64,000 nt of DNA, taken from assembly GCF_905475395.1 (NCBI RefSeq), contig NC_058339.1, forward strand, positions 7,696,001-7,760,000, written 5' to 3'. Of this stretch, positions 1 through 64,000 are shown piece by piece. Under the pieces are notes generated by a model. The model did no database searches. It was not told where the DNA came from and saw nothing but the letters and a program-made list of their open reading frames with translations. This DNA is from Chrysoperla carnea (taxonomy: Eukaryota; Arthropoda; Insecta; Neuroptera; Chrysopidae). The position numbers and the translations under genes were made by a program. How positions within the stretch are numbered: the first letter of the stretch is position 1; each line of letters starts with the position of its first letter.

Positions 1-750
1 AAATTGTTCATGCTCAATATCGGATTTTACCGGGTCTACTAAGGGAAAAAAACAGTTAGCTTGTAAAATGCTAATAGTAAATAGAGCACCAATAATTAAT
101 AAATTCAAATAAAAATTTTACCGCGTAAATTTCAATTCAAACACAATCAATCAACTGCATAATTTATTAAAACTACTTTTTTTGATTACATTAACACTAA
201 CCTAAGTCACACAAGGTCTTACACAAACGAAGCCAGGTGTTTACAATAAAATAAAAACACTGAACCCAATTTTAAAACCGATACAAATAATATAGCTAAA
301 TATTTAAAAAAAAAAAACTTCAAAATTTACATAAGCGCTTTAGCGAAAATATTTCCACTGTGCTAAAAATTATTGTTCCAATAAAAATATTGACCTTAAG
401 CCAGAAAAAATTTTATAACAAGTTGTTAAAAAAAATTCCAATACAATGTTATTCATATATTCCGATATAATAAAATTTTTAAAATAATATTTCATAAAAA
501 ACTAGAGGTAAGTTTCAAAAATAAATCCACTGTTTATTAATAAAACAACAACTTGAGAAGGCCAACATCAATTATGTATTTATGTTACTTAAGGTATGTA
601 TAATTTTTACGGAAGTATTTTTAATATAAAACATTTGTCAAGGAATAAAAAAATTAACTTACCTGATAAAATAAATGCCGCTACAATTGTATTTTTAAAT
701 CCAAATATTGTAGTTTTCCAATGTTGATTCATAATTTGTGTGAACTTCAT
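1..750 (-). CDS. 5' end of an unrecognised spliced gene leaving the left edge (two exons visible)
   Basis: Exon 1 runs 750 down to 663: an ATG followed by 29 codons and one extra base, with a strong donor (CAG then GTAAGTT) on the minus strand. The intron is 39-662. Its acceptor is a pyrimidine tract (CTGTTTTTTTCCCTTAG), and exon 2 runs from 38 to the window edge. Phase 1 joins correctly and stays open. The N-terminus begins MKFTQIMNQHWKTT, then a hydrophobic stretch (roughly residues 15-29, ending VAAFILS), followed by acidic VDPVKSDIEHEQ. This looks like a signal peptide or signal anchor, so a secreted or membrane protein is likely. I do not recognise the family. What is seen: ATG, donor, acceptor, phase. 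What is inferred: that it is transcribed. Confidence 0.5.
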
Positions 751-1019
751 TATTTAAATAACAGAAAAAAAAACAGAAAACTTAAAAAACAAACAATAAT
801 AATATTTGGCACAAATCAAAATCACGCAATCACTTTTTTTTTTTGGAATACAAAAATAGAATAAATTGGTTCACTTTAGTTAACTGATGGACACCATAAA
901 ACGTTTTAACACTTAGGCCACGTGTGTATGTTAGGTATAATATTTTTGTGATAAAACTATTACGCAAAGCACGTGTATTATTGAATGCTCAGTACAACAA
1001 TACGTCTACTTCGCACGAT

Positions 1020-1058
1020 GACTGATAGCAAACTGAATTCTTGTAACGCGTATAAATA
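1020..1058 (-). promoter_or_regulatory. Candidate core promoter of the left-edge gene
   Basis: On the minus strand a TATA-like TATTTATA (1051-1058) is followed by two arthropod-type initiator matches, TCAGTT (1031-1036) and TCAGTC (1020-1025), about 24 and 35 bases downstream. Either would give a 5' UTR of about 270-280 bases before the ATG at 750. Spacing is not ideal for either, so this is a weak prediction. Confidence 0.25.
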
Positions 1059-1738
1059 TTAACCAAGCTAAAAGTAGTACCTCTATACTATATTGTACAA
1101 CTCTACACCAATATACAACAACAGGAACACATACAACGTATAAGTTTGTTTAGTTAGTTTGTTTGTGTGCATACGTGTGTGTGCAATGTTCGATACATAC
1201 TCATACAACATACTACTTGTGAGATATGTGAGTGTGTGTTAAGTTGTTTAACTTCGTTTGTAATCAACTAAAACAAACGCAAATTACCGTAATTTACCGA
1301 ATTAAAGAATAGGGTATTCCACTATTTTTGAAAAAGTATCTCCTCAAAATGTTGATTTTGCTAATAAAAAGCCACCAAAAATTAATTTCGAAAAAACTTA
1401 AATTTAATTTTAAACTGTCAAAAACGCGGGCATCCAATTTTGATGACGTAATATCGGTATCATTATACGAAATAACACAAATAAGTTTGACAGATATATT
1501 CATAGACATCTGATTATAATAAATATAAATACTTATTATCTATGGATATATTATACCCAACTGTCTACACTGAACTAACTGATGGTCTATGACTCATACC
1601 GCTATGACATCACAGCAGGGCTTACCCGCGTTTTAGGTCACGTGATATACCGTTTAAAAATTACGATTTTTAATTTTAAAAGAAAAATACATTTTTCAAA
1701 TTTCATGATTTATTTTTGACTAACGATAATATCCCTAT
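1059..1738. other. AT-rich intergenic DNA, no gene seen
   Basis: Short overlapping ORFs of 61-71 codons on opposite strands (about 1294-1513) have no recognisable domain and look like chance ORFs in AT-rich DNA. A GT-rich stretch lies near 1150-1240. Confidence 0.5.
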
Positions 1739-2220
1739 TGGCTACGGACGGCAAGCCCATTTGGATTACTAGGACTTTGCGTAGGGCATGCGACAGGCCA
1801 AACTTTGTATAACCACAGCTAAGCCATTCTCAACCATGCTCGTCTGAAGCTTACTAGAGCACAGTTGAGAAAGTTGGTGGAAAGAGTCCTACTGTCAGGA
1901 CACTGTCGATTGCACTAGTATCTTCATAACATGGGGGATCTCTGATGATCCCACTTATAGGGCTTGTAAAGAAGACGATTAAACTTTCATTCATGTTATT
2001 TGCACCTGTAGAAACTTGCAGGGCATCATGTTCAGAATGCTTGGGTCCAAAACCCTGAATCTATTAATACTGGGAGAAATCTCAATTAGAAAAGCTTTGA
2101 GCAAGTGGGCATATCTTACCCGGAGACGTCTCGTCTTCGAGTGATAGATTGTTCTCAAGGAGGGCATACAGGACCCCTGGTCTAAGTGGAGTAAAATTTT
2201 ATTTTTGTCATAACTTTGAT
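1739..2220 (+). mobile_element. Decayed non-LTR retrotransposon, 3' end of the ORF (C-terminal region)
   Basis: Translated in shifting plus-strand frames, the segment shows the C-terminal signature of jockey/I/R1-like ORF2 proteins: LLSGHCRLH, then GISDDPTYRACKEDD, a stop, then TFIHVICTCRNLQG. This is the usual LTGH...MGI...C..C....H..C.C pattern downstream of RNase H. Several stops and at least one frameshift break it. A copy of the same region type lies at 23281-24096 on the other strand. Confidence 0.6.
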
Positions 2221-3001
2221 TTGGGTTGATACACGTAGACAAACGAATGACATTTGCTTTTCATTTGGGGGTACTGATGTCTAATTTTAGCTACTAAGAG
2301 AGATATCCTTCTAAGATTTCTTTAAGGCCAATTGCGTAAGCCGATTTTAATGATTCTTAAGTCAATCGATTTATCTATTTAATAGTTATTCAACGATATC
2401 CTACTTAACATAGTTCGTCGACTTTCATTTTTTTCTATCACAATATGGCGTCTGTCGGTCGCTATGTTGAATTTTCATTACTGCCCATATGTTTAGTAAT
2501 CCTAGCAAGATCAAGACAAATCGATTTCATCAATATCGGCCTACTCTCTAGTTTGCCTCATTGTAACATACATACATACATACAATTGTAGACTAAAAAA
2601 CACATTAACTCCTTTGCGAAGCACAGTCGGGCAAAAAATAGACAAAAACAGAGTAACTCGTTTATATTTTTATATTTATTACAAAACACAGACCAAATGA
2701 GTGACAAGGTACAACATAGTAGTTTTGAGTGTTGATTTTTCAATTGAAAAATCATTAATTTTTTTGGAAACTTGAAATCATAAATATGAAACATCTAAAT
2801 TTTAGTTGATCGTACCCCAAAAATGGACAAATATTGTTACAAAATTCTAGAACTTTTGAACACTTTTTCCCCTTTCCAGTTATTTAGTTGTTTTTTTTTA
2901 AATTTTTTTAATATTATGACTTTAAAGAGGTTCGATGCAACCATAAACTTAGTATTTCACAATTTTTGAAATTTTTTGATTTTTTTTTTTAAGATTTATG
3001 T
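2221..3001. other. Intergenic, no gene seen
   Basis: AT-rich DNA between the LINE remnant and the 3' end of the 310-residue gene. A short CATA/TACA simple repeat lies near 2568-2583. Minus-strand ORFs of 78-83 codons here have no recognisable features. Confidence 0.5.
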
Positions 3002-4384
3002 TTAATATCCACGGAAAGGAGGTCTAGGGCGGATAACTGCAAAAATTTTAGGTAATGCTTTACGCGGTTTATTCTTTTTCAAATATTTATTATCCGCTCG
3101 CTCTGATTCTTTTAATCGATCAAATTTGTTATAAAATTCGTACAGTTCGTAGTGTGCTAACCATGATGGGATAGTATTTACTTCATCAATTGCTTGAATT
3201 GTCACCATTTCGACAGAATTTTTATTTAAATTACTGATTCCACTTAATATGTTTTTATCTGTTGTGGGTTCTTGTTTCACGGCTTTACTAAGTTCTGGTT
3301 TTGGATTTTTGGCAATTTCTTCTTTTGTTTCATATGCTAATGGTCTAGTTACTTCTATGGGCAGGACTCGCAAGACAGGTTTAGATTGGGCTATAAAAAC
3401 ACATATTATACAGGATTAGAATAAGTCGAAAGTAAACTTTTTGAAGAAATACTGATCTAGGGTATCGGAGCATACTATCGGAAGCATAAAGTATCGGAGA
3501 AGAGAATACATCCAAATAGCATCACATGATCACTATACAAGATGTTTTCTTAAGTTTTTAAAGTGTTATTCTATTTCTTACCTTTTAGGATCTAATTGAG
3601 TATTAAAGCAACCCGGATAACTAGGTCTAATCTGACGTCAAAACATGATGGTTCCTCTCCAACTTTTATTTAAGTTATTTTCTGATTTGTTTACTACAAA
3701 ATCAGCTATTAGCCAACTGGAGCTTTTTCACGGCGTAGACTCCTTTTTCCAATTTATAGAGAGGCTTACTTACGCTTTAGTAGGCTATCTGACTACAAAA
3801 AATATACATCGTATCGTAAAAATTATAGCTATTTACTTACGTATAAATTTATTATCTTTATTAATGTTTTGTCGTTGTTCCTTAGATGCGTTGGTTTTTG
3901 AGGATGTTATAGTGTCGTTTCTTGAGTTTCTAAGAAGTGTATCTCGTAGTAATTGCTTTTCTTTCTCGATGATTGCAGAGCAATTAATAGCATATTTTGA
4001 TTTTGAAGATATTTCGGCTCTATGTTTCAAGACTTTTTTGTCTTGAATTACTTCATTTAAGCTTGGATAATTCGAAGATGGCTCTGTTTCAACTCTTTTA
4101 TAATGATTTCGATACCATTGTTTTACTCTTTCAAATCCTTGAAGACGCTGTGCATTATCCTGGCTAAATATCCAGGTATTATTATTTCTAGATGAATTAG
4201 ACGATTTTGTATTGCCTTTTTCATTGTTTTCAAGTGATGCCGTTTCAGGAGGAATGGCTGCAAAAGCTTCACTTCCATGTGTATCCACTTTCGGAACTGC
4301 TGTAGAGCCTGAACGTATTTCCGAACAAGCGAAAGGATATAAAGATCTATAAGTAAATTTTGCAAATCTTAAACTTTTTTCCAT
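3002..4384 (-). CDS. Two-exon gene for an unrecognised 310-residue basic, low-complexity protein
   Basis: Exon 1 is 4384-3841 (544 nt) and exon 2 is 3390-3002 (389 nt), separated by a 450-bp intron. The donor is ATAC then GTAAGTAAA. The acceptor is TTTTTATAG followed by CCCAATCT. Phase 1 joins give ...NKFI-PQSKPVLRVLPIEV... without a stop. An in-frame TAA two codons before the ATG fixes the start. There is no signal peptide or membrane segment. The N-terminal half is Ser/Asn-rich; a middle segment (FERVKQWYRNHYKR) and a charged stretch (IIEKEKQLLRDTLLRNS) could be helical; the C-terminus is Lys/Arg-rich and ends in a Pro/Arg-rich tail (IRPRPPFRGY). The aromatic block WLAHYELYEFYNKFDRL near the C-terminus is the best candidate for a conserved motif. 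I do not recognise the family and assign no function. Confidence 0.7.
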
Positions 4385-5834
4385 ATTTTATGGTTAGCAC
4401 ACTATCGAAGCAGGAAACTTGTATATCCGGATATTAACAAATGAGTCATGAACATTCTTGAAATTTTGAAATTTTGTATTCCTATTTTTTGACATGACTC
4501 AATATTTAAAAAATTATTTGAACAAAATAATTCAACTATTTTCAATTACCATGACAGCGCAATTAAATCAGGAAATTGTAGTAAATCATTATAATTATTT
4601 TCGGGGCGGGGAGAAAATGTGTGAAAAGTCAACGCCCATGTCCGTTATATCTATACGATTTTTGACCCAACCCTCCCCTCAAAAAGTTTTCTTGAAAGTA
4701 TTTCAAAAACTTTTCGAAACTGGTACAAATGGCTGTTGGAAGGTAATCTAATGCTACCCTTTTGGTGTGTGTTATTTGGGCCCCTTACGGGGATGTAGAA
4801 CTACGTTTTGCAAGCGAAAAAAGTCGTGCTACCTGAGTAATATATGAAAAACTATACAATTCCGAAAATTTGGAGCACAATATTTTTTTGCTTGCAAAAC
4901 ATAGGGATCCAAATAACATACCAAAAAAGCTGCTTTAGGTATATCACGTTTTGCGAATTTAATGTAAAATTTAACTGGCGTACTAGACAAACTTTCGAAG
5001 AATAATGTCAACTAGAAATTTATTTGCTAATACTTTTAGAATAATATTAAAGTAATGTAGAAATAATTATTTTCATTGCTATTATAAACCAAGGAGTTAT
5101 TATAGTTAAATGCTTTTAAAGGTAATTGTTTTTTACCATCCATTAAAAATTATTTTATAATGTGCTTCTATGAAGCTTAGACAAAATTAGACCAATGAAT
5201 TATATCCACAATTATTTTTCCTCATTTTGGAAATAAACATTTCGGTTTTTATATACTGGGTGTTCCCGAAAGCTGTGTACAATGTTCCACTAGGTACTCC
5301 GATTTCAGTAAACTTGCTTCCTTACTAAATTGCTCCTGTTCCAAACCTTTTATGCGCCTAGTGGCCCTTTTTGAATCTTTTTTTTAAATAAACTGAAAAC
5401 GGCTGATGTTTGGTATTATGATTTACCAATGATGTTCAATTCGCATAAAGAGTACTTCAATATTTAATTCAGCTAATTGTCAATTTTCACTTATTTTAAT
5501 ATTTAATTTCATAATATATAATTTATATATAATTAAAATTTTAACTATCAAATTATGGATATTTTAAAAATAATAACAAATAACAAGTGAAAACAAATAA
5601 TTGACTGAGTTAATGATTGAAAAACCGTCAGATAAGTCAAGAAAGATAGTCACTCTTACAAAGTAGATATTCTAATGACTTACAAAGTCATTAGAATATC
5701 TTTCTTCTTACTTCCTCAGTGGATATAGCATATGCTATAAACAAACAAACAAATACTAATAAGTAACGTATAAATTTAAAATATATACAATACCTGTATG
5801 CATACTATACAATGCTTCTAACCTAATTTTCACC
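4385..5834. other. Intergenic, no gene seen
   Basis: No convincing exon. TACTGGGTGTTCCCGAAAG at about 5267 resembles the CAGGGTGTTCC-type transposon termini found elsewhere here (47920, 28860), but no matching inverted end was found. A short inverted pair (AGATATTCTAATGACTT / AAGTCATTAGAATATCT) lies at about 5665-5700. Confidence 0.45.
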
Positions 5835-6190
5835 CTCATGGGTAAATAATAATGTTTACGAAAAAATGTTTCAAACAAAACTGGGTTATTTTTTATATAA
5901 GGGTTTACAAGACCCAATTGCTCATTTACGAACTCGACCTCACTTTTTACATCCTAAGCATACTATAAAGTAAGTTCTGAGTGCACTATAAAGTTTTCAA
6001 TTTCTTTTCGTTTTCGAGTTATCGTGTTCACGAACGGACGGACAGACAGACAACTGGAAATGGACTATTAGGAAATTTTATGAACACCAAAAATTTGATC
6101 GTAGACTCAATATTTTTACAAACTTGCGTTACAAACTTGGAACTAAACTTAATATACCTTGATATATTTCATATATACATGATATAATAA
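5835..6190 (+). repeat. Dispersed repeat family A, copy 1
   Basis: About 350 bp containing landmarks shared with six other sites: CTCATTTACGAACTCGACCT, GACGGACAGACAGACAACTG, and the tail TTGATATATTTCATATATAC. The same order recurs at 10640-10880, 26280-26700 (minus), 32060-32475, 37230-37665, 54625-54930 (minus) and 60185-60262 (minus fragment). A TAA microsatellite follows this copy's tail, which would suit a retroposed element, but the class is unproven. Confidence 0.75.
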
Positions 6191-6638
6191 TAATAATAAC
6201 ATATGAAATTTGTTAAAATATTATCAAATTAAATAAAATTGAAAATTATATCACATTTCAATAAACACAAAGTATCAAATATTTTTATATAATTATTTTT
6301 TTGTTTCGTATGAACTTGGAATGGGCCTAAAACAACTTGCAGTTTCCCTAGAATAGGCTGGTTTTATATATTTTATATATTGTACTTTTAATTATTGATT
6401 ATTTCGAAAAACTCTACGAATAAAAATAATAGCAGACAAAACATGAAGTTTTACTTTTTGTAAAATCCCCCTATGCAAATTAGGAAATTTCTTATTAGAT
6501 TTGCTTCTAGGAATATCTCATACCAAAATCTCACATTTCCCTGACTCTTTTATAAAATACTTGCTCGATACATAGAGACTTCCGCACTGCGGTATCCGTG
6601 GCTAAAATAAGGTTAGAACCTCATATATAGTGAGTACT

Positions 6639-6890
6639 TTACTTTCTTTTTATTAATAGGCAATTTTATTACAGATATGATTTACAAATTATATAATGAT
6701 CAGAATAAATCTTAATACCTAATAGCTTCTGAAACAAATTCGACAAAAAATTTCGATTCACCTTTGAATTCGAACCATTTTACGATATTATAGCAGTACA
6801 TTTTTAGACCGCGAGTCTAGTTTATGCTATTAGCCAGTACGATAAGCTTTTAATTGGGGGTTAAACATGGAATTTGATAAAGAAATAATA
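6639..6890 (+). repeat. Direct repeat E, copy 1
   Basis: Begins TACTTTCTTTTTATTAATAG and ends near AATTTGATAAAGAAATAA. The same order of blocks, including CAGATATGAT and AGCCAGTACGATAAGCTT, recurs at 7421-7620. The flanking 6191-6638 and 6891-7420 stretches hold no gene that I can support. Confidence 0.65.
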
Positions 6891-7420
6891 AAGACCTCTT
6901 GGAGGCACAGAAATGCTATATATAAGATATGTTTAGAGTGCTGTCAGCTTATTTTATTATAATTTCTTTAAAAAATTCTTATAGTGTGCAACTACCTTTA
7001 ATGTCTTTGTCAATGATGTTAAATTTTATTAGAATTGACAACTAGTCCTTCGGCTTTAAACATATTACATAACGAAATATATCTAAAAACCGAATTTAAA
7101 GATATAAAAACACAATAATTACATCGTTGATTATTCCTTCATCTTTTTTTTTTTGGGTTCTTTTTTCTGTAATTGTGTGATTTTGTTTGAAATGAGTTGG
7201 ACCCCTAAAATACATAAAATGTAATGAAATTAAACCAACCTATTCTTGGAGATAGTAAGTATGTTTTGCTTTTCTTAAAAGTTATGCCAAGAAGAATTGG
7301 TTATTATGTTTATTGACGACTATAGCAGGATGAGTTTTTTTTCGTTTCTACCTAATTTGCTCGACTCGTGCGGAATTTCCCAGAACGGTTAGTGAAATAA
7401 TATGTAAATGATAAAAAAAT

Positions 7421-7620
7421 TTACTTTCTTTTTATTAATAGGCAATTTTATTACAGATATGATATACAAATTACATAATGAACAAAATAAAATCTTAATA
7501 TTATTTCTCGAGCTTGTTTTTTCCTAAGCGGTATATTTTTAGTCTATGAGTCAGTAGCCAGTACGATAAGCTTGAAAATGAGGATAAAATAATTGAATTT
7601 GATAAAGGAATAAGGAACAT
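7421..7620 (+). repeat. Direct repeat E, copy 2
   Basis: Second copy of the repeat at 6639-6890, with an internal deletion of about 50 bp. It shares ACTTTCTTTTTATTAATAGG and AGCCAGTACGATAAGCTT. The two copies lie about 780 bp apart in the same orientation. They may be remnants of one element's repeated ends. Confidence 0.65.
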
Positions 7621-9289
7621 CCAACGTGGACAAGAAATAAAAAGGCTAAAGAAATTGACCCTACCAACAAATTAACCCTACCAATAAATTTGGTACCATA
7701 TTAATGTATCATACTGTGTTTGGCAGTCACCATTGTCACCAAATTTATCATTCTATTTACCAGAAGAGATCAAACCTGATTTATTCATTCGAGTCACTTA
7801 ATATAAAATCTTCTCTAATCTAAGAAAACACAGTCTCTTAAAGCCCATTCGTTAGCTACGGTAAACTTGAATGTAGTTTTACGCCGAATAACTGGTCAGA
7901 AGACTGCGAAAATGATATGCATACTTAGTACTGTTGGTGTAAGGAATATAATAATCCCTAGCTGCAAACTTTACAGTTGTTTGAATCTGTTTAACTCCAA
8001 AAGCCAAGCGAATGGTTGGTTGGACACGAAAATAAAGAAATTCCTAAATAAAACGACTTTAAGTGTAATGACGTATTTTTGATTTACCTACCACGTAGAA
8101 TGGAGGACTGATGTAACAACAAAAGCAAACCCAACGTTTCTTTAATTATCTTGTATTTTCTCATTTGTTATACCTTGTGACTGACTATACAACATCTTCT
8201 TCTCCGCGCTGTTGTTGTTGTAAGTATTTGAAATTCGACCGACCGACGCATATATTCATTCGGTTGGTTGTTTGTTGGTGTATCCTAGCGAACCGAACAA
8301 TTAGTTAGAAAACTCGGTTTATATCTATATATTTTATGATATTATCCATATATGGTAAGGAATGAAATACGTTCATAATTTTAATGCCTGTTCAAATTAT
8401 GTAACATGAAAAAAAAAACTTCAAAAATGTCGACAAATTATCAGTTGTGGTTACAAAAAATTATCCGTAATTGATGCACGAAATACAAATGCATATAACT
8501 CTTTATATATCGAACAGAAAAATTTGCCAGGGTAAATCAATCTAAAGAAGATAAACAATGATTCGGTTTTGACTGAAAAATATTCCCGAATTTCGATACA
8601 AGTAAATTTTCAAACAGTTTTGGATTACCCAAAGCTTATTCGAAAGATTCAGCTTTGCTATTTATGAATCAGTAGTTCATGTTCTTAAAAATCCTTCTTT
8701 CTTCTTTCAAAATCTTCAAAAATTCGCTATCGATCTCTTACTTACTTTGCCGAGGCTTAAAAAGAGAAGAGTTTACTCTTCATTTTCCAAGATCTTTGAA
8801 CAAACGCGGGGTGTAAAAAATTTTTCGCAAGAAATACAATAAAAGAACTTGAAAGTTTGATTAATACTCTTGCAAAATGTGAGCTATTTTGGTCGAGTTA
8901 TTCACTAGCAAAGCAAGACTGGCGCTCTTGATTGTACTTTTAAACTCGGTTAAGTTAAACAAAAAAATAATAAACGAATAATGTCCCTTTTTAAATTTTA
9001 GAAATAGTATAGTTCAGTAGTAGTATTTAGTATAGGTTGCAGGGTTTATTTTGCTTGCAATCTAAGAATGACAACGATTCTTTGCGGCACGATGTAAGCT
9101 TGAGGCAAAGAAGACCATTCTTCAGTTAATACCTCTGCAAACTCATTTCTCCCCAGACCATTTTGTCCGGGTGAATAACGCATGCATAACGACATTGTAC
9201 CTTTTCCCAATTGTGCTCACGAAACTATATATATAATTATATATATATACAGAGCTATATATAATTATATAGGGCCATTTTTCATATAT
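7621..9289. other. Intergenic, no intact gene seen
   Basis: A 71-codon plus-strand ORF (7867-8082) lacks a recognisable domain. Around 8200-8300 there is a GC-richer patch (CCGACCGACGC) with a donor-like GTAAGTATTT at about 8220. It could be an untranslated exon but has no other support. A run of ATATATAATTATAT motifs at 9228-9298 borders the foldback element. Confidence 0.4.
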
Positions 9290-10120
9290 AATTATATACA
9301 GGGCGTTCTGTTATTAACTGCAGATCGTTGGCCTACAGAATAAGCTCATAAAGACGAAGGAAAAAGTCATTTACCAATTTTGGATCTGAGCCCTAATTTG
9401 GGCGCTACCGGTATGACAAAAATTGATAAATTGGTAAATTCACTGGCTATCATTCGATAACCAGTAACCAAAGAAAATCAGTAGATATTAATAAATGTCA
9501 TTTGATAATATTCAACTAAAGAAGGGGTATGAATTGATTTCAATTGGTTTATATTATTTTGAAAAAAACATTTAAAAATACCTATTTTATTATTTCATTG
9601 GTTTGATCAATTCCCACTTTTTTTTATTATTATATTTTTGCAAGAAAACATTAGATTCTTAGTAAAAAAACAAATAACGTCACAAAGAAGGCGTTTTTTG
9701 TTTATTTACGCTAAATTAAAAAAACTCTTTTTGTGACGTTATTTGTTTTTTTACTAAGAATCTAATGTTTTCTTGCAAAAATATAATAATAAAAAAAAGT
9801 GGGAATTGATCAAACCAATGAAATAATAAAATAGGTATTTTTAAATGTTTTTTTCAAAATAATATAAACCAATTGAAATCAGTTCATACCCCTTCTTTAG
9901 TTGAATATTATCAAATGACATTTATTAATATCTACTGATTTTCATTGGTTACTGGTTATCGAATGATAGCCAGTGAATTTACCAATTTATCAATTTTTGT
10001 CATACCTGTAGCGCCCAAATTAGGGCTCAGATCCAAAATTGGTAAATGACTTTTTCCCTCGTCTTTATGAGCTTATTCTGTAGGCCAACGATCTGCAGTT
10101 AATAACAGAACGCCCTGTAT
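9290..10120. mobile_element. Foldback (long inverted repeat) element, about 830 bp
   Basis: The left arm (about 9298-9690) and right arm (about 9727-10118) are near-perfect reverse complements of about 390 bp around a ~36-bp centre. Both ends read TACAGGGCGTTCTGTTATTA inward. I saw only a few arm mismatches (for example GCTACCGGTATG against CATACCTGTAGC). It has no coding capacity and is flanked by ATATATAATTATAT repeats, so the target duplication cannot be read. A diverged single arm end of the same family occurs at 32985-33127 and 38205-38337. Confidence 0.85.
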
Positions 10121-10639
10121 AATATTATATATAATTATATATAACTTTTTTACTCGGGTAATTCGAAAGTACAACGTATTTTGACTACTTTACGAGCTAT
10201 AATTTTGAAATAATTTATTTGGTGACCGAATTGGACAAGAGATAAAAGAAGGTTGTAGAGCATTTAACGAATTTCATTGTTTTCTGTCAAGATTCATATA
10301 ATAATAAAGTGGTATAAGTATTACAACTTGTTTAGGAATTAAGTTAGTAGAGTAATTCTATAACTTAAGAACATTTGGTCTTGACCTTTTAATCAATACT
10401 GTATTATAATATTAAATTAACTTTATCTTTATCAATCTTTAATTTTTATTATTAGTTTTCTTTTTTTTAAATGCTAATCTTATTTTCTGCTTAATTTAAT
10501 ACTGACTTTTAAATGAGGAAATATTCACAAAACGTACTAAGTAGTTATGCCTTTTCTATCACTTGTGATTTGGAGCAAAGCGTAGTCAGATATACTTCTT
10601 CTATCCTCTAACGATTTCAAGATGAGTCCTACCAATACC
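10121..10639. other. Intergenic, no gene seen
   Basis: AT-rich DNA without recognisable coding or repeat structure apart from the terminal AT motifs beside the foldback element. Confidence 0.45.
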
Positions 10640-10880
10640 CAATTGTAAGTAACCCAATACCCAATTGTGACCTATGTTTCTCATTTACGAACTCAAAATC
10701 ACTTTTTATGTCCTGAGCATGCTATAAGAATTTTAGCATTATATCTTTTTTCGTTTTTGGGCTATCGTGTTCGCAGATGGACAGGCGAACAAGAGAAAAT
10801 TAACTACTCGGATGAAACCAATTTGGGACTAAAATTAGTATAACCAAGATATATATTTCATATAGACAGGAAATTACCTT
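10640..10880 (+). repeat. Dispersed repeat family A, copy 2 (decayed)
   Basis: Shares TCATTTACGAACTC, ACTTTTTATGTCCTGAGCAT and the end ATATATTTCATATAGACAGG with the other family A copies, but with deletions and substitutions. It runs directly into a family D segment. Confidence 0.6.
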
Positions 10881-11015
10881 TAAAACAAAACCAAAATAAT
10901 CAAAATCGGTTCAACCGTTTAGGCGCTACGATGCCACAGACAGACACACAGACAGACAGATGCAGAGCGGTCAAACTTTTAACACTACTTTTTGTTAGTT
11001 CGGGGGTTAAAAATG
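10881..11015 (+). repeat. Dispersed repeat family D, copy 1
   Basis: Contains AATCGGTTCAACCGTTTAGG, a GACA-rich microsatellite and the end TTAGTTCGGGGGTTAAAAAT. The same blocks occur at 50460-50718 plus 51075-51115, where a LINE splits them, and in reverse at 58478-58780. Confidence 0.7.
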
Positions 11016-11328
11016 AATGAATCACAGTTTTAACATTCAGTTTGTAATAAATAATTCAGACAACATGATAATAATGTAATTAAAATAAGAGAGCAAATAA
11101 TAAGTTGGTGATCTGTTGGATGACTTGTCTAACTAACAACTAACTGAACAAGTGAATGTTTTAATTAATTGGGTAATTTAAAGTCGAAATCATTTCTACA
11201 TAAGTTGATGATTGTTATAATATATTTCTTGAAGAAAACACAGCCTGTGTGTCAGTGCTATTCTGAAATAGAACATCTGCTACAACAAACAAGTATCATC
11301 TACTATAACTAACTATACACTATATCTA

Positions 11329-11650
11329 TACAGCATGTTAAATTTACATCTAGGCATATAAATATCATGAGTATGACAGAATACATACGTTAAGCAATGT
11401 ATCTAAGTGAGAGATATTAAATACATGTGTTGAAGCTTCGATATGTATTGAGATAGTTGCAAGACGCTTGGAGAGTGGGAGTTTCTTAGTTGAATAGATG
11501 AACTACAACAGGTAAGCCACGATACAAGTTACTTTTACAATTTCATATAACACCTATAATACTTCTCACTTCGATGCATTGTTTAACGCATGTACTCATG
11601 TCATACTCGTGACATATTTATATGCCTAGATATAAATCGAACATTCTGTA
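11329..11650. mobile_element. MITE family M1, copy 1 (long terminal inverted repeats)
   Basis: The ends read TACAGCATGTTAAATTTACA and, from the other side, TACAGAATGTTCGATTTATA. They continue as about 90-bp imperfect inverted repeats containing CATCTAGGCATATAAATAT. The non-coding centre has GAGTGGGAGTTTCTTAGTTG. Copies at 12933-13251 (inverted) and 14391-14720 confirm the boundaries. Confidence 0.8.
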
Positions 11651-11944
11651 TATGTATTCTAGTAATAGTTCGAACAGAAAATTGTTGTAGCATTGTATTG
11701 TAATAATAAAGTATGTATTAGTAAAGAGTTGAGAACACAGAGTATGTTCGTCAGCGTCAGCATCAAAAACAATAAAAAGTTTTGTCTACTCTTGTTTCTT
11801 TTTGTATTATTGCATAATTTATGTAGAAAGTTTAGCCATTTTTATTGTTATTACAATTTTATATTTTATTTAATTATTGTCTTTCTAATAGAAACTTATT
11901 ATTTTTACTTCTTTTTTTTATCGTTTAAGTATAAACTAAATTAT

Positions 11945-12480
11945 TTTTAGGACTCCTTCATCAGGCACACCGGGAGGGGGGTGTAAGGGCTGCACTTTTA
12001 CCTTCCTGTTTTGGAGGAAAATACACAGCCAAAGATTAAAAATTCAATACCCTTCTCTACTCTCCAGCACCTCAGTCCCATAAATTCTCCATATCTCACC
12101 ATTAATTAAACGTACAGTAATACACTGAATTCATCAATAAAAACACATCTCGCTACATCCAGAAGTTTTTCTGTTTTTTTGACACAGTCCAGGATTCACA
12201 TGCATACAATAAAACAGGCCACACATAACCCTTTAGCATCAAAGTCTTTGTTCTTTTAGAAATGTTTTTGTTTGCCACTAACGACCTTAATTAATAAAAA
12301 GCTACCTTTGCTAGAATCACACGGCTCTTGATCTTATGTGCAGATCTACCGCCTTCAACTGTAAGACCTCCAAGGTATACATATTCGCATTTCGTTTTTG
12401 TTTGCTTATGACGAAGCATTTTTTCGTACTTGGGTCTTTACGGGTCTCTTCCATCAACTATGCTCCCTGCCACTAATCAA
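11945..12480 (-). mobile_element. Decayed non-LTR retrotransposon, reverse transcriptase C-terminal part
   Basis: On the minus strand the peptide blocks CEYVYLGGLTVEGGRSAHKI, then KSRVILAKVAF, then RTKTLMLKGYVWPVLLYACE with SWTV appear in order. They match the YLG...I..RI..A..AF...vllYG.E.WT pattern of insect endonuclease/reverse transcriptase LINEs. Downstream codons contain stops. The upstream domains (endonuclease, RT catalytic core) are missing here, so this is a 5'-truncated dead copy. Confidence 0.75.
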
Positions 12481-12932
12481 ATTATTTTCTTATATATATA
12501 TACAAGAAAAAAAAAACTTGTAAAAAAAGAAAATTCTTACATTTAAAATAATTTCTTCAGTTATAAAAGTTCAATTCTAGAGAAAAAAAAATCAGGTATT
12601 CTCTTATACCTTCGGGAACTGAGTAAAATAGTTGATAGAATAAAGCAGAGTTACATAAAATTTATTATTTATAAATAATCACTTACCACACTCTTGTACT
12701 TCGTATAAACATATAGCAAGTTATTTACTATTGACGTACATACAAACGTATATAATATAGGTATATATTATATGTATTTATTTACGACTGGATATTATTA
12801 TTATTATTATATATTTGTGTATATTTCAGGATAGTGATGGGATACTCTCTAGAGTACAAAATAAATACTCAAATATCATATTTCGAAAACACTTTTCACT
12901 TCTATACACATTGAATAACTTATCTATATTTA

Positions 12933-13251
12933 TACAGAATGTTCGATTTACATCTAGGCTTATAAATATTACGAGTATGACAGAGTACATGCGTTAAACA
13001 ATGCATCTAAGTAAGAGGTATTGTAGGTGTTATATGAAATTGCAAAAGTGACTTGTATCGTGGCTTATCTGTTGTAATTCATCTATTCAACTAAGAAACT
13101 CCCACTCTCCAATCGTCTTACAACTATTTCAACACATATCGAAACTTCAACACATGTTTATAATATCTCTCACTTAGATGCATTGATTAACGTATGTATT
13201 CTGTCGTACTTGTGATATTCATATGCCTAATTGTAAATCGAACATTCTGTA
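12933..13251. mobile_element. MITE family M1, copy 2 (inverted relative to copy 1)
   Basis: Ends TACAGAATGTTCGATTTACA and its complement. The centre is the reverse complement of copy 1 (AAGAAACTCCCACTCTCC), which shows a mobile unit inserted in the opposite orientation. Short ORFs overlapping its ends are not genes. Confidence 0.8.
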
Positions 13252-13257
13252 TACGTA

Positions 13258-14390
13258 GTAACATACAGAGAGTTTTTAAGAGACTGAAAACTATTGAGAT
13301 GATAACTAAATTTTTGATGTATAACATCTTTCCGCTCAACTGTTGTAAAGTTGTTGAATATAATTTTTTTTTTGTAATGATTTTGTAAAAAAGACTTACT
13401 TGTGTAAAGGAAACGGATGTGTGTTAGCCCAAAGCGCTCGATATTTAATTTCATTTATATTTAACTACAACATTTTTCTCTAGTATAATTATGTATATAA
13501 ATATTTTCCTCGTAAAATGACTCAGTAAGCGACCGCGATTTCTTTATATTCCAATATATCGCTATATTTTCCAATATAGCAACGCGAGTAGAAAACATAC
13601 GAAGTAGCAAAGTGAAAATCTAAAAAACCATCTATTTTTAAAACTCCCACCAAAATTTTTCAGGTAAAACTACCAGATGATTATACTATCAACCAAAACT
13701 GCTTAAAAATAGGATTTCGTTCTAAAGACACATTCATAACACTAACTCAACTTTCATATGAATTTTCAACCAAGTGACAATCCCGAAAAAAATACCAACT
13801 CAAGTTACAAGCTCAATCTTGACGGATAGTAGAGATATTCCTCATTTTATAACAGGGATCTCCGTTATATAGTCGCTTCCCCCTATAGCGAGGATCATCT
13901 TTTATATAGCGAATGTGGGGATTGTGAAACGGATTTATAACAAACATCACCCCTCCTCGTAATATTTCGACCAGTATATATATTCGGGGAAATTAGGTAT
14001 AACTGAAAACAAAGTTTTCATATTTTTAGGATAGAACAGTAACCATTTAACGGAACGACTTTCCAGTCTGAAAGTCCTATTTTCCGATGGTACAGAAAGT
14101 TGGAAATATCACCATTCGGTAACGCGGACCTGATTTATAAAGGAAAACAATTTTTCTTGATTTCTGACCGTACCGTCTTTCTGACCGCATTTAACTCCAA
14201 GAATAACGATTTTTGTGTTTTTTTTTGGAAATCAATTAAAATTATATAAACTCTTTATTTATATCACATACACTTAAAAAAAAACCCAAATTTCTCCCAT
14301 TAGGATCGTAATCAACTTCTCCTTTAGGATCGTAAAAAATCTCCTTTTTCAGTACTCAACTGAGCGATACAGGTGTTACTGGGCCACCAT
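13258..14390. other. Intergenic, no gene seen; possible transposon scrap
   Basis: No exon recognised. At 13850-13945 the words CGTTATATAGTCG, TATAGCGAGGATC and TTATATAGCGAA resemble the CTATAACGAGGATC type of terminal sequence common in mariner-like elements. I could not define both ends. Confidence 0.35.
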
Positions 14391-14720
14391 ATACCATGTG
14401 TGTTTGTCCCATCTAGGCATATACATATCTGTAGTATGACAGAATACATCCGTTTGGCAATGCATCTAAGCGAGAGGTATTATATACATGTGTTGTAAGA
14501 CTACAGATACCATAAGACAGACCTTCTGTTGTATGCATGCAGAGAGTGGGAGTTTTGTTGCATACTTACTAGTTATCTGTAACTCCCATTCTCCAAGCGT
14601 CTTCCAACTAATGTTCAATACATGTATATAATACCTCTCGCTTAGATGCGTTACTAAACGGATGTATTCTGTCATACTACAGATATGTATATGCCTAGAT
14701 GGTACAAACACACATGGTAT
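14391..14720. mobile_element. MITE family M1, copy 3
   Basis: Perfect outer ends ATACCATGTGTGTTTGT and its complement, then the family's CATCTAGGCATATACATAT arms of about 90 bp. The extreme ends differ from copies 1 and 2, so this may be a subfamily. The centre keeps AGAGTGGGAGTTTTG. Confidence 0.75.
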
Positions 14721-15019
14721 AATACCCATAAATTTATGTATATACATCTACGTACTACATGAGGACATACTTTTGTATTTTAGTATTTTTCTTGTTCACT
14801 TCTTTATGTTAGTTTTACGCCTGAATACGTCCTGTTATATTCGTGTTAAGATCCTTTTTGCCATCAATTCTAAATTCCTTTTCCATTTCAATATTCCTTG
14901 TGTTTGATGAGCATACATGTACGTACTTGCTTTATAGGTAACTGAATGATGTGTATCGTCATGATACACTGTGTTCAATTTACTGTTCATTAAAAATTAT
15001 TGAATTAAAGAAAAAAAAA

Positions 15020-15690
15020 GTATGCTAGTTTTTCGCTAGCTACTCAGAAACTTATTAGAGCTAGGTTATTTTCGAGAACTTTGAAAAGTATGATCCAAAT
15101 ATAGTAGGATTACATACCTGGTTTATCACAATTGGATAAAATTTGGATGTGATAGAGCAAAATTAAATTTTTGTATTTTGATGACGTCATAAAGTTAAAA
15201 AATTCTATTTTCTTGATAACACAGGCAAAATTGATCCGATCTTATTGAAATTTTTTTTGAAACCCACTAATTTTGGGCCATTCTTTACAGTTGTGATGCC
15301 TGTTTTTCGCTAGCTATCACTAATGTGCTTAATTCCGAGACCAAGATTCCACATTCTGGAAACTGATTAGAGCTAGGTTAATTTTGATAAGAAATTTGAA
15401 AAGTATGACCCAAATTTAGTAGGATTACATACTTATTTTATGAAAATTGGATAAAATTTGGATGTGACAGAGCAAAATTAAATTTTTGGATTCTGATGAC
15501 GTCACCAAGTTAAAAAATTCGATTTTTTTTTATAACAAAGGCAAATTTGTTCCGATTTTATTGGAATTTTTTTTAAACCCACTAATATGGGTTCTTCTTT
15601 TCCGCTGTGGTGCCAGTTTTTCGCTAGTTATCCCTTATGTGCTTAATTCCGGGACTAGGATTCAACATTCTGGAAACCTATTATAGCTGA
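15020..15690 (+). repeat. Tandem repeat family B (about 315-bp unit), array 1
   Basis: Two units plus a shortened first one. Landmarks per unit: GTTTTTCGCTAGCTATCAC, TTGAAAAGTATGA, CAAATTTAGTAGGATTACAT, GATGACGTCA and GAAACCCACTAAT. TTTTTCGCTAG recurs at about 15303 and 15617. Matching arrays lie at 51695-52440 (minus) and 59130-59970, with a single unit at 18610-18990. Confidence 0.8.
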
Positions 15691-16220
15691 CTTCTATAGA
15701 ATATAGGTTTTCTGATCACTGTTTGTTTGCAAACAGTGTACATGAAAAATCTTTATATATTTACAAAATAATCTATTTATGTATATTTTATCAGAGAAAA
15801 GAACTATTTTTATAAAAAGGATCAAAATTATGTGAAAGGAATAGTTTTCGATTGATTGTATAGAAAAGAATCTCATTCAGAAGAAAATAGCACCGTCATA
15901 TTATTTTCAATTATTATTTATTATAACCACAGAGAGACCATCTCATTTCAGCCACTGTATGAACATGAAATACCAAATTTAAAAGTGTTAAAACTGTACC
16001 AAAAGGTAATTTTTCCTTAAAACATTAAAAAGGTTTTCTTTTAAATTATTTTTGGTAATAATTTACTTGGATACAGAGCATATATTTGGTCTATATACGC
16101 GATATTGTATTTTACCATTTACAATCGTTGGTTATTCATTACTTGTTACTCATAAAGTATACTCAATTCCATAAGTACAGCTTAAAAATTTAAATTTGGA
16201 CATAAACCATAAATTTAAGA
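15691..16220. other. Intergenic, no gene seen
   Basis: AT-rich DNA. A GTTTGTTTGCAAAC near-palindrome is present at about 15721. No recognisable coding sequence. Confidence 0.4.
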
Positions 16221-16224
16221 ATCG

Positions 16225-16525
16225 CATATGATTCATAGGGCTCGATTTTACAAGCTTATATGTAACTTTTGAAGCAGTTATCGTCAATTTTGTATGCACG
16301 CTAACTTTACATGTCAATGCTTGGTTAGGTAAGTGGCGTCCTGATTTTCCCATCGCTTCCACCATATATGATATATATGTATATGTTTTTCCGGGTAGAA
16401 TCATATAAATCAATTTTGAAGCAGTTATCATCAACTGATTGAACTGAAATTTTGCATGCACGCTTAGTTCGGATGGCAATGCATGGTAGATCCTCATTTT
16501 CCTATCGCTTCCACCATATAGGATA
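16225..16525. repeat. Two-unit tandem duplication, about 165 bp each
   Basis: Each unit contains TTTTGAAGCAGTTATC, GCATGCACGCT or a near match, and CCCATCGCTTCCACCATAT or a near match. The 115-codon minus-strand ORF crossing it is explained by the duplication of non-coding sequence. Confidence 0.7.
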
Positions 16526-18605
16526 TTTGTTTATATATTTATTTATACAGATAAATTCTATTCGCTACATGCAAGAGTTTTATTTCAGGTAGTAACCATA
16601 GTAACAACACACTACTTTATTAATACAACAGTATGAATGGTCATAAATCTATGGATTGTATTTATGTTTTATATTGAAAATTTAATACTATTTTCTAACT
16701 TTAAATAAGTAATTATGCGAATTTACATTTAAAAAATAGTTTAGTTTGAAATTTACTATACCATTTAAATAAAACACATGATTTATTACAAATTTTATAA
16801 GATAACAGAACTGTACCCTTCGCTTACTATGTGGCCTACTAATATTCAAAAGTTTGTCCACATTATAATGGACGAACTGTAAATATATTTGTATGTATCA
16901 TAATAAGATATATTACGTTTCAAAAATATTGTAAAATTGAATTCCTAATGGTATTGTATTTTCATAATAATAATAATAATCATAATCATCATAAAACCTA
17001 CTAAAACAACCATTGCTTGTTCATCTAATATCCATCCAACTTCACTAAGCCATATATTTTTCGGTACATCAAGAGAATAGTTACTTACATTTTCAAATTT
17101 TCATACAAAAAACACAAAAACTGAATAAATTTATTTAATGGTATATATTTTGTTGTTTGAGAGTGTATCGTGGAATGGTTTTTTGAACACAACAATGTGA
17201 AATATGATTCTTGTCATATTTTTCAACCATCTAACGTCCATGAATTGTAATGTTATGTAAGTTAGATAGGTTAGAGTGGAATCGACCATTATTATATGGA
17301 TATGGGATATGGAACTAACACACACGTAACAATATACTTAATGCATAATATTTCAATGCGAACAAAAATGTATAATGTATCCATAAAATAATTTATGTTT
17401 TATATATATTTATTTATTTTTTATTTCCACTTTTTTAAATATAAATTTATGTAGGCTAAATAATAGACTTCAAACTGTATGTATACGGGTGATTCCATGA
17501 AAAAGAGAATTGAAAAATAATATTACTGTTTTTGATGGTATAAATACTTCAGTTTGGTATCAACACTAAAGTACTTTTAGCTTTCAGTATCTTAAGGTGA
17601 TTGTAAACCCACAGTATTGTAAAAAGTTTTGGTTTTTTGCACGGTACATACATATATAAACCAAATACATGCTTTGTAGTCAAGTAAGGAGTTATTTTTA
17701 GCTTTACAATACCACGCAACAACAAAAATATATAATATATTGTGTGTAAGTGTTGCTTGTAAATTTGATAATATAGATATCGCTCTTCAATCATCAATAC
17801 TCTAACTATAGTCATCTCTGTTCATCAAATGATGGATTTTCGATGAACTCATAATTAAATTAAAATTTTGTTGTTATGTCATCGACAACCTTATATTTTT
17901 ATGGTATTATTATAAACTACAAGATTGTCTAAATATTTTTGATAGTTTTTAATCACACTCTCTAGATTTTTTGATATAGAAATATCCAATTGAAAAGGAT
18001 AACCTATATCATTCATCATTTTTCCAGCCAACTTTGAACGATAAAATAATAGTAAAAAGCCCGATGACCTAGGATTTTTTGTGATTTTTGGAAACTTTGT
18101 TAATTAAAAAATGTATTTATAAAGTTTTATTGAAATTCCTAGTATTATTCAATCTTTGAATAACATTTTTTCTTCGTAAATGTTAAGTTTTCATTCAAAT
18201 TTCATTATTATGAGCACATTTTTTACGACAGATTAATAAAAATGTAGAATCATTGCGTTATCAACACTGTCTATACATGATATTTTAACAATTTACCCAG
18301 TCAATTGGTGGTTTTACAGTTGTTTTTATTTAACATATCATAAAGATTGTATCAAAAAGTTTTCTTGCTAAGTATATATTTATTTCAAGGGAATAAAATG
18401 AGTATTACAATTTGTTTACTGTATTGTATATGCAATGCATTTACACATGTGCATAATATGTGGCATATATGTATACAATGTGTTAAAGAATTCTAGTAAA
18501 TTTTATAAATTAGATGTTGAATACCACCCATTCATTCGACATTTTTTATACCTTGTAGGTATACATGAAATATACACGGTGTTATATAATTGAACTGTAG
18601 AACTC
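16526..18605. other. Long AT-rich intergenic stretch, no gene seen
   Basis: A TAA/TCA microsatellite lies at about 16967-16995. Minus-strand ORFs of 64 and 88 codons (17131-17325, 17549-17815) have no recognisable domain and AT-driven composition. I see no splice-supported exon. Confidence 0.45.
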
Positions 18606-18609
18606 TGAA

Positions 18610-18990
18610 CCAAATCCGTAACTAGGCCGTTCAATTTTTTTTGAAACCCACTAAGTTTGGGTCATTTTTTTCAGCTGCAATGTCGGTGTTTTTCTAGCTA
18701 TCATTAATGAGCTAAATTTCGGAACCAGGACTTCACGTTCTCGAAACCAATTAGAGCTAGGTTAATTTTGATCACAAATTTGAAAAGTATGACCCTACTT
18801 TAGTAGGATTACATACTTGTTTTAGCAAAATTGGACAAAATTTTGATGTTATAGAGTAAAATTAAAATTTTTGGTTTCTGATGACGTCATGAAGTTAATA
18901 AATTCGATTTTTTGGATAATACAGGCAAATTTGATCCGATTTTATTGTAATTTTTTTTGAAATCCACTAATTTTAGTTCATTTTTTTCCA
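18610..18990 (+). repeat. Tandem repeat family B, single unit
   Basis: Carries the family B landmarks in order (GAAACCCACTAA, GAGCTAGGTTAATTTTGAT, TTTAGTAGGATTACATACTT, GATGACGTCATGAAGTTAA) as one unit plus a partial one. Confidence 0.75.
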
Positions 18991-19755
18991 CTAATTCTTC
19001 TAATAACTTCTTAGGTAACGTATAAACAAATTTTTTAGGACAAAAGCCTATTTATTTACACACAAATAATTTTTCACTTGAACATTCTGTATATGAAGGT
19101 CATCTTGATCTATGTTAGTACAAACACATACACAAAAAAGATACATTACAAAGTCGTACAAAGTGGCTTGGTACTCTAAAAGTCTAAAATGCATCATCAT
19201 TATCCACAGAGAATTGTGTTGTATATACATAAACAGCTATACACGTAGAATTTTTCTACGTATATTCAATATTAGCTGTGAACTATCCGCTTCGCTGGGA
19301 AATTTAAATTTTAAATACAAATATTATTGTGGTAAACCTTCACTTCATATGCCGTCACTTATTTTTCTTTTGTTCACAATTTCGTCGATTTTCTTATTTT
19401 GATACGAAGCCCTAATTTTAGGACAAAAGCCCTAGAATTTTTTTATCTCCAATTTCGATAAAACTCAGTATATAAGGTAATTTTGACTCAAAAAAGTACA
19501 AAAATCGGGTGCATTTGTTGACTGGTCGAATAATTTTTGAGATACGGACTAAAATCGATACAAATATTGCGATATCTCAAAAACTATGCATCCAATCATT
19601 AAATTAACCTGATTTTTATACTATTTGATCATCCATTATTAATTACGATTAACAGTTTTAAAAAAGAATTCACCGTGTACATTGTCGTTAAGTAGTTAAC
19701 TACGAATCGCTTCTGTTGGCCATTCCACAAGCTTTTATGTGTGTATGATATGTAA
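18991..19755. other. Intergenic, no gene supported
   Basis: A 96-codon plus-strand ORF (19112-19402) and an opposite 60-codon ORF lack domains. AGGACAAAAGCC occurs twice (about 19037 and 19419), pointing to a small duplicated non-coding segment. Confidence 0.4.
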
Positions 19756-20356
19756 TTTATATGCAGGGCCGGATTTAAATTTCTGCCGCCCTGGGGCACT
19801 GAAGAAAATGCCGCCCTATGACTGAAATTTTATTTTAATAGTTTGGATATCTTATTTAAAAAAATTAGAATAACTAATTAATTGCAGAAAATTTATTATG
19901 TATTACATATTATTTATTACTGTTCTTTTAAATTTAAATTAATTAGTGTTATTGGATAATTCTCCAATTTTAGGCAAATTCATTGATCAATTAAAAAAAT
20001 TTCAAGTTTCTGTTATCAAAAAGACATAGATAATTTGAAAATATTTTTAATTCTTCAAAAAAACTATATTTCTGGAATTTATCAATTCCAGAAAATACAA
20101 ATATCAAATTTTATTTTTGCAAACCTTTATGGAAATAAATTGATTAAACTATTTTAATAGTTTTCACTTAAATTTCCTATATTATAATAACCCATGTAGG
20201 AACCGCCATAGTTGAACGACGGGGCCTAGCCTGGTCCAGTACTGGGGATCCCAGCTTTGGCGCCCCGATATTGGCCCATGCTTGAGCCAAGATGAAATAA
20301 TTAGCCTTGGCCGACCCAACTATTGCCCGAGCCTGGGACAAGGCTGGGTTGCCCAG

Positions 20357-21805
20357 CCTTGGCCGATCCAATGATTATCCAAGCCTGGGCCAACATGGGT
20401 TTGCCATAGAACGGCCAACGCAAGGGAGCCCAGTCTTGGGCCAAGACTAGGCATCCTAGCCTTGGCCAATCCAATGATTATCCAAGCCTGGGCCAACATT
20501 GGTTTGCCATAGAACGGCCAACGCAAGGGAGCCCGGTCTTCGGCCAAGACTTGGCATCCTAGCATTGGCCAATCCAATGATTATCCAAGCCTGGGCCAAC
20601 ATTGGTTTGCCATAGAACGGCCAACGCAAGGGAGTCCAGTCTTGGGCCAAGACTTGGCATCCTAGCCTTGGCCAATCCAATGATTATCCAAGCCTGGGCC
20701 AACATTGGTTTGCCATAGAACGGCCAACGCAAGGGAGCCCGGTCTTCGGCCAAGACTTGGCATCCTAGCCTTGGCCAATCCAATGATTATCCAAGCCTGG
20801 GCCAACATTGGTTTGCCATAGAACGGCCAACGCAAGGGAGCCCAGGCTTGGGCCAAGACTTGGCATCCGAGCCTTGGCCAATCCAATGATTATCCAAGCC
20901 TGGGCCAACATTGGTTTGCCATAGAACGGCCAACGCAAGGGAGCCCAGGCTTGGGCCAAGACTTGGCATCCGAGCCTTGGCCAATCCAATGATTATCCAA
21001 GCCTGGGCCAACATTGGTTTGCCATAGAACGGCCAACGCAAGGGAGTCCAGTCTTGGGCCAAGACTTGGCATCCTAGCCTTGGCCAATCCAATGATTATC
21101 CAAGCCTGGGCCAACATTGGTTTGCCATAGAACGGCCAACGCAAGGGAGTCCAGTCTTGGGCCAAGACTTGGCATCCTAGCCTTGGCCAATCCAATGATT
21201 ATCCAAGCCTGGGCCAACATTGGTTTGCCATAGAACGGCCAACGCAAGGGAGCCCGGTCTTCGGCCAAGACTTGGCATCCTAGCCTTGGCCAATCCAATG
21301 ATTATCCAAGCCTGGGCCAACATTGGTTTGCCATAGAACGGCCAACGCAAGGGAGCCCAGGCTTGGGCCAAGACTTGGCATCCGAGCCTTGGCCAATCCA
21401 ATGATTATCCAAGCCTGGGCCAACATTGGTTTGCCATAGAACGGCCAACGCAAGGGAGCCCAGTCTTGGGCCAAGACTTGGTATCCTAGCCTTGGCCAAT
21501 CCAATGATTATCCAAGCCTGGGCCAACATTGGTTTGCCATAGAACGGCCAACGCAAGGGAGCCCAGTCTTCGGCCAAGACTAGGCATCCTAGCCTTGGCC
21601 AATCCAATGATTATCCAAGCCTGGGCCAACATTGGTTTGCCATAGAACGGCCAACGCAAGGGAGCCCAGTCTTGGGCCAAGACTAGGCATCCTAGCCTTG
21701 GCCAATCCAATGATTATCCAAGCCTGGGCCAACATTGGTTTGCCATAGAACGGCCAACGCAAGGGAGCCCAGTCTTGGGCCAAGACTAGGCATCCTAGCC
21801 TTGGC
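20357..21805. repeat. 103-bp satellite, 14 units with exact period
   Basis: ATGATTATCCAAGCCTGGGC recurs at 20371, 20474, 20577, 20680 and so on to 21710, always 103 bp apart and without indels. Units differ at a few sites, such as CCAGTCTTGGG, CCGGTCTTCGG or CCAGGCTTGGG, and CATCCTAGCC or CATCCGAGCC. Overlapping minus-strand ORFs of 74 and 101 codons arise because 103 is not a multiple of three, and are not genes. Confidence 0.95.
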
Positions 21806-22373
21806 TGACAATATTCAATTATTGAAGGGAAATCGCAGAATAAATCGTCATTTTATTATTATTATTATTATTTAATTAATTACATTGATGACATAAACTC
21901 CTGAAATGGACACATTTGACATTGTAAAAATTTTAAATACCTAACAAAAATTGGCATATACAACCAAAAGGTATACAATGCGCATGTGTAATACTGTTTA
22001 TGGAGTAGGTACATGTACTTACAATAACTTCCTCCTTCTCTGTCTTTTAGTCACTATCCTTTTTACAAAGTAATATTTTTTTTCAAAACCTCTCACTAGT
22101 AAGATGTTCTAGTAAGGTGTATATAAACATACAATGTTATCGCTTCTCGGCTCAATGAGTTAAACTCAACGTGCAGTATGTGTTCTTATCAACTCAATAT
22201 ATGGTACGCCTCGCATTGCGAGACCAGTATATTAAACTATTATTTGGAACACGGTAGATTGTTAGGAGCTTGCTCCTCTTCTACCGCGGGTTGACTCAGT
22301 ATTGCGGTACAGCTGGGGTTGGCCCTGTCAAATGAATCACAAAATAGAATTCTTCATAAAATAATCTTAAAAC

Positions 22374-22661
22374 TTAACTATGGCCTAGCCCTGCCAACCA
22401 GGCATGGGCCAGACTTAAAACTTAACTATGGCCCAGCCCTGCCAGCCAGGCATGGGCCAGACCTAAGACTAAACTATGGCCCAGCCCTGCCAACCAGGCA
22501 TGGGACAAACTTAAAAATTAACTATGGCCCAGCCCTGCCAACCAGGCGTGGGCCAGACCTAAAACTTAACTATGGCCCAGCCCTGCGAACCAGGCATGGG
22601 CCAAACTTAAAAATTAACTATGGCCCAGCCCTGCCAACCAGGCGTGGGCCAGTCGAGGTAA
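22374..22661. repeat. 48-bp tandem array, about 6 units
   Basis: Each unit contains TAACTATGGCCCAGCCCTGC then CAGGCATGGGCCAGA. The period is 48, so a 171-codon ORF runs through it with a repeated LNYGPALPTRHGPDL-like peptide. The ORF has no other sign of being a gene. It shares the TGGGCC motif with the 103-bp satellite but not its unit. Confidence 0.9.
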
Positions 22662-22997
22662 CCAGTCTTGGGCCAGCATTATCATTCCAGACTTTACCCA
22701 AGTCTGGGCCAAGTCTGGCTTACAAGTCTGGCCCAGAGTTCTGCATAGTTGGACCAAGCCTGGGCCAAGCCTGGGCCCGCCATACTTTCCTACATGGGAA
22801 TATACAAAATTTTGATTTGATACATAATGCATAAACTATATTTCTTGAAAAATAAAATATTTATTTAAAAGAATTAGTTAATTATATATTGTATTGAAAA
22901 TATTTTCTCACTTTCCAAATTTTGCCGCCCTAGAAAATTTGCCGCCCTGGGCACTAGCCCCGACTGCCCCTAGTGTAAATCCACCACTGTTTATATG

Positions 22998-23280
22998 ACT
23001 TCTAGCATAAAGTTTTCCTTTGTATCATATATTTAATATAACTACAATGATAATTCCTCTATATTCGTCTCAACAACAAAAGTTCACAAAATATTATTTC
23101 AAAAACATACTGCATTGTAGTTTGCCATATAGTTTAATATTTAAAAAATTTTATAGAGAATTTTACTGTAGTAAAGTTTGTAATAATATTTGCATTACCA
23201 TTTCCAACTTTGATTCTATATATATTAGAACTTGATATATACAATTTGATGAAAATTAAGAGTAAAATTTTAATTCTTAG
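22998..23280. other. AT-rich, no gene seen
   Basis: A short gap between the hAT and the LINE fragment. A 71-codon ORF here is not supported by any motif. Confidence 0.4.
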
Positions 23281-24096
23281 CTTGGGGTATGGGTATGGAG
23301 GTTAGCGGGCCATGCTCGAGCATCGCGCCTCGAAGCAATGGTTCAGAGCACCTAGCCAAATAGACCCTTGTACTCTATCCCCGCTACGCTTTTCAGTGGC
23401 TATTATAACCAACTGATGAACTGAAACCCAGGATTTGCCTTGCGCTGAGTTTCCTAATTTCTTCTGGTTCGATTATGGCCGGACCAAACCATTTCCTTCG
23501 CTGTTGTATGAGCGCCGGGCAGTAACAGAGAAAGTGGATCGATGTTTCTTCTGAATTTTCTCCGCATCTGTCACACGCGGGAGATATTTTCCAATCTGAT
23601 GTTGGAACTTGTTCAGGTTATCATGCCCTGTGAGTAACTCTACGATGAGTCTAATATCAGCTCTGTTTAGTTTCAAGATCTCCTCGGCTCTGTTACCGAG
23701 CGAGTTTCCTTCACCCAACAGGCTTTTGGCGATTCGCTCTCCCTCGTAGCTGGTCCATGCCTTTAATTGTTGGGTTTTCAGATTATTTCCTAATATGTTA
23801 AGACCTTCTTGGTATGGCATCTTCGCAAGCTTATCTTGAGTGGGAGCCATGGTGGTTCCCAGTTTGGCCAGCTTGTCTGCTCTCTCATTACCGTTCCAAC
23901 CAGAGTGTCCGGGGATGCAGGTAATATTGACTTTACTGTGCCTCGCCAGGTTTTTTAGACTGCTTCTAGTCTTCTTGACGAGTCGCGATGACACTGTACA
24001 GTTTGATAGAGCTTTGAGTGCTGCTTGACTGTAAATCGCATTTGTCGGAGGTTTTTTCAAATTTTGTAAAAATTCACTTGTAGCGAGTTTCTTCAT
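23281..24096 (-). pseudogene. 5'-truncated jockey/I-like LINE: RNase H remainder, C-terminal region and 3' UTR
   Basis: The minus-strand reading frame (23473-24096) contains an RNase H C-terminal half: IYSQAALKAL (the usual DSQAAL, with the catalytic Asp lost), then ITCIPGHSGWNGNERADKLA, the classic GH.G..GNE.AD motif. It then has LLTGHDNLNKF. Near the end the frame is shifted: the cysteine/histidine motif CDRCGENSEETSIHFLCYC appears only in a different frame (about 23515-23575). The 3' UTR ends toward 23281 in repeated CCATACCC. A second copy is at 50719-51074. It encodes no complete protein. Confidence 0.85.
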
Positions 24097-26275
24097 TGAA
24101 ATTGAACAATAATGGTCTTTTATTGTATTTATTGGAACATTTTTTTCGAAGAATGCCTAAATCTTGCAGGAACAATTATACGAAATAATAATTTTTATAC
24201 GAAAAATTTTGGGTAAAACTTTTCAGTTCGTTTTTGTCTTCGTTTTATTTCGGATATCAAATAAGATATATGCATACTTTATTAAGTGTGTACGTACGTA
24301 ATAAAGTTATGATAATGTATTTAAGTTACATAAGTAGCTCTTTTATAAAGGGAAAATGAAAACATTATGCTTAAACTATGTAAGTATATGTAATATTAAC
24401 ACTTAACATGTTTGTGCTTTTAATTGTTTTATTTTATGTTAATTTTAATTTATTTTAAAAGCAAGAATGCTTAAAACAACAAAAACAAAACAACCCATCT
24501 TACAATTTCATCTTTTTATCACATTTAGCATCTAGTACAAGAAATAGAGATTTTGAACACAACCATTTTAGAAAATTGCTGAAAATTAAGTTTTAGGGAG
24601 TGAAAAGTACCTATAAGTGAAATTTGCTAGAGAAATAATGTATAGTTTGGCCACCATCTCGTTAGGGATTTACAATAATATGAAGTAAGAAGAGTTCTTA
24701 CGGACCGGACGTTCCTATGTACAAAACAAAGAAAGAGAGACAGGTATGTAGTGTGTGAGTACCTATTTTCAGCCAATTTTTATACTAGAAAGTATAATAA
24801 ATAATGAAAATGTGCAGAAATACGTCAGTTACCTTAAAATTTGTATAGATTTCAATTTTGTGGGATAGAATTGTGTTTTTGAATTTTATTCTGATTTTTC
24901 TTTCCTCCCTTTTTCAAAAGCTTCAAGTGCCCGAAATTTATTAATGTTATTTTTACCTACTTTCAACTATCTAATAAACTAGTTTTCAACGATTCCCTAA
25001 AATCTTTTAATTAAATAATTACTCTATCGCTTGTACTTGCTATAATTCATATTAAATAAGTTTTAAAGAAAGTGTTTTTATTCATCACAGAAAGTTAAGT
25101 TTACCAGATTTATATTATACGACATTCATCAAACACGTTACATTGTGATATTGTACAAAAAACTTTTGAACGTGACTATTATTGAGATTTTCATGTAATA
25201 CCCCAAGAAATTAAATCTTCAAATTGTTTCAGTCAGAAACCAAAAATTTTGATCCTGTGTATTTTTGCAGAAAATCCATTAATTTTTTTAATTTGAATTC
25301 GTTTGAAGTGTTTCCAAATTATACACAACGTAGCAAAAGTAACGTGAAAATTCCAGAACTTTCCAAGCATTTTTTAAGTGAAAATTTCTATAGGCATGTT
25401 AGACGATATTTGGTAGGGTAAAATCTTATGGATTTACACAGATATATAACTCCGTATCCTAGAAAACTAACACTCTTCTCAATCGAAAAAACGATACCTA
25501 TGTAATAATAACTAAAACTGTACAATTAACTATTAACTTAATGATTCTGATCTTTGGTAACTTCTGATTACTGTTCATAGGAGGTGATACTTATGATTTA
25601 TTTACATTTTTATATTAATGGCTATGTAAACCAAATATTTGGAGACCAATTCAAATATTTAAATTCAAAGTTTTAAGTTTTCACTTCCGTCGACAGTTCC
25701 CATGGCTGGCTCTCTTGTTCTTTTTACAAAAAACCGTAATTCTTAGGCTTTATCAAGTTTGTTTTTAAATTTATTACGATTCTTTAGACTATTTGTATTA
25801 TAATAAATGCCTTCTGTTTGATTTCTTATCTTATTATTGTTCTCATTTAATCAATCCTTCTTTAAATCACTTTTATAAATAGATACGCATGTAATCCTTA
25901 CCTGTCATGTTTATGGATATTACAGATAATTTACATGATCTTATTGTAATTAAACAAATTACATACTCATTCTATTGACAACACCTCATCATATGTCACA
26001 CGTATTGACATAATCCTTCTCATAACTCAGTATTGACAGTGTAGAATTATTATAGATATAACCCAAATTCAGATGGATAACATCTATTAATTTATTAAAT
26101 TAAATAATTAATACATTTCACTAATTAAACATTTATTAGAAGAGTCGAATGAGATTGATTTGATAATTTCTGCGTTCAACAAATCTACATGTAAAAATTG
26201 AATGGACTCAAAAAACCTATTCTTCTGTTTATGCTGAAGCAAACTGTAAACTTAATTTTTTCGAAGTCAAAATGT
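24097..26275. other. Long AT-rich intergenic stretch, no gene seen
   Basis: No exon or repeat boundary that I can support. A 65-codon plus-strand ORF (25224-25421) lacks recognisable features. TACGTACGTA is present at about 24291. Confidence 0.45.
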
Positions 26276-26279
26276 TAAG

Positions 26280-26700
26280 GTTCATTATGGCTTTTACCTT
26301 GAAGTATCAAGGTATACTAATTTTAGTGCCAAGTTTGTAATACTTAGACAAATTGATGATACGAACAAAATTTTGGTATAGGTGTTCATAAAATCATCTA
26401 ATTACTCTGGTTTCGTTCTGTTGGTTTTCGAAACTTTTCTAATTTATCAAAAGTAATACAAACACTGATATTTAATATTGTCTACAAAGGGTAGTTCATT
26501 AAGTCCTTATTCGATTGTCCACCCGTTCGTCTGTCCGTGTGTCCAACCGTCGACTCGATAACTCAAAAACGTAAAGATATACAAGCTGAAATTTTAATAG
26601 CGTGCTCAATGACTTTGAGTTCGTAAATGAGCAACATAGGTCAATTGAGTCATGTTTCCGTAAGACGCATTTTGTAAACCGTTAAAGACAGAACATTTTG
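26280..26700 (-). repeat. Dispersed repeat family A, copy 3 (minus orientation)
   Basis: In reverse complement it carries the family order: CTCATTTACGAACTCAAAG, a degenerate GGACGGACAGACG, and the end TTGATACTTCAAGG. Flanking CATTTTGTAAACCGTTAAAG corresponds to the family's AACGGTTTACAAGATG. Confidence 0.7.
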
Positions 26701-27600
26701 AAATGACAAATGACACAATGTGACAAAAGTTTGGTGTCCACTTTCAATAGTATAACATTACCAATAGCTATGGCGGACGAGTCAATGCATCATTGGTTAG
26801 TGATATCACAATACTTCTGGGGGATAAACTGTAATATTTATTATGCTAACATAGATACTATAGTATCTGTCTTTATACGAAAACCAGCGTAGCGTACACG
26901 GTATAAAAAAGAATTTTTATAAAAAATTTTCAAAATTCTGTTCTTTTTCTAGACAATTTAATCAAAAGAAAATACTCATTTTAAAATTCAATTCAAGTAC
27001 CCTTTTTTCTCACCGAATATGATCTATACAAGATAAATTGTAAAATGATTTGAGTGTATATGTGTCTGTGTCTCAAACCGAATCGTTCGTTATAAGAGAG
27101 TTAATAAAAGATTCCATTGTGAACGCATAAAAATCCCAATAGAAACAAAAACCAATAGATGATGATAGTCGGGCTATTCTCAATACATAGGAATTTGTAG
27201 AAGCTAGCATCGTGTTACTATCTATTCGGTTAGGTGGTAGTAAAGGAAACAATAAGTAAACGATGTACAAGAAAAATGTGTTTCATTCATACATAATTTA
27301 TGGTGACGTGATCAAATATCACGTCTTAAAAGGTTCGTATTTTTAATGAAAGAATTTTAAACTTTAATTAAACAATCTGTTATTGAGATATCATGAAAAT
27401 TTTCGAAAGGAAAACTTCTACAGACGATATATAATATATGTAAAATAAATAATATTTGGTAGGGTAAAATCCATAGAATTAATAACATAGAACCGTAATG
27501 TGGCCTCCAAACCGTAATGTGGCCCCTTAGTAGCTCAGAACACTCATTTTGATAAAAAAAACTTCAATATTTATCAAACGTTGTTCAAAATTGCATTTAA
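26701..27600. other. Intergenic, no gene seen; short duplicated 18-20-mer
   Basis: ACCGTAATGTGGCC occurs twice at about 27491-27525. Short ORFs of 60-65 codons have no domains. AACATTACCAATAGCTATGG followed by CATTGGTTAGTGATATCAC (26753-26805) recurs in diverged form at 49703-49775. Confidence 0.4.
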
Positions 27601-27604
27601 TATT

Positions 27605-27870
27605 AGGTTAGGCTAGATAAGGTTATATTGGTTGCCCACGAAGGATACACTTAGTCCATATAGCCCATTGTGATACCACCTTTTCCGCTGATAATTTCTT
27701 TCACCAGATCCTCAATTATTTTGAGAGAACCATGCACTACACCAGCTCATCACAACTTTTAATTAAATTAATTTTTGTTGTAACGGTGGGAATACAACCC
27801 GCTACCCTAGGCATACTGCGAACGGAATTGGTTACGTTTTAACCAACTGAGCTTCTGTGGTTGACGTGTA
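27605..27870 (-). mobile_element. tRNA-derived SINE
   Basis: Reading the minus strand from about 27870: ACCACAGAAGCTCAGTTGGT gives an A-box-like AGCTCAGTTGG. About 50 bases on, GCGGGTTGTATTCCCAC gives a B-box-like GGTTNNANTCC. The tRNA-related head is followed by a non-tRNA body reaching AACCTTATCTAGCCTAACCT. Spacing suits an internal pol III promoter. It is not a real tRNA gene, since the acceptor stem and anticodon arm do not fold properly. Confidence 0.6.
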
Positions 27871-28859
27871 ATGTTAGGTTTACATTTCTCTGCCGAAGGG
27901 TGAAGATGTAATTGAAAATTTTTAGTATACAAATTATATAATCATTATTATTTTTATTGGTTAAATTGAAGAATGGAATTGGTTCCCGGATTGAGGATCA
28001 TATACTGTTTATCTGTGACACATTAACTCGATCACTATAGAAACTCATGACAAAACCACAATATTGTACGTGCAACTACCCACTTTGGATATTTGGTATT
28101 GTGGATGTCTTCGAACGTAGTAAATCACAACACGTGAAAGTATTTTAAGTGTTCATCTACAAAATGATAACTTGAAAGTATATGTAGCTTGAATAATGTT
28201 TATTAAAAATATTTATTTCAAACGCAATTTTGATTTCGAATTGAAAGAGAAGTTTAAACTTGTGGTTCAACTTTGTTGATGAATTTTGTTATAACTTAGC
28301 TAAATATAAACGAAAAATATGAAATTTTTTTCGATATCTACCTTGGTTTTCGAAATATAGAGAGTTATATAATTGAACAAAATTTTCAATTATCGATATT
28401 TTGAAAATTACTCCAGACATCGAAAAATTTTATATTTACTTTTCATGTTATATCGTCAAGTTATATCGTCAAGTTATAACATTATTCAAAATCAAAATTG
28501 AAAAGTAATTTTTTTGATTTGTGCCCCCACTACCGTGCTCATACATCCCTTAATTAGTCGGGCACAACAGGTTTTTTTTTTCAATAATTTATTAAGGTTT
28601 TAACTTTAATTTTGATAGTTCTTTTTTTTTAGTTTTAACCGACTAAGTTTGGAGAAATCAATGAAAAATATCATTCATCTACCGATTTCCCAGAAGGCCA
28701 GTGTTAAACATACAAGCCAAACAGCAAAATGGAACGAAATAGTACCAGAAAAAAAAAATCTCATTTAAGTTTATAGTTTAGTCACTCTTAATGAAAAACT
28801 TTTTATAATTTTATTTTTTTTGTGTGTAAAATATTAGAATCTGCTCACCATAAAATTTA
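27871..28859. other. Intergenic, no gene seen
   Basis: AT-rich. A doubled TATCGTCAAGTTATA is present at about 28451-28480. No coding signal. Confidence 0.4.
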
Positions 28860-29261
28860 TACAGGATGTTCCATGACTCTATGAACTTAAAAGCATATTC
28901 TCTGGACAATTTTAAATTGAAAGTGTCTTATTTATTTTTATCGAAAACTCAATAGTTAAGGAAATAAAATGCAACTAAGACAAAAATTTGAACATTTTGA
29001 TAAAATTCGAAGCGATTTGGTCAATATTACTTATTTTATGTTTTAAACGGGATCCTGTAAACATTTTCCATGCGAAAATTAAACATGCTCAATGGCGGAT
29101 TTTATCTTCTCTATCTTATCTTTGGCAACATAATAGTGCACATATCTCCTTAACTATTGGGCATTGTACAAAAATGTATAAGGCACTTTCGACTTAAAAT
29201 TGTCCTAAGAATACACTCTCAAACTATATTCATCGAGTCCAGGAACCAGGAACGCCCTGTA
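28860..29261. mobile_element. MITE family M2, copy 1
   Basis: Ends TACAGGATGTTCCATGACTC and, from the right, TACAGGGCGTTCCTGGTTCC. The imperfect inverted arms of about 70 bp share GGACAATTTTAA and GAAAGTG. Internal word ACATAATAGTGCACATA. A second copy with the same ends and internal word is at 47920-48559. Confidence 0.75.
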
Positions 29262-29820
29262 CATATATGTAACCAACTAGAATATTACTACTACTTGTCA
29301 ATAAGGGACAGCACTGAGGGAGACCGTAAACGGATGTGATGTGATAGTGTTGCTGAGATTATACGAATGTGATGCTCTCTCATCACTGCACAGGTAGGAT
29401 ATAATCTCTTGTAGGTATGTAATTACATTTCACAGAACTCATTCTTGTATATTTCAGTTACACAGATAATCCACAAAATCCACACACAAATAGAAAACCT
29501 CTATAGATACGTATGTGTTGTTATATCAACTAAATGAATGATCAATTACATTTGCTAGAAACTTTTATTTAATAAAATTTAATTTCAAATACAAACAATA
29601 TACTAACTTTTAAGTTTGAACTTACAATATCCTTTTTTTTTGTAATTTCAAGTTGAGATATAGTTATTGAAATAAATACCACAATACTCGAAATAAAATT
29701 GTTTATTAAGATTATTTAAAAAATATAATTAAAAAAACATACATAAGACTTACATTTCGTTAAATATCGATACATTGTTTGCAATCATCGTCAGTAGCTA
29801 AATTTATTCATATTATACAT
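29262..29820. other. Region downstream of the IRa gene
   Basis: AT-rich. An AATAAA on the minus strand (29803-29808) lies about 13 bases after the IRa stop codon and may be its polyadenylation signal. Another minus-strand AATAAA-type word lies near 29700. No other gene seen. Confidence 0.45.
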
Positions 29821-31683
29821 TCAGGATTGGATTGTCATTAAAGTATGTTGCTGTTTTCTCGGGTATGTTCCAAGTTTATTCGAAAGCATTTCATAAACAA
29901 ATACAAAAATTGAAATCAGTAAACCTATACTGTAAATTATGAAAACAGATTGCAAATGTTCCATTGAGAATATAATTTGATTAGAATCATTTGCCACTGA
30001 GCTTTTTGAGAAAATCAAACTCATGATTGCTTTAATTTCATACTCTATCAATCCGCTCTCATACATTTGAGTTAATAAACCATTAACTTTTTCGTAAATT
30101 GGCAAACCTTTACGTAAAATTATTATTGTTGGGCCTGTGATCAGTGGCTTTTCGAATATGTAAATACTTTTCCCTTTTTTATCAAAATCATTAAAACTTG
30201 AAAAAAATTTAGCTGCATGATAAGATACCATTGTAGCTGTGTTACGTTCATACGCAGTGCGATTTAAACAATCAAGACGGCCAGGACAAGTTTCTGTTAT
30301 TGAGGCAACTCGATTATATTCAGCGAGCGAATACTGAGTTAAACCTAATTTTACAGCTTTTGAGATACAGATCTTTAAATTTGAATCAAAAAGTTCTTGA
30401 AAATTTGTAATTTGGTGTTCATAGATTGGGATCGTAAAAACGTTAATCAATACCGATTCAAATAACGATTTTATAACTAAAATGTACATCAAAAAGAAAA
30501 ATAGCATACAACGAATTCCAATCTTATTCAGAGGCAACTTGAACGGCGAATCATTATCTAAAATTAATGCCCAAATATATAACAAAAGTTTGATTTTGCT
30601 ACCTCCATTTTCAACAACGTTTATTGCCAGAAACACAAATGTTACACTTAAAGTAGAGATGATAATTGAATACCATACATTAGCTTCGAACAAATAAGCT
30701 AAAACTTCACTCTTTGGAACAAGGCCAGCTTTAGGTACAACCCAATGCATTGATTGAAATAAACAAACCGTAGAAAAGTAATCAAATTTGTGCGTCAAAT
30801 AATTATCATAAGGACTCCCTCCATAAATGATATCTGCGGATCCATTCAATAAATATACAACATGACCATCCCAATGTAAATTTTTTATGCGTCGAACTGT
30901 ATAATCATATTCACTTTTAATAAATCCAGTCGTAAAATTTAAACGTTCCTGTACTCTATTTATAATATTGTATTCTAAGCCATACCTTTTGCCTTTAATT
31001 ACAAAGAAGTATGGCAAAATTTCCATCGGTACTATTTTATACGTCATAAAATTAAAATCAGTATAATATTTTGTAGAAAACAATTGATCTTTTCGTACCA
31101 TTTTATTCGTTTCGTTGTTAGATAAATCAATTTGAGTTATTAGGTCAACTGAAGAATTTTGATTACGATAAATTTGACTTAAATCGTCAGTTTTCCACGA
31201 ATAAACATCAATTGAAATATTTTCATTAGCCACACAAACTATAAAATGATTAATAAAATATTTTTTAAATAATTGAGAAATATTGGATTTATTAAAAATT
31301 TTATTTTCAGTTAAAATTATAAATTTTGCTCTTGGATTCCAAGATGAGCTGTTTTTAAAAACATTCAAACTTTCTTGTAGTTGTAAAATAGTTTCAAAAT
31401 ATAACACATAATTATTTGCACGTTCGTAATAATCATTAAAAGTTGCATTAAAAATAAGAATTTTAATATTTTTAAACGGTAAATTTATTTTTTCCATAAA
31501 AAATAAGCTGACATATGTGTCATCGTTTGAGTTTACCGTGGATTCAACTAACATTTCGAATTTATTTAAAAAATTTTCATTCCAAACATTATATTTATAT
31601 ATTGGAAAATAATTCAGTAAGAAAGTTTTTGAATAGCTGATATAAATTACTACTAAAATGAAACTAAACTGTATCATGACCAT
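29821..31683 (-). CDS. Divergent ionotropic receptor IRa (620 aa, intronless)
   Basis: Ligand-gated cation channel of the insect IR family, expected in the dendritic membrane of chemosensory neurons. Layout: signal peptide 1-19; divergent amino-terminal region to about 210; S1 ligand-binding half about 215-320 (EILPYFFVIKGKRYGLEYNI, NGSADIIYGGS, MHWVVPKAGLVP); TM1 335-357; re-entrant pore loop 364-378 (LLLYIWALILDNDSP); TM2 387-417; S2 420-570 with a CPGRLDC cysteine pair; TM3 about 573-598 (SMEHLQSVFIIYSIGLLISI). Length and single-exon structure suit the divergent IRs rather than the conserved co-receptors. Residues 1 to about 95 match IRb. From there to about residue 535 it matches IRd. The last ~80 residues are its own. 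The ligand is unknown. The start follows the conserved GTTTAAAAGACATGG context. Confidence 0.9.
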   Translation of the reverse strand: MVMIQFSFILVVIYISYSKTFLLNYFPIYKYNVWNENFLNKFEMLVESTVNSNDDTYVSLFFMEKINLPFKNIKILIFNATFNDYYERANNYVLYFETILQLQESLNVFKNSSSWNPRAKFIILTENKIFNKSNISQLFKKYFINHFIVCVANENISIDVYSWKTDDLSQIYRNQNSSVDLITQIDLSNNETNKMVRKDQLFSTKYYTDFNFMTYKIVPMEILPYFFVIKGKRYGLEYNIINRVQERLNFTTGFIKSEYDYTVRRIKNLHWDGHVVYLLNGSADIIYGGSPYDNYLTHKFDYFSTVCLFQSMHWVVPKAGLVPKSEVLAYLFEANVWYSIIISTLSVTFVFLAINVVENGGSKIKLLLYIWALILDNDSPFKLPLNKIGIRCMLFFFLMYILVIKSLFESVLINVFTIPIYEHQITNFQELFDSNLKICISKAVKLGLTQYSLAEYNRVASITETCPGRLDCLNRTAYERNTATMVSYHAAKFFSSFNDFDKKGKSIYIFEKPLITGPTIIILRKGLPIYEKVNGLLTQMYESGLIEYEIKAIMSLIFSKSSVANDSNQIIFSMEHLQSVFIIYSIGLLISIFVFVYEMLSNKLGTYPRKQQHTLMTIQS

Positions 31684-31765
31684 GTCTTTTAAACACTTTA
31701 TGAGAAAATTGAGTTCCGTAAATATCCATTTACTATTTAAATGATATTTTCGGTTGATATTATTC
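31684..31765 (-). promoter_or_regulatory. Conserved promoter-proximal block of IRa (also at IRb, IRd, IRe)
   Basis: Immediately upstream of the ATG, AAAGTGTTTAAAA and, about 70 bases out, ACCGAAAATATCATTTAAAT are shared with IRb (36905-36986). They are recognisable upstream of IRd (42629-42712) and IRe (45322-45410), although the farther upstream sequences of IRd and IRe are unrelated. It may hold the 5' UTR or a core promoter. Confidence 0.4.
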
Positions 31766-32059
31766 TACAATACATATATATTAAATATTAAAATAAAAAT
31801 ATTATTCATTAAATAAATTAGTACGACAAACTATAATCGTTAACTGTTATCATTATGTCAATATCAAAAAAATATAAGTACTCTAAATGTATAAATTAAA
31901 AAAATACAAGTAAATGCAAGTGAAAACAAACAATTGACTGAGTTAATTGTTGAAATACCATGCATAGTCAGTGTTGATTTCTTAACACATTACACATACA
32001 TACATATGACACATACATAACTGATAATCAAGTATAGTACATATTATAAAGTTTCCGCC

Positions 32060-32475
32060 TAATTGGCTCCCTCACGGGTAAACAGTGATGTTTACGAAAA
32101 AATGTTTCAAACAAAAGTTGTTTAATTTTTGATAAGGAACATTTTTTACATTTAAACTTTTGTTCTATCTCTAACGGTTTACAAGATGGGTCCTACGGAC
32201 CCAAGACCCAATTGACCTATGATGCTCATTTACGAACTTGACCTCACTTTTTACGTCCTGAGTACGCTGTAAAAATTTCAGCTCGATATCTTTTTTCGTT
32301 ATTGAATTATCGTATCCACAGACGGACGGACGGACAACCGGAAATGGACTAATTAGGTGATTTAGTGAACACCTATGACAAAATTTTTTTCCTAGCATCA
32401 TTATTTTTAAGCGTTACAAACTTGGGACTAAACTTAATATACTATGTATATTTCATATATACATGGTATAAAAAT
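32060..32475 (+). repeat. Dispersed repeat family A, copy 4 (IRa-IRb spacer)
   Basis: A well preserved family A copy: TGTTTCAAACAAAAGTTGTT, AACGGTTTACAAGATG, CTCATTTACGAACTTGACCT, a GACGGACGGACGGAC run, GCGTTACAAACTTGGGAC and TATATTTCATATATACATGG. The 76-codon and 62-codon ORFs lying in it are artefacts of the repeat. Confidence 0.85.
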
Positions 32476-32984
32476 GTACGGAGTGTAAAAAAAATACTTG
32501 TAATCGAAAACTCTGATTTAAAAAAAAAAAAAAATCCAACTATAAAAGGTTGAAAGCGTTGTGATAAGAAATGATCTTGAAATTGATGTGGAAGACGTTT
32601 TTAGGGCTTATTTGTACCAACTTTGAAAATTTCAACAAAATAAACACTTCTTTTAAAATCGAGCAAAAAATTTTATGTCGACACATGTATACATAAAACT
32701 GAGTCTAAAGAGGGTAAAACTGTAGAGTCTAAAGATTATGAAACTCGACTTCAAAGACCTTGGAAATCTACTTCAAGATATATTTCCAATTTTATTTTTA
32801 AAGAAGTGATGACTTTGAAATATACCTTGATATCGATTTTCATAAATTCTCATGAATTTTGAAATGAGCTCTAAAAGTGAATGGATAATGTTTGTTTTAA
32901 AAATTGCATATTCACTTTAAAAACATTACCCAGCTTTTGTAATATATATGAAATAATTTCAAAGAAACAAGGGTTTTAAATTTC

Positions 32985-33127
32985 TTAATTACCGATTTCT
33001 ATTTTTCCCATAATAATATCTCCCAAATTAGACCTCAGATCAAAATTTGGTAAAGCGATTTTCCGATTGTTTTGATATGCTTATGTAGAAAATGTTTAGG
33101 TCTGCAATGAATTATAGAACACCCTGT
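32985..33127. mobile_element. Diverged single end of the 9.3-kb foldback family
   Basis: CAAATTAGACCTCAGATCAA, ATTTGGTAAAGCGATTTT and the end GAACACCCTGTATA parallel the right arm at about 10015-10118 in order and spacing. The opposite end is missing. It is repeated in the next spacer at 38205-38337. Confidence 0.6.
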
Positions 33128-33132
33128 ATAAC

Positions 33133-33766
33133 TCACTTTCCATATAAATATTATCGAAGATAATAAATGAGAACTCTAGGATATGTCGAAATAAATTTCG
33201 ATTTTTGCCCCAATTCCTAGATCAGTTTTTTGTATTTTTAAAATACGTATTTTCGACTACCAAGTAGTCATCATCAGTAAGAATTAGCTAGTGAATGTTA
33301 CTCTTTGCTAATTTGGTGGCGGACTGCACACTGTTACATTCGTGTTTTTACAATTTATACTGTTCACAGTATCTGTCAAATTGTATTGTCAGTGGCGCTA
33401 GCCAATCAACTGCCATCAGTTGACTAGTCTGGCCAATGAGCATGATACTTGTGCGCAGGCCCATTCGAGCAGGCCAATACTCGAATGGGCCTGCGCACAA
33501 GTATCATGCTCATTGGCCAGACTAGTCAACTGATGGCAGTTGATTGGCTAGCGCCACTGACAATACAATTTGACAGATACTGTGAACAGTATAAATTGTA
33601 AAAACACGAATGTAACAGTGTGCAGTCCGCCACCAAATTAGCAAAGAGTAACATTCACTAGCTAATTCTTACTGATGATGACTACTTGGTAGTCGAAAAT
33701 ACGTATTTTAAAAATACAAAAAACTGATCTAGGAATTGGGGCAAAAATCGAAATTCACTTTCCATA
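33133..33766. mobile_element. Foldback insertion present in only one spacer copy
   Basis: A 12-bp direct repeat TCACTTTCCATA (33133-33144 and 33755-33766) brackets 610 bp. The other spacer copy has a single TCACTTTCCATA at the equivalent site (about 38341), so its empty site is visible. The arms (33194-33472 and 33483-33755) are reverse complements with no mismatch that I noticed, around a 10-bp loop (CAGGCCAATA). The arms are GC-richer than their surroundings. There is no ORF of note. Confidence 0.9.
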
Positions 33767-34232
33767 CATACTGGGCTCCCAATTTAGTTTTTCAGTCACT
33801 CCATACCTAAACAACGTAAGCCAAATTATCAATCTAAATGAAGAGAGTAAATTTAATTCAAAAATTTGAAATCCCTTGAGAATGAGAGACTTCATTGAAA
33901 AAAATAAATACAAATTTACCCCTCACATCCCCTATTTATTTTATTAGTAACTTATTCATTTTTAATTAAGAATAAAACTTCGTTTATTTTGGTACTGGTA
34001 CTCGGAAACTATTTCACTCGTGAGTATTACCGTGTATAATTTCAACTATTGGGAAAAATTTTAATTAATATTTTAAATTGAAAATTATTTATTAATATCC
34101 TTTACAAAGTTAAAATACAATACGTCTTAGAATCTATAGTGCCTAGCCTAAGCATTATCTATAATACATCATCTTATTTCATAAATACATCGAAATATAT
34201 AAACATTTTACATCGTTTCCTAAATGGAAAAA

Positions 34233-34620
34233 TCTCTATATATTATAAATGCGAAAGTAAGCATGTTTGTTTGTTTGTTTGTTTGTTACGCTTTCACGCT
34301 AAAACTAGCGAATGGTTTTTAATAAAAGTGTACAGCAATATAGCTCATATATCAGAATAACACATGAGATATAATTTATAAAGATATATTAATAAAAAAA
34401 AATTTTTAATTAATTTAATTTGACATTACCATAAATTACAGATTTCTGTAAAAGTAGTCATTTGACATTACCATTAATTACAGATTTCTGTAAAAAATAG
34501 TCAATATAAAATATTTCACGGCCATCTTTTCTGATACACACATATAGTTTACCTGTGTAAAACAATACTTACCATTATTTCGAGTGTTATAGAAAGGGGA
34601 TAAGCGAGAGCAATCTTTAT
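34233..34620 (+). mobile_element. Helitron-like 5' end and body (spacer copy 1)
   Basis: Begins A then TCTCTATATATTATAAATGC with a TTTG run, then ACTAGCGAATGGTTTTTAAT and ATAGCTCATATATCAGAATA. These resemble the related element at 49800-50211, which ends in CTAG. A TC start after A is typical of Helitrons. The 3' terminus is not intact here. Copies: 38821-39205, and a part at 40120-40340. Confidence 0.45.
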
Positions 34621-34769
34621 CAATCTTTACTTTTAAACCCAGGAAAGCGAGTGGATATCACTCTAGTCTTATATAAAAACCATTGATAACTAAAATTAAC
34701 CTAAGTTTTACGGATAAGCCGTCCCTAAAACTGGACCTAAAAGAAAAATATTTACAATTTAGATAACAC

Positions 34770-35045
34770 TGGATCAGTTGAAATCGGCATTATGTGGCAT
34801 GCGGTATTGTTTCCTGAAATGCAACGTATGCGGGTTGAATTGGCTCAGTTAGTTGATTTCAGGGAAAGCATTTTTGCGGGTTGATTGGAAATAGGATTTC
34901 GAAATGGTTTGGATGAATAGAAGGACTTTGAAAATCCGCCGAAGAAAACGATTCTGAAATTTTTGCATTTTCGCAAGCTGCAAAGGTGCACCGTTCGACC
35001 AGATTGGGGTAGCGTACGTGAGTACGTTGCCCCGTTTACGTATGC
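34770..35045 (-). mobile_element. Jockey-like reverse transcriptase remnant (spacer copy 1)
   Basis: The minus strand reads TYATPIWSNGAPLQLAKMQK then FQNRFLRRIFKVLL, the YA.P.W...LQ..QNR.LR motif that follows the RT core in jockey-clade LINEs. Beyond it a deletion of about 40 bp is shared with the copy at 39360 but absent from the copy at 40440. It adjoins the IRb stop codon, so IRb's 3' UTR would come from this sequence. Confidence 0.7.
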
Positions 35046-35047
35046 GT

Positions 35048-36904
35048 TTAAGTAAATATTAGAGTAACTCTCCGTTTTTTCGGAAATATTTTAAGCTTAT
35101 TCGAAAGTATTTCATAAAAGAATAAGCAAATTGAAATCAATAAACCTATACTGTAAATTATGAAAACAGATTGCAAATGTTCCATTGAGAATACAATTTG
35201 ATTAGAATCATTTGCCACTGAGCTATTTGAAAAACTCAAACTCGTGACTGCTTTAAGTTCATACTCTATCCATCCACTCTCATACATTTGAGTTAATAAA
35301 TCATTCATCTTTTCATAAATTGGCAAACCCTTACGTAAAATTATTATTGTTGGTACTGTGATTAGTGGCTTTTCGAATATGTAAACACTTTTCCCATTTT
35401 TATCCCAATCATTAAAACTTGAAAAAAATGTAGCTGCGTGATAAGATACCATTGTAGCTGTGTTACGTTCATTTGCAGTACGAATTAAACAATCAAGACG
35501 CCCAGGACATGTTTCTGTAATTGAGGCGACTCGATTGTATTCAGCGAAAGTATATATAGTTAAAGCTAATTTAACAGGTTTTGAGATACAAAACTTTAAA
35601 TTTGAATCAAAAAGTTCTTGAAAATTTGTAATTTGGCGTTCATAAATTGGGATCGTAAAAACGTTAATCAATACTGATTCAAATAAAGATTTTATAACCA
35701 AATTGTACATCAAAAAGAAAAATAGCATACAACGAATTCCAATTTTATTTAAAGGCAACTTAAACGGTGAATCATTATCTAAAATTAATGCCCAAATATA
35801 TAACAAAAGTTTGATTTTGTTTCCTTTATTTTCAAGAACGTTTATTGCCAGAAACACAAATGTTACACTTAAAGTAGAGATGATAATTGAATACCATACA
35901 TTAGCTTCGAACAAATAAGCTAAAACTTCACTCTTTGGAACAAGGCCAGCTTTAGGCACAACCCAATGCATTGATTGAAATAAACATACAGTAGAAAAAT
36001 AATCAAAATTATGCGTTAAATAATTAATATGAGCACTCCCTCCATAAATTATATCTGCGGATCCATTCAATAAATAAACAACATGACCATCCCAATGTAA
36101 ATTTTTTATACGTCGAGCTGCATAATCATATTCACTTTTAATAAATCCAGTCGTAAAATTTAAACGTTCCTGTATTCGTTTTATAATATTGTATTCTAGG
36201 CCATACTTTTTACCTTTTATTACAAAAAAATATGGCAAAATTTCCACGGGTACTATTTTATACGTCATAAAATTAAAATCAGTATAATACTTTGTAGGAA
36301 ACAATTGATCGTTTCGTATCAATTTGTTCATTTCGTTGTTAGATAAATCAATTTGACTGATTAGTTCAACTGAAGAATTTTGATTACGATAAATTTGACT
36401 TAAATCGTCAGTTTTCCACGAATAAATATCAATTGAAACATTTTCATTAGCCACACAAACTATAAAATGATTAATAAAATATTGTTTAAATAATTGTGAA
36501 ATATTGGATTTATTAAAAACTTTATTTTCAGTTAAAATTATAAATTTAGCTCTTGGGTTCCAAGATGAGCTGTTTTTAAAAACATTCAAACTTTCTTTTA
36601 GTTGTAAAATAGTTTCAAAATATAACACATAATTATTTGCACGTTCGTAATAATCATTAAAAGTTGCATTAAAAATAAGAATTTTAATATTTTTAAACGA
36701 TAAATTTATTTTTTCCATAAAAAATAAGCTGACATATGTGTCATCGTTTGAGTTTACCGTGGATTCAACTAACATTTCGAATTTATTTAAAAAATTTTCA
36801 TTCCAAACATTATATTTATATATTGGAAAATAATTCAGTAAGAAAGTTTTTGAATAGCTGATATAAATTACTACTAAAATGAAACTAAACTGTATCATGA
36901 CCAT
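35048..36904 (-). CDS. Divergent ionotropic receptor IRb (618 aa, intronless)
   Basis: Same architecture as IRa: signal peptide, variable N-terminal region, S1 (EILPYFFVIKGKKYGLEYNI to MHWVVPKAGLVP), TM1 about 335-357, pore loop, TM2 with the unusual LMYNLVIKSLFES (IRa has LMYILVIKS), S2 with CPGRLDC, and TM3. The 5' part and more than 1 kb of upstream DNA are almost identical to IRa. S1 and S2 differ more, for example SAHINYLTHNF against SPYDNYLTHKF, and SKPVKLALTIYTFAEYN against SKAVKLGLTQYSLAEYN, which should alter the ligand pocket. The C-terminus (ILSNKLKIFPKKRR) matches the truncated copy at 39637 and IRd. Confidence 0.9.
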   Translation of the reverse strand: MVMIQFSFILVVIYISYSKTFLLNYFPIYKYNVWNENFLNKFEMLVESTVNSNDDTYVSLFFMEKINLSFKNIKILIFNATFNDYYERANNYVLYFETILQLKESLNVFKNSSSWNPRAKFIILTENKVFNKSNISQLFKQYFINHFIVCVANENVSIDIYSWKTDDLSQIYRNQNSSVELISQIDLSNNEMNKLIRNDQLFPTKYYTDFNFMTYKIVPVEILPYFFVIKGKKYGLEYNIIKRIQERLNFTTGFIKSEYDYAARRIKNLHWDGHVVYLLNGSADIIYGGSAHINYLTHNFDYFSTVCLFQSMHWVVPKAGLVPKSEVLAYLFEANVWYSIIISTLSVTFVFLAINVLENKGNKIKLLLYIWALILDNDSPFKLPLNKIGIRCMLFFFLMYNLVIKSLFESVLINVFTIPIYERQITNFQELFDSNLKFCISKPVKLALTIYTFAEYNRVASITETCPGRLDCLIRTANERNTATMVSYHAATFFSSFNDWDKNGKSVYIFEKPLITVPTIIILRKGLPIYEKMNDLLTQMYESGWIEYELKAVTSLSFSNSSVANDSNQIVFSMEHLQSVFIIYSIGLLISICLFFYEILSNKLKIFPKKRRVTLIFT

Positions 36905-36986
36905 GTCTTTTAAACACTTTATGAGAAAATTGAGTTCCGTAAATATCCATTTACTATTTAAATGATATTTTCGGTTGATATTATTC
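36905..36986 (-). promoter_or_regulatory. Conserved promoter-proximal block of IRb
   Basis: Nearly identical to the IRa block at 31684-31765: AAAGTGTTTAAAAGACATG at the start and ACCGAAAATATCATTT about 70 bases upstream. The similarity here reflects recent duplication, so it adds little independent evidence of function. Confidence 0.35.
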
Positions 36987-37229
36987 TACAATACATATAT
37001 ATTAAATATTAAAATAAAAATATTATTCATTAAATAAATTAGTACGACAGACTGTAATCGTTAACTGTTATCATTATGTCAATATCAAAAAAATATAAGT
37101 ACTCTAAATGTATAAATTAAAAAAATACAAGTAAATACAAGTGAAAACAAACAATTGACTGAGTTAATTGTTGAAATACACATACATACATGTGACACAT
37201 ACATAACTGATAATCAAGTATAGTACATA

Positions 37230-37665
37230 TTATAAAAGTTCCGCCTAATTGGCGCCCTCACGGGTAAACAGTGATGTTTACGAAAAAATGTTTCAAACAA
37301 AAGTTGTTTAACTTTTGATAAGGAACATTTTTTACATATAAACTTTTGTTCTATCTCTAACGGTTTACAAGATGAGTCCTACGGACCCAAGACCCAATTG
37401 ACCTATGATGCTCATTTACGAACTTGACCTCACTTTTTACGTCCTGAGTACGCTGTAAAAATTTCAGCTCGATATCTTTTTTCGTTTTTGAATTATCGTG
37501 TCCACAGACGGACGGACGGACAACCGGAAATGGACTAATTAGGTGATTTAGTGAACACCTTTGACAAAATTTTTTTCCTAGCATCATTATTTTTAAGCGT
37601 TACAAACTTGGGACTAAACTTAATATACTATGTATATTTCATATATACATGGTATAAAAATGTAC
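37230..37665 (+). repeat. Dispersed repeat family A, copy 5 (IRb-IRc spacer)
   Basis: Duplicate of the copy at 32060-32475 with few differences, carried along by the spacer duplication and not by independent transposition. Confidence 0.85.
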
Positions 37666-38204
37666 GGAGTGTAAAAAAAATACTTGTAATCCAAAACTCT
37701 GAATTTAGAAATAAAAATCCAACTATAAAAGGTTGAAAGCGTTGTGATAAGATATGATCTTGAAATTGATGTGCAAGTCGTTTTTAGAGCTTATTTGTAC
37801 CAACTTTGAAAATTTAAAAAAAAAAAACTTCTTTTAAAATCGAGCAAAAAATTTTATGTCGACACATGTATACATAAAACTGAGTCTAAAGAGAGTAAAA
37901 CTGTAGAGTCTAAAGATCATTAAACTCGACTTCAAAGAACTTGGAAATCTACTTCAAGATATATTTCCAAATTTAAGTTTATAAGATATATTTCCAATTT
38001 TATTTTTAAAGAAGTGATGACTTTGAAATATACCTTGATATCGATTTTCATAAATTCTCATGAATTTTGAAATGAGCTCTAAAAGTGAATGGATAATGTT
38101 TGTTTTAAAAATTGCATATTCACTTTAAAAACATTACCCAGCTTTTGTAATATATATGAAATAATTTCAAAGAAACAAGGGTTTTAAATTTCTTAATTAC
38201 CGAT

Positions 38205-38340
38205 TTCTATTTTTCCCATAATAATATCTCCCAAATTAGACCTCAGATCAAAATTTGGTAAAGCGATTTTCCGATTGTTTTGATATGCTTATGTAGAAAA
38301 TGTTTAGGTCTGCAATGAATTATAGAACACCCTGTATAAC
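38205..38340. mobile_element. Diverged foldback-family end, spacer copy 2 (empty site beside it)
   Basis: Same as 32985-33127 and ends GAACACCCTGTATA. It is followed directly by the single, uninterrupted TCACTTTCCATA that is the empty target of the 33.1-kb insertion. Confidence 0.6.
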
Positions 38341-38820
38341 TCACTTTCCATACATACTGGGCTCCCAATTTAGTTTTTCAGTCACTCCATACCTAAACAA
38401 CGTAAGCCAAATTATCAATCTAAATGAAGCGAGTAGTAAATTTAATTCAAAAATTTGAAATCCCTTGAGAATGAGAGACTTCATTGAAAAAAATAAATAC
38501 AAATTTACCCCTCACTCCCTTATTTATTTTATTAGTAACTTATTCATTTTTAATTAAGAATAAAACTTCGTTTATTTTGGTACTGGTACTCGGAAACTAT
38601 TTCACTCGTGAGTATTACCGTGTATAATTTCAACTATTGGGAAAAATTTTAATTAATATTTTAAATTGAAAATTATTTATTAATATCCTTTACAAAGTTA
38701 AAATACAATACGTCTTAGAATCTATAGTGCCTAGCCTAAGCATTATCTATAATACATCATCTTATTTCATAAATACATCGAAATATATAAACATTTTACA
38801 TCGTTTCCTAAATGGAAAAA

Positions 38821-39205
38821 TCTCTATATATTATAAATGCGAAAGTAAGCATGTTTGTTTGTTTGTTTGTTTGTTACGCTTTCACGCCAAAACTAGCGAA
38901 TGGTTTTTAATAAAAGTGTACAGCAATATAGCTCATATATCAGAATAACACATGAGATATAATTTATAAAGATATATTAATAAAAAAAAAATTTTTAATT
39001 AATTTAATTTGACATTACCATAAATTACAGATTTCTGTAAAAGTAGTCATTTGACATTACCATAAATTACAGATTTCTGTAAAAAATAGTCAATATAAAA
39101 TATTTCACGGCCATCTATTCTGATACACACATATAGTTTACCTCTGTAAAACAATACTTACCATTATTTCGAGTGTTGTAGAAAGGGGATAAGCGAGAGC
39201 AATCT
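38821..39205 (+). mobile_element. Helitron-like sequence, spacer copy 2
   Basis: Duplicate of 34233-34620 with a few substitutions (for example CACGCCAAAACTAGCG against CACGCTAAAACTAGCG). Confidence 0.45.
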
Positions 39206-39359
39206 TTATCAATCTTTACTTTTAAACCCAGGGAAGCGAGTGGATATCACTCTAGTCTTATATAAAAACCATTGATAACTAAAATTAACCTAAGTTTTAC
39301 GGATAAGCCGTCCCTAAAACTGGACCTAAAAGAAAAATATTTACAATTTAGATAACACT

Positions 39360-39636
39360 GGATCAGTTGAAATCGACATTATGTGGCATGCGGTATTGTT
39401 TCCTGAAATGCAACGTATGCGGGTTGAATTGGCTCAGTTAGTTGATTTCAGGGAAAGCATTTTTGCGGGTTGATTGGAAATAGGATTTCGAAATGGTTTG
39501 GATGAATAGAAGGACTTTGAAAATCCGCCGAAGAAAACGATTCTGAAATTTTTGCATTTTCGCAAGCTGCAAAGGTGCACCGTTCGACCAGATTGGGGTA
39601 GCGTACGTGAGTACGTTGCCCCGTTTACGTATGCGT
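39360..39636 (-). mobile_element. Jockey-like RT remnant, spacer copy 2
   Basis: Near-identical duplicate of 34770-35045, including the internal deletion. It adjoins the truncated IR copy at 39637. Confidence 0.7.
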
Positions 39637-40120
39637 TTAAGTAAATATTAGAGTAACTCTCCGTTTTTTCGGAAATATTTTAAGCTTATTCGAAAGTATT
39701 TCATAAAAGAATAAGCAAATTGAAATCAATAAACCTATACTGTAAATTATGAAAACAGATTGCAAATGTTCCATTGAGAATACAATTTGATTAGAATCAT
39801 TTGCCACTGAGCTATTTGAAAAACTCAAACTCGTGACTGCTTTAAGTTCATACTCTATCCATCCACTCTCATACATTTGAGTTAATAAATCATTCATCTT
39901 TTCATAAATTGGCAAACCCTTACGTAAAATTATTATTGTTGGTACTGTGATCAGTGGCTTTTCGAATATGTAAACACTTTTCCCATTTTTATCCCAATCA
40001 TTAAAACTTGAAAAAAATGTAGCTGCGTGATAAGATACCATTGTAGCTGTGTTACGTTCATTTGCAGTACGAATTAAACAATCAAGACGCCCAGGACATG
40101 TTTCTGTAATTGAGGCGACA
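39637..40120 (-). pseudogene. IRc: 5'-truncated IR copy, last ~160 codons only
   Basis: Starts abruptly within S2 (..ASITETCPGRLDCLIRTA..) and keeps TM3 and the stop codon. It is almost identical to the 3' end of IRb (35048-35530). It has no signal peptide, S1, TM1 or pore, so it cannot make a channel. An ATG at 40041 opens 134 codons but would give only S2 plus TM3. The break at about 40117-40120 joins ...GAGGCGAC to spacer sequence ATTACCATAAATTTGAC. The trinucleotide GAC occurs at that point in both parents (IRb GAGGCGACTCG and spacer TTTGACATTACC). Confidence 0.9.
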
Positions 40121-40440
40121 TTACCATAAATTTGACATTACCATAAATTACAGATTTCTGTAAAAAATAGTCAATATAAAATATTTCACGGCCATCTTTT
40201 CTGATAATGAATGAATAATTACGACTATTATCCATTTAAAAAAAATAGAAAACCATACATATATTTTACGTGTGTAAAACAATCCTTACCATTATTTCAA
40301 GTGTTATAGAAAGGCGATAAGCGAAAGCAATCTTTATCAATCTTTACTTTTAAATCCAGGGAAGAAAATTAACCTGGGCGGATAAGCCGTCCCTAAAACT
40401 AGACCTTAAAGAAAAATATTTACAATTTAGATTACACTGG
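40120..40440 (+). repeat. Older spacer copy 3 (Helitron-like tail region)
   Basis: ACATTACCATAAATTACAGA, TATTTCACGGCCATCTTTTC and GGCGATAAGCGAAAGCAATC parallel 34430-34620 and 39010-39205, with more divergence and a unique ~60-bp insertion. No gene. Confidence 0.6.
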
Positions 40441-40771
40441 ATCAGTTGAAATTGACATTATGTGGCATTCGGTATTGTTTCCTGAAATGCAACGTACGCG
40501 GGTTGAATTGGCCCAGTTAGTTGATTTCAGGGAAAGGATTTTTACGGGATGATTGGAAATAGGATTTCGAAATGGTTTGGATGAAGATTTCGATTATGGG
40601 GTGCCCAATTTCTTTGTGAAGAGCCGGATATCATAGAAGGATTTTGAAAATCCGCCGAAGACAACGATTCTGAAATTTTTGCATTTTCGCAAGCTGCAAC
40701 GGTGCAACGTTCGACCAGATTGGGGTAACGTACGTCAGTACTGACGTACGTTACCCCGTTAACGTGTGCGT
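40440..40771 (-). mobile_element. Jockey-like RT remnant, spacer copy 3 (least deleted)
   Basis: Reads RFLRRIFKILL then PALHKEIGHPIIEIFIQTIS on the minus strand. It retains about 40 bp that spacer copies 1 and 2 have lost, so it is closer to the ancestral insertion. It abuts the IRd 3' end and contains a 36-bp perfect palindrome at 40722-40757. Confidence 0.7.
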
Positions 40772-42628
40772 TTAAGTTAATATTAGAGTAACTCTCCGTT
40801 TTTTCGGAAATATTTCAAGCTTATTCGAAAGTATTTCATAAAAAAATAAACAAATTGAAATCAATAAACCTATACTGTAAATTATGAAAACAGATTGCAA
40901 ATGTTCCATTGAAAAAACAATTTGATTAGAATCATTTGCCACTGAGCTATTTGAAAAACTCAAACTCATGATTGCTTTAAGTTCATACTCTATCCATCCG
41001 CTCTCAAACATTTGAGTTAATAAATCATTAACTTTTTCGTAAATTGGCAAACCTTTACGTAAAATTATTATTGTTGGGCCTGTGATCAGTGGCTTTTCGA
41101 ATATGTAAATACTTTTCCCTTTTTTATCAAAATCATTAAAACTTGAAAAAAATTTAGCTGCGTGATAAGATACCATTGTGGCTGTGTTACGTTCATACGC
41201 AGTGCGATTTAAGCAATCAAGACGTCCAGGACATGTTTCTGTAATCGAGGCAACTCGATTGTATTCAGTGAGAGAATACTGAGTTAAACCTAATTTTACA
41301 GCTTTTGAGATACAGATCTTTAAATTTGAATCAAAAAGTTCTTGAAAAGTTGTAATTTGGCGTTCATAAATTGGAATCGTAAAAACGTTAATCAATACTG
41401 ATTCAAATAACGATTTTATAACTAAAATGTACATCAAGAAGAAAAATAGCATACAACGAATTCCAATCTTATTCAGAGGTAACTTGAACGGCGAATCATT
41501 ATCTAAAATTAATGCCCAAATATATAACAAAAGTTTGATTTTGTTTCCTTTATTTTCAAGAACGTTTATTGCCAGAAACACAACTGTTACACTTAAAGTA
41601 GAGATGATAATTGAATACCATACATTAGCTTCGAACAAATAAGCTAAAACTTCACTCTTTGGAACAAGGCCAGCTTTGGGCACAACCCAATGCATTGATT
41701 GAAATAAACAAACCGTAGAAAAGTAATCAAATTTGTGCGTCAAATAATTATCATAAGCACTCCCTCCATAAATGATATCTGCGGATCCATTCAATAAATA
41801 TACAACATGACCATCCCAATGTAAATTTTTTATGCGTCGAACTGTATAATCATATTCACTTTTAATAAATCCAGTCGTAAAATTTAAACGTTCCTGTACT
41901 CTATTTATAATATTGTATTCTAAGCCATACCTTTTGCCTTTAATTACAAAGAAGTATGGCAAAATTTCCATCGGTACTATTTTATACGTCATAAAATTAA
42001 AATCAGTATAATATTTTGTAGAAAACAATTGATCTTTTCGTACCATTTTATTCGTTTCGTTGTTAGATAAATCAATTTGAGTTATTAGGTCAACTGAAGA
42101 ATTTTGATTACGATAAATTTGACTTAAATCGTCAGTTTTCCACGAATAAACATCAATTGAAATATTTTCATTAGCCACACAAACTATAAAATGATTAATA
42201 AAATATTGTTTAAATAATTGAGAAATATTGGATTTATTAAAAATTTTATTTTCAGTTAAAATTATAAATTTGGCTCTTGGATTCCAAGATGAGCTGTTTT
42301 TAAAAACATTCAAACTTTCTTGTAGTTGTAAAATAGTTTCAAAATATAACACATAATTATTTGCACGTTCGTAATAATCATCAAAAGTTGCATTAAAAAT
42401 AAGAATTTTAATATTTTTAAAAGGTAAATTAATTTTTTCCATAAATAATAAGCTGACATATGTGTCATCGTTTGAATTTATCATGAATTTAATAAAGATC
42501 TCAAATTTATTAAAAAAATTTTCATTGCAGATTACATTTTTGTTTATTGAAAAATTATCCAACGAAAAACTTTTTGAATAACCGATGTAAAAAACTAATA
42601 AAATGAAACTTAACTGTATCTTGACCAT
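40772..42628 (-). CDS. Divergent ionotropic receptor IRd (618 aa, intronless)
   Basis: Full IR layout: signal peptide (MVKIQLSFILLVFYIGYSKS), divergent N-terminal region, S1 (EILPYFFVIKGKRYGLEYNI, NGSADIIYGGSAYDN), TM1 about 335-357 (ISTLSVTVVFLAINV), pore loop LLLYIWALILDNDSP, TM2 about 387-417, S2 and TM3. The first ~75 residues differ clearly from IRa and IRb (FSLDNFSINKNVICNENFF). Residues about 98-535 are nearly identical to IRa, while the last 60 resemble IRb. Pore and TM2 sequences are the most constant part across the cluster, as expected for a shared channel with varied ligand domains. Promoter-distal upstream DNA is unlike that of IRa and IRb. Confidence 0.9.
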   Translation of the reverse strand: MVKIQLSFILLVFYIGYSKSFSLDNFSINKNVICNENFFNKFEIFIKFMINSNDDTYVSLLFMEKINLPFKNIKILIFNATFDDYYERANNYVLYFETILQLQESLNVFKNSSSWNPRAKFIILTENKIFNKSNISQLFKQYFINHFIVCVANENISIDVYSWKTDDLSQIYRNQNSSVDLITQIDLSNNETNKMVRKDQLFSTKYYTDFNFMTYKIVPMEILPYFFVIKGKRYGLEYNIINRVQERLNFTTGFIKSEYDYTVRRIKNLHWDGHVVYLLNGSADIIYGGSAYDNYLTHKFDYFSTVCLFQSMHWVVPKAGLVPKSEVLAYLFEANVWYSIIISTLSVTVVFLAINVLENKGNKIKLLLYIWALILDNDSPFKLPLNKIGIRCMLFFFLMYILVIKSLFESVLINVFTIPIYERQITTFQELFDSNLKICISKAVKLGLTQYSLTEYNRVASITETCPGRLDCLNRTAYERNTATMVSYHAAKFFSSFNDFDKKGKSIYIFEKPLITGPTIIILRKGLPIYEKVNDLLTQMFESGWIEYELKAIMSLSFSNSSVANDSNQIVFSMEHLQSVFIIYSIGLLISICLFFYEILSNKLEIFPKKRRVTLILT

Positions 42629-43473
42629 GATTTTTAAACACTTTTTTAGAAAATTGATTCCCTAAAAAATCCATTTAATATGTAAATGATATTTTCGGTC
42701 GATATCATTCATTACACTATAATAATTGTACATAATTATATTATTTATTAAATAATTCAATGAGACAGATCGTGGTCGTTAGCGATCGTAATCATGTTAA
42801 AAAAAATATATTTACTTAAAATGTATAAATAAATAAGTAAATAAAAAAAAATGTACTGGATGTAGAAAAAACACCACCTATTGTTCAAATTTACTCCGGT
42901 TTTAGAAAAAGAAAGCTAATTATAAAATATTAAAAGCGTTGCACTAAGTGACGATCCTGAAATTGACGTGGAAATCGATTATTAAAATTTCTATACTTCG
43001 TGTTTGTCTCTAGGTAATTCTGTGATAAACTATGGCTTTGAAGCTAATTCCGGGAATGGAAAAACATCTTTCCGAGATACACACTTAACATAGGTAAATT
43101 GAAAATAATGATTTTGTTTAATGTAATTAAGTTTATTGAGTATTTTCATACAAAATTTGATTGAAATACAAAAAATTTATAAATTTTTCAATAATGAATA
43201 GAAAATTTAAAAAAATCCGCTAGATGGCAGCACTATGGTGAGTACAAATATATCCTGCCATCTAGAGGATCTTTTTTTAATCTTCAGAGGAAAAAGGCTA
43301 ATTCTGATCAAACATTTTTCAAAATTTGAGCACTTATATATTAATTGCATTGAATCGATGATGTTAATTGAATAAACGTGCTTTTTTTGGGGTCTTGATT
43401 GATTTATTCAATTTTCTTCATACGAAATTCGCTTAGTTGATGCCACTTCAGAGTTACCAAAATATTTTTAACG
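42629..43473. other. IRd-IRe spacer with paired CTCF-like motifs
   Basis: Short spacer without the TE cargo of the other spacers. The IRd promoter-proximal block is at 42629-42712. CCGCTAGATGGCAGC (43217-43231, plus) and CCTCTAGATGGCAGG (43254-43268, minus) face each other and each fits the CTCF consensus with one or two mismatches. No gene. Confidence 0.4.
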
Positions 43474-45321
43474 TCATATTACAGAAAGTCTTCGTGTTTT
43501 CTGGAATATTGCAACTTTATTCGAAAGCATTTCATATAAAAATGAAAGGAATGCTACCAGTAAACCTATACTGTAAATTATGAAAACAGATTGCAAATGT
43601 TCCATTGAAAATACAATTTGATTAGAATCATTTGCCACTGAGCTATTTGAAAAGCTTAAACTCATGATTGCTTTAATTTCATACTCTATCCATCCACTCT
43701 CAAACATTTGAGTTAATAAATCATTAACCTTTTCGTAAATTGGCAAACCTTTACGTAAAATTATTATTGTTGGTACTGTGATCAGTGGCTTTTTGAATAT
43801 GTAAATACTTTTCCCATTTTTATCAAAATCGTAAAGACGTGAAAACATTTTAGCGGCATGATAAGATACCATTGTAGCTATGTCGCGTTCATTTGCAGTA
43901 CGATTTAAACAATCAAAACGCCCAGAACATGTTTCTGTAATCGATGCAACTCGATTGTATTCAGCGAAAGAGTACTGAGTTAAAGCAAATTTTAGAGGTT
44001 TTGAGATACAAAACTTTAAATTTGAATCAAAAAGTTCTTGAAAAGTTTGAATTTGGCGTTCATAAATCGGAATCGTAAAAACGTTAATCAATACCGATTC
44101 AAATAAAGATTTTATAACTAAAATGTACATCAAAAAGAAAAATAGCATACAACGAATTCCAATTTTATTTAAAGGCAACTTAAACGGCAAATCATTATCT
44201 AAAATTAATGCCCAAATATATAACAAAAGTTTGATTTTGTTTCCTTTATTTTCAACAACGTTTGTTGCCAGAAAAACAAATGTTACACTTAAAGTAGATA
44301 TGATAATTGAATACCACACTTTAACTTGGAACAAATAAGATAAAACTTTACTCTTTGGAACAGGTCCAGCTTTGGGCACGATCCAATGCATTGATTGAAA
44401 TAAACAAACCGTAGAAAAATAATCAAAATTATGCGTAAAGTAATTATGAAATGCACTTCCTCCGTAAATTATATCTGCGGATCCATTCTGTAAATATACA
44501 ACATTACCTTCCCAGCGTGAATTTGTTATTTGTGGAGCAGCGTAAGCATATTTACTTGTTATAAATTCGGTTGTAAAATTTAAACGTTCCTGTATTCGTT
44601 TTATAATATTGTATTCTAAGCCATGCTTTTTACCTTTAAATACAAAGAAATATGGCAAAATTTCCACGGGTACTATTTTATACGTCATAAAATTAAAATC
44701 AGTATAATATTTTGTAGGAAACAATTGATCTTTTCGTATCAATTCATTCATTTCGTTGTTAGATAAATCAATTTGAGTAATTAGTTCAACTGAAGAATTT
44801 GGATTACGATAAATTTGACTTAAATCGTCAGTTTTCCACGAAAAAATATCAATTGAAATGTTTTCATTAGCCACACAAACTATAAAATGATTAATAAAAT
44901 ATTGTTTAAATAATTGAGAAATATGGGATTTATTAAAAATTTTATTTTCAGTTAAAATAATAAATTTAGCTCTTGGATTCCAAGATGAGTTGTTTTTAAA
45001 ACCATTCAAACTTTCTTGAAGTTGTAAAATAGTTTCAAAATATAACACATAATTATTAGCACGTTCGTAATAATCATTAAAAGTTGCATTAAAAATAAGA
45101 ATTTTAATATTTTTAAACGGTAAATTTATGTTTTCCATTAAAAATAAGCTGATATATGTGTCATCGTTTGATTTTATCATAGATTTAATTAACGTCTCTA
45201 ATTTATTAAAATAATTTTCATTCCAGAATTTATATTTGTTTATTGAAAAATTATGCCCCAAAAAACTTTTTGAATAGCTAATATAGATTACAAATAAAAT
45301 GAAACTTAACTGTGCCATCAT
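43474..45321 (-). CDS. Divergent ionotropic receptor IRe (615 aa, intronless)
   Basis: The most diverged intact member. The signal peptide (MMAQLSFILFVIYISYSKSF) and pore/TM regions are conserved (LLLYIWALILDNDLPFKLP, with S to L in the pore exit; TM2 IRCMLFFFLMYILVIKSLFE). S1 differs most (EFITSKYAYAAPQITNSRWE, SAFHNYFTHNF), and the S2 entry reads SKPLKFALTQYSFAEYN. In CSGRFDC the cysteine pair is kept. The C-tail after TM3 is unique (KVAIFQKTRRLSVI). It is the first gene of the cluster in transcription order and probably diverged earliest. The ligand is unknown. Confidence 0.9.
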   Translation of the reverse strand: MMAQLSFILFVIYISYSKSFLGHNFSINKYKFWNENYFNKLETLIKSMIKSNDDTYISLFLMENINLPFKNIKILIFNATFNDYYERANNYVLYFETILQLQESLNGFKNNSSWNPRAKFIILTENKIFNKSHISQLFKQYFINHFIVCVANENISIDIFSWKTDDLSQIYRNPNSSVELITQIDLSNNEMNELIRKDQLFPTKYYTDFNFMTYKIVPVEILPYFFVFKGKKHGLEYNIIKRIQERLNFTTEFITSKYAYAAPQITNSRWEGNVVYLQNGSADIIYGGSAFHNYFTHNFDYFSTVCLFQSMHWIVPKAGPVPKSKVLSYLFQVKVWYSIIISTLSVTFVFLATNVVENKGNKIKLLLYIWALILDNDLPFKLPLNKIGIRCMLFFFLMYILVIKSLFESVLINVFTIPIYERQIQTFQELFDSNLKFCISKPLKFALTQYSFAEYNRVASITETCSGRFDCLNRTANERDIATMVSYHAAKMFSRLYDFDKNGKSIYIFKKPLITVPTIIILRKGLPIYEKVNDLLTQMFESGWIEYEIKAIMSLSFSNSSVANDSNQIVFSMEHLQSVFIIYSIGLLVAFLSFLYEMLSNKVAIFQKTRRLSVI

Positions 45322-45410
45322 TGGCTTTTAAACACTTTATGATTAAATTTAAATTGCCCCTGAAATATCCTGTTTAAATAATTTTTTCGGTTTGACATTT
45401 ATTATTATTC
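45322..45410 (-). promoter_or_regulatory. Conserved promoter-proximal block of IRe
   Basis: ATAAAGTGTTTAAAAGCCA at the start and a diverged ACCGAAAAAATTATTTAAA about 65 bases upstream. Because IRe is the most diverged gene, conservation here is the best evidence that the block is functional. Confidence 0.4.
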
Positions 45411-45939
45411 ATTACACTGTAATGGCATATATATTATTATTAAAAGCTTTTTAAAAGCTTTTATTTAACTTCACTTGTATGTAGGTTCTGGAATTTCGCA
45501 ATCAATTTTTCGCTCACTTTTGCATAAAGTTCATTTTGTATCAAGTCCAAACTCTGGTCTTGGGTAGAAGGAGTTTTGTACTAAATACTAAGTCGACTCT
45601 ATCTAACTTACTTTGTGCAAAGACTGTTTAAATGCCATTGGTATCACAAAATTAATTTTGCTTATTAACACAAATAACTAATCAAGCATTAATTGATTTC
45701 TACTATAAAGAATACACACCATATTTTATGAGTCATGTTTACTTTAAGTATGCGTGTGAATATGTTTAGGTTTTCTCTTTATTTGCATACTAAACATTAA
45801 ATGTAATAATAAATATATTTTGTTTATTTGGTGCTCCAGCTATATTACAGTACAATAGTGGTCATAAATTCCTCAACAAATTAATCGATGAGTTAAAAGT
45901 AATGCAGTCTCAATAGTACAGTTAAAGATGTTACAAAAA
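45411..45939. other. Upstream of the IR cluster, no gene seen
   Basis: AT-rich. A doubled AAAAGCTTTT at about 45444-45463. No exon recognised. Confidence 0.4.
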
Positions 45940-46990
45940 TCGGCTCATGAAGGAAAATAAAAGAAACCGTTCACATTTTGCTAAATCCGCATGGAATATG
46001 CTTCTTGGGTGTCAAATATCATTAGTAAAGCATCAGTTAGTGATACAAATGTTTTTATTTGTTAATAAACAATAAATTTTTAATTCTATGAAACGATCAA
46101 TCTTCAAGTTAACTTAAAAAGCAGTTCATAGGCAACTTGTATGACGTAAATGTAACTCAAGTTGCCTATTTATTAATTTTGTAAGTCAACTTTAACATTT
46201 AATTGACAATTTATTATTTATTAAAAAAAATTGGCTCATAAAGGAAAATAAAAGAAACCACTCACTTTTTGCTAAATCGTGTAATATGTTTCTTAGGTGT
46301 CAAATATCATTAGTAAAGCATGAGTTAGTGATACAAATGTTTTTGTAAGTCAACTTTAACATTTAATTGACAATTTATTATTTATTAAAAAAAATTGGCT
46401 CATAAAGGAAAATAAAAGAAACCACTCACTTTTTGCTAAATCGTGTAATATGTTTCTTAGGTGTCAAATATCATTAGTAAAGCATGAGTTAGTGATACAA
46501 ATGTTTTTATTTGTTAATAAACAATAAATTTTTAATTCTATGAAACGATCAATGTTCAAGTTAACTTAAAAAATCAGTGCATAGGCAACTTGTATGACGT
46601 AAATGTAACTCAAGTTGCCTATTTATTAATTTTGTAGGTCAATTTTAACATTTAATTGACAATTTATTATTTACATATTAACAAAAATTGGCTCATAAAG
46701 GAAAATAAAAGAAACCACTCACTTTTTGCTAAATCATGGAATAAGTTCCTTAGGTGTCAAATATCATTAGTAAAGCATGAGTTAGTGATACAAATGTTTT
46801 TATTTGTTAATAAACAATAAATTTTTAATTCTATGAAACGATCAATGTTCAAGTTAACTTAAAAAATCAGTGCATAGGCAACTTGTATGACGTAAATGTA
46901 ACTCAAGTTGCCTATTTATTAATTTTGTAAGTCAACTTTAACATTGAATTGACAATTTATTATTTATAATGATAACTAACTCATGATATT
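45940..46990. repeat. Tandem repeat F, about 290-bp unit, with an internal inverted pair
   Basis: GTAAGTCAACTTTAACATTT recurs at about 46192, 46347, 46636 and 46929, giving one short 155-bp unit and two of about 290 bp, plus a partial first unit. Each full unit contains TAGGCAACTTG...CAAGTTGCCTA, a hairpin around GTATGACGTAAATGTAACT. After the array, 46975-47035 carries part of the unit in reverse (TGATATTTGACACCTAAGAA). The reversed end suggests these are remnants of an element with repeated, inverted termini. Confidence 0.85.
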
Positions 46991-47049
46991 TGACACCTAA
47001 GAAACACATTGCATGAGATTTTAGCAAAATTCAAGTGATTTTCCTTCAT

Positions 47050-47919
47050 CAGTCAGCTTCTTATTTTATTTATATAATATTATCCCTTCGGATAATTTTT
47101 AAAAGAAGGTGAATATATTTTGTCTTAGAACATATTAATTAATGAATTGCGTCGCTAACTTTCCAACATCCTTTTATATTACGCTACGTAAAAATACGCT
47201 AATAAAAAATTAAATTATGAATGTGACATTAAAAACGTAATAAAAACTAGCATCCAGCATATTACAGACATAGAAAAATAAAAAATACCTACGTTATATA
47301 GTAATAATTATTAAAATATAAAACCGTCTAATATTTCTATTTTTTTCATTTTTAAATTAAAGTACATTTTGCATTGAATAGTCATAATGTATGTATCAAA
47401 TGAATGTATAGAATGTATATTGAAATTTTTACAAGTACCGGAATAGTTAGGAATAAGAGACCTTACTTGGAACCCTACATAATACGCCAGTCAAGTCGAT
47501 GTTAAACTACTTTTTAGTATGTTATTTGGACCCTTTAGGGTAGTGCGAAACCATTAAGTAAGGAGAATAAGATGTCCGGAAGTAGGACACTTCTGTCTCA
47601 CCCTATGGGCGTAAATCGAAAAAGCACAAGTTCGTATGATTATGCTTTTGTTTAGTACACTCATACAAACTTTTTCCACCGACTCGCATAAATATCTACT
47701 GATGAGGAATCGATTTCTGAGTTAAATGCTTCGTTTCCTACTTTAATAGTTATTATAGTAAATCTATGAGCAAAGCTTTCTAACATAATGTGACGATCAT
47801 TTTAGTAATGTGTCACTTAGTCATTTATCGTTTTCATGATTATATGTTAATAAACTGAATTCAACTTCAACAACCTATACATTAAAAAAATGTTACTGTG
47901 GCCTGTAATAAATAATACG
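47050..47919. other. Intergenic, no gene seen
   Basis: AT-rich. A GC-richer patch at 47500-47620 (ATTTGGACCCTTTAGGG) loosely resembles the patch at 4765-4795 (ATTTGGGCCCCTTACGGGG), perhaps an old shared repeat. No exon recognised. Confidence 0.35.
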
Positions 47920-48559
47920 TACAGGTGTTCCGTAACTCGATGGACATAGTGGTTTTATACGCCGAAAGTGCTTTTATACTTTTGTCCAAAATCCAGTCGT
48001 TAAGAAGTTAGTAAAGTAAAGACGTTATTGTGTAAAGAAGTTTAATGTTTTATTAAATTTTTTTTCTTCGTACACTTCTAGAGGGGCTATTTTCGACAAT
48101 GTTAAAGATGGCTCGTTCGCCGGAAAGTTCTTGCTGAACGGGACGTTTTGTATTAGTTCTAAGGAAATTACCTTTTTGCCAAATGATGATGCATATTTAA
48201 GAACACTTGTTTAATAAGAATTGTTCGATCAGGAAACCACTGCTGATATTCTTGACTCGCTTGCATTTCGGTCACAATATCCGTAAATAAAGTGAATATC
48301 GCCATATTCTTGATATGTAAACGTAATCATTAAATTTATCTTAAAATTACAATTTAACAAATAAAAAACACAAAATGGCAAAACAATTACATGGCATACC
48401 AGAATAATTTACTATTAAGTTTACTCTTCTTGACTATTATCTTTGGAGACATAATAGTGCACATAACTCGTTAAATATTGGGAAAAGACACGTTCAACTT
48501 AAAACTGTCCCAATAATACGCTCTTAAGCTACGTCTATCGAGTCACGGACCACCCTGTA
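47920..48559. mobile_element. MITE family M2, copy 2
   Basis: Ends TACAGGTGTTCCGTAACTCG and, from the right, TACAGGGTGGTCCGTGACTC. Internal GGAGACATAATAGTGCACAT matches the 28.86-kb copy. It is about 240 bp longer than that copy, so this may be closer to the parent element. Confidence 0.7.
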
Positions 48560-49799
48560 TATATATTAAAAACAAAATATTAAAAACAAAACACTACTAT
48601 TAGACGTAATATAGAAAAATATAAAATGCATTAATTCAAGCAAATATAAAAATACATCAAAGAAATGAGAGTATAATATTACAAAAGTTTTTGTTTAATA
48701 TTTTTTTTATATTTCAATTAAACAAAAAATTATATGTATCTAGAAAAAAATAATATTCAAACTACTACCAATCATTTATTAATATAGAGCATAAAGATCA
48801 TAATATCTTTTACTCATGACTTTGTTTAAGATAGTTCTATCCCAGTAATCCAGTCAAAAATTATCTATAAACCAATTATATATGTATAAACCAAGTTTTT
48901 TTACTATAACTGTACCTCTACAGATACTGTCTCACACATATACTAGGAATGAATACACATATATACCAAGGCGAATACACACATACTGCCCTCCATTAAA
49001 AATAATCCTCTAAATGTAATATTTAACTTAATATTTTATGGAAACAAAATGGTAAACAATTTTCTTTCTTTTTAATAATTCGAAGTATAATATTCTTAGA
49101 AATATTTATCAAAAAGGAAAGTCTTCTTCATTGGAAAAAATTAAAAATATGTTGAAGATTTCTTACAACTTTATTTGCTAGTCCACCGTGGTTGCCATTT
49201 TGTCCCTTGTCGACCGTTTCTGACACTTATAAAGACAATAGATGTAGAAACTAGAAATACGTAATACTTTTCTGATAAAATTTTAAAAAGGTGATACAAA
49301 CTTATTAAGCTCGTATCACTAATGAACAATATTGGCTTTGCAATATCAGGCAACACATCTGAGACTTTGAATTGTTAAAACTATACATGTATCCCTATAA
49401 ATTTAATTCCATTTATACGAAACAACAAATCAAAATGACAGATAACAACAGTAAAATAGAAACATTTACTACTACACCGATTGACATGGAAAATAGGTCA
49501 TACCTAGGCAAATTAGCCTAATATATGATCGTCATTAACTCTCTCATATCTGCCGTACAAGAAATGAAGAATTATTTGGTAAAATTTCGACATAGCTAAA
49601 CTTTGGAGTAACAAGGGTGCTTTAAATATTTTATGATGACACGATAAGTTTTTTTTTGGATATCAGTAACGGTGTGAACGCCATATTCATTTGAACATTG
49701 AGGAATAGTAACATCAGTAATAGTTATGGCGTACGAGCGAATACAGTCAGGTCCATACTGGTTGGTGACACCCACAATACTTCTGGTGGATAACCCTAT
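48560..49799. other. Intergenic, no gene seen
   Basis: AT-rich DNA with no supported exon. 49680-49800 is a diverged second copy of 26740-26830 (AGTAATAGTTATGGCGTACG, CTGGTTGGTGACACC). Confidence 0.4.
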
Positions 49800-50211
49800 T
49801 CAATACTGCAATATTACTTATACTAACCCATATTCTACTGCTTGCTTCACTGGACGATTCCGAAAACTACTGAATAGATTTTAATGAAACTCTACAATAA
49901 TATAGCTCATACGACAGAATAAATCATTGGCTATAATTTATACAGATATAAGCAGTTACTCACCGGCTTCGCTGAACGATTTCGAAAACTACTGAATGCA
50001 TTTTAATCAAACTTTACAATAATATAGCCCATACATCAGAATAACACATAGGCCATTATTTATAAAGATAGCGCTTACCAGCTTCGCCGGACGATTACGG
50101 TTTTAAAGGCAAAATAATTTGGTTTCATAATAAAAAGTAACAGATATTTTGAGTGTTATGTATGGGTGGGATAAGTGAGATTGTCCAGCGAAGCGGGTTA
50201 GTTAAGCTAGT
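49800..50211 (+). mobile_element. Helitron-like 3' end
   Basis: Ends GCGAAGCGGGTTAGTTAAGC then TAG followed by T, matching the CTAG-T terminus of Helitrons. Two internal tandem units of about 120 bp carry CGAAAACTACTGAAT and AATAATATAGC. The GGTGGGATAAGTGAGATTGT stretch links it to the spacer sequences at 34600. The hairpin expected just before CTAG is weak. Non-coding. Confidence 0.5.
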
Positions 50212-50459
50212 TTGATATAAAATTGTTTCAATTTCATTGGTGGTCGATATAAAACTATATCTCCATTCTTGATATTTACAATCAGTAAAGTAATAGTAAA
50301 GTTCACTATTTCCCATATATCTCTTATCTTCTTTTTTTTCCGATACTCAATAAATGGGTTTACTTGTTTTTTTCTTCTATTTTCATTTTTATCGATAACA
50401 TCACCAGCCAACAACGTCGTGGTCGTGGATACCTAACTAATAATATACAGAGACATTCA

Positions 50460-51115
50460 GAAAGTGTGAATCATATTCTAAGTCTATAAAAAATTAACCG
50501 AGAATGTAGATTATTTTGAAGATCATCACCAATTTTTTAGTTTTTTCAGGTACAAAACCCTAAACTCTCACTTGAAACATACCTAAGAACACACTCCATT
50601 AAATTACCTTTCAAACGAAACCAAAAAAATCATAATCGGTTCATCCGTTTGGGTTCATTCGCTACGATGCCTCAGACAGACAGATAGACAGACACACACA
50701 CATTGTGGCCAAACTTATGGGTATGGGTATGGGTATGGAGGTTAGCGGGCCATGCTCGAGCATCGGGCCTCGAAGCAATGGTTCAGAGCACCTAGCCAAA
50801 TAGACCCTTGTCTCTATCCCCGCTACGCTTTTCAGTGGCTATTATAACCAACTGATGTACTGAAACCCAATTCTTCTGGTTCGACTATGGGCGGACCAAA
50901 CCATTTCCTTCGCTGCTGTATGAGCGCCGGGCAGTAACAGAGAAAGTGGATCGATGTTTCTTCTGAATTTTCTCCGCATTTGTCACACGCGGAAGATTGT
51001 CTTTTCTAAATCTGGTGTTGGAACTTGTTCAGGTTATCATGCCCTGTGAGTAACTCTACGATGACTCTAATAAAAAACTTATAACATCCCTTGTTTTTAG
51101 TTCGGGAGTTAAAAA
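50460..51115 (+). repeat. Dispersed repeat family D, copy 2, split by a LINE
   Basis: The left part ends GTGGCCAAACTTAT (50718) and the right part resumes AAACTTATAACATCCC (51075). Landmarks: CTTGAAACATACCTAAGAAC, AATCGGTTCATCCGTTTGGG and TTAGTTCGGGAGTTAAAAAT. The interruption at 50719-51074 is a LINE 3' end. Confidence 0.8.
50719..51074 (-). mobile_element. 5'-truncated LINE insertion with target duplication (same family as 23281-24096)
   Basis: Very similar to 23290-23650 (GGTTAGCGGGCCATGCTCGA, AATAGACCCTTGT, TTCCTTCGCTG). Flanked by AAACTTAT on both sides (50711-50718 and 51075-51082). It keeps only the 3' UTR and the final cysteine/histidine segment of ORF2. The 3' end shows repeated CCATACCC (minus strand). 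Confidence 0.85.
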
Positions 51116-51690
51116 TACCTACTGCTAGATAATCTCTTCTAGACCTTCCAAACATGCTAGCTAGAATCGTTCTCTTGGTGAAAAAGCAGTAGAGTAGCGG
51201 AAAAAATCCTTAGCTGTTCTTTCTACTTTATCTAAGAACGGTTTTTAATTTTTGCTACTAAAATTTAAGAGGTATTCGCCCTTTCTGAGACATTTGTTAT
51301 TATCTTTACAATGACAATATAAGTATACGTACTACGTAGGTACAATACATTTATTTGCGATGTGGTTGGTTAAAAATAAGTTTTATTACATCAAGTAATT
51401 GCTGTTGCAGGTGTTAAAAAGTTCAATTTAATCAAACAAATTTATATTCTTATTCAGTCACATTTTATAAAATATTGTAATGTTATAGGTAAGTACTGAT
51501 GTACTTGAGGTACTTGAAAATTAAGTACTATTGCACAATAAAAATAATTCGTGATGGGTATGGTCTCTTGGCTTGGTACATAATTTTCCGAGACAGTTAA
51601 TTATTTTATTCATTGATAAAGTCTAGAGCTATTTATTTTCTACAACTTTTTTTATGATAAATGTTTATATTTACAGAATGATTAAATAAT
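51116..51690. other. Intergenic, no gene seen
   Basis: AT-rich. No supported exon or repeat apart from short GTACTT words near 51493-51530. Confidence 0.4.
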
Positions 51691-51694
51691 TTAT

Positions 51695-52440
51695 TGAACC
51701 GAAATTAAGCATATTAGTGATAGCTAGCGAAAAAGTAACATCACAGCTGAAAAAAATGACCTAAAATTAGAGGATTTCAAAAAAAATTCCAATAAGATCG
51801 TATCAAATTTGCCTGTGTTATCAAAAAAATTCAATTTTTAACTTTATGGCGTCATCAGAATCCAAAAAATTTAATTCTGCTGTATCACATTCAAATTTAA
51901 TCCAATTTTGATAAACCAAGTATTTAATGCTACTAAATTTGGGTCATACTTTTCAAATTTGTGATTAAAATTATCCTAGCTCTAATAGGTTTCAAGAATT
52001 TGGAGTTTTGGTCCCGGAATTAAGCATATAAGGGATACCTAGCGAAAAACTGACATCACAGCTGAAAATAATGACGCAAAATTAGTGGGTTTCAAAAAAA
52101 ATTCCAATACGATCGTATCAAATTTGTTTGTGTTATCAAAAAAATCTAATTTTTTAACTTTATGACGTCATCAGAATCCAAAAAATTTAATTTTGCTCTA
52201 TCACATTCAAATTTTATCCAATTTTGATAAACCAAGTATGTAATCCTACTAAATTTGGGTCATACTTTTCAAATTTGTGATGGAAATTAATCTAGTTCCA
52301 ATTGGTTTCAAGAATGTGGAGTCCTGGTTCCGGAATTAAGCACATAAATGATAGCTAGCGAAAAACAGACATCACAGCTGATAAAAATGACATAAAATTA
52401 GTGGGTTTCAAAAAAAGTTCCAATAAAATCCTTTGCCACG
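51695..52440 (-). repeat. Tandem repeat family B, array 2 (about 2.3 units, minus orientation)
   Basis: ATAGCTAGCGAAAAAC-type words occur at about 51720, 52035 and 52350, a 315-bp period. All family landmarks appear in reverse order relative to 15020 and 59130. Confidence 0.8.
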
Positions 52441-52685
52441 CCCTAGTTACGGACCTACCTTTGGCCAGGTAATTATCAAAAGTGTTTAAAACGAGATTGA
52501 GAATTACTAGCCCATCTAACTAATATAACATATACTCATTGTAATTATTCATATGTTCAGTAAAATGATAATTTGATTAATGAAAAATTATGCTAAATTG
52601 TATGCATTAGGCTATGCGGTCTGGTTTAATTTAAATTTATTGTATAATTATTTTTGTTGTAAAAACAATTTGCTATTATGTATGT

Positions 52686-53434
52686 ATTGAAATTAGTGAT
52701 GTGACGAATGTTCGGATTCGCATTCACGAGCATTCGCATATTTTTAAACATTCGCAATCACCAGAAACGATGCGACTGTTTTTGACAAAGAAAAATGAAA
52801 TTATACTCGGAAATGTAATAATAAAAGAGTTTACGGCATCAATATTTTGCAAAATAAGTTCAAACTTCACTAATATGTGCTTTACTCATACCTTTTTAAT
52901 CACAGATAAATTTAACTGTTGGATAAATGCAAATAGGAGCAAACTAATCTCAAAACATACTGGAGTTTGCTTTTAATGGACGGACTCTTTTACCCAGTGC
53001 CGGATTAAGCCCATCGGGGGCCCTAGGCCAATAAAATTTTGAGGCCCCCCTTTTTTGAATAATTGTAAAATTAATCGTTATTTGTGTATTCATAGCATTC
53101 GTACAGCTTATTCATATCATTCCAAGGTTATAAACGAAATAAAATGAACAAAATATTGAATCATAAACTTTATAATAAGCCTCATTTCGAAATTTGAAAA
53201 AAAAAAACTTGAAATTGAAAATTTTTGTTCAAAAATAATCATATCAAATTTTCGTGGGGGCCCCTGCCCGCCGGGGGCCCTAGACCATGGCCTAGTCCGG
53301 CCTAATGGGTAATCCAGCACTGCTTTTACCCTAATGAATACTCAATGTCCGAGTGTTTCATTTGAAAGTTAACATTCGTATTCCCATTCGCGAATGTACA
53401 AAATACCCATATTCGTTCCATCACTAATTGAGAT
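52686..53434. mobile_element. hAT-type MITE (outer) with a second hAT MITE nested in it
   Basis: The element 52694-53426 starts TAGTGATGTGACGAAT and ends ATTCGTTCCATCACTA, a 16-bp terminal inverted repeat with two mismatches. It is flanked by 8-bp duplications ATTGAAAT (52686-52693) and ATTGAGAT (53427-53434), which differ at one base. Subterminal ATTCG/CGAAT words recur. It contains a 91-codon ORF without a transposase motif. The inner element is at 52995-53322. Confidence 0.8.
52987..53330. mobile_element. Nested hAT MITE, 328 bp, with exact 8-bp TSD
   Basis: The 8-bp CTTTTACC lies at 52987-52994 and 53323-53330. The element begins CAGTGCCGGATTAAGCCCAT and ends ATGGGTAATCCAGCACTG. GGGGGCCCTAG occurs near both ends in inverted order. 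The ends resemble those of the 19.76-kb composite (CAGGGCCGGATTTA), so they may belong to related families. It is younger than its host element, whose TSD has already diverged. Confidence 0.85.
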
Positions 53435-54624
53435 AAGGTTAGATAATATTGGTATATACGTATATTATTCAAAAATATTATCAATTCATAAACCAATCGT
53501 TGTTCTAGAAAATTTTCGCTCGGTGAATTGTGAAAAATGTCAGTTTCAAATCATACTCAAACCATTTCTATTAAACTATCAATAATTGAAAATAACATCG
53601 AGATCTTCAATCTTTGGAATCAATATTGGCAGATAAATCGTGAAATTTAGACCAAGAATGTTACTGTGGATGTTCCATTGCTGGTTTCGACTTGAATTAT
53701 GATTGTTCGATTATGATTGTGTCCTAGATCCTTTTCAATTAACAGGCTTTGCAACAATAATTTTTCGAGCGAATTGCTTTTTCGTAGAGCTTGGATTCAC
53801 GTCCTTAAGGTTAGAAAACTGTCTGCAACTAGATGTTAATGTAATGGGCTAAGAGAAATCGAATTCGCGTCTCTATTTAGAAAAGATTTCAGAATTTTCG
53901 AATTTTTGAATATTTCCAAATGATTTCAATTTTGTAAAGAGCTTTCGAATTCTCAAAATGTATCCCTTTTGCTGTTACATTTTACAGTTCTATCCTACAC
54001 TTTTAAGGAATTTGATATTAATCTCAAAATATTTTGGGGATCAAATTCTGAATTTTGACCAATAATATAAGAATATCAACTCCTTCCAATGACATTAAGA
54101 TGGTGAAATTCGATTTCTCAAAACATTAACGCTTTCCTTTTAATGTTAAGGCTATTCCCCTTTAATGTTATCAAATCGGGTTGGTATAGGGACAATACAT
54201 CAATAAAATCTTGAAATTCCCTACCAAACGGGAATCTTCTAATTTTCAACTTTCAATTTCTTATAGTTTCGGATGCAAACTCTGGAACCTTATCGAAAAC
54301 TACGTACTCTGAAACGTGAAGCCTCAAAATTTAAAGATGAAAATTTGTTTCGGTCATACCTGGATTACAATAACTTCTATTCATCGTTTTTTGCACAAAC
54401 GGGAATGTAAATTAAAACACAACAAATTCTTAAATGACATATGCAGTTGGTTTGTGTGTATAATTTCGTTGTTTCAGACTCGTTAGTCACCAACCAAACT
54501 CATCCAACTAACCGAAATAATGTGGTATATGATTACCACAAACTCGGCAATCTATGTGACTTCTGTCATTTGTCAGTAGGGAGCTTAGTGGTTCACAGTA
54601 AATGTATATCGTCTTGTTAAACCA
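53435..54624. other. Intergenic, no gene seen
   Basis: No supported exon. Repeated CGAATT/TTTCGAATT words at 53890-53950 reflect local low complexity. Confidence 0.4.
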
Positions 54625-54930
54625 TGTATACCTATATGAAAGTATATCAAGGTATATTAAGTTTAGTCCCAAGTTTGTAACGCTTAAAAATATTGATGCT
54701 ATCAACAAAATTTTTGTATAAGTGTTTATAAATCATCTAATTAGTTCATTTCCGGTTGTCTGTCCGTCTGCCTGTCCGTTAACACGATCACTCAAATGTG
54801 AGTTTGTGTTCGTAAATGAGCAACATAGGCCAATTGGGTCTTGGGTCCGTAAGACCCATCTTGTAAACCGTTAGAGACAGAACAAAAGTTTAAATGTAAA
54901 AAATGTTCCTTTTAAAATATTAAACAATTT
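54625..54930 (-). repeat. Dispersed repeat family A, copy 6 (minus orientation)
   Basis: In reverse complement: AACGGTTTACAAGATGGGTC, CTCATTTACGAACACAAAC, GACGGACAGACAACCGGAAA and CAAACTTGGGACTAAACTTA. The 66-codon ORF overlapping it is an artefact. Confidence 0.8.
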
Positions 54931-55204
54931 TTGTTGGAATATTTTTTCATAAACATCGAAAGCTTAGTGGTACACCTCTTTTATTCAAAATCGACCAAAA
55001 TCTAAATGGCTTTCGACCAAAATCTAAATTTATGGATAAGATAAGATAGGGCAGTATTAACAAAAACAAAAATGAGAAATGATTAAAAAAACAACTTCAG
55101 TACTTCAACATTTTGTTTAATTACAATAATTATTATTATAATATTAATTAAAGCAAAAATTAAGTATTTTATTAAAAATTACATTTTATTGCAATCATAA
55201 TTTA

Positions 55205-55635
55205 TATCCCCTAGCCGAAAGTACGTACTTTCTGGCTTCAGAAAGAACGACTTTCGTGGCTTGTTATTTTTGTACCATAGCAACAATTTGTAAAATTATA
55301 AAATCATAAAAAAATTTGCAAATTCTCACTTGTGGAATGTTGGGACCTTGTGGGACCATAGTAGAATTAGACAAGGTATGTTCGATGGAGGACGAGTTTT
55401 GGTTCAGTTCGCGCACGTACCCAGTCGACGCCATCTTAGCTTGAGACGACTTGACAATGCAAATATGTAAACAAAACATTGACCAACTTGACAGGTCGAA
55501 CATAATAGTTTAGGCGCTGAGTGGGTTTCGTATACATTTACGGGTCCCACCGAACAGGCAGTGAAATTTGCTGAATCCGAATTTTCAAGTTGCTCAGTTA
55601 ACGATTGTCAGATCGCCACTTTCGGTTAGGGGATA
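55205..55635. mobile_element. MITE-like element with TATCCCCTA ends and an exon-like ORF inside
   Basis: The ends TATCCCCTAGCCGAAAGT (55205) and, from the right, TATCCCCTAACCGAAAGT (55635 inward) are an 18-bp inverted pair with one mismatch. The interior is GC-richer than the surroundings. On the minus strand an ATG at 55433 opens MASTGYVRELNQNSSSIEHT and continues to NIPQ, where CAAGTGAGAA offers a splice donor. No coding continuation was found to the left. I do not recognise the peptide. Confidence 0.5.
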
Positions 55636-55757
55636 CAGAAAAATAGTATACAACCCACGGCTCGAATATTGGATGCCCTGACGTGTATCATGCCAGTAAA
55701 TCCAACTTTCTGGTCTAGGGTCGTAATTTACTATTAAGCTATATGTGATTTAGAAAT

Positions 55758-58700
55758 TTAAAAAATGTATTTTTTAGATTTACATAGACGTAGGGGGCCA
55801 TCGGGGCCCGTTTGCATAAAACATCCTTGCTGTTTTGTAATTTTAATAATATGATGGAAAAACTTAAATATATCTAAACTTAAATTTGGATCGTTAACAC
55901 ATGTATCCAAACCTGTAACCGTACACACTGGTATTACACCCAATTTTGATTGAAACCAAGTTTCGTTATCATCTTGTATAATATTATATTTTTCCATTGT
56001 TTTCACCATTTGAAAATAGCACTTACATTGTATTGGATTCTTATCAAATGTGAAATATTTTAATTGTTCCAAATTAATAAAAAACTCATCTTCGACAAAG
56101 GTTACGTTATTCCCGAATATTGATAAACTTTCAATCACACTACCATTTAGTGCTAACGGGTGAATATATTTTAAATTATTGTAACTTAAATCAATTTTTT
56201 TAACAGATCGTATATTTGAAAAAATCGAATCTGGTAAAGTTTTAAAATTATTTTTAGCTAAAATAAGTTCTTTTAAATTTGGAACATTTGTAAATAACTC
56301 ATTCGGAAAAGTTTCTAACAAATTGTCTTCTAAACTTATTAATTTTAACTCATTCAGCTTTCCAAATGCATTCGGTTCAATTACACGTATTTTATTCGAA
56401 TCTAAATAAATATTTTCTAAATTAAATAAATTTGTAAACAATCCATTTGATAAAGTTTGCAGGGAATTGTTTTTTAAACTTAATGATTCTAACATGGTCA
56501 TAGTTCGAAATGTTCCCAATTCAATTTGATTGATTTCATTCGAATCTAAGTTAAGTTCTTGGACTTTAACTAACGGTAAAAATCCGTCTTTACCCAAATA
56601 CGTTAATGGATTATAATTTATTCTAACAACAGTTAGCTTCGAAGTATTATTTTTGCTTCGTCCGTCGAAAACACCTTCATCGATTGTAAGTAATTTATTT
56701 TCACTTAAATCAAGAGCTTTTAAATTAATATTACCTGAAAAAGTTTTCGGTTGAATCTCAACAATATCATTGTTATGGAGAAATAAATTAGTTAAATATT
56801 TCAAGTTTTTAAAAGTTCCTTCTAACAAATTTTTTATGTTATTGAACCGTAAATCTAATTTTTGGAGTTTTCTTAAATTTTCGAAATCGTTTGATCTTAA
56901 AAAGTTTATGCGATTCGAATACAAATATAAATATTCTAATTTTGATAAATTTTTAAACAACATTTCTGGTAATTCGGTAATATAATTAATCGATAAATCC
57001 AATATTCTTAATTCAACCATATTATCGAAACAATTATTATCAAATAAACTAATCAAATTCTGGCGTAAAGATAAGTCAGTTAAATTGGTTAATGTGTTAA
57101 ACACACCATTTGTTACTTTTGTTAACCTGTTAAAATATAATGTTAGTTTTTTTAACGTGGGACTAAATACACCTGGTTCGATTATTGTCAAACCTATATC
57201 CGATAAATCAAGGTCAATTATGGAATCATAATCAAAATTTCTGCTATGTAATCGAAAATTTTGGTTATTGGCTAAATTAATATGTTGGATGGATGAAATT
57301 GGTTCTATGTACGGTGCTCCAGCATACTTTCGGATATAATATACAAAATGGTCACGTGTAAATTCCAAAAGGTCATTGTCCTGTAATTCTAAGTGGACAA
57401 TATTATGTGAAAAACGAAGCAAGGTTTTTGGTAATTGTTGTATTTGATTATTATTTAATTTTAATTGTTTTAAATTTTTTAACGATTCGAAAGCGTTTGG
57501 TTCAATAATACGTATACGATTTTCATGTAAATCAAGGATTTCTAAATTTGAAAGTCCTCGAAATGCATTATTTTTGATGACTTGTATAGGACTTTTAAAT
57601 ATTGTTAATTCTGTTAATTGGAGTAAGCCATAAAAAGTATTTGGTTGAATTTCCGAATAAAATGCATTATAATGTAATGTTAATCGTGTTAAATCATCCA
57701 AATTTTCGAATGCTTCGGCTTCAATTTCTTGTATATTTGTATGAAATATTTCTATTATTTCTAAAGCAGGTAATTCAAACGATGCCGCTGTTAGTTTTGT
57801 TTCATTGAATCCATCAAAAATTAAATAATTTATTTTATCCTAAAAAGAATAAAAGTATATTAGAAAATTTTTGTATAGCATGAGGAAAGAATTTTCGTAC
57901 TTTAAACAAATTTTTAAACCCCGAAAAGAAAAACTTTTCCAAAATAAATTAATACGCATTAAAAAGTAAAAAAATAACGATTAATATAATGTAGTTAAAA
58001 TTCTTGTTATTTTTGGAGTCGGTGTCAGCTAAAGAAACAACTCTGACAGATCAGTTTGCTACATTAGCTTGGCAGACACCGACTCCAAAAATAACAAGAA
58101 TTTTAACTACATTATATTATCGTAATTTTTTTACTTTTTAGTGCGTATTAATTTATTTTGGAAAAGTTTTTCTTTTGAAGTCGGTTTTTGTTTTTATTTT
58201 GTGATTTTTAATGTATCTGATATTGCTTGATATTGAGTTATTCGCCCTCTTGTCGTGCATACTTAATGAAAATTTAAGACTTTGATAGTTTTCTCATGGA
58301 TGCCGTTGTGAGAACTAGATCAAAATCAAATGGGACCACACGGGAAGCACCAGCTTTCAAACAGATAAAGAATCATCTACATTGGTTCACCCAGTCAAAA
58401 GTTCTGAGGTAACAAACATTTTAAAAAAATAAATACAGTCGAATTGATAACCTCCTCCGTTTTTGTTTGAAGTCGGTTAAAAAAAAGGGGTGTTATAAGT
58501 TTGACCGCTTTGAGTGTGTGTGTGTCTGTCTATCTGTGCCATCGTAGCGCCTAAAAGGATGAATCGTTTTTGATTTTTTTGGTTTTGTTTGAAAGGTAAT
58601 TTAATGCGGAGTGTTCTTAGCTATGTTTCAAGTGCGAATTTAGGGTAACCGAAAAACTAAAAATTGACTATGATCTTCCAAATCGCATCAGTTTGGAAAA

Positions 58701-58994
58701 GGCTTTAAGGAAAAAAGCAATGTAATGGATTGTTCTTAGATTTGTTTCAAATGCGAGTTTAGGATTCCGTAACAATTCAACCGTAAATGGTCTTTGGGCG
58801 GATGCGCCCATAGTTGAAAAATAAAAAACATATAAAAGTTATATATTTACCCGTATTGAAGGCGATAGATTATTGATATCAATCAAATTTGATTTCGAAT
58901 CACAGTTCAACCGATTATCACTAGCTCTACAGCCTGCATTCACGTTAAAATAATTATTATTAAAACATAAAAATAATAATAATAAAAAACACAT
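55758..58994 (-). CDS. Secreted leucine-rich-repeat protein, two exons, 741 aa
   Basis: Exon 1 is 58994-58851 (48 codons) and exon 2 is 57839-55758. The donor is CGG then GTAAATAT, the acceptor TTTATTCTTTTTAG, both phase 0, intron 1,011 bp. Layout: signal peptide MCFLLLLFLCFNNNYFNVNA; a short N-terminal cysteine segment (CRASDNRLNCDS); about 25 leucine-rich repeats of roughly 24 residues (for example LDLHENRIRIIEPNAFESLK) from about residue 60 to 650; a C-terminal LRR cap starting NPIQCKCYFQ with further cysteines. No transmembrane segment or GPI-type tail follows, so it should be extracellular, presumably binding a protein or glycan. Insect relatives by architecture include ALS-like and chaoptin-like LRR proteins. 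The exact orthologue is not identifiable. An upstream in-frame ATG at 59081 would hide the signal peptide, so I prefer 58994. Confidence 0.85.
57925..58175. repeat. Inverted repeat inside the LRR gene intron (arms about 105 bp)
   Basis: Left arm 57925-58030 (GAAAAACTTTTCCAAAATAA to TTGTTATTTTTGGAGTCGGT) is matched by right arm 58075-58175 in reverse, around a ~45-bp loop. In the pre-mRNA it could form a long hairpin. It probably derives from a foldback or MITE insertion. Confidence 0.8.
58478..58800 (-). repeat. Dispersed repeat family D, copy 3 (in the LRR intron)
   Basis: In reverse complement it carries CTAAGAACACTCCGCATTAA, TTACCTTTCAAACAAAACC and a GACACACACACACTCAA stretch, matching 50560-50710. 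The CTTGAAACATAGCTAAGAAC region is doubled at 58610-58760. Confidence 0.75.
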
Positions 58995-59129
58995 CTTTAA
59001 ACTTTTCTTTACCAAAATAAATTTTTGCAAAAAATTAATACAATTATATTTACAAATATAAATTTTTATATGCAAAAACAAAACCTGTTAGGCATGATAA
59101 CCAGTTCTATATTAATTTATTATTACTTA

Positions 59130-59975
59130 TTGGATACAGTTTTGGATGTGATAGAGCAAAATTAAATTTTTTGCATTCTGATGACGCTATAAAGTAAAAA
59201 AAATCGGTTTTTTTGATAGCACAGACAAATTCAATCCGATCTAATTGGAATTTTTTTTGAAACCCACAAATTTTGGGAAATTCTTTTCAGCTCCGATGCC
59301 AGTTTTTCTCTAGTTATCCCTTATATGCTTAATTCCGGGACCAGGACTCCAAAATCTTGAAACCTATTAAAGGAAGGTTAATTTTGATGACAAATTTGAA
59401 AAATATGACCCAAATTTAGTAGGATTGCATACTTGGTTGATCAAAATTGGTTAAAATTTGGATGTGATAGAGTAAAATTAAATTTTTTGAATTCTGGTGA
59501 CGTCATAAAGTAAAAAATTTGATTTTTTTGATAACACAGGCAAATTTAATCCGATTTGATTGGAATTTTATTTGAAACCCACTAATTTTGGGTCATTCTT
59601 TTCAGCTGCTTTGCCAGTTTTTCTCTAGCTATCCCTTATATGCTTAATTCCGGGACCAGGACTCCAAATTTTTGAAACCTATTAAAAGTAGGTTAATTTT
59701 GATCACAAATTTGAAAAGTATGACCCAAATTTAGTAGGATTGCATACTTGGTTGATCAAAATTGGATAAAATTTGGATGTGATAGAGCAAAATTAAATTT
59801 TTTTAAATTCTGATGACGTCATAAAGTTCAAAAATTTGATTTTTTAATAACGCAGGCAAATTTTATCCGTTTTTATTGGAATCTTTTTTGAAACCCACTA
59901 ATTTTGTCAGTTTTTCGCTAGCTATCACTTATGTGTTTATTTCCGGGACCACGATTCCACATTCTGAATGAATGT
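59130..59975 (+). repeat. Tandem repeat family B, array 3 (about 2.6 units)
   Basis: AGTTTTTCTCTAG occurs at 59301 and 59616 (315 bp apart) and AGTTTTTCGCTAG at 59909. All family landmarks are present (TTTAGTAGGATTGCATACTT, GGATGTGATAGAG, GACGTCATAAAGT). It starts about 50 bp upstream of the LRR gene's 5' region, so it lies where that gene's promoter should be. Confidence 0.85.
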
Positions 59976-61507
59976 AACACCATGGATCAACCTGATGACA
60001 AGTTCGCATATTCACTATTGTTTTAAAAAATAAGCGAAAAAGAAAATAAAACTATAAGTGAATCATTTTTTTTGAATTTGAGTCTATAGATACTTGGATT
60101 AAATTTTTAATTTAAAACTGGTTTTTCGAGTGTTTTTATAACATCAAAAAAAGTGTAATATGACTTTTTTTTTTAATTTAATTATTATACCATGTATATA
60201 TGAAATATATCAAGGTATACTTCGATTAGTTCTAAGTTTGTAACGCTTAAGGAATAGATGGAAAGTGGAATTTATCTTGGATGGGATTGGAAAAAAAATA
60301 CACAGGTAGCTTTAACTCCAAATATATTAATTAATAATAAGTATACCAAATATGTACAAAAAAAATTATCAACGTTTTTAATTACAAACTAAAAAATCCA
60401 TAATAAAACTACCTAAAACTATATTGTTTTATTTATATTAAAATAATTTGATAAAAAAAAACTGAAAACAACTGTAGATAATTATTTGAGACAAATTCAA
60501 TTGTGTTAAAATTAAAACCTGTAAAATTACATTAAATAAGAAAATACTTAATGTCCTATTGTAAAAATAAACTTAAGTTTGTCATACTCAACATAGTTTA
60601 ATTAAAAGCACAAAAAAAAAACCAATTAATAATATTAGAAATTAAATTATTTAAGAATTAATTTATCTACAAAATTATTTAGAATTAACAGAAATTGATT
60701 AACTATGATAAACAATATTTTAAGACTAAATAAGTTTAAAATAAATACGGGATTTTTATTTTAACGGAAAAAGAATAGTTTTAGTTAAAATGGTAAAAAA
60801 ATAAGTTAGCAGTTTCTTCGAGTTGCCAGTAAAAGACGACTATTAATAGAAACTAAAGTTGGTTGTCAAGTTTATTAACGGTAATTCGTTGTATATTTTA
60901 AATCAAATTTAGCCACATGTACACATTAAGCAATGTGTATAAGAAAGAGATAGATACTATTATAGGTATGTTTTCCTGCAGATGTTGTAGCTTCGGTTTG
61001 TTTTGACAGTTCACTACTGGGATATGTGTCAGTATTGACTTTAAAGAGTGAATTACAACACAAGCAAGAAAACTATTTGGAGATCGGTACACTCTTTGCC
61101 TTTGTGAGTCAAATATCTCTTAGTCAAAATAAACGCAAAAATAAAACCATTCTAAGTGTTATTACTAGCACATTACATGTGATTCACACATAATTATTAT
61201 ATTTATAACACTTAGAATCGTAAAACTGGTGCTTTTTGTGACACAGAGTGTACTTCAAACAGAAAATCAGAATCTTGGAATAAAAAATTCGCTCAAATAT
61301 AAATAAATTTAAGATTTCGATTCTGGCAAACGATTACGGTAAAAAATTTTTAATCATTCACTCTTCGATAACTGCTTTGAAATTTCGAAATTTATGATTG
61401 TATAAACACAATTCTCCCAATTTTTATTATAAAATTGAATATAAATAAAAAAGATTATCGCAATTTAAACTATTTTAACTCCTACTTACTTAAGTATTAG
61501 TCTAAGA
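59976..61507. other. AT-rich intergenic, no gene seen; scraps of repeats
   Basis: 60185-60262 is the terminal fragment of family A in minus orientation (ATACCATGTATATATGAAAT). An imperfect inverted pair of about 45 bp (TACACTCTTTG at 61090, CAGAGTGTA at 61253, with ATTCTAAGTGTTAT inside) may bound another small element. No exon supported. Confidence 0.45.
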
Positions 61508-61840
61508 GGCGATATAAGGTTGACCTTCACCTATTTGATAATCAAATGGGACATATTTTTAATTGATTGATAAAACACGCCTATGATAGGTTCATAACGG
61601 TTTTTTGCAGGCAATCTTGTACGATTATTTTTGTAAATAAATTATCTTTCTTCTGATACCTGTTCATACCGTATAAAGAGACCTGCACCGATCTGTTAAC
61701 CAATCGAAATTGATATCAGAAGTCAGATAATTTGATTACCTGAAAAAAACCGTATTTGAAAAAATTGATAAAATTAATTTAATATAAAAATATGACATAT
61801 ATGGTTATGAGATGGGTGAAGGTCGATCTTTTATCGCTTC
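61508..61840. mobile_element. Probable MITE with GCGATA...GACCTTCACC ends
   Basis: GGCGATATAAGGTTGACCTT at 61508 is matched from the right by GCGATAAAAGATCGACCTTC (about 61840 inward), imperfect ends of about 28 bp. Inside, TTTCTTCTGATACC and GATATCAGAAG form a second inverted pair. No target duplication was read. Confidence 0.5.
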
Positions 61841-64000
61841 CTGTACTTTTTATTAAGCATGAAAAACGTGTGACGCATTGTAGTATACAGAACCAGATTA
61901 TTTAATATTGAAAAACTATAATTTAAAATGTTTGCAAACGTTAACAGTTTATTTTTGATATACATTTATTATTTTAACGATGCAGTCTGAAATATGCGTC
62001 AACGAATTTTAAAATGCTTATGGAGGATCAGAGTCTTAAATAAAACGCTACTAACGTTACACAAAACTAATAAAATAACCTTACCAATATGAAATCTCAA
62101 AATAATATCCTTACATTCTAAAGAAATTGTTTTAAAAATAATTACAGTACATATTTACAATTTTAATTTTCATTCCATTTTGAAATCTTTACCATAAAAA
62201 TGTTTCTTATTTATTGATATTTAATAAATATTTTATTTGTTTAGAAATACGGTGGAAGAATCGACTTTTAACTAAAAAAATGCTCGAAAAATAAGTTTTG
62301 TCGATAAAAATAATTCAAGCAAAAAATGTGATGTTCATTGCCACACATTTCACGCAATCATTATACTGGACCTGAGCTATCAGGTTCAAATAAAAGTTTT
62401 CTCTGCGTCAGAGCTCATGACGGATAGAAGAAAAAATTAAAATTAGTAAGTTATTCCCTTATTTAACATCTTTAAGACAAAACCTGATTGAAAAGTTGTA
62501 CCCAAAATTATCTTTTACTTTTATTATCACGTTTTTCAGGAATTCAATTAATAAATTCACAAAACTGTAGATTTTTTTAGATAGAAATAGAATCAATTTA
62601 GGCCTTTTAATAAAGCATAACTTTCTAATTTAAAGTATTCTCACTTCTGAAGCAGAATAAACTTTTTGTTGACCCTGAAAATCGAAAAAAATCACCCCGC
62701 ATATCAATAATTTCACCAGAGATTTAGAAAAAGATTGTCGAAAAAACTATTTAAATAATGGAGTCAATCCTAATCCAGAATTAATTAGAGAAACAAAACT
62801 TTTAAAGTAGTCTCGACCTAATGGTTACTTTCAACAAAGGAGAAGTTTGGAGGGTACAACCTCCAAAAGGTTAATACACAGGTACAATATTTGTGTCTCA
62901 ATTGTAAAAAGAACAAATTGATATCACTGAAGTGCGATTAACAAGCCGCAGGCTTCTATAGTTTTCTAACTAAATCATTTGACCAACCTAAGTTATTTCC
63001 AAAAATTCCAAAAAAAGAGTAGGAGACAAGAAAAATAATACCGAAGTATTATTTTTAAAAGTTATACATGTACCAGAAATGAAAATCTAGATCTCTGCCC
63101 TACCAGAATCATTGTTCTCGAACTATTATCTGTTGTCTCTATTTAGAGTCTGTTGTCATTTTGTCAAATAAAGAAGTCGAAGCTATCTATAAACTTGTTT
63201 TATTTTCACGGCATAAGCACAAAAACAAAAATTTCTTTCAAAAACTGAATAAGAAGCTATTATTTCTGGAAATAGAAACGGTTCGAGTTATAAATCTGTA
63301 AATAAAATATGTATATTTGAAGATAAACACATTGAACTGATTTATAATTAAGTAATAACGATTTTATTTCAAAAGCATAAAACAAAATTTTTATGATGTG
63401 AAAATAAAAAGAACATAATTATTAAATTATAAAATATCAATAAATAAGTAACATTTAATAATAATTATTGAGCAACAATATTTTTACAATAAATAGTAAA
63501 AAATATATTAAAATGCAAGTTTTATTTTTTAACAAATGTACTAATTTAGAGGGGAACAAAATTAACATGCGTGCATTCGAATTTATTTTGTGTATCGAAA
63601 AATATTCTGCGGGGCAATTTTATTGTCTAATTTTCCTCTTTATTATTTATATCAAGAATATAAAATTGCTTTTCTTAAAATATCAATGTTTTTATTTTAT
63701 TGTACAATAAATAATACAATTAATAAATTGTGGCGTATTGTGCTTCGATACATTTCAAATTCAATAGACTTTACCCAGAATTTTTTGTCTTTAAATTAAA
63801 AATATTCCATTATTCTCAAGCATCTCCGGTAGTTTGCATCAAAATTGAACATAACCTTTCAGAATAGTTTCGATCCTTTCAAGTTGACCACTTCAAAATT
63901 TGTTTACCTTCAGAAAATTTCATGCTTTACTACTACCTAAATGTGAAAATTGAAAAGAAAATTTTAAAAATTCTTGACAATATTTAATAATCTGGGATCA
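61841..64000. other. AT-rich, no gene seen to the right edge
   Basis: No supported exon or repeat. Two overlapping plus-strand ORFs of 80 and 69 codons near 63468-63799 are Ile/Phe/Tyr/Lys-rich, as chance ORFs in AT-rich DNA are, without a recognisable motif. Confidence 0.45.

Follow-up and report, generated by a model that had tools for sequence, protein, structure and literature searches.

The question raised by this locus is which of its parts moved together. Within the window, by which we mean the entire 64,000-nucleotide stretch analysed (C3:7696001-7760000 of an assembly of 559.5 Mb in 337 contigs), an exact 8-bp duplication surrounds about 3.2 kb of DNA that contains hAT-like ends, a GGCC-rich inner block with its own inverted ends, and two tandem arrays. 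The host is a lacewing, most likely Chrysoperla carnea, to one of whose proteins a leucine-rich repeat gene in the window is 95% identical. The first-pass annotation described all these components accurately and went on to treat the duplication as proof that the unit had moved as a single composite hAT transposon, with the arrays and the inner block travelling together between the hAT ends. The duplication itself is hardly commonplace, given that exact 8-mer pairs at the same spacing occur at 3 of 60,758 window positions, with this pair counted. The outer parts of the unit are as follows.

19756..19763, no strand: left 8-bp target duplication of the MITE, TTTATATG, exact
19764..20190, forward strand: left part of the hAT-like MITE, with the CAGGGCCGG end; 93-96% identical in other copies
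22799..22989, forward strand: right part of the hAT-like MITE, with the CCACCACTG end; from comparison of copies
22990..22997, no strand: right 8-bp target duplication of the MITE, TTTATATG, exact

The inverted ends of the outer element, CAGGGCCGGATTTA and CAGTGGTGGATTTA, are alike at 11 of 14 positions and belong to the short CAG...CTG type that we take to be typical of hAT, hence the hAT-like label. These ends do recur in the genome: a search with the left end, in which 40 copies were scored among 416 candidates (so that the family numbers at least 40), recovered the window copy and at least 39 others at 93-96% identity, most of the matches extending from the hAT terminus, or from close by, to the inner boundary. 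All 39 other copies were fetched, and the uninterrupted site was matched with at most six errors. In every one of them, the left part runs straight across the insertion point, and the inner block, arrays included, is absent. Most measure about 600 bp, and an exact 8-bp duplication is present at the called ends in 33 of the 39 (18/20 and 15/19 in the two sets). The structural exceptions are L053, with extra sequence in its right part, and L062 and L063, in which the right part is short; a further match of CCCATATAGGAA at L057:695 was looked at and left out of the count. Because the 39 other copies are uninterrupted, the inner block must be a later insertion into the MITE, and because these copies lack that block, the TTTATATG duplication is the MITE's own and says nothing of a joint move of the 3.2 kb. 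The outer element is a MITE of about 600 bp, with the hAT family of its transposase suggested by the ends and by the 8-bp length of the duplication.

What was inserted can be described in more detail than the outer element.

20189..20190, no strand: left 2-bp target duplication AA of the inner transposon, from copy comparison
20191..22798, forward strand: inner non-autonomous DNA transposon, U2-bearing, 2608 bp; complete copies L106 and L108-L111 have the same ends
20191..20202, forward strand: left terminal inverted repeat, CCCATGTAGGAA, 12 bp, exact inverted pair, seen in copies
20191..20354, forward strand: left GGCC-rich subterminal block, 97.6-100% identical in L106-L111
20355..21805, forward strand: 103-bp tandem array, 14.1 units, 97% matches by the repeat call; 4.9-14.1 units in L106-L111
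21806..22031, forward strand: A+T-rich spacer, homologous from about 21957 on to the U2 genes L098 and L116
22032..22138, forward strand: homologue of a U2 promoter region, 102-103/107 identical to the U2 genes L116 and L098
22139..22332, forward strand: full-length U2 snRNA match (RF00004), 103.1 bits over model positions 1-192
22171..22182, forward strand: branch-recognition segment, U2 nt 31-42, containing the bond nt 38|39, a deletion hot spot in other copies
22366..22652, forward strand: 48-bp tandem array, 6.0 units, 89% matches by the repeat call; 3.4-6 units in five of L106-L111
22653..22798, forward strand: right GGCC-rich subterminal block, 96.6-100% identical in five other complete copies
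22787..22798, reverse strand: right terminal inverted repeat, TTCCTACATGGG, 12 bp, exact inverted pair, seen in copies
22799..22800, no strand: right 2-bp target duplication AA of the inner transposon, from copy comparison

The 12-mer pair sits at the borders of the G+C-rich block, and such an inverted pair appeared in 2 of 3000 shuffles of both boundary stretches. The arms are rich in GGCC, with 56 occurrences in the 1,451-bp array vs 57 in the 60,758 bases beyond the reported unit. Short inverted motifs are common to the two arms; among the matches listed, those linking the left and right array blocks reach 17 nt at 94%. For a reading frame that spans the 48-bp array, neither a homologue at E 0.001 nor a Pfam family was found.

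The genome search with the middle block (21806-22365, 560 bases, U2 included; 40 of 63 candidates scored) yielded 45 rows, of which 5 were host U2 genes and were removed, and the other 40 merged into at least 36 element loci. Seven of these, the window's included, are 99-100% identical over the 560 bases. Most of the 36 are known by the middle block only; seven longer stretches were fetched, of which L106 and L108-L111 are complete copies, L107 is without the right end, having just 34 bp of the right GGCC-rich block, and L112 is a host U2 gene pair. Thus, six complete copies, counting that in the window, were read end to end. Common to all six are the inverted ends, the left block, the 103-bp repeats, the upstream region, the U2 sequence and the right block; their lengths are 2608, 2608, 2299, 1384, 1795 and 1811 bp (window copy first). 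The repeat call recovered the 48-bp array from the window copy and from L106-L110 and did not recover it from L111, where the periods of the 103-bp repeats overlap; in L109-L111, which are diverged, the A+T-rich spacer is missing or has given way to other sequence.

Each of the six complete copies is flanked by a matching 2-bp pair (AA in the window, then TC, TA, TA, GA and TA), an agreement with a chance probability of about 3e-7, and the flanks of the five others are sequence unlike the hAT junction. The unfilled form compatible with the window's AA duplication, TATAATAATATAC, is present in three of the 39 MITE copies (L065, L067 and L072). The commonest unfilled site, TATAATATAC, would require a 4-bp duplication plus one base, and a 4-bp AATA was rejected as the inner target duplication given that the other copies show 2 bp. 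A 2608-bp element with its own ends has, then, inserted into one MITE copy, forming a nested pair of DNA elements, and the same U2-bearing element has spread through the genome. The composite hAT transposon, which has in its favour the exact duplication around the whole unit, is refuted for the copies examined, by the 39 uninterrupted MITEs and by the independent ends and 2-bp duplications of the inner element at five other loci, and is hardly tenable as a general account. Of the proposal that a transposon disperses ready-made arrays, the dispersal survives; the carrier is the inner element and not the hAT.

The class of the inner element is less readily assigned. Neither a transposase nor an autonomous partner was found for it in the six complete copies read end to end. 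The ends, of the form CCC...GGG, make piggyBac a candidate; piggyBac duplicates TTAA, which is not among the six duplications. Tc1/mariner elements duplicate TA only, and three of the six copies have AA, TC or GA. CACTA / EnSpm elements make duplications of 2-3 bp and have ends that begin CACTA or CACTG; the 2-bp duplications in 6/6 copies agree with the former feature, and the ends, which begin CCCATG, depart from the latter. A foldback element was rejected as well, the 12-bp end being the sole exact 12-bp inverted pair in the boundary stretches, with no long inverted arms. Pattern scans of viral and prokaryote collections with the inner end, the 103-bp unit, the hAT end, the U2 sequence and the 48-bp unit gave either nothing or short viral-contig matches, and when the whole element was compared by blastn with the 35 viral loci from the inner-end scans, the best E was 0.21.

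The main feature of the unit, overlooked by the first-pass annotation, lies between the two arrays. When the window was scanned with all Rfam families, a single match exceeded the threshold, namely, U2 (RF00004), at 22139-22332 on the forward strand, full length, with E 1.1e-19 and a score far above the gathering score of 46. A U2 match was present in every one of 20 scanned sources, which comprised element copies, L098 and the host pair L112, at 51.8-155.5 bits. Of 54,013 first-look candidates in the genome, the 46 that were scored with the U2 family model all came out above the cut-off; there are thus at least 46 U2-family loci, of which 27 overlap transposon loci, 4 overlap host-type rows and 15 do neither. 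Thirteen U2 loci were aligned together with the 180 bases that precede each of them. The region upstream of the window's U2, 22032-22138, is identical at 103/107 positions to that of L098 and at 102/107 to that of L116, U2 genes located at C5:67.68 Mb, vs 74/105 for L112 and 46/107 for the best-scoring U2 gene, L113. Homology with L098 and L116 reaches about 180 bp upstream of U2, and in the U2 body these genes are identical to the window copy at 174/194 and 173/194 positions, respectively. In the roughly 420-450 bp read of each, there is no transposon end and no array at the expected place, and both likely lie outside any element. Given the 95-96% identity of the upstream DNA with that of L098 and L116, the arrangement is best read as the capture, in DNA form, of a U2 gene along with its promoter region; by homology, the captured upstream region might have promoter activity.

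How far the captured gene has decayed bears on whether it serves any purpose. The window U2 is changed at 16 of 72 conserved columns vs 3/72 and 4/65 in two unrelated control U2 genes (L036 and L037, which come from mis-binned contigs, L037 being cut at the 5' end; a third, L038, was too short and was excluded). The changes include nt 21, 25, 26, 34 and 40, so that the near-invariant branch-recognition and U6-pairing positions are altered at nt 25, 26, 34 and 40; the first three of these presumably pair with U6 and the branch site. Such an excess of changes is what would be expected if U2 were a neutral passenger in which deletions are ordinary microhomology losses of a decaying gene, a reading that we deem less likely than not, though by no means implausible. 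The Sm-site stretch speaks against it, being almost unchanged among the element copies (2 of 440 cells differ from L098). The altered Sm stretch of the window U2 is shared with L098 and L116, and hence the alteration is probably older than the capture.

The opposite reading, in which the element is the source of a functional variant U2 RNA that serves the transposon or the host, draws on the Rfam pairs, 39 of 45 of which are standard, vs a mean of 31.7 under random placement, with none of 5000 placements reaching 39; and on the promoter-homologous region, which is 96-97% identical in the diverged copies L109-L111. However, the reference for pairing is the family consensus rather than the ancestor, so that retained pairing is weak as evidence, and the host U2 variants already have some of the changes, the altered Sm site among them. 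The alignment of those variants and of the other copies makes a functional U2 less likely than the pairing suggests. Nor is the gene better kept than its surroundings: over 15 non-independent pairs of copies, pooled differences amount to 163/2344 in the U2 body, 58/1570 in the promoter-homologous region and 71/4650 in the ends, so that neither the body nor the promoter-homologous region is better preserved than the ends. In four of the 15 possible pairs tested individually, U2 body vs ends gave 15/169 vs 6/310 (p 7e-4), 19/169 vs 9/310 (p 4e-4), 7/88 vs 3/310 (p 1e-3) and 4/104 vs 6/310 (p 0.28), that is, faster divergence of the body in three pairs with the fourth not clear; in L111, U2 could be aligned only in part for this comparison. 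Folding of U2 alone is uninformative (z -1.58). With the branch-recognition site partly or wholly lost, besides, in 10 of the 19 further copies read, a working U2 seems very improbable.

These losses are concentrated at one place. Twenty middle stretches were fetched, hand-picked across the whole identity range with few near-identical copies, and one of them, L098, proved to be a host gene, which leaves 19 of the 35 other element loci. Among these 19, five deletion alleles that cover or adjoin the U2 bond nt 38|39 are distributed over ten copies (L092/L100; L095; L096/L097/L099; L101/L102; L104/L105), L103 has altered sequence there, and the remaining eight retain the stretch with base changes. 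Counted by eye, 22032-22365 has seven distinct deletions that remove at least 3 bp, and five of them fall at this bond; with random placement at approximate lengths, none of 200,000 trials put five or more there, the bond having been chosen after the cluster was seen. An automatic count that splits the same events otherwise has 8 of 17 indel alleles touching the site. The bond, albeit chosen post hoc, was already a published site: for the Utopia and Keno retrotransposons, the downstream U2 begins at nt 39 after insertion (PMC4640811).

The deletions may stem from retrotransposon cleavage, from selection against harmful U2-like RNA or from plain decay. The clustering of five of seven distinct deletions at a single published bond, with the caveat on its choice just given, sits poorly with plain decay, although the L101/L102 deletion can be placed between two ATC motifs, as microhomology loss would have it. 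Under selection, deletions would be favoured because the loss of branch-point recognition would keep a U2-like RNA from disturbing splicing, the youngest copies reaching the same end via base changes. The deleted stretch is indeed the branch-recognition segment, the window copy is changed at the positions given above, and the U2 body outpaces the ends in three of the four pairs tested. Yet, this reading presupposes that the copies would be expressed, and five alleles that meet at a retrotransposon junction fit cleavage at least equally well. One transposon copy appears to be interrupted at that very junction. We regard selection of this kind as possible and somewhat doubtful.

The interrupted copy came to light among loci in which U2 is joined to foreign sequence. 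In L118-L122, U2 from nt 38/39 on is joined to such sequence, and these five loci together with L125 are nearly identical over the last ~35 bp at the U2 junction, so that in all six the insert has its 3' junction at U2 nt 39, where Utopia and Keno have theirs. In L125, the 3' part of U2 and the start of the 48-type repeat are those of the transposon, and L126, some 0.75 kb upstream, is the transposon's left end (173 bp, 98.8%). It thus appears that one transposon copy, represented by L126 and L125, was hit at its U2. A 104-aa frame that crosses from the transposon left block into the insert between the two has no Pfam match and no meaningful PDB match; what points to a retrotransposon is the junction, together with a resemblance. 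The insert in L118-L122 and L125 may, on this basis, be a Utopia-like retrotransposon.

We regard as shown that the locus is a nested pair, in which a hAT-like MITE was hit by a non-autonomous, U2-carrying DNA transposon, and that the U2 gene was captured and spread; the account as a whole we consider probable. In such a scenario, the U2 gene and its promoter region would have been acquired in DNA form and would later have been spread by a transposase acting in trans, with the arrays lengthening and shortening as arrays of transposase-binding motifs. With less assurance, the U2 cargo could make each copy a place where U2-specific retrotransposons land, and the recurrent small deletions at nt 38|39 could be repair scars of cleavage or mark uncuttable survivors. 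The U2-capturing transposon would then be a moving target, its copies cut, scarred or selected to lose the site, a tentative proposal that we hold to be a serious possibility while falling short of endorsing it. If it is true, two classes of mobile elements are in conflict over a stolen snRNA gene, and their common target, the bond nt 38|39, makes the interaction testable.

Retroposition and segmental duplication are the routes usually invoked for the dispersal of spliceosomal RNA genes. In this genome, a DNA transposon with U2 and its promoter region accounts for 27 of the at least 46 scored U2-family loci, and the system lets one ask how snRNA loci multiply and move, why U2-derived copies accumulate, and whether surplus U2 copies have to be disarmed by host and transposon alike. 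The inner element also provides a concrete example of tandem arrays seeded across a genome. In the literature searched, namely, titles and abstract openings of the openly licensed part, no transposon carrying a U2 gene was found. The nearest relatives in kind are elements that share one or another of these properties. SINEs with snRNA-derived heads, which are retroelements reportedly described by Kojima in 2015, are likewise mobile elements that carry snRNA-derived sequence; unlike in those SINEs, a whole U2 gene with its upstream region moves here in DNA form, enclosed by inverted ends and flanked by target duplications. To our knowledge, Helentrons have no inverted ends and duplications of the kind seen in the inner element. 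Cg_HINE, the non-autonomous Helentrons of the oyster, resemble the inner element in that they disperse short satellite-like arrays, and differ from it in that their abstract names no snRNA gene (PMC7492417). Tetris, a foldback transposon of Drosophila virilis, is also a non-autonomous DNA transposon and has internal tandem repeats from which satellite DNA can be supplied; its repeats, however, lie inside long inverted repeats of up to 1,735 bp, and its duplications are 8-10 bp (PMC4079207), whereas the inner element has 12-bp inverted ends, two differing arrays with U2 between them and a 2-bp duplication. Dada DNA transposons share the link to snRNA genes, with the relationship inverted: Dada inserts into snRNA genes with 6-7 bp duplications (PMC3706591), and the inner element contains such a gene. 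Utopia, a non-LTR retrotransposon that inserts into U2 (PMC4640811), meets the junctions at L118-L122 and L125 at the same U2 bond, and the lacewing DNA transposon, by carrying U2, offers it the target.

The host U2 genes are arranged as inverted pairs, with members 3-4 kb apart, at two loci:

C2:77782600-77787700, inverted pair (L112)
C5:67.682-67.685M, inverted pair

In the branch-recognition segment, GTGTAGTG replaces GTGTAGTA in L112, in the U2-family locus L117, and in the U2 genes L116 and L098 at C5:67.68 Mb, and several U2 types therefore coexist. At five further loci (L118-L122), a common foreign sequence stands in place of the first ~38 nt of U2:

C5:15.125M, U2 with 5' part replaced
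C2:19.311M, likewise
C5:59.569M, likewise
C5:67.806M, likewise
C5:67.791M, likewise

This structure is as would be expected for a U2-targeting retrotransposon in the lacewing. A different foreign sequence joins U2 at about the same place in L123 (C3:61736689-61737130), perhaps representing a second U2-targeting family.

Of the complete transposon copies elsewhere in the genome, the one in L110 (C3:10795900-10799500) adjoins a 171-bp tandem array that holds three tRNA matches (locus positions 2313-2736), and the one in L111 contains a second, inverted right end (L111:2975-3347), suggesting rearrangement or nested insertion.

Within the window, close to the MITE, a reading frame at 23473-24156 encodes an RNase H domain and is probably a retroelement remnant. 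Several short arrays of a ~315-bp repeat family are dispersed in both orientations:

15047-15688, ~315-bp repeat
18633-18992, same family
51699-52430, same family
59129-59966, same family

Long, similar reading frames form a tandem cluster at 29821-45327, where one 1.8 kb stretch is duplicated at 99%; in Pfam, the one frame tested matches a ligand-gated channel weakly, with a score that falls short of the cut-off; the match is of the kind found in insect ionotropic receptors.
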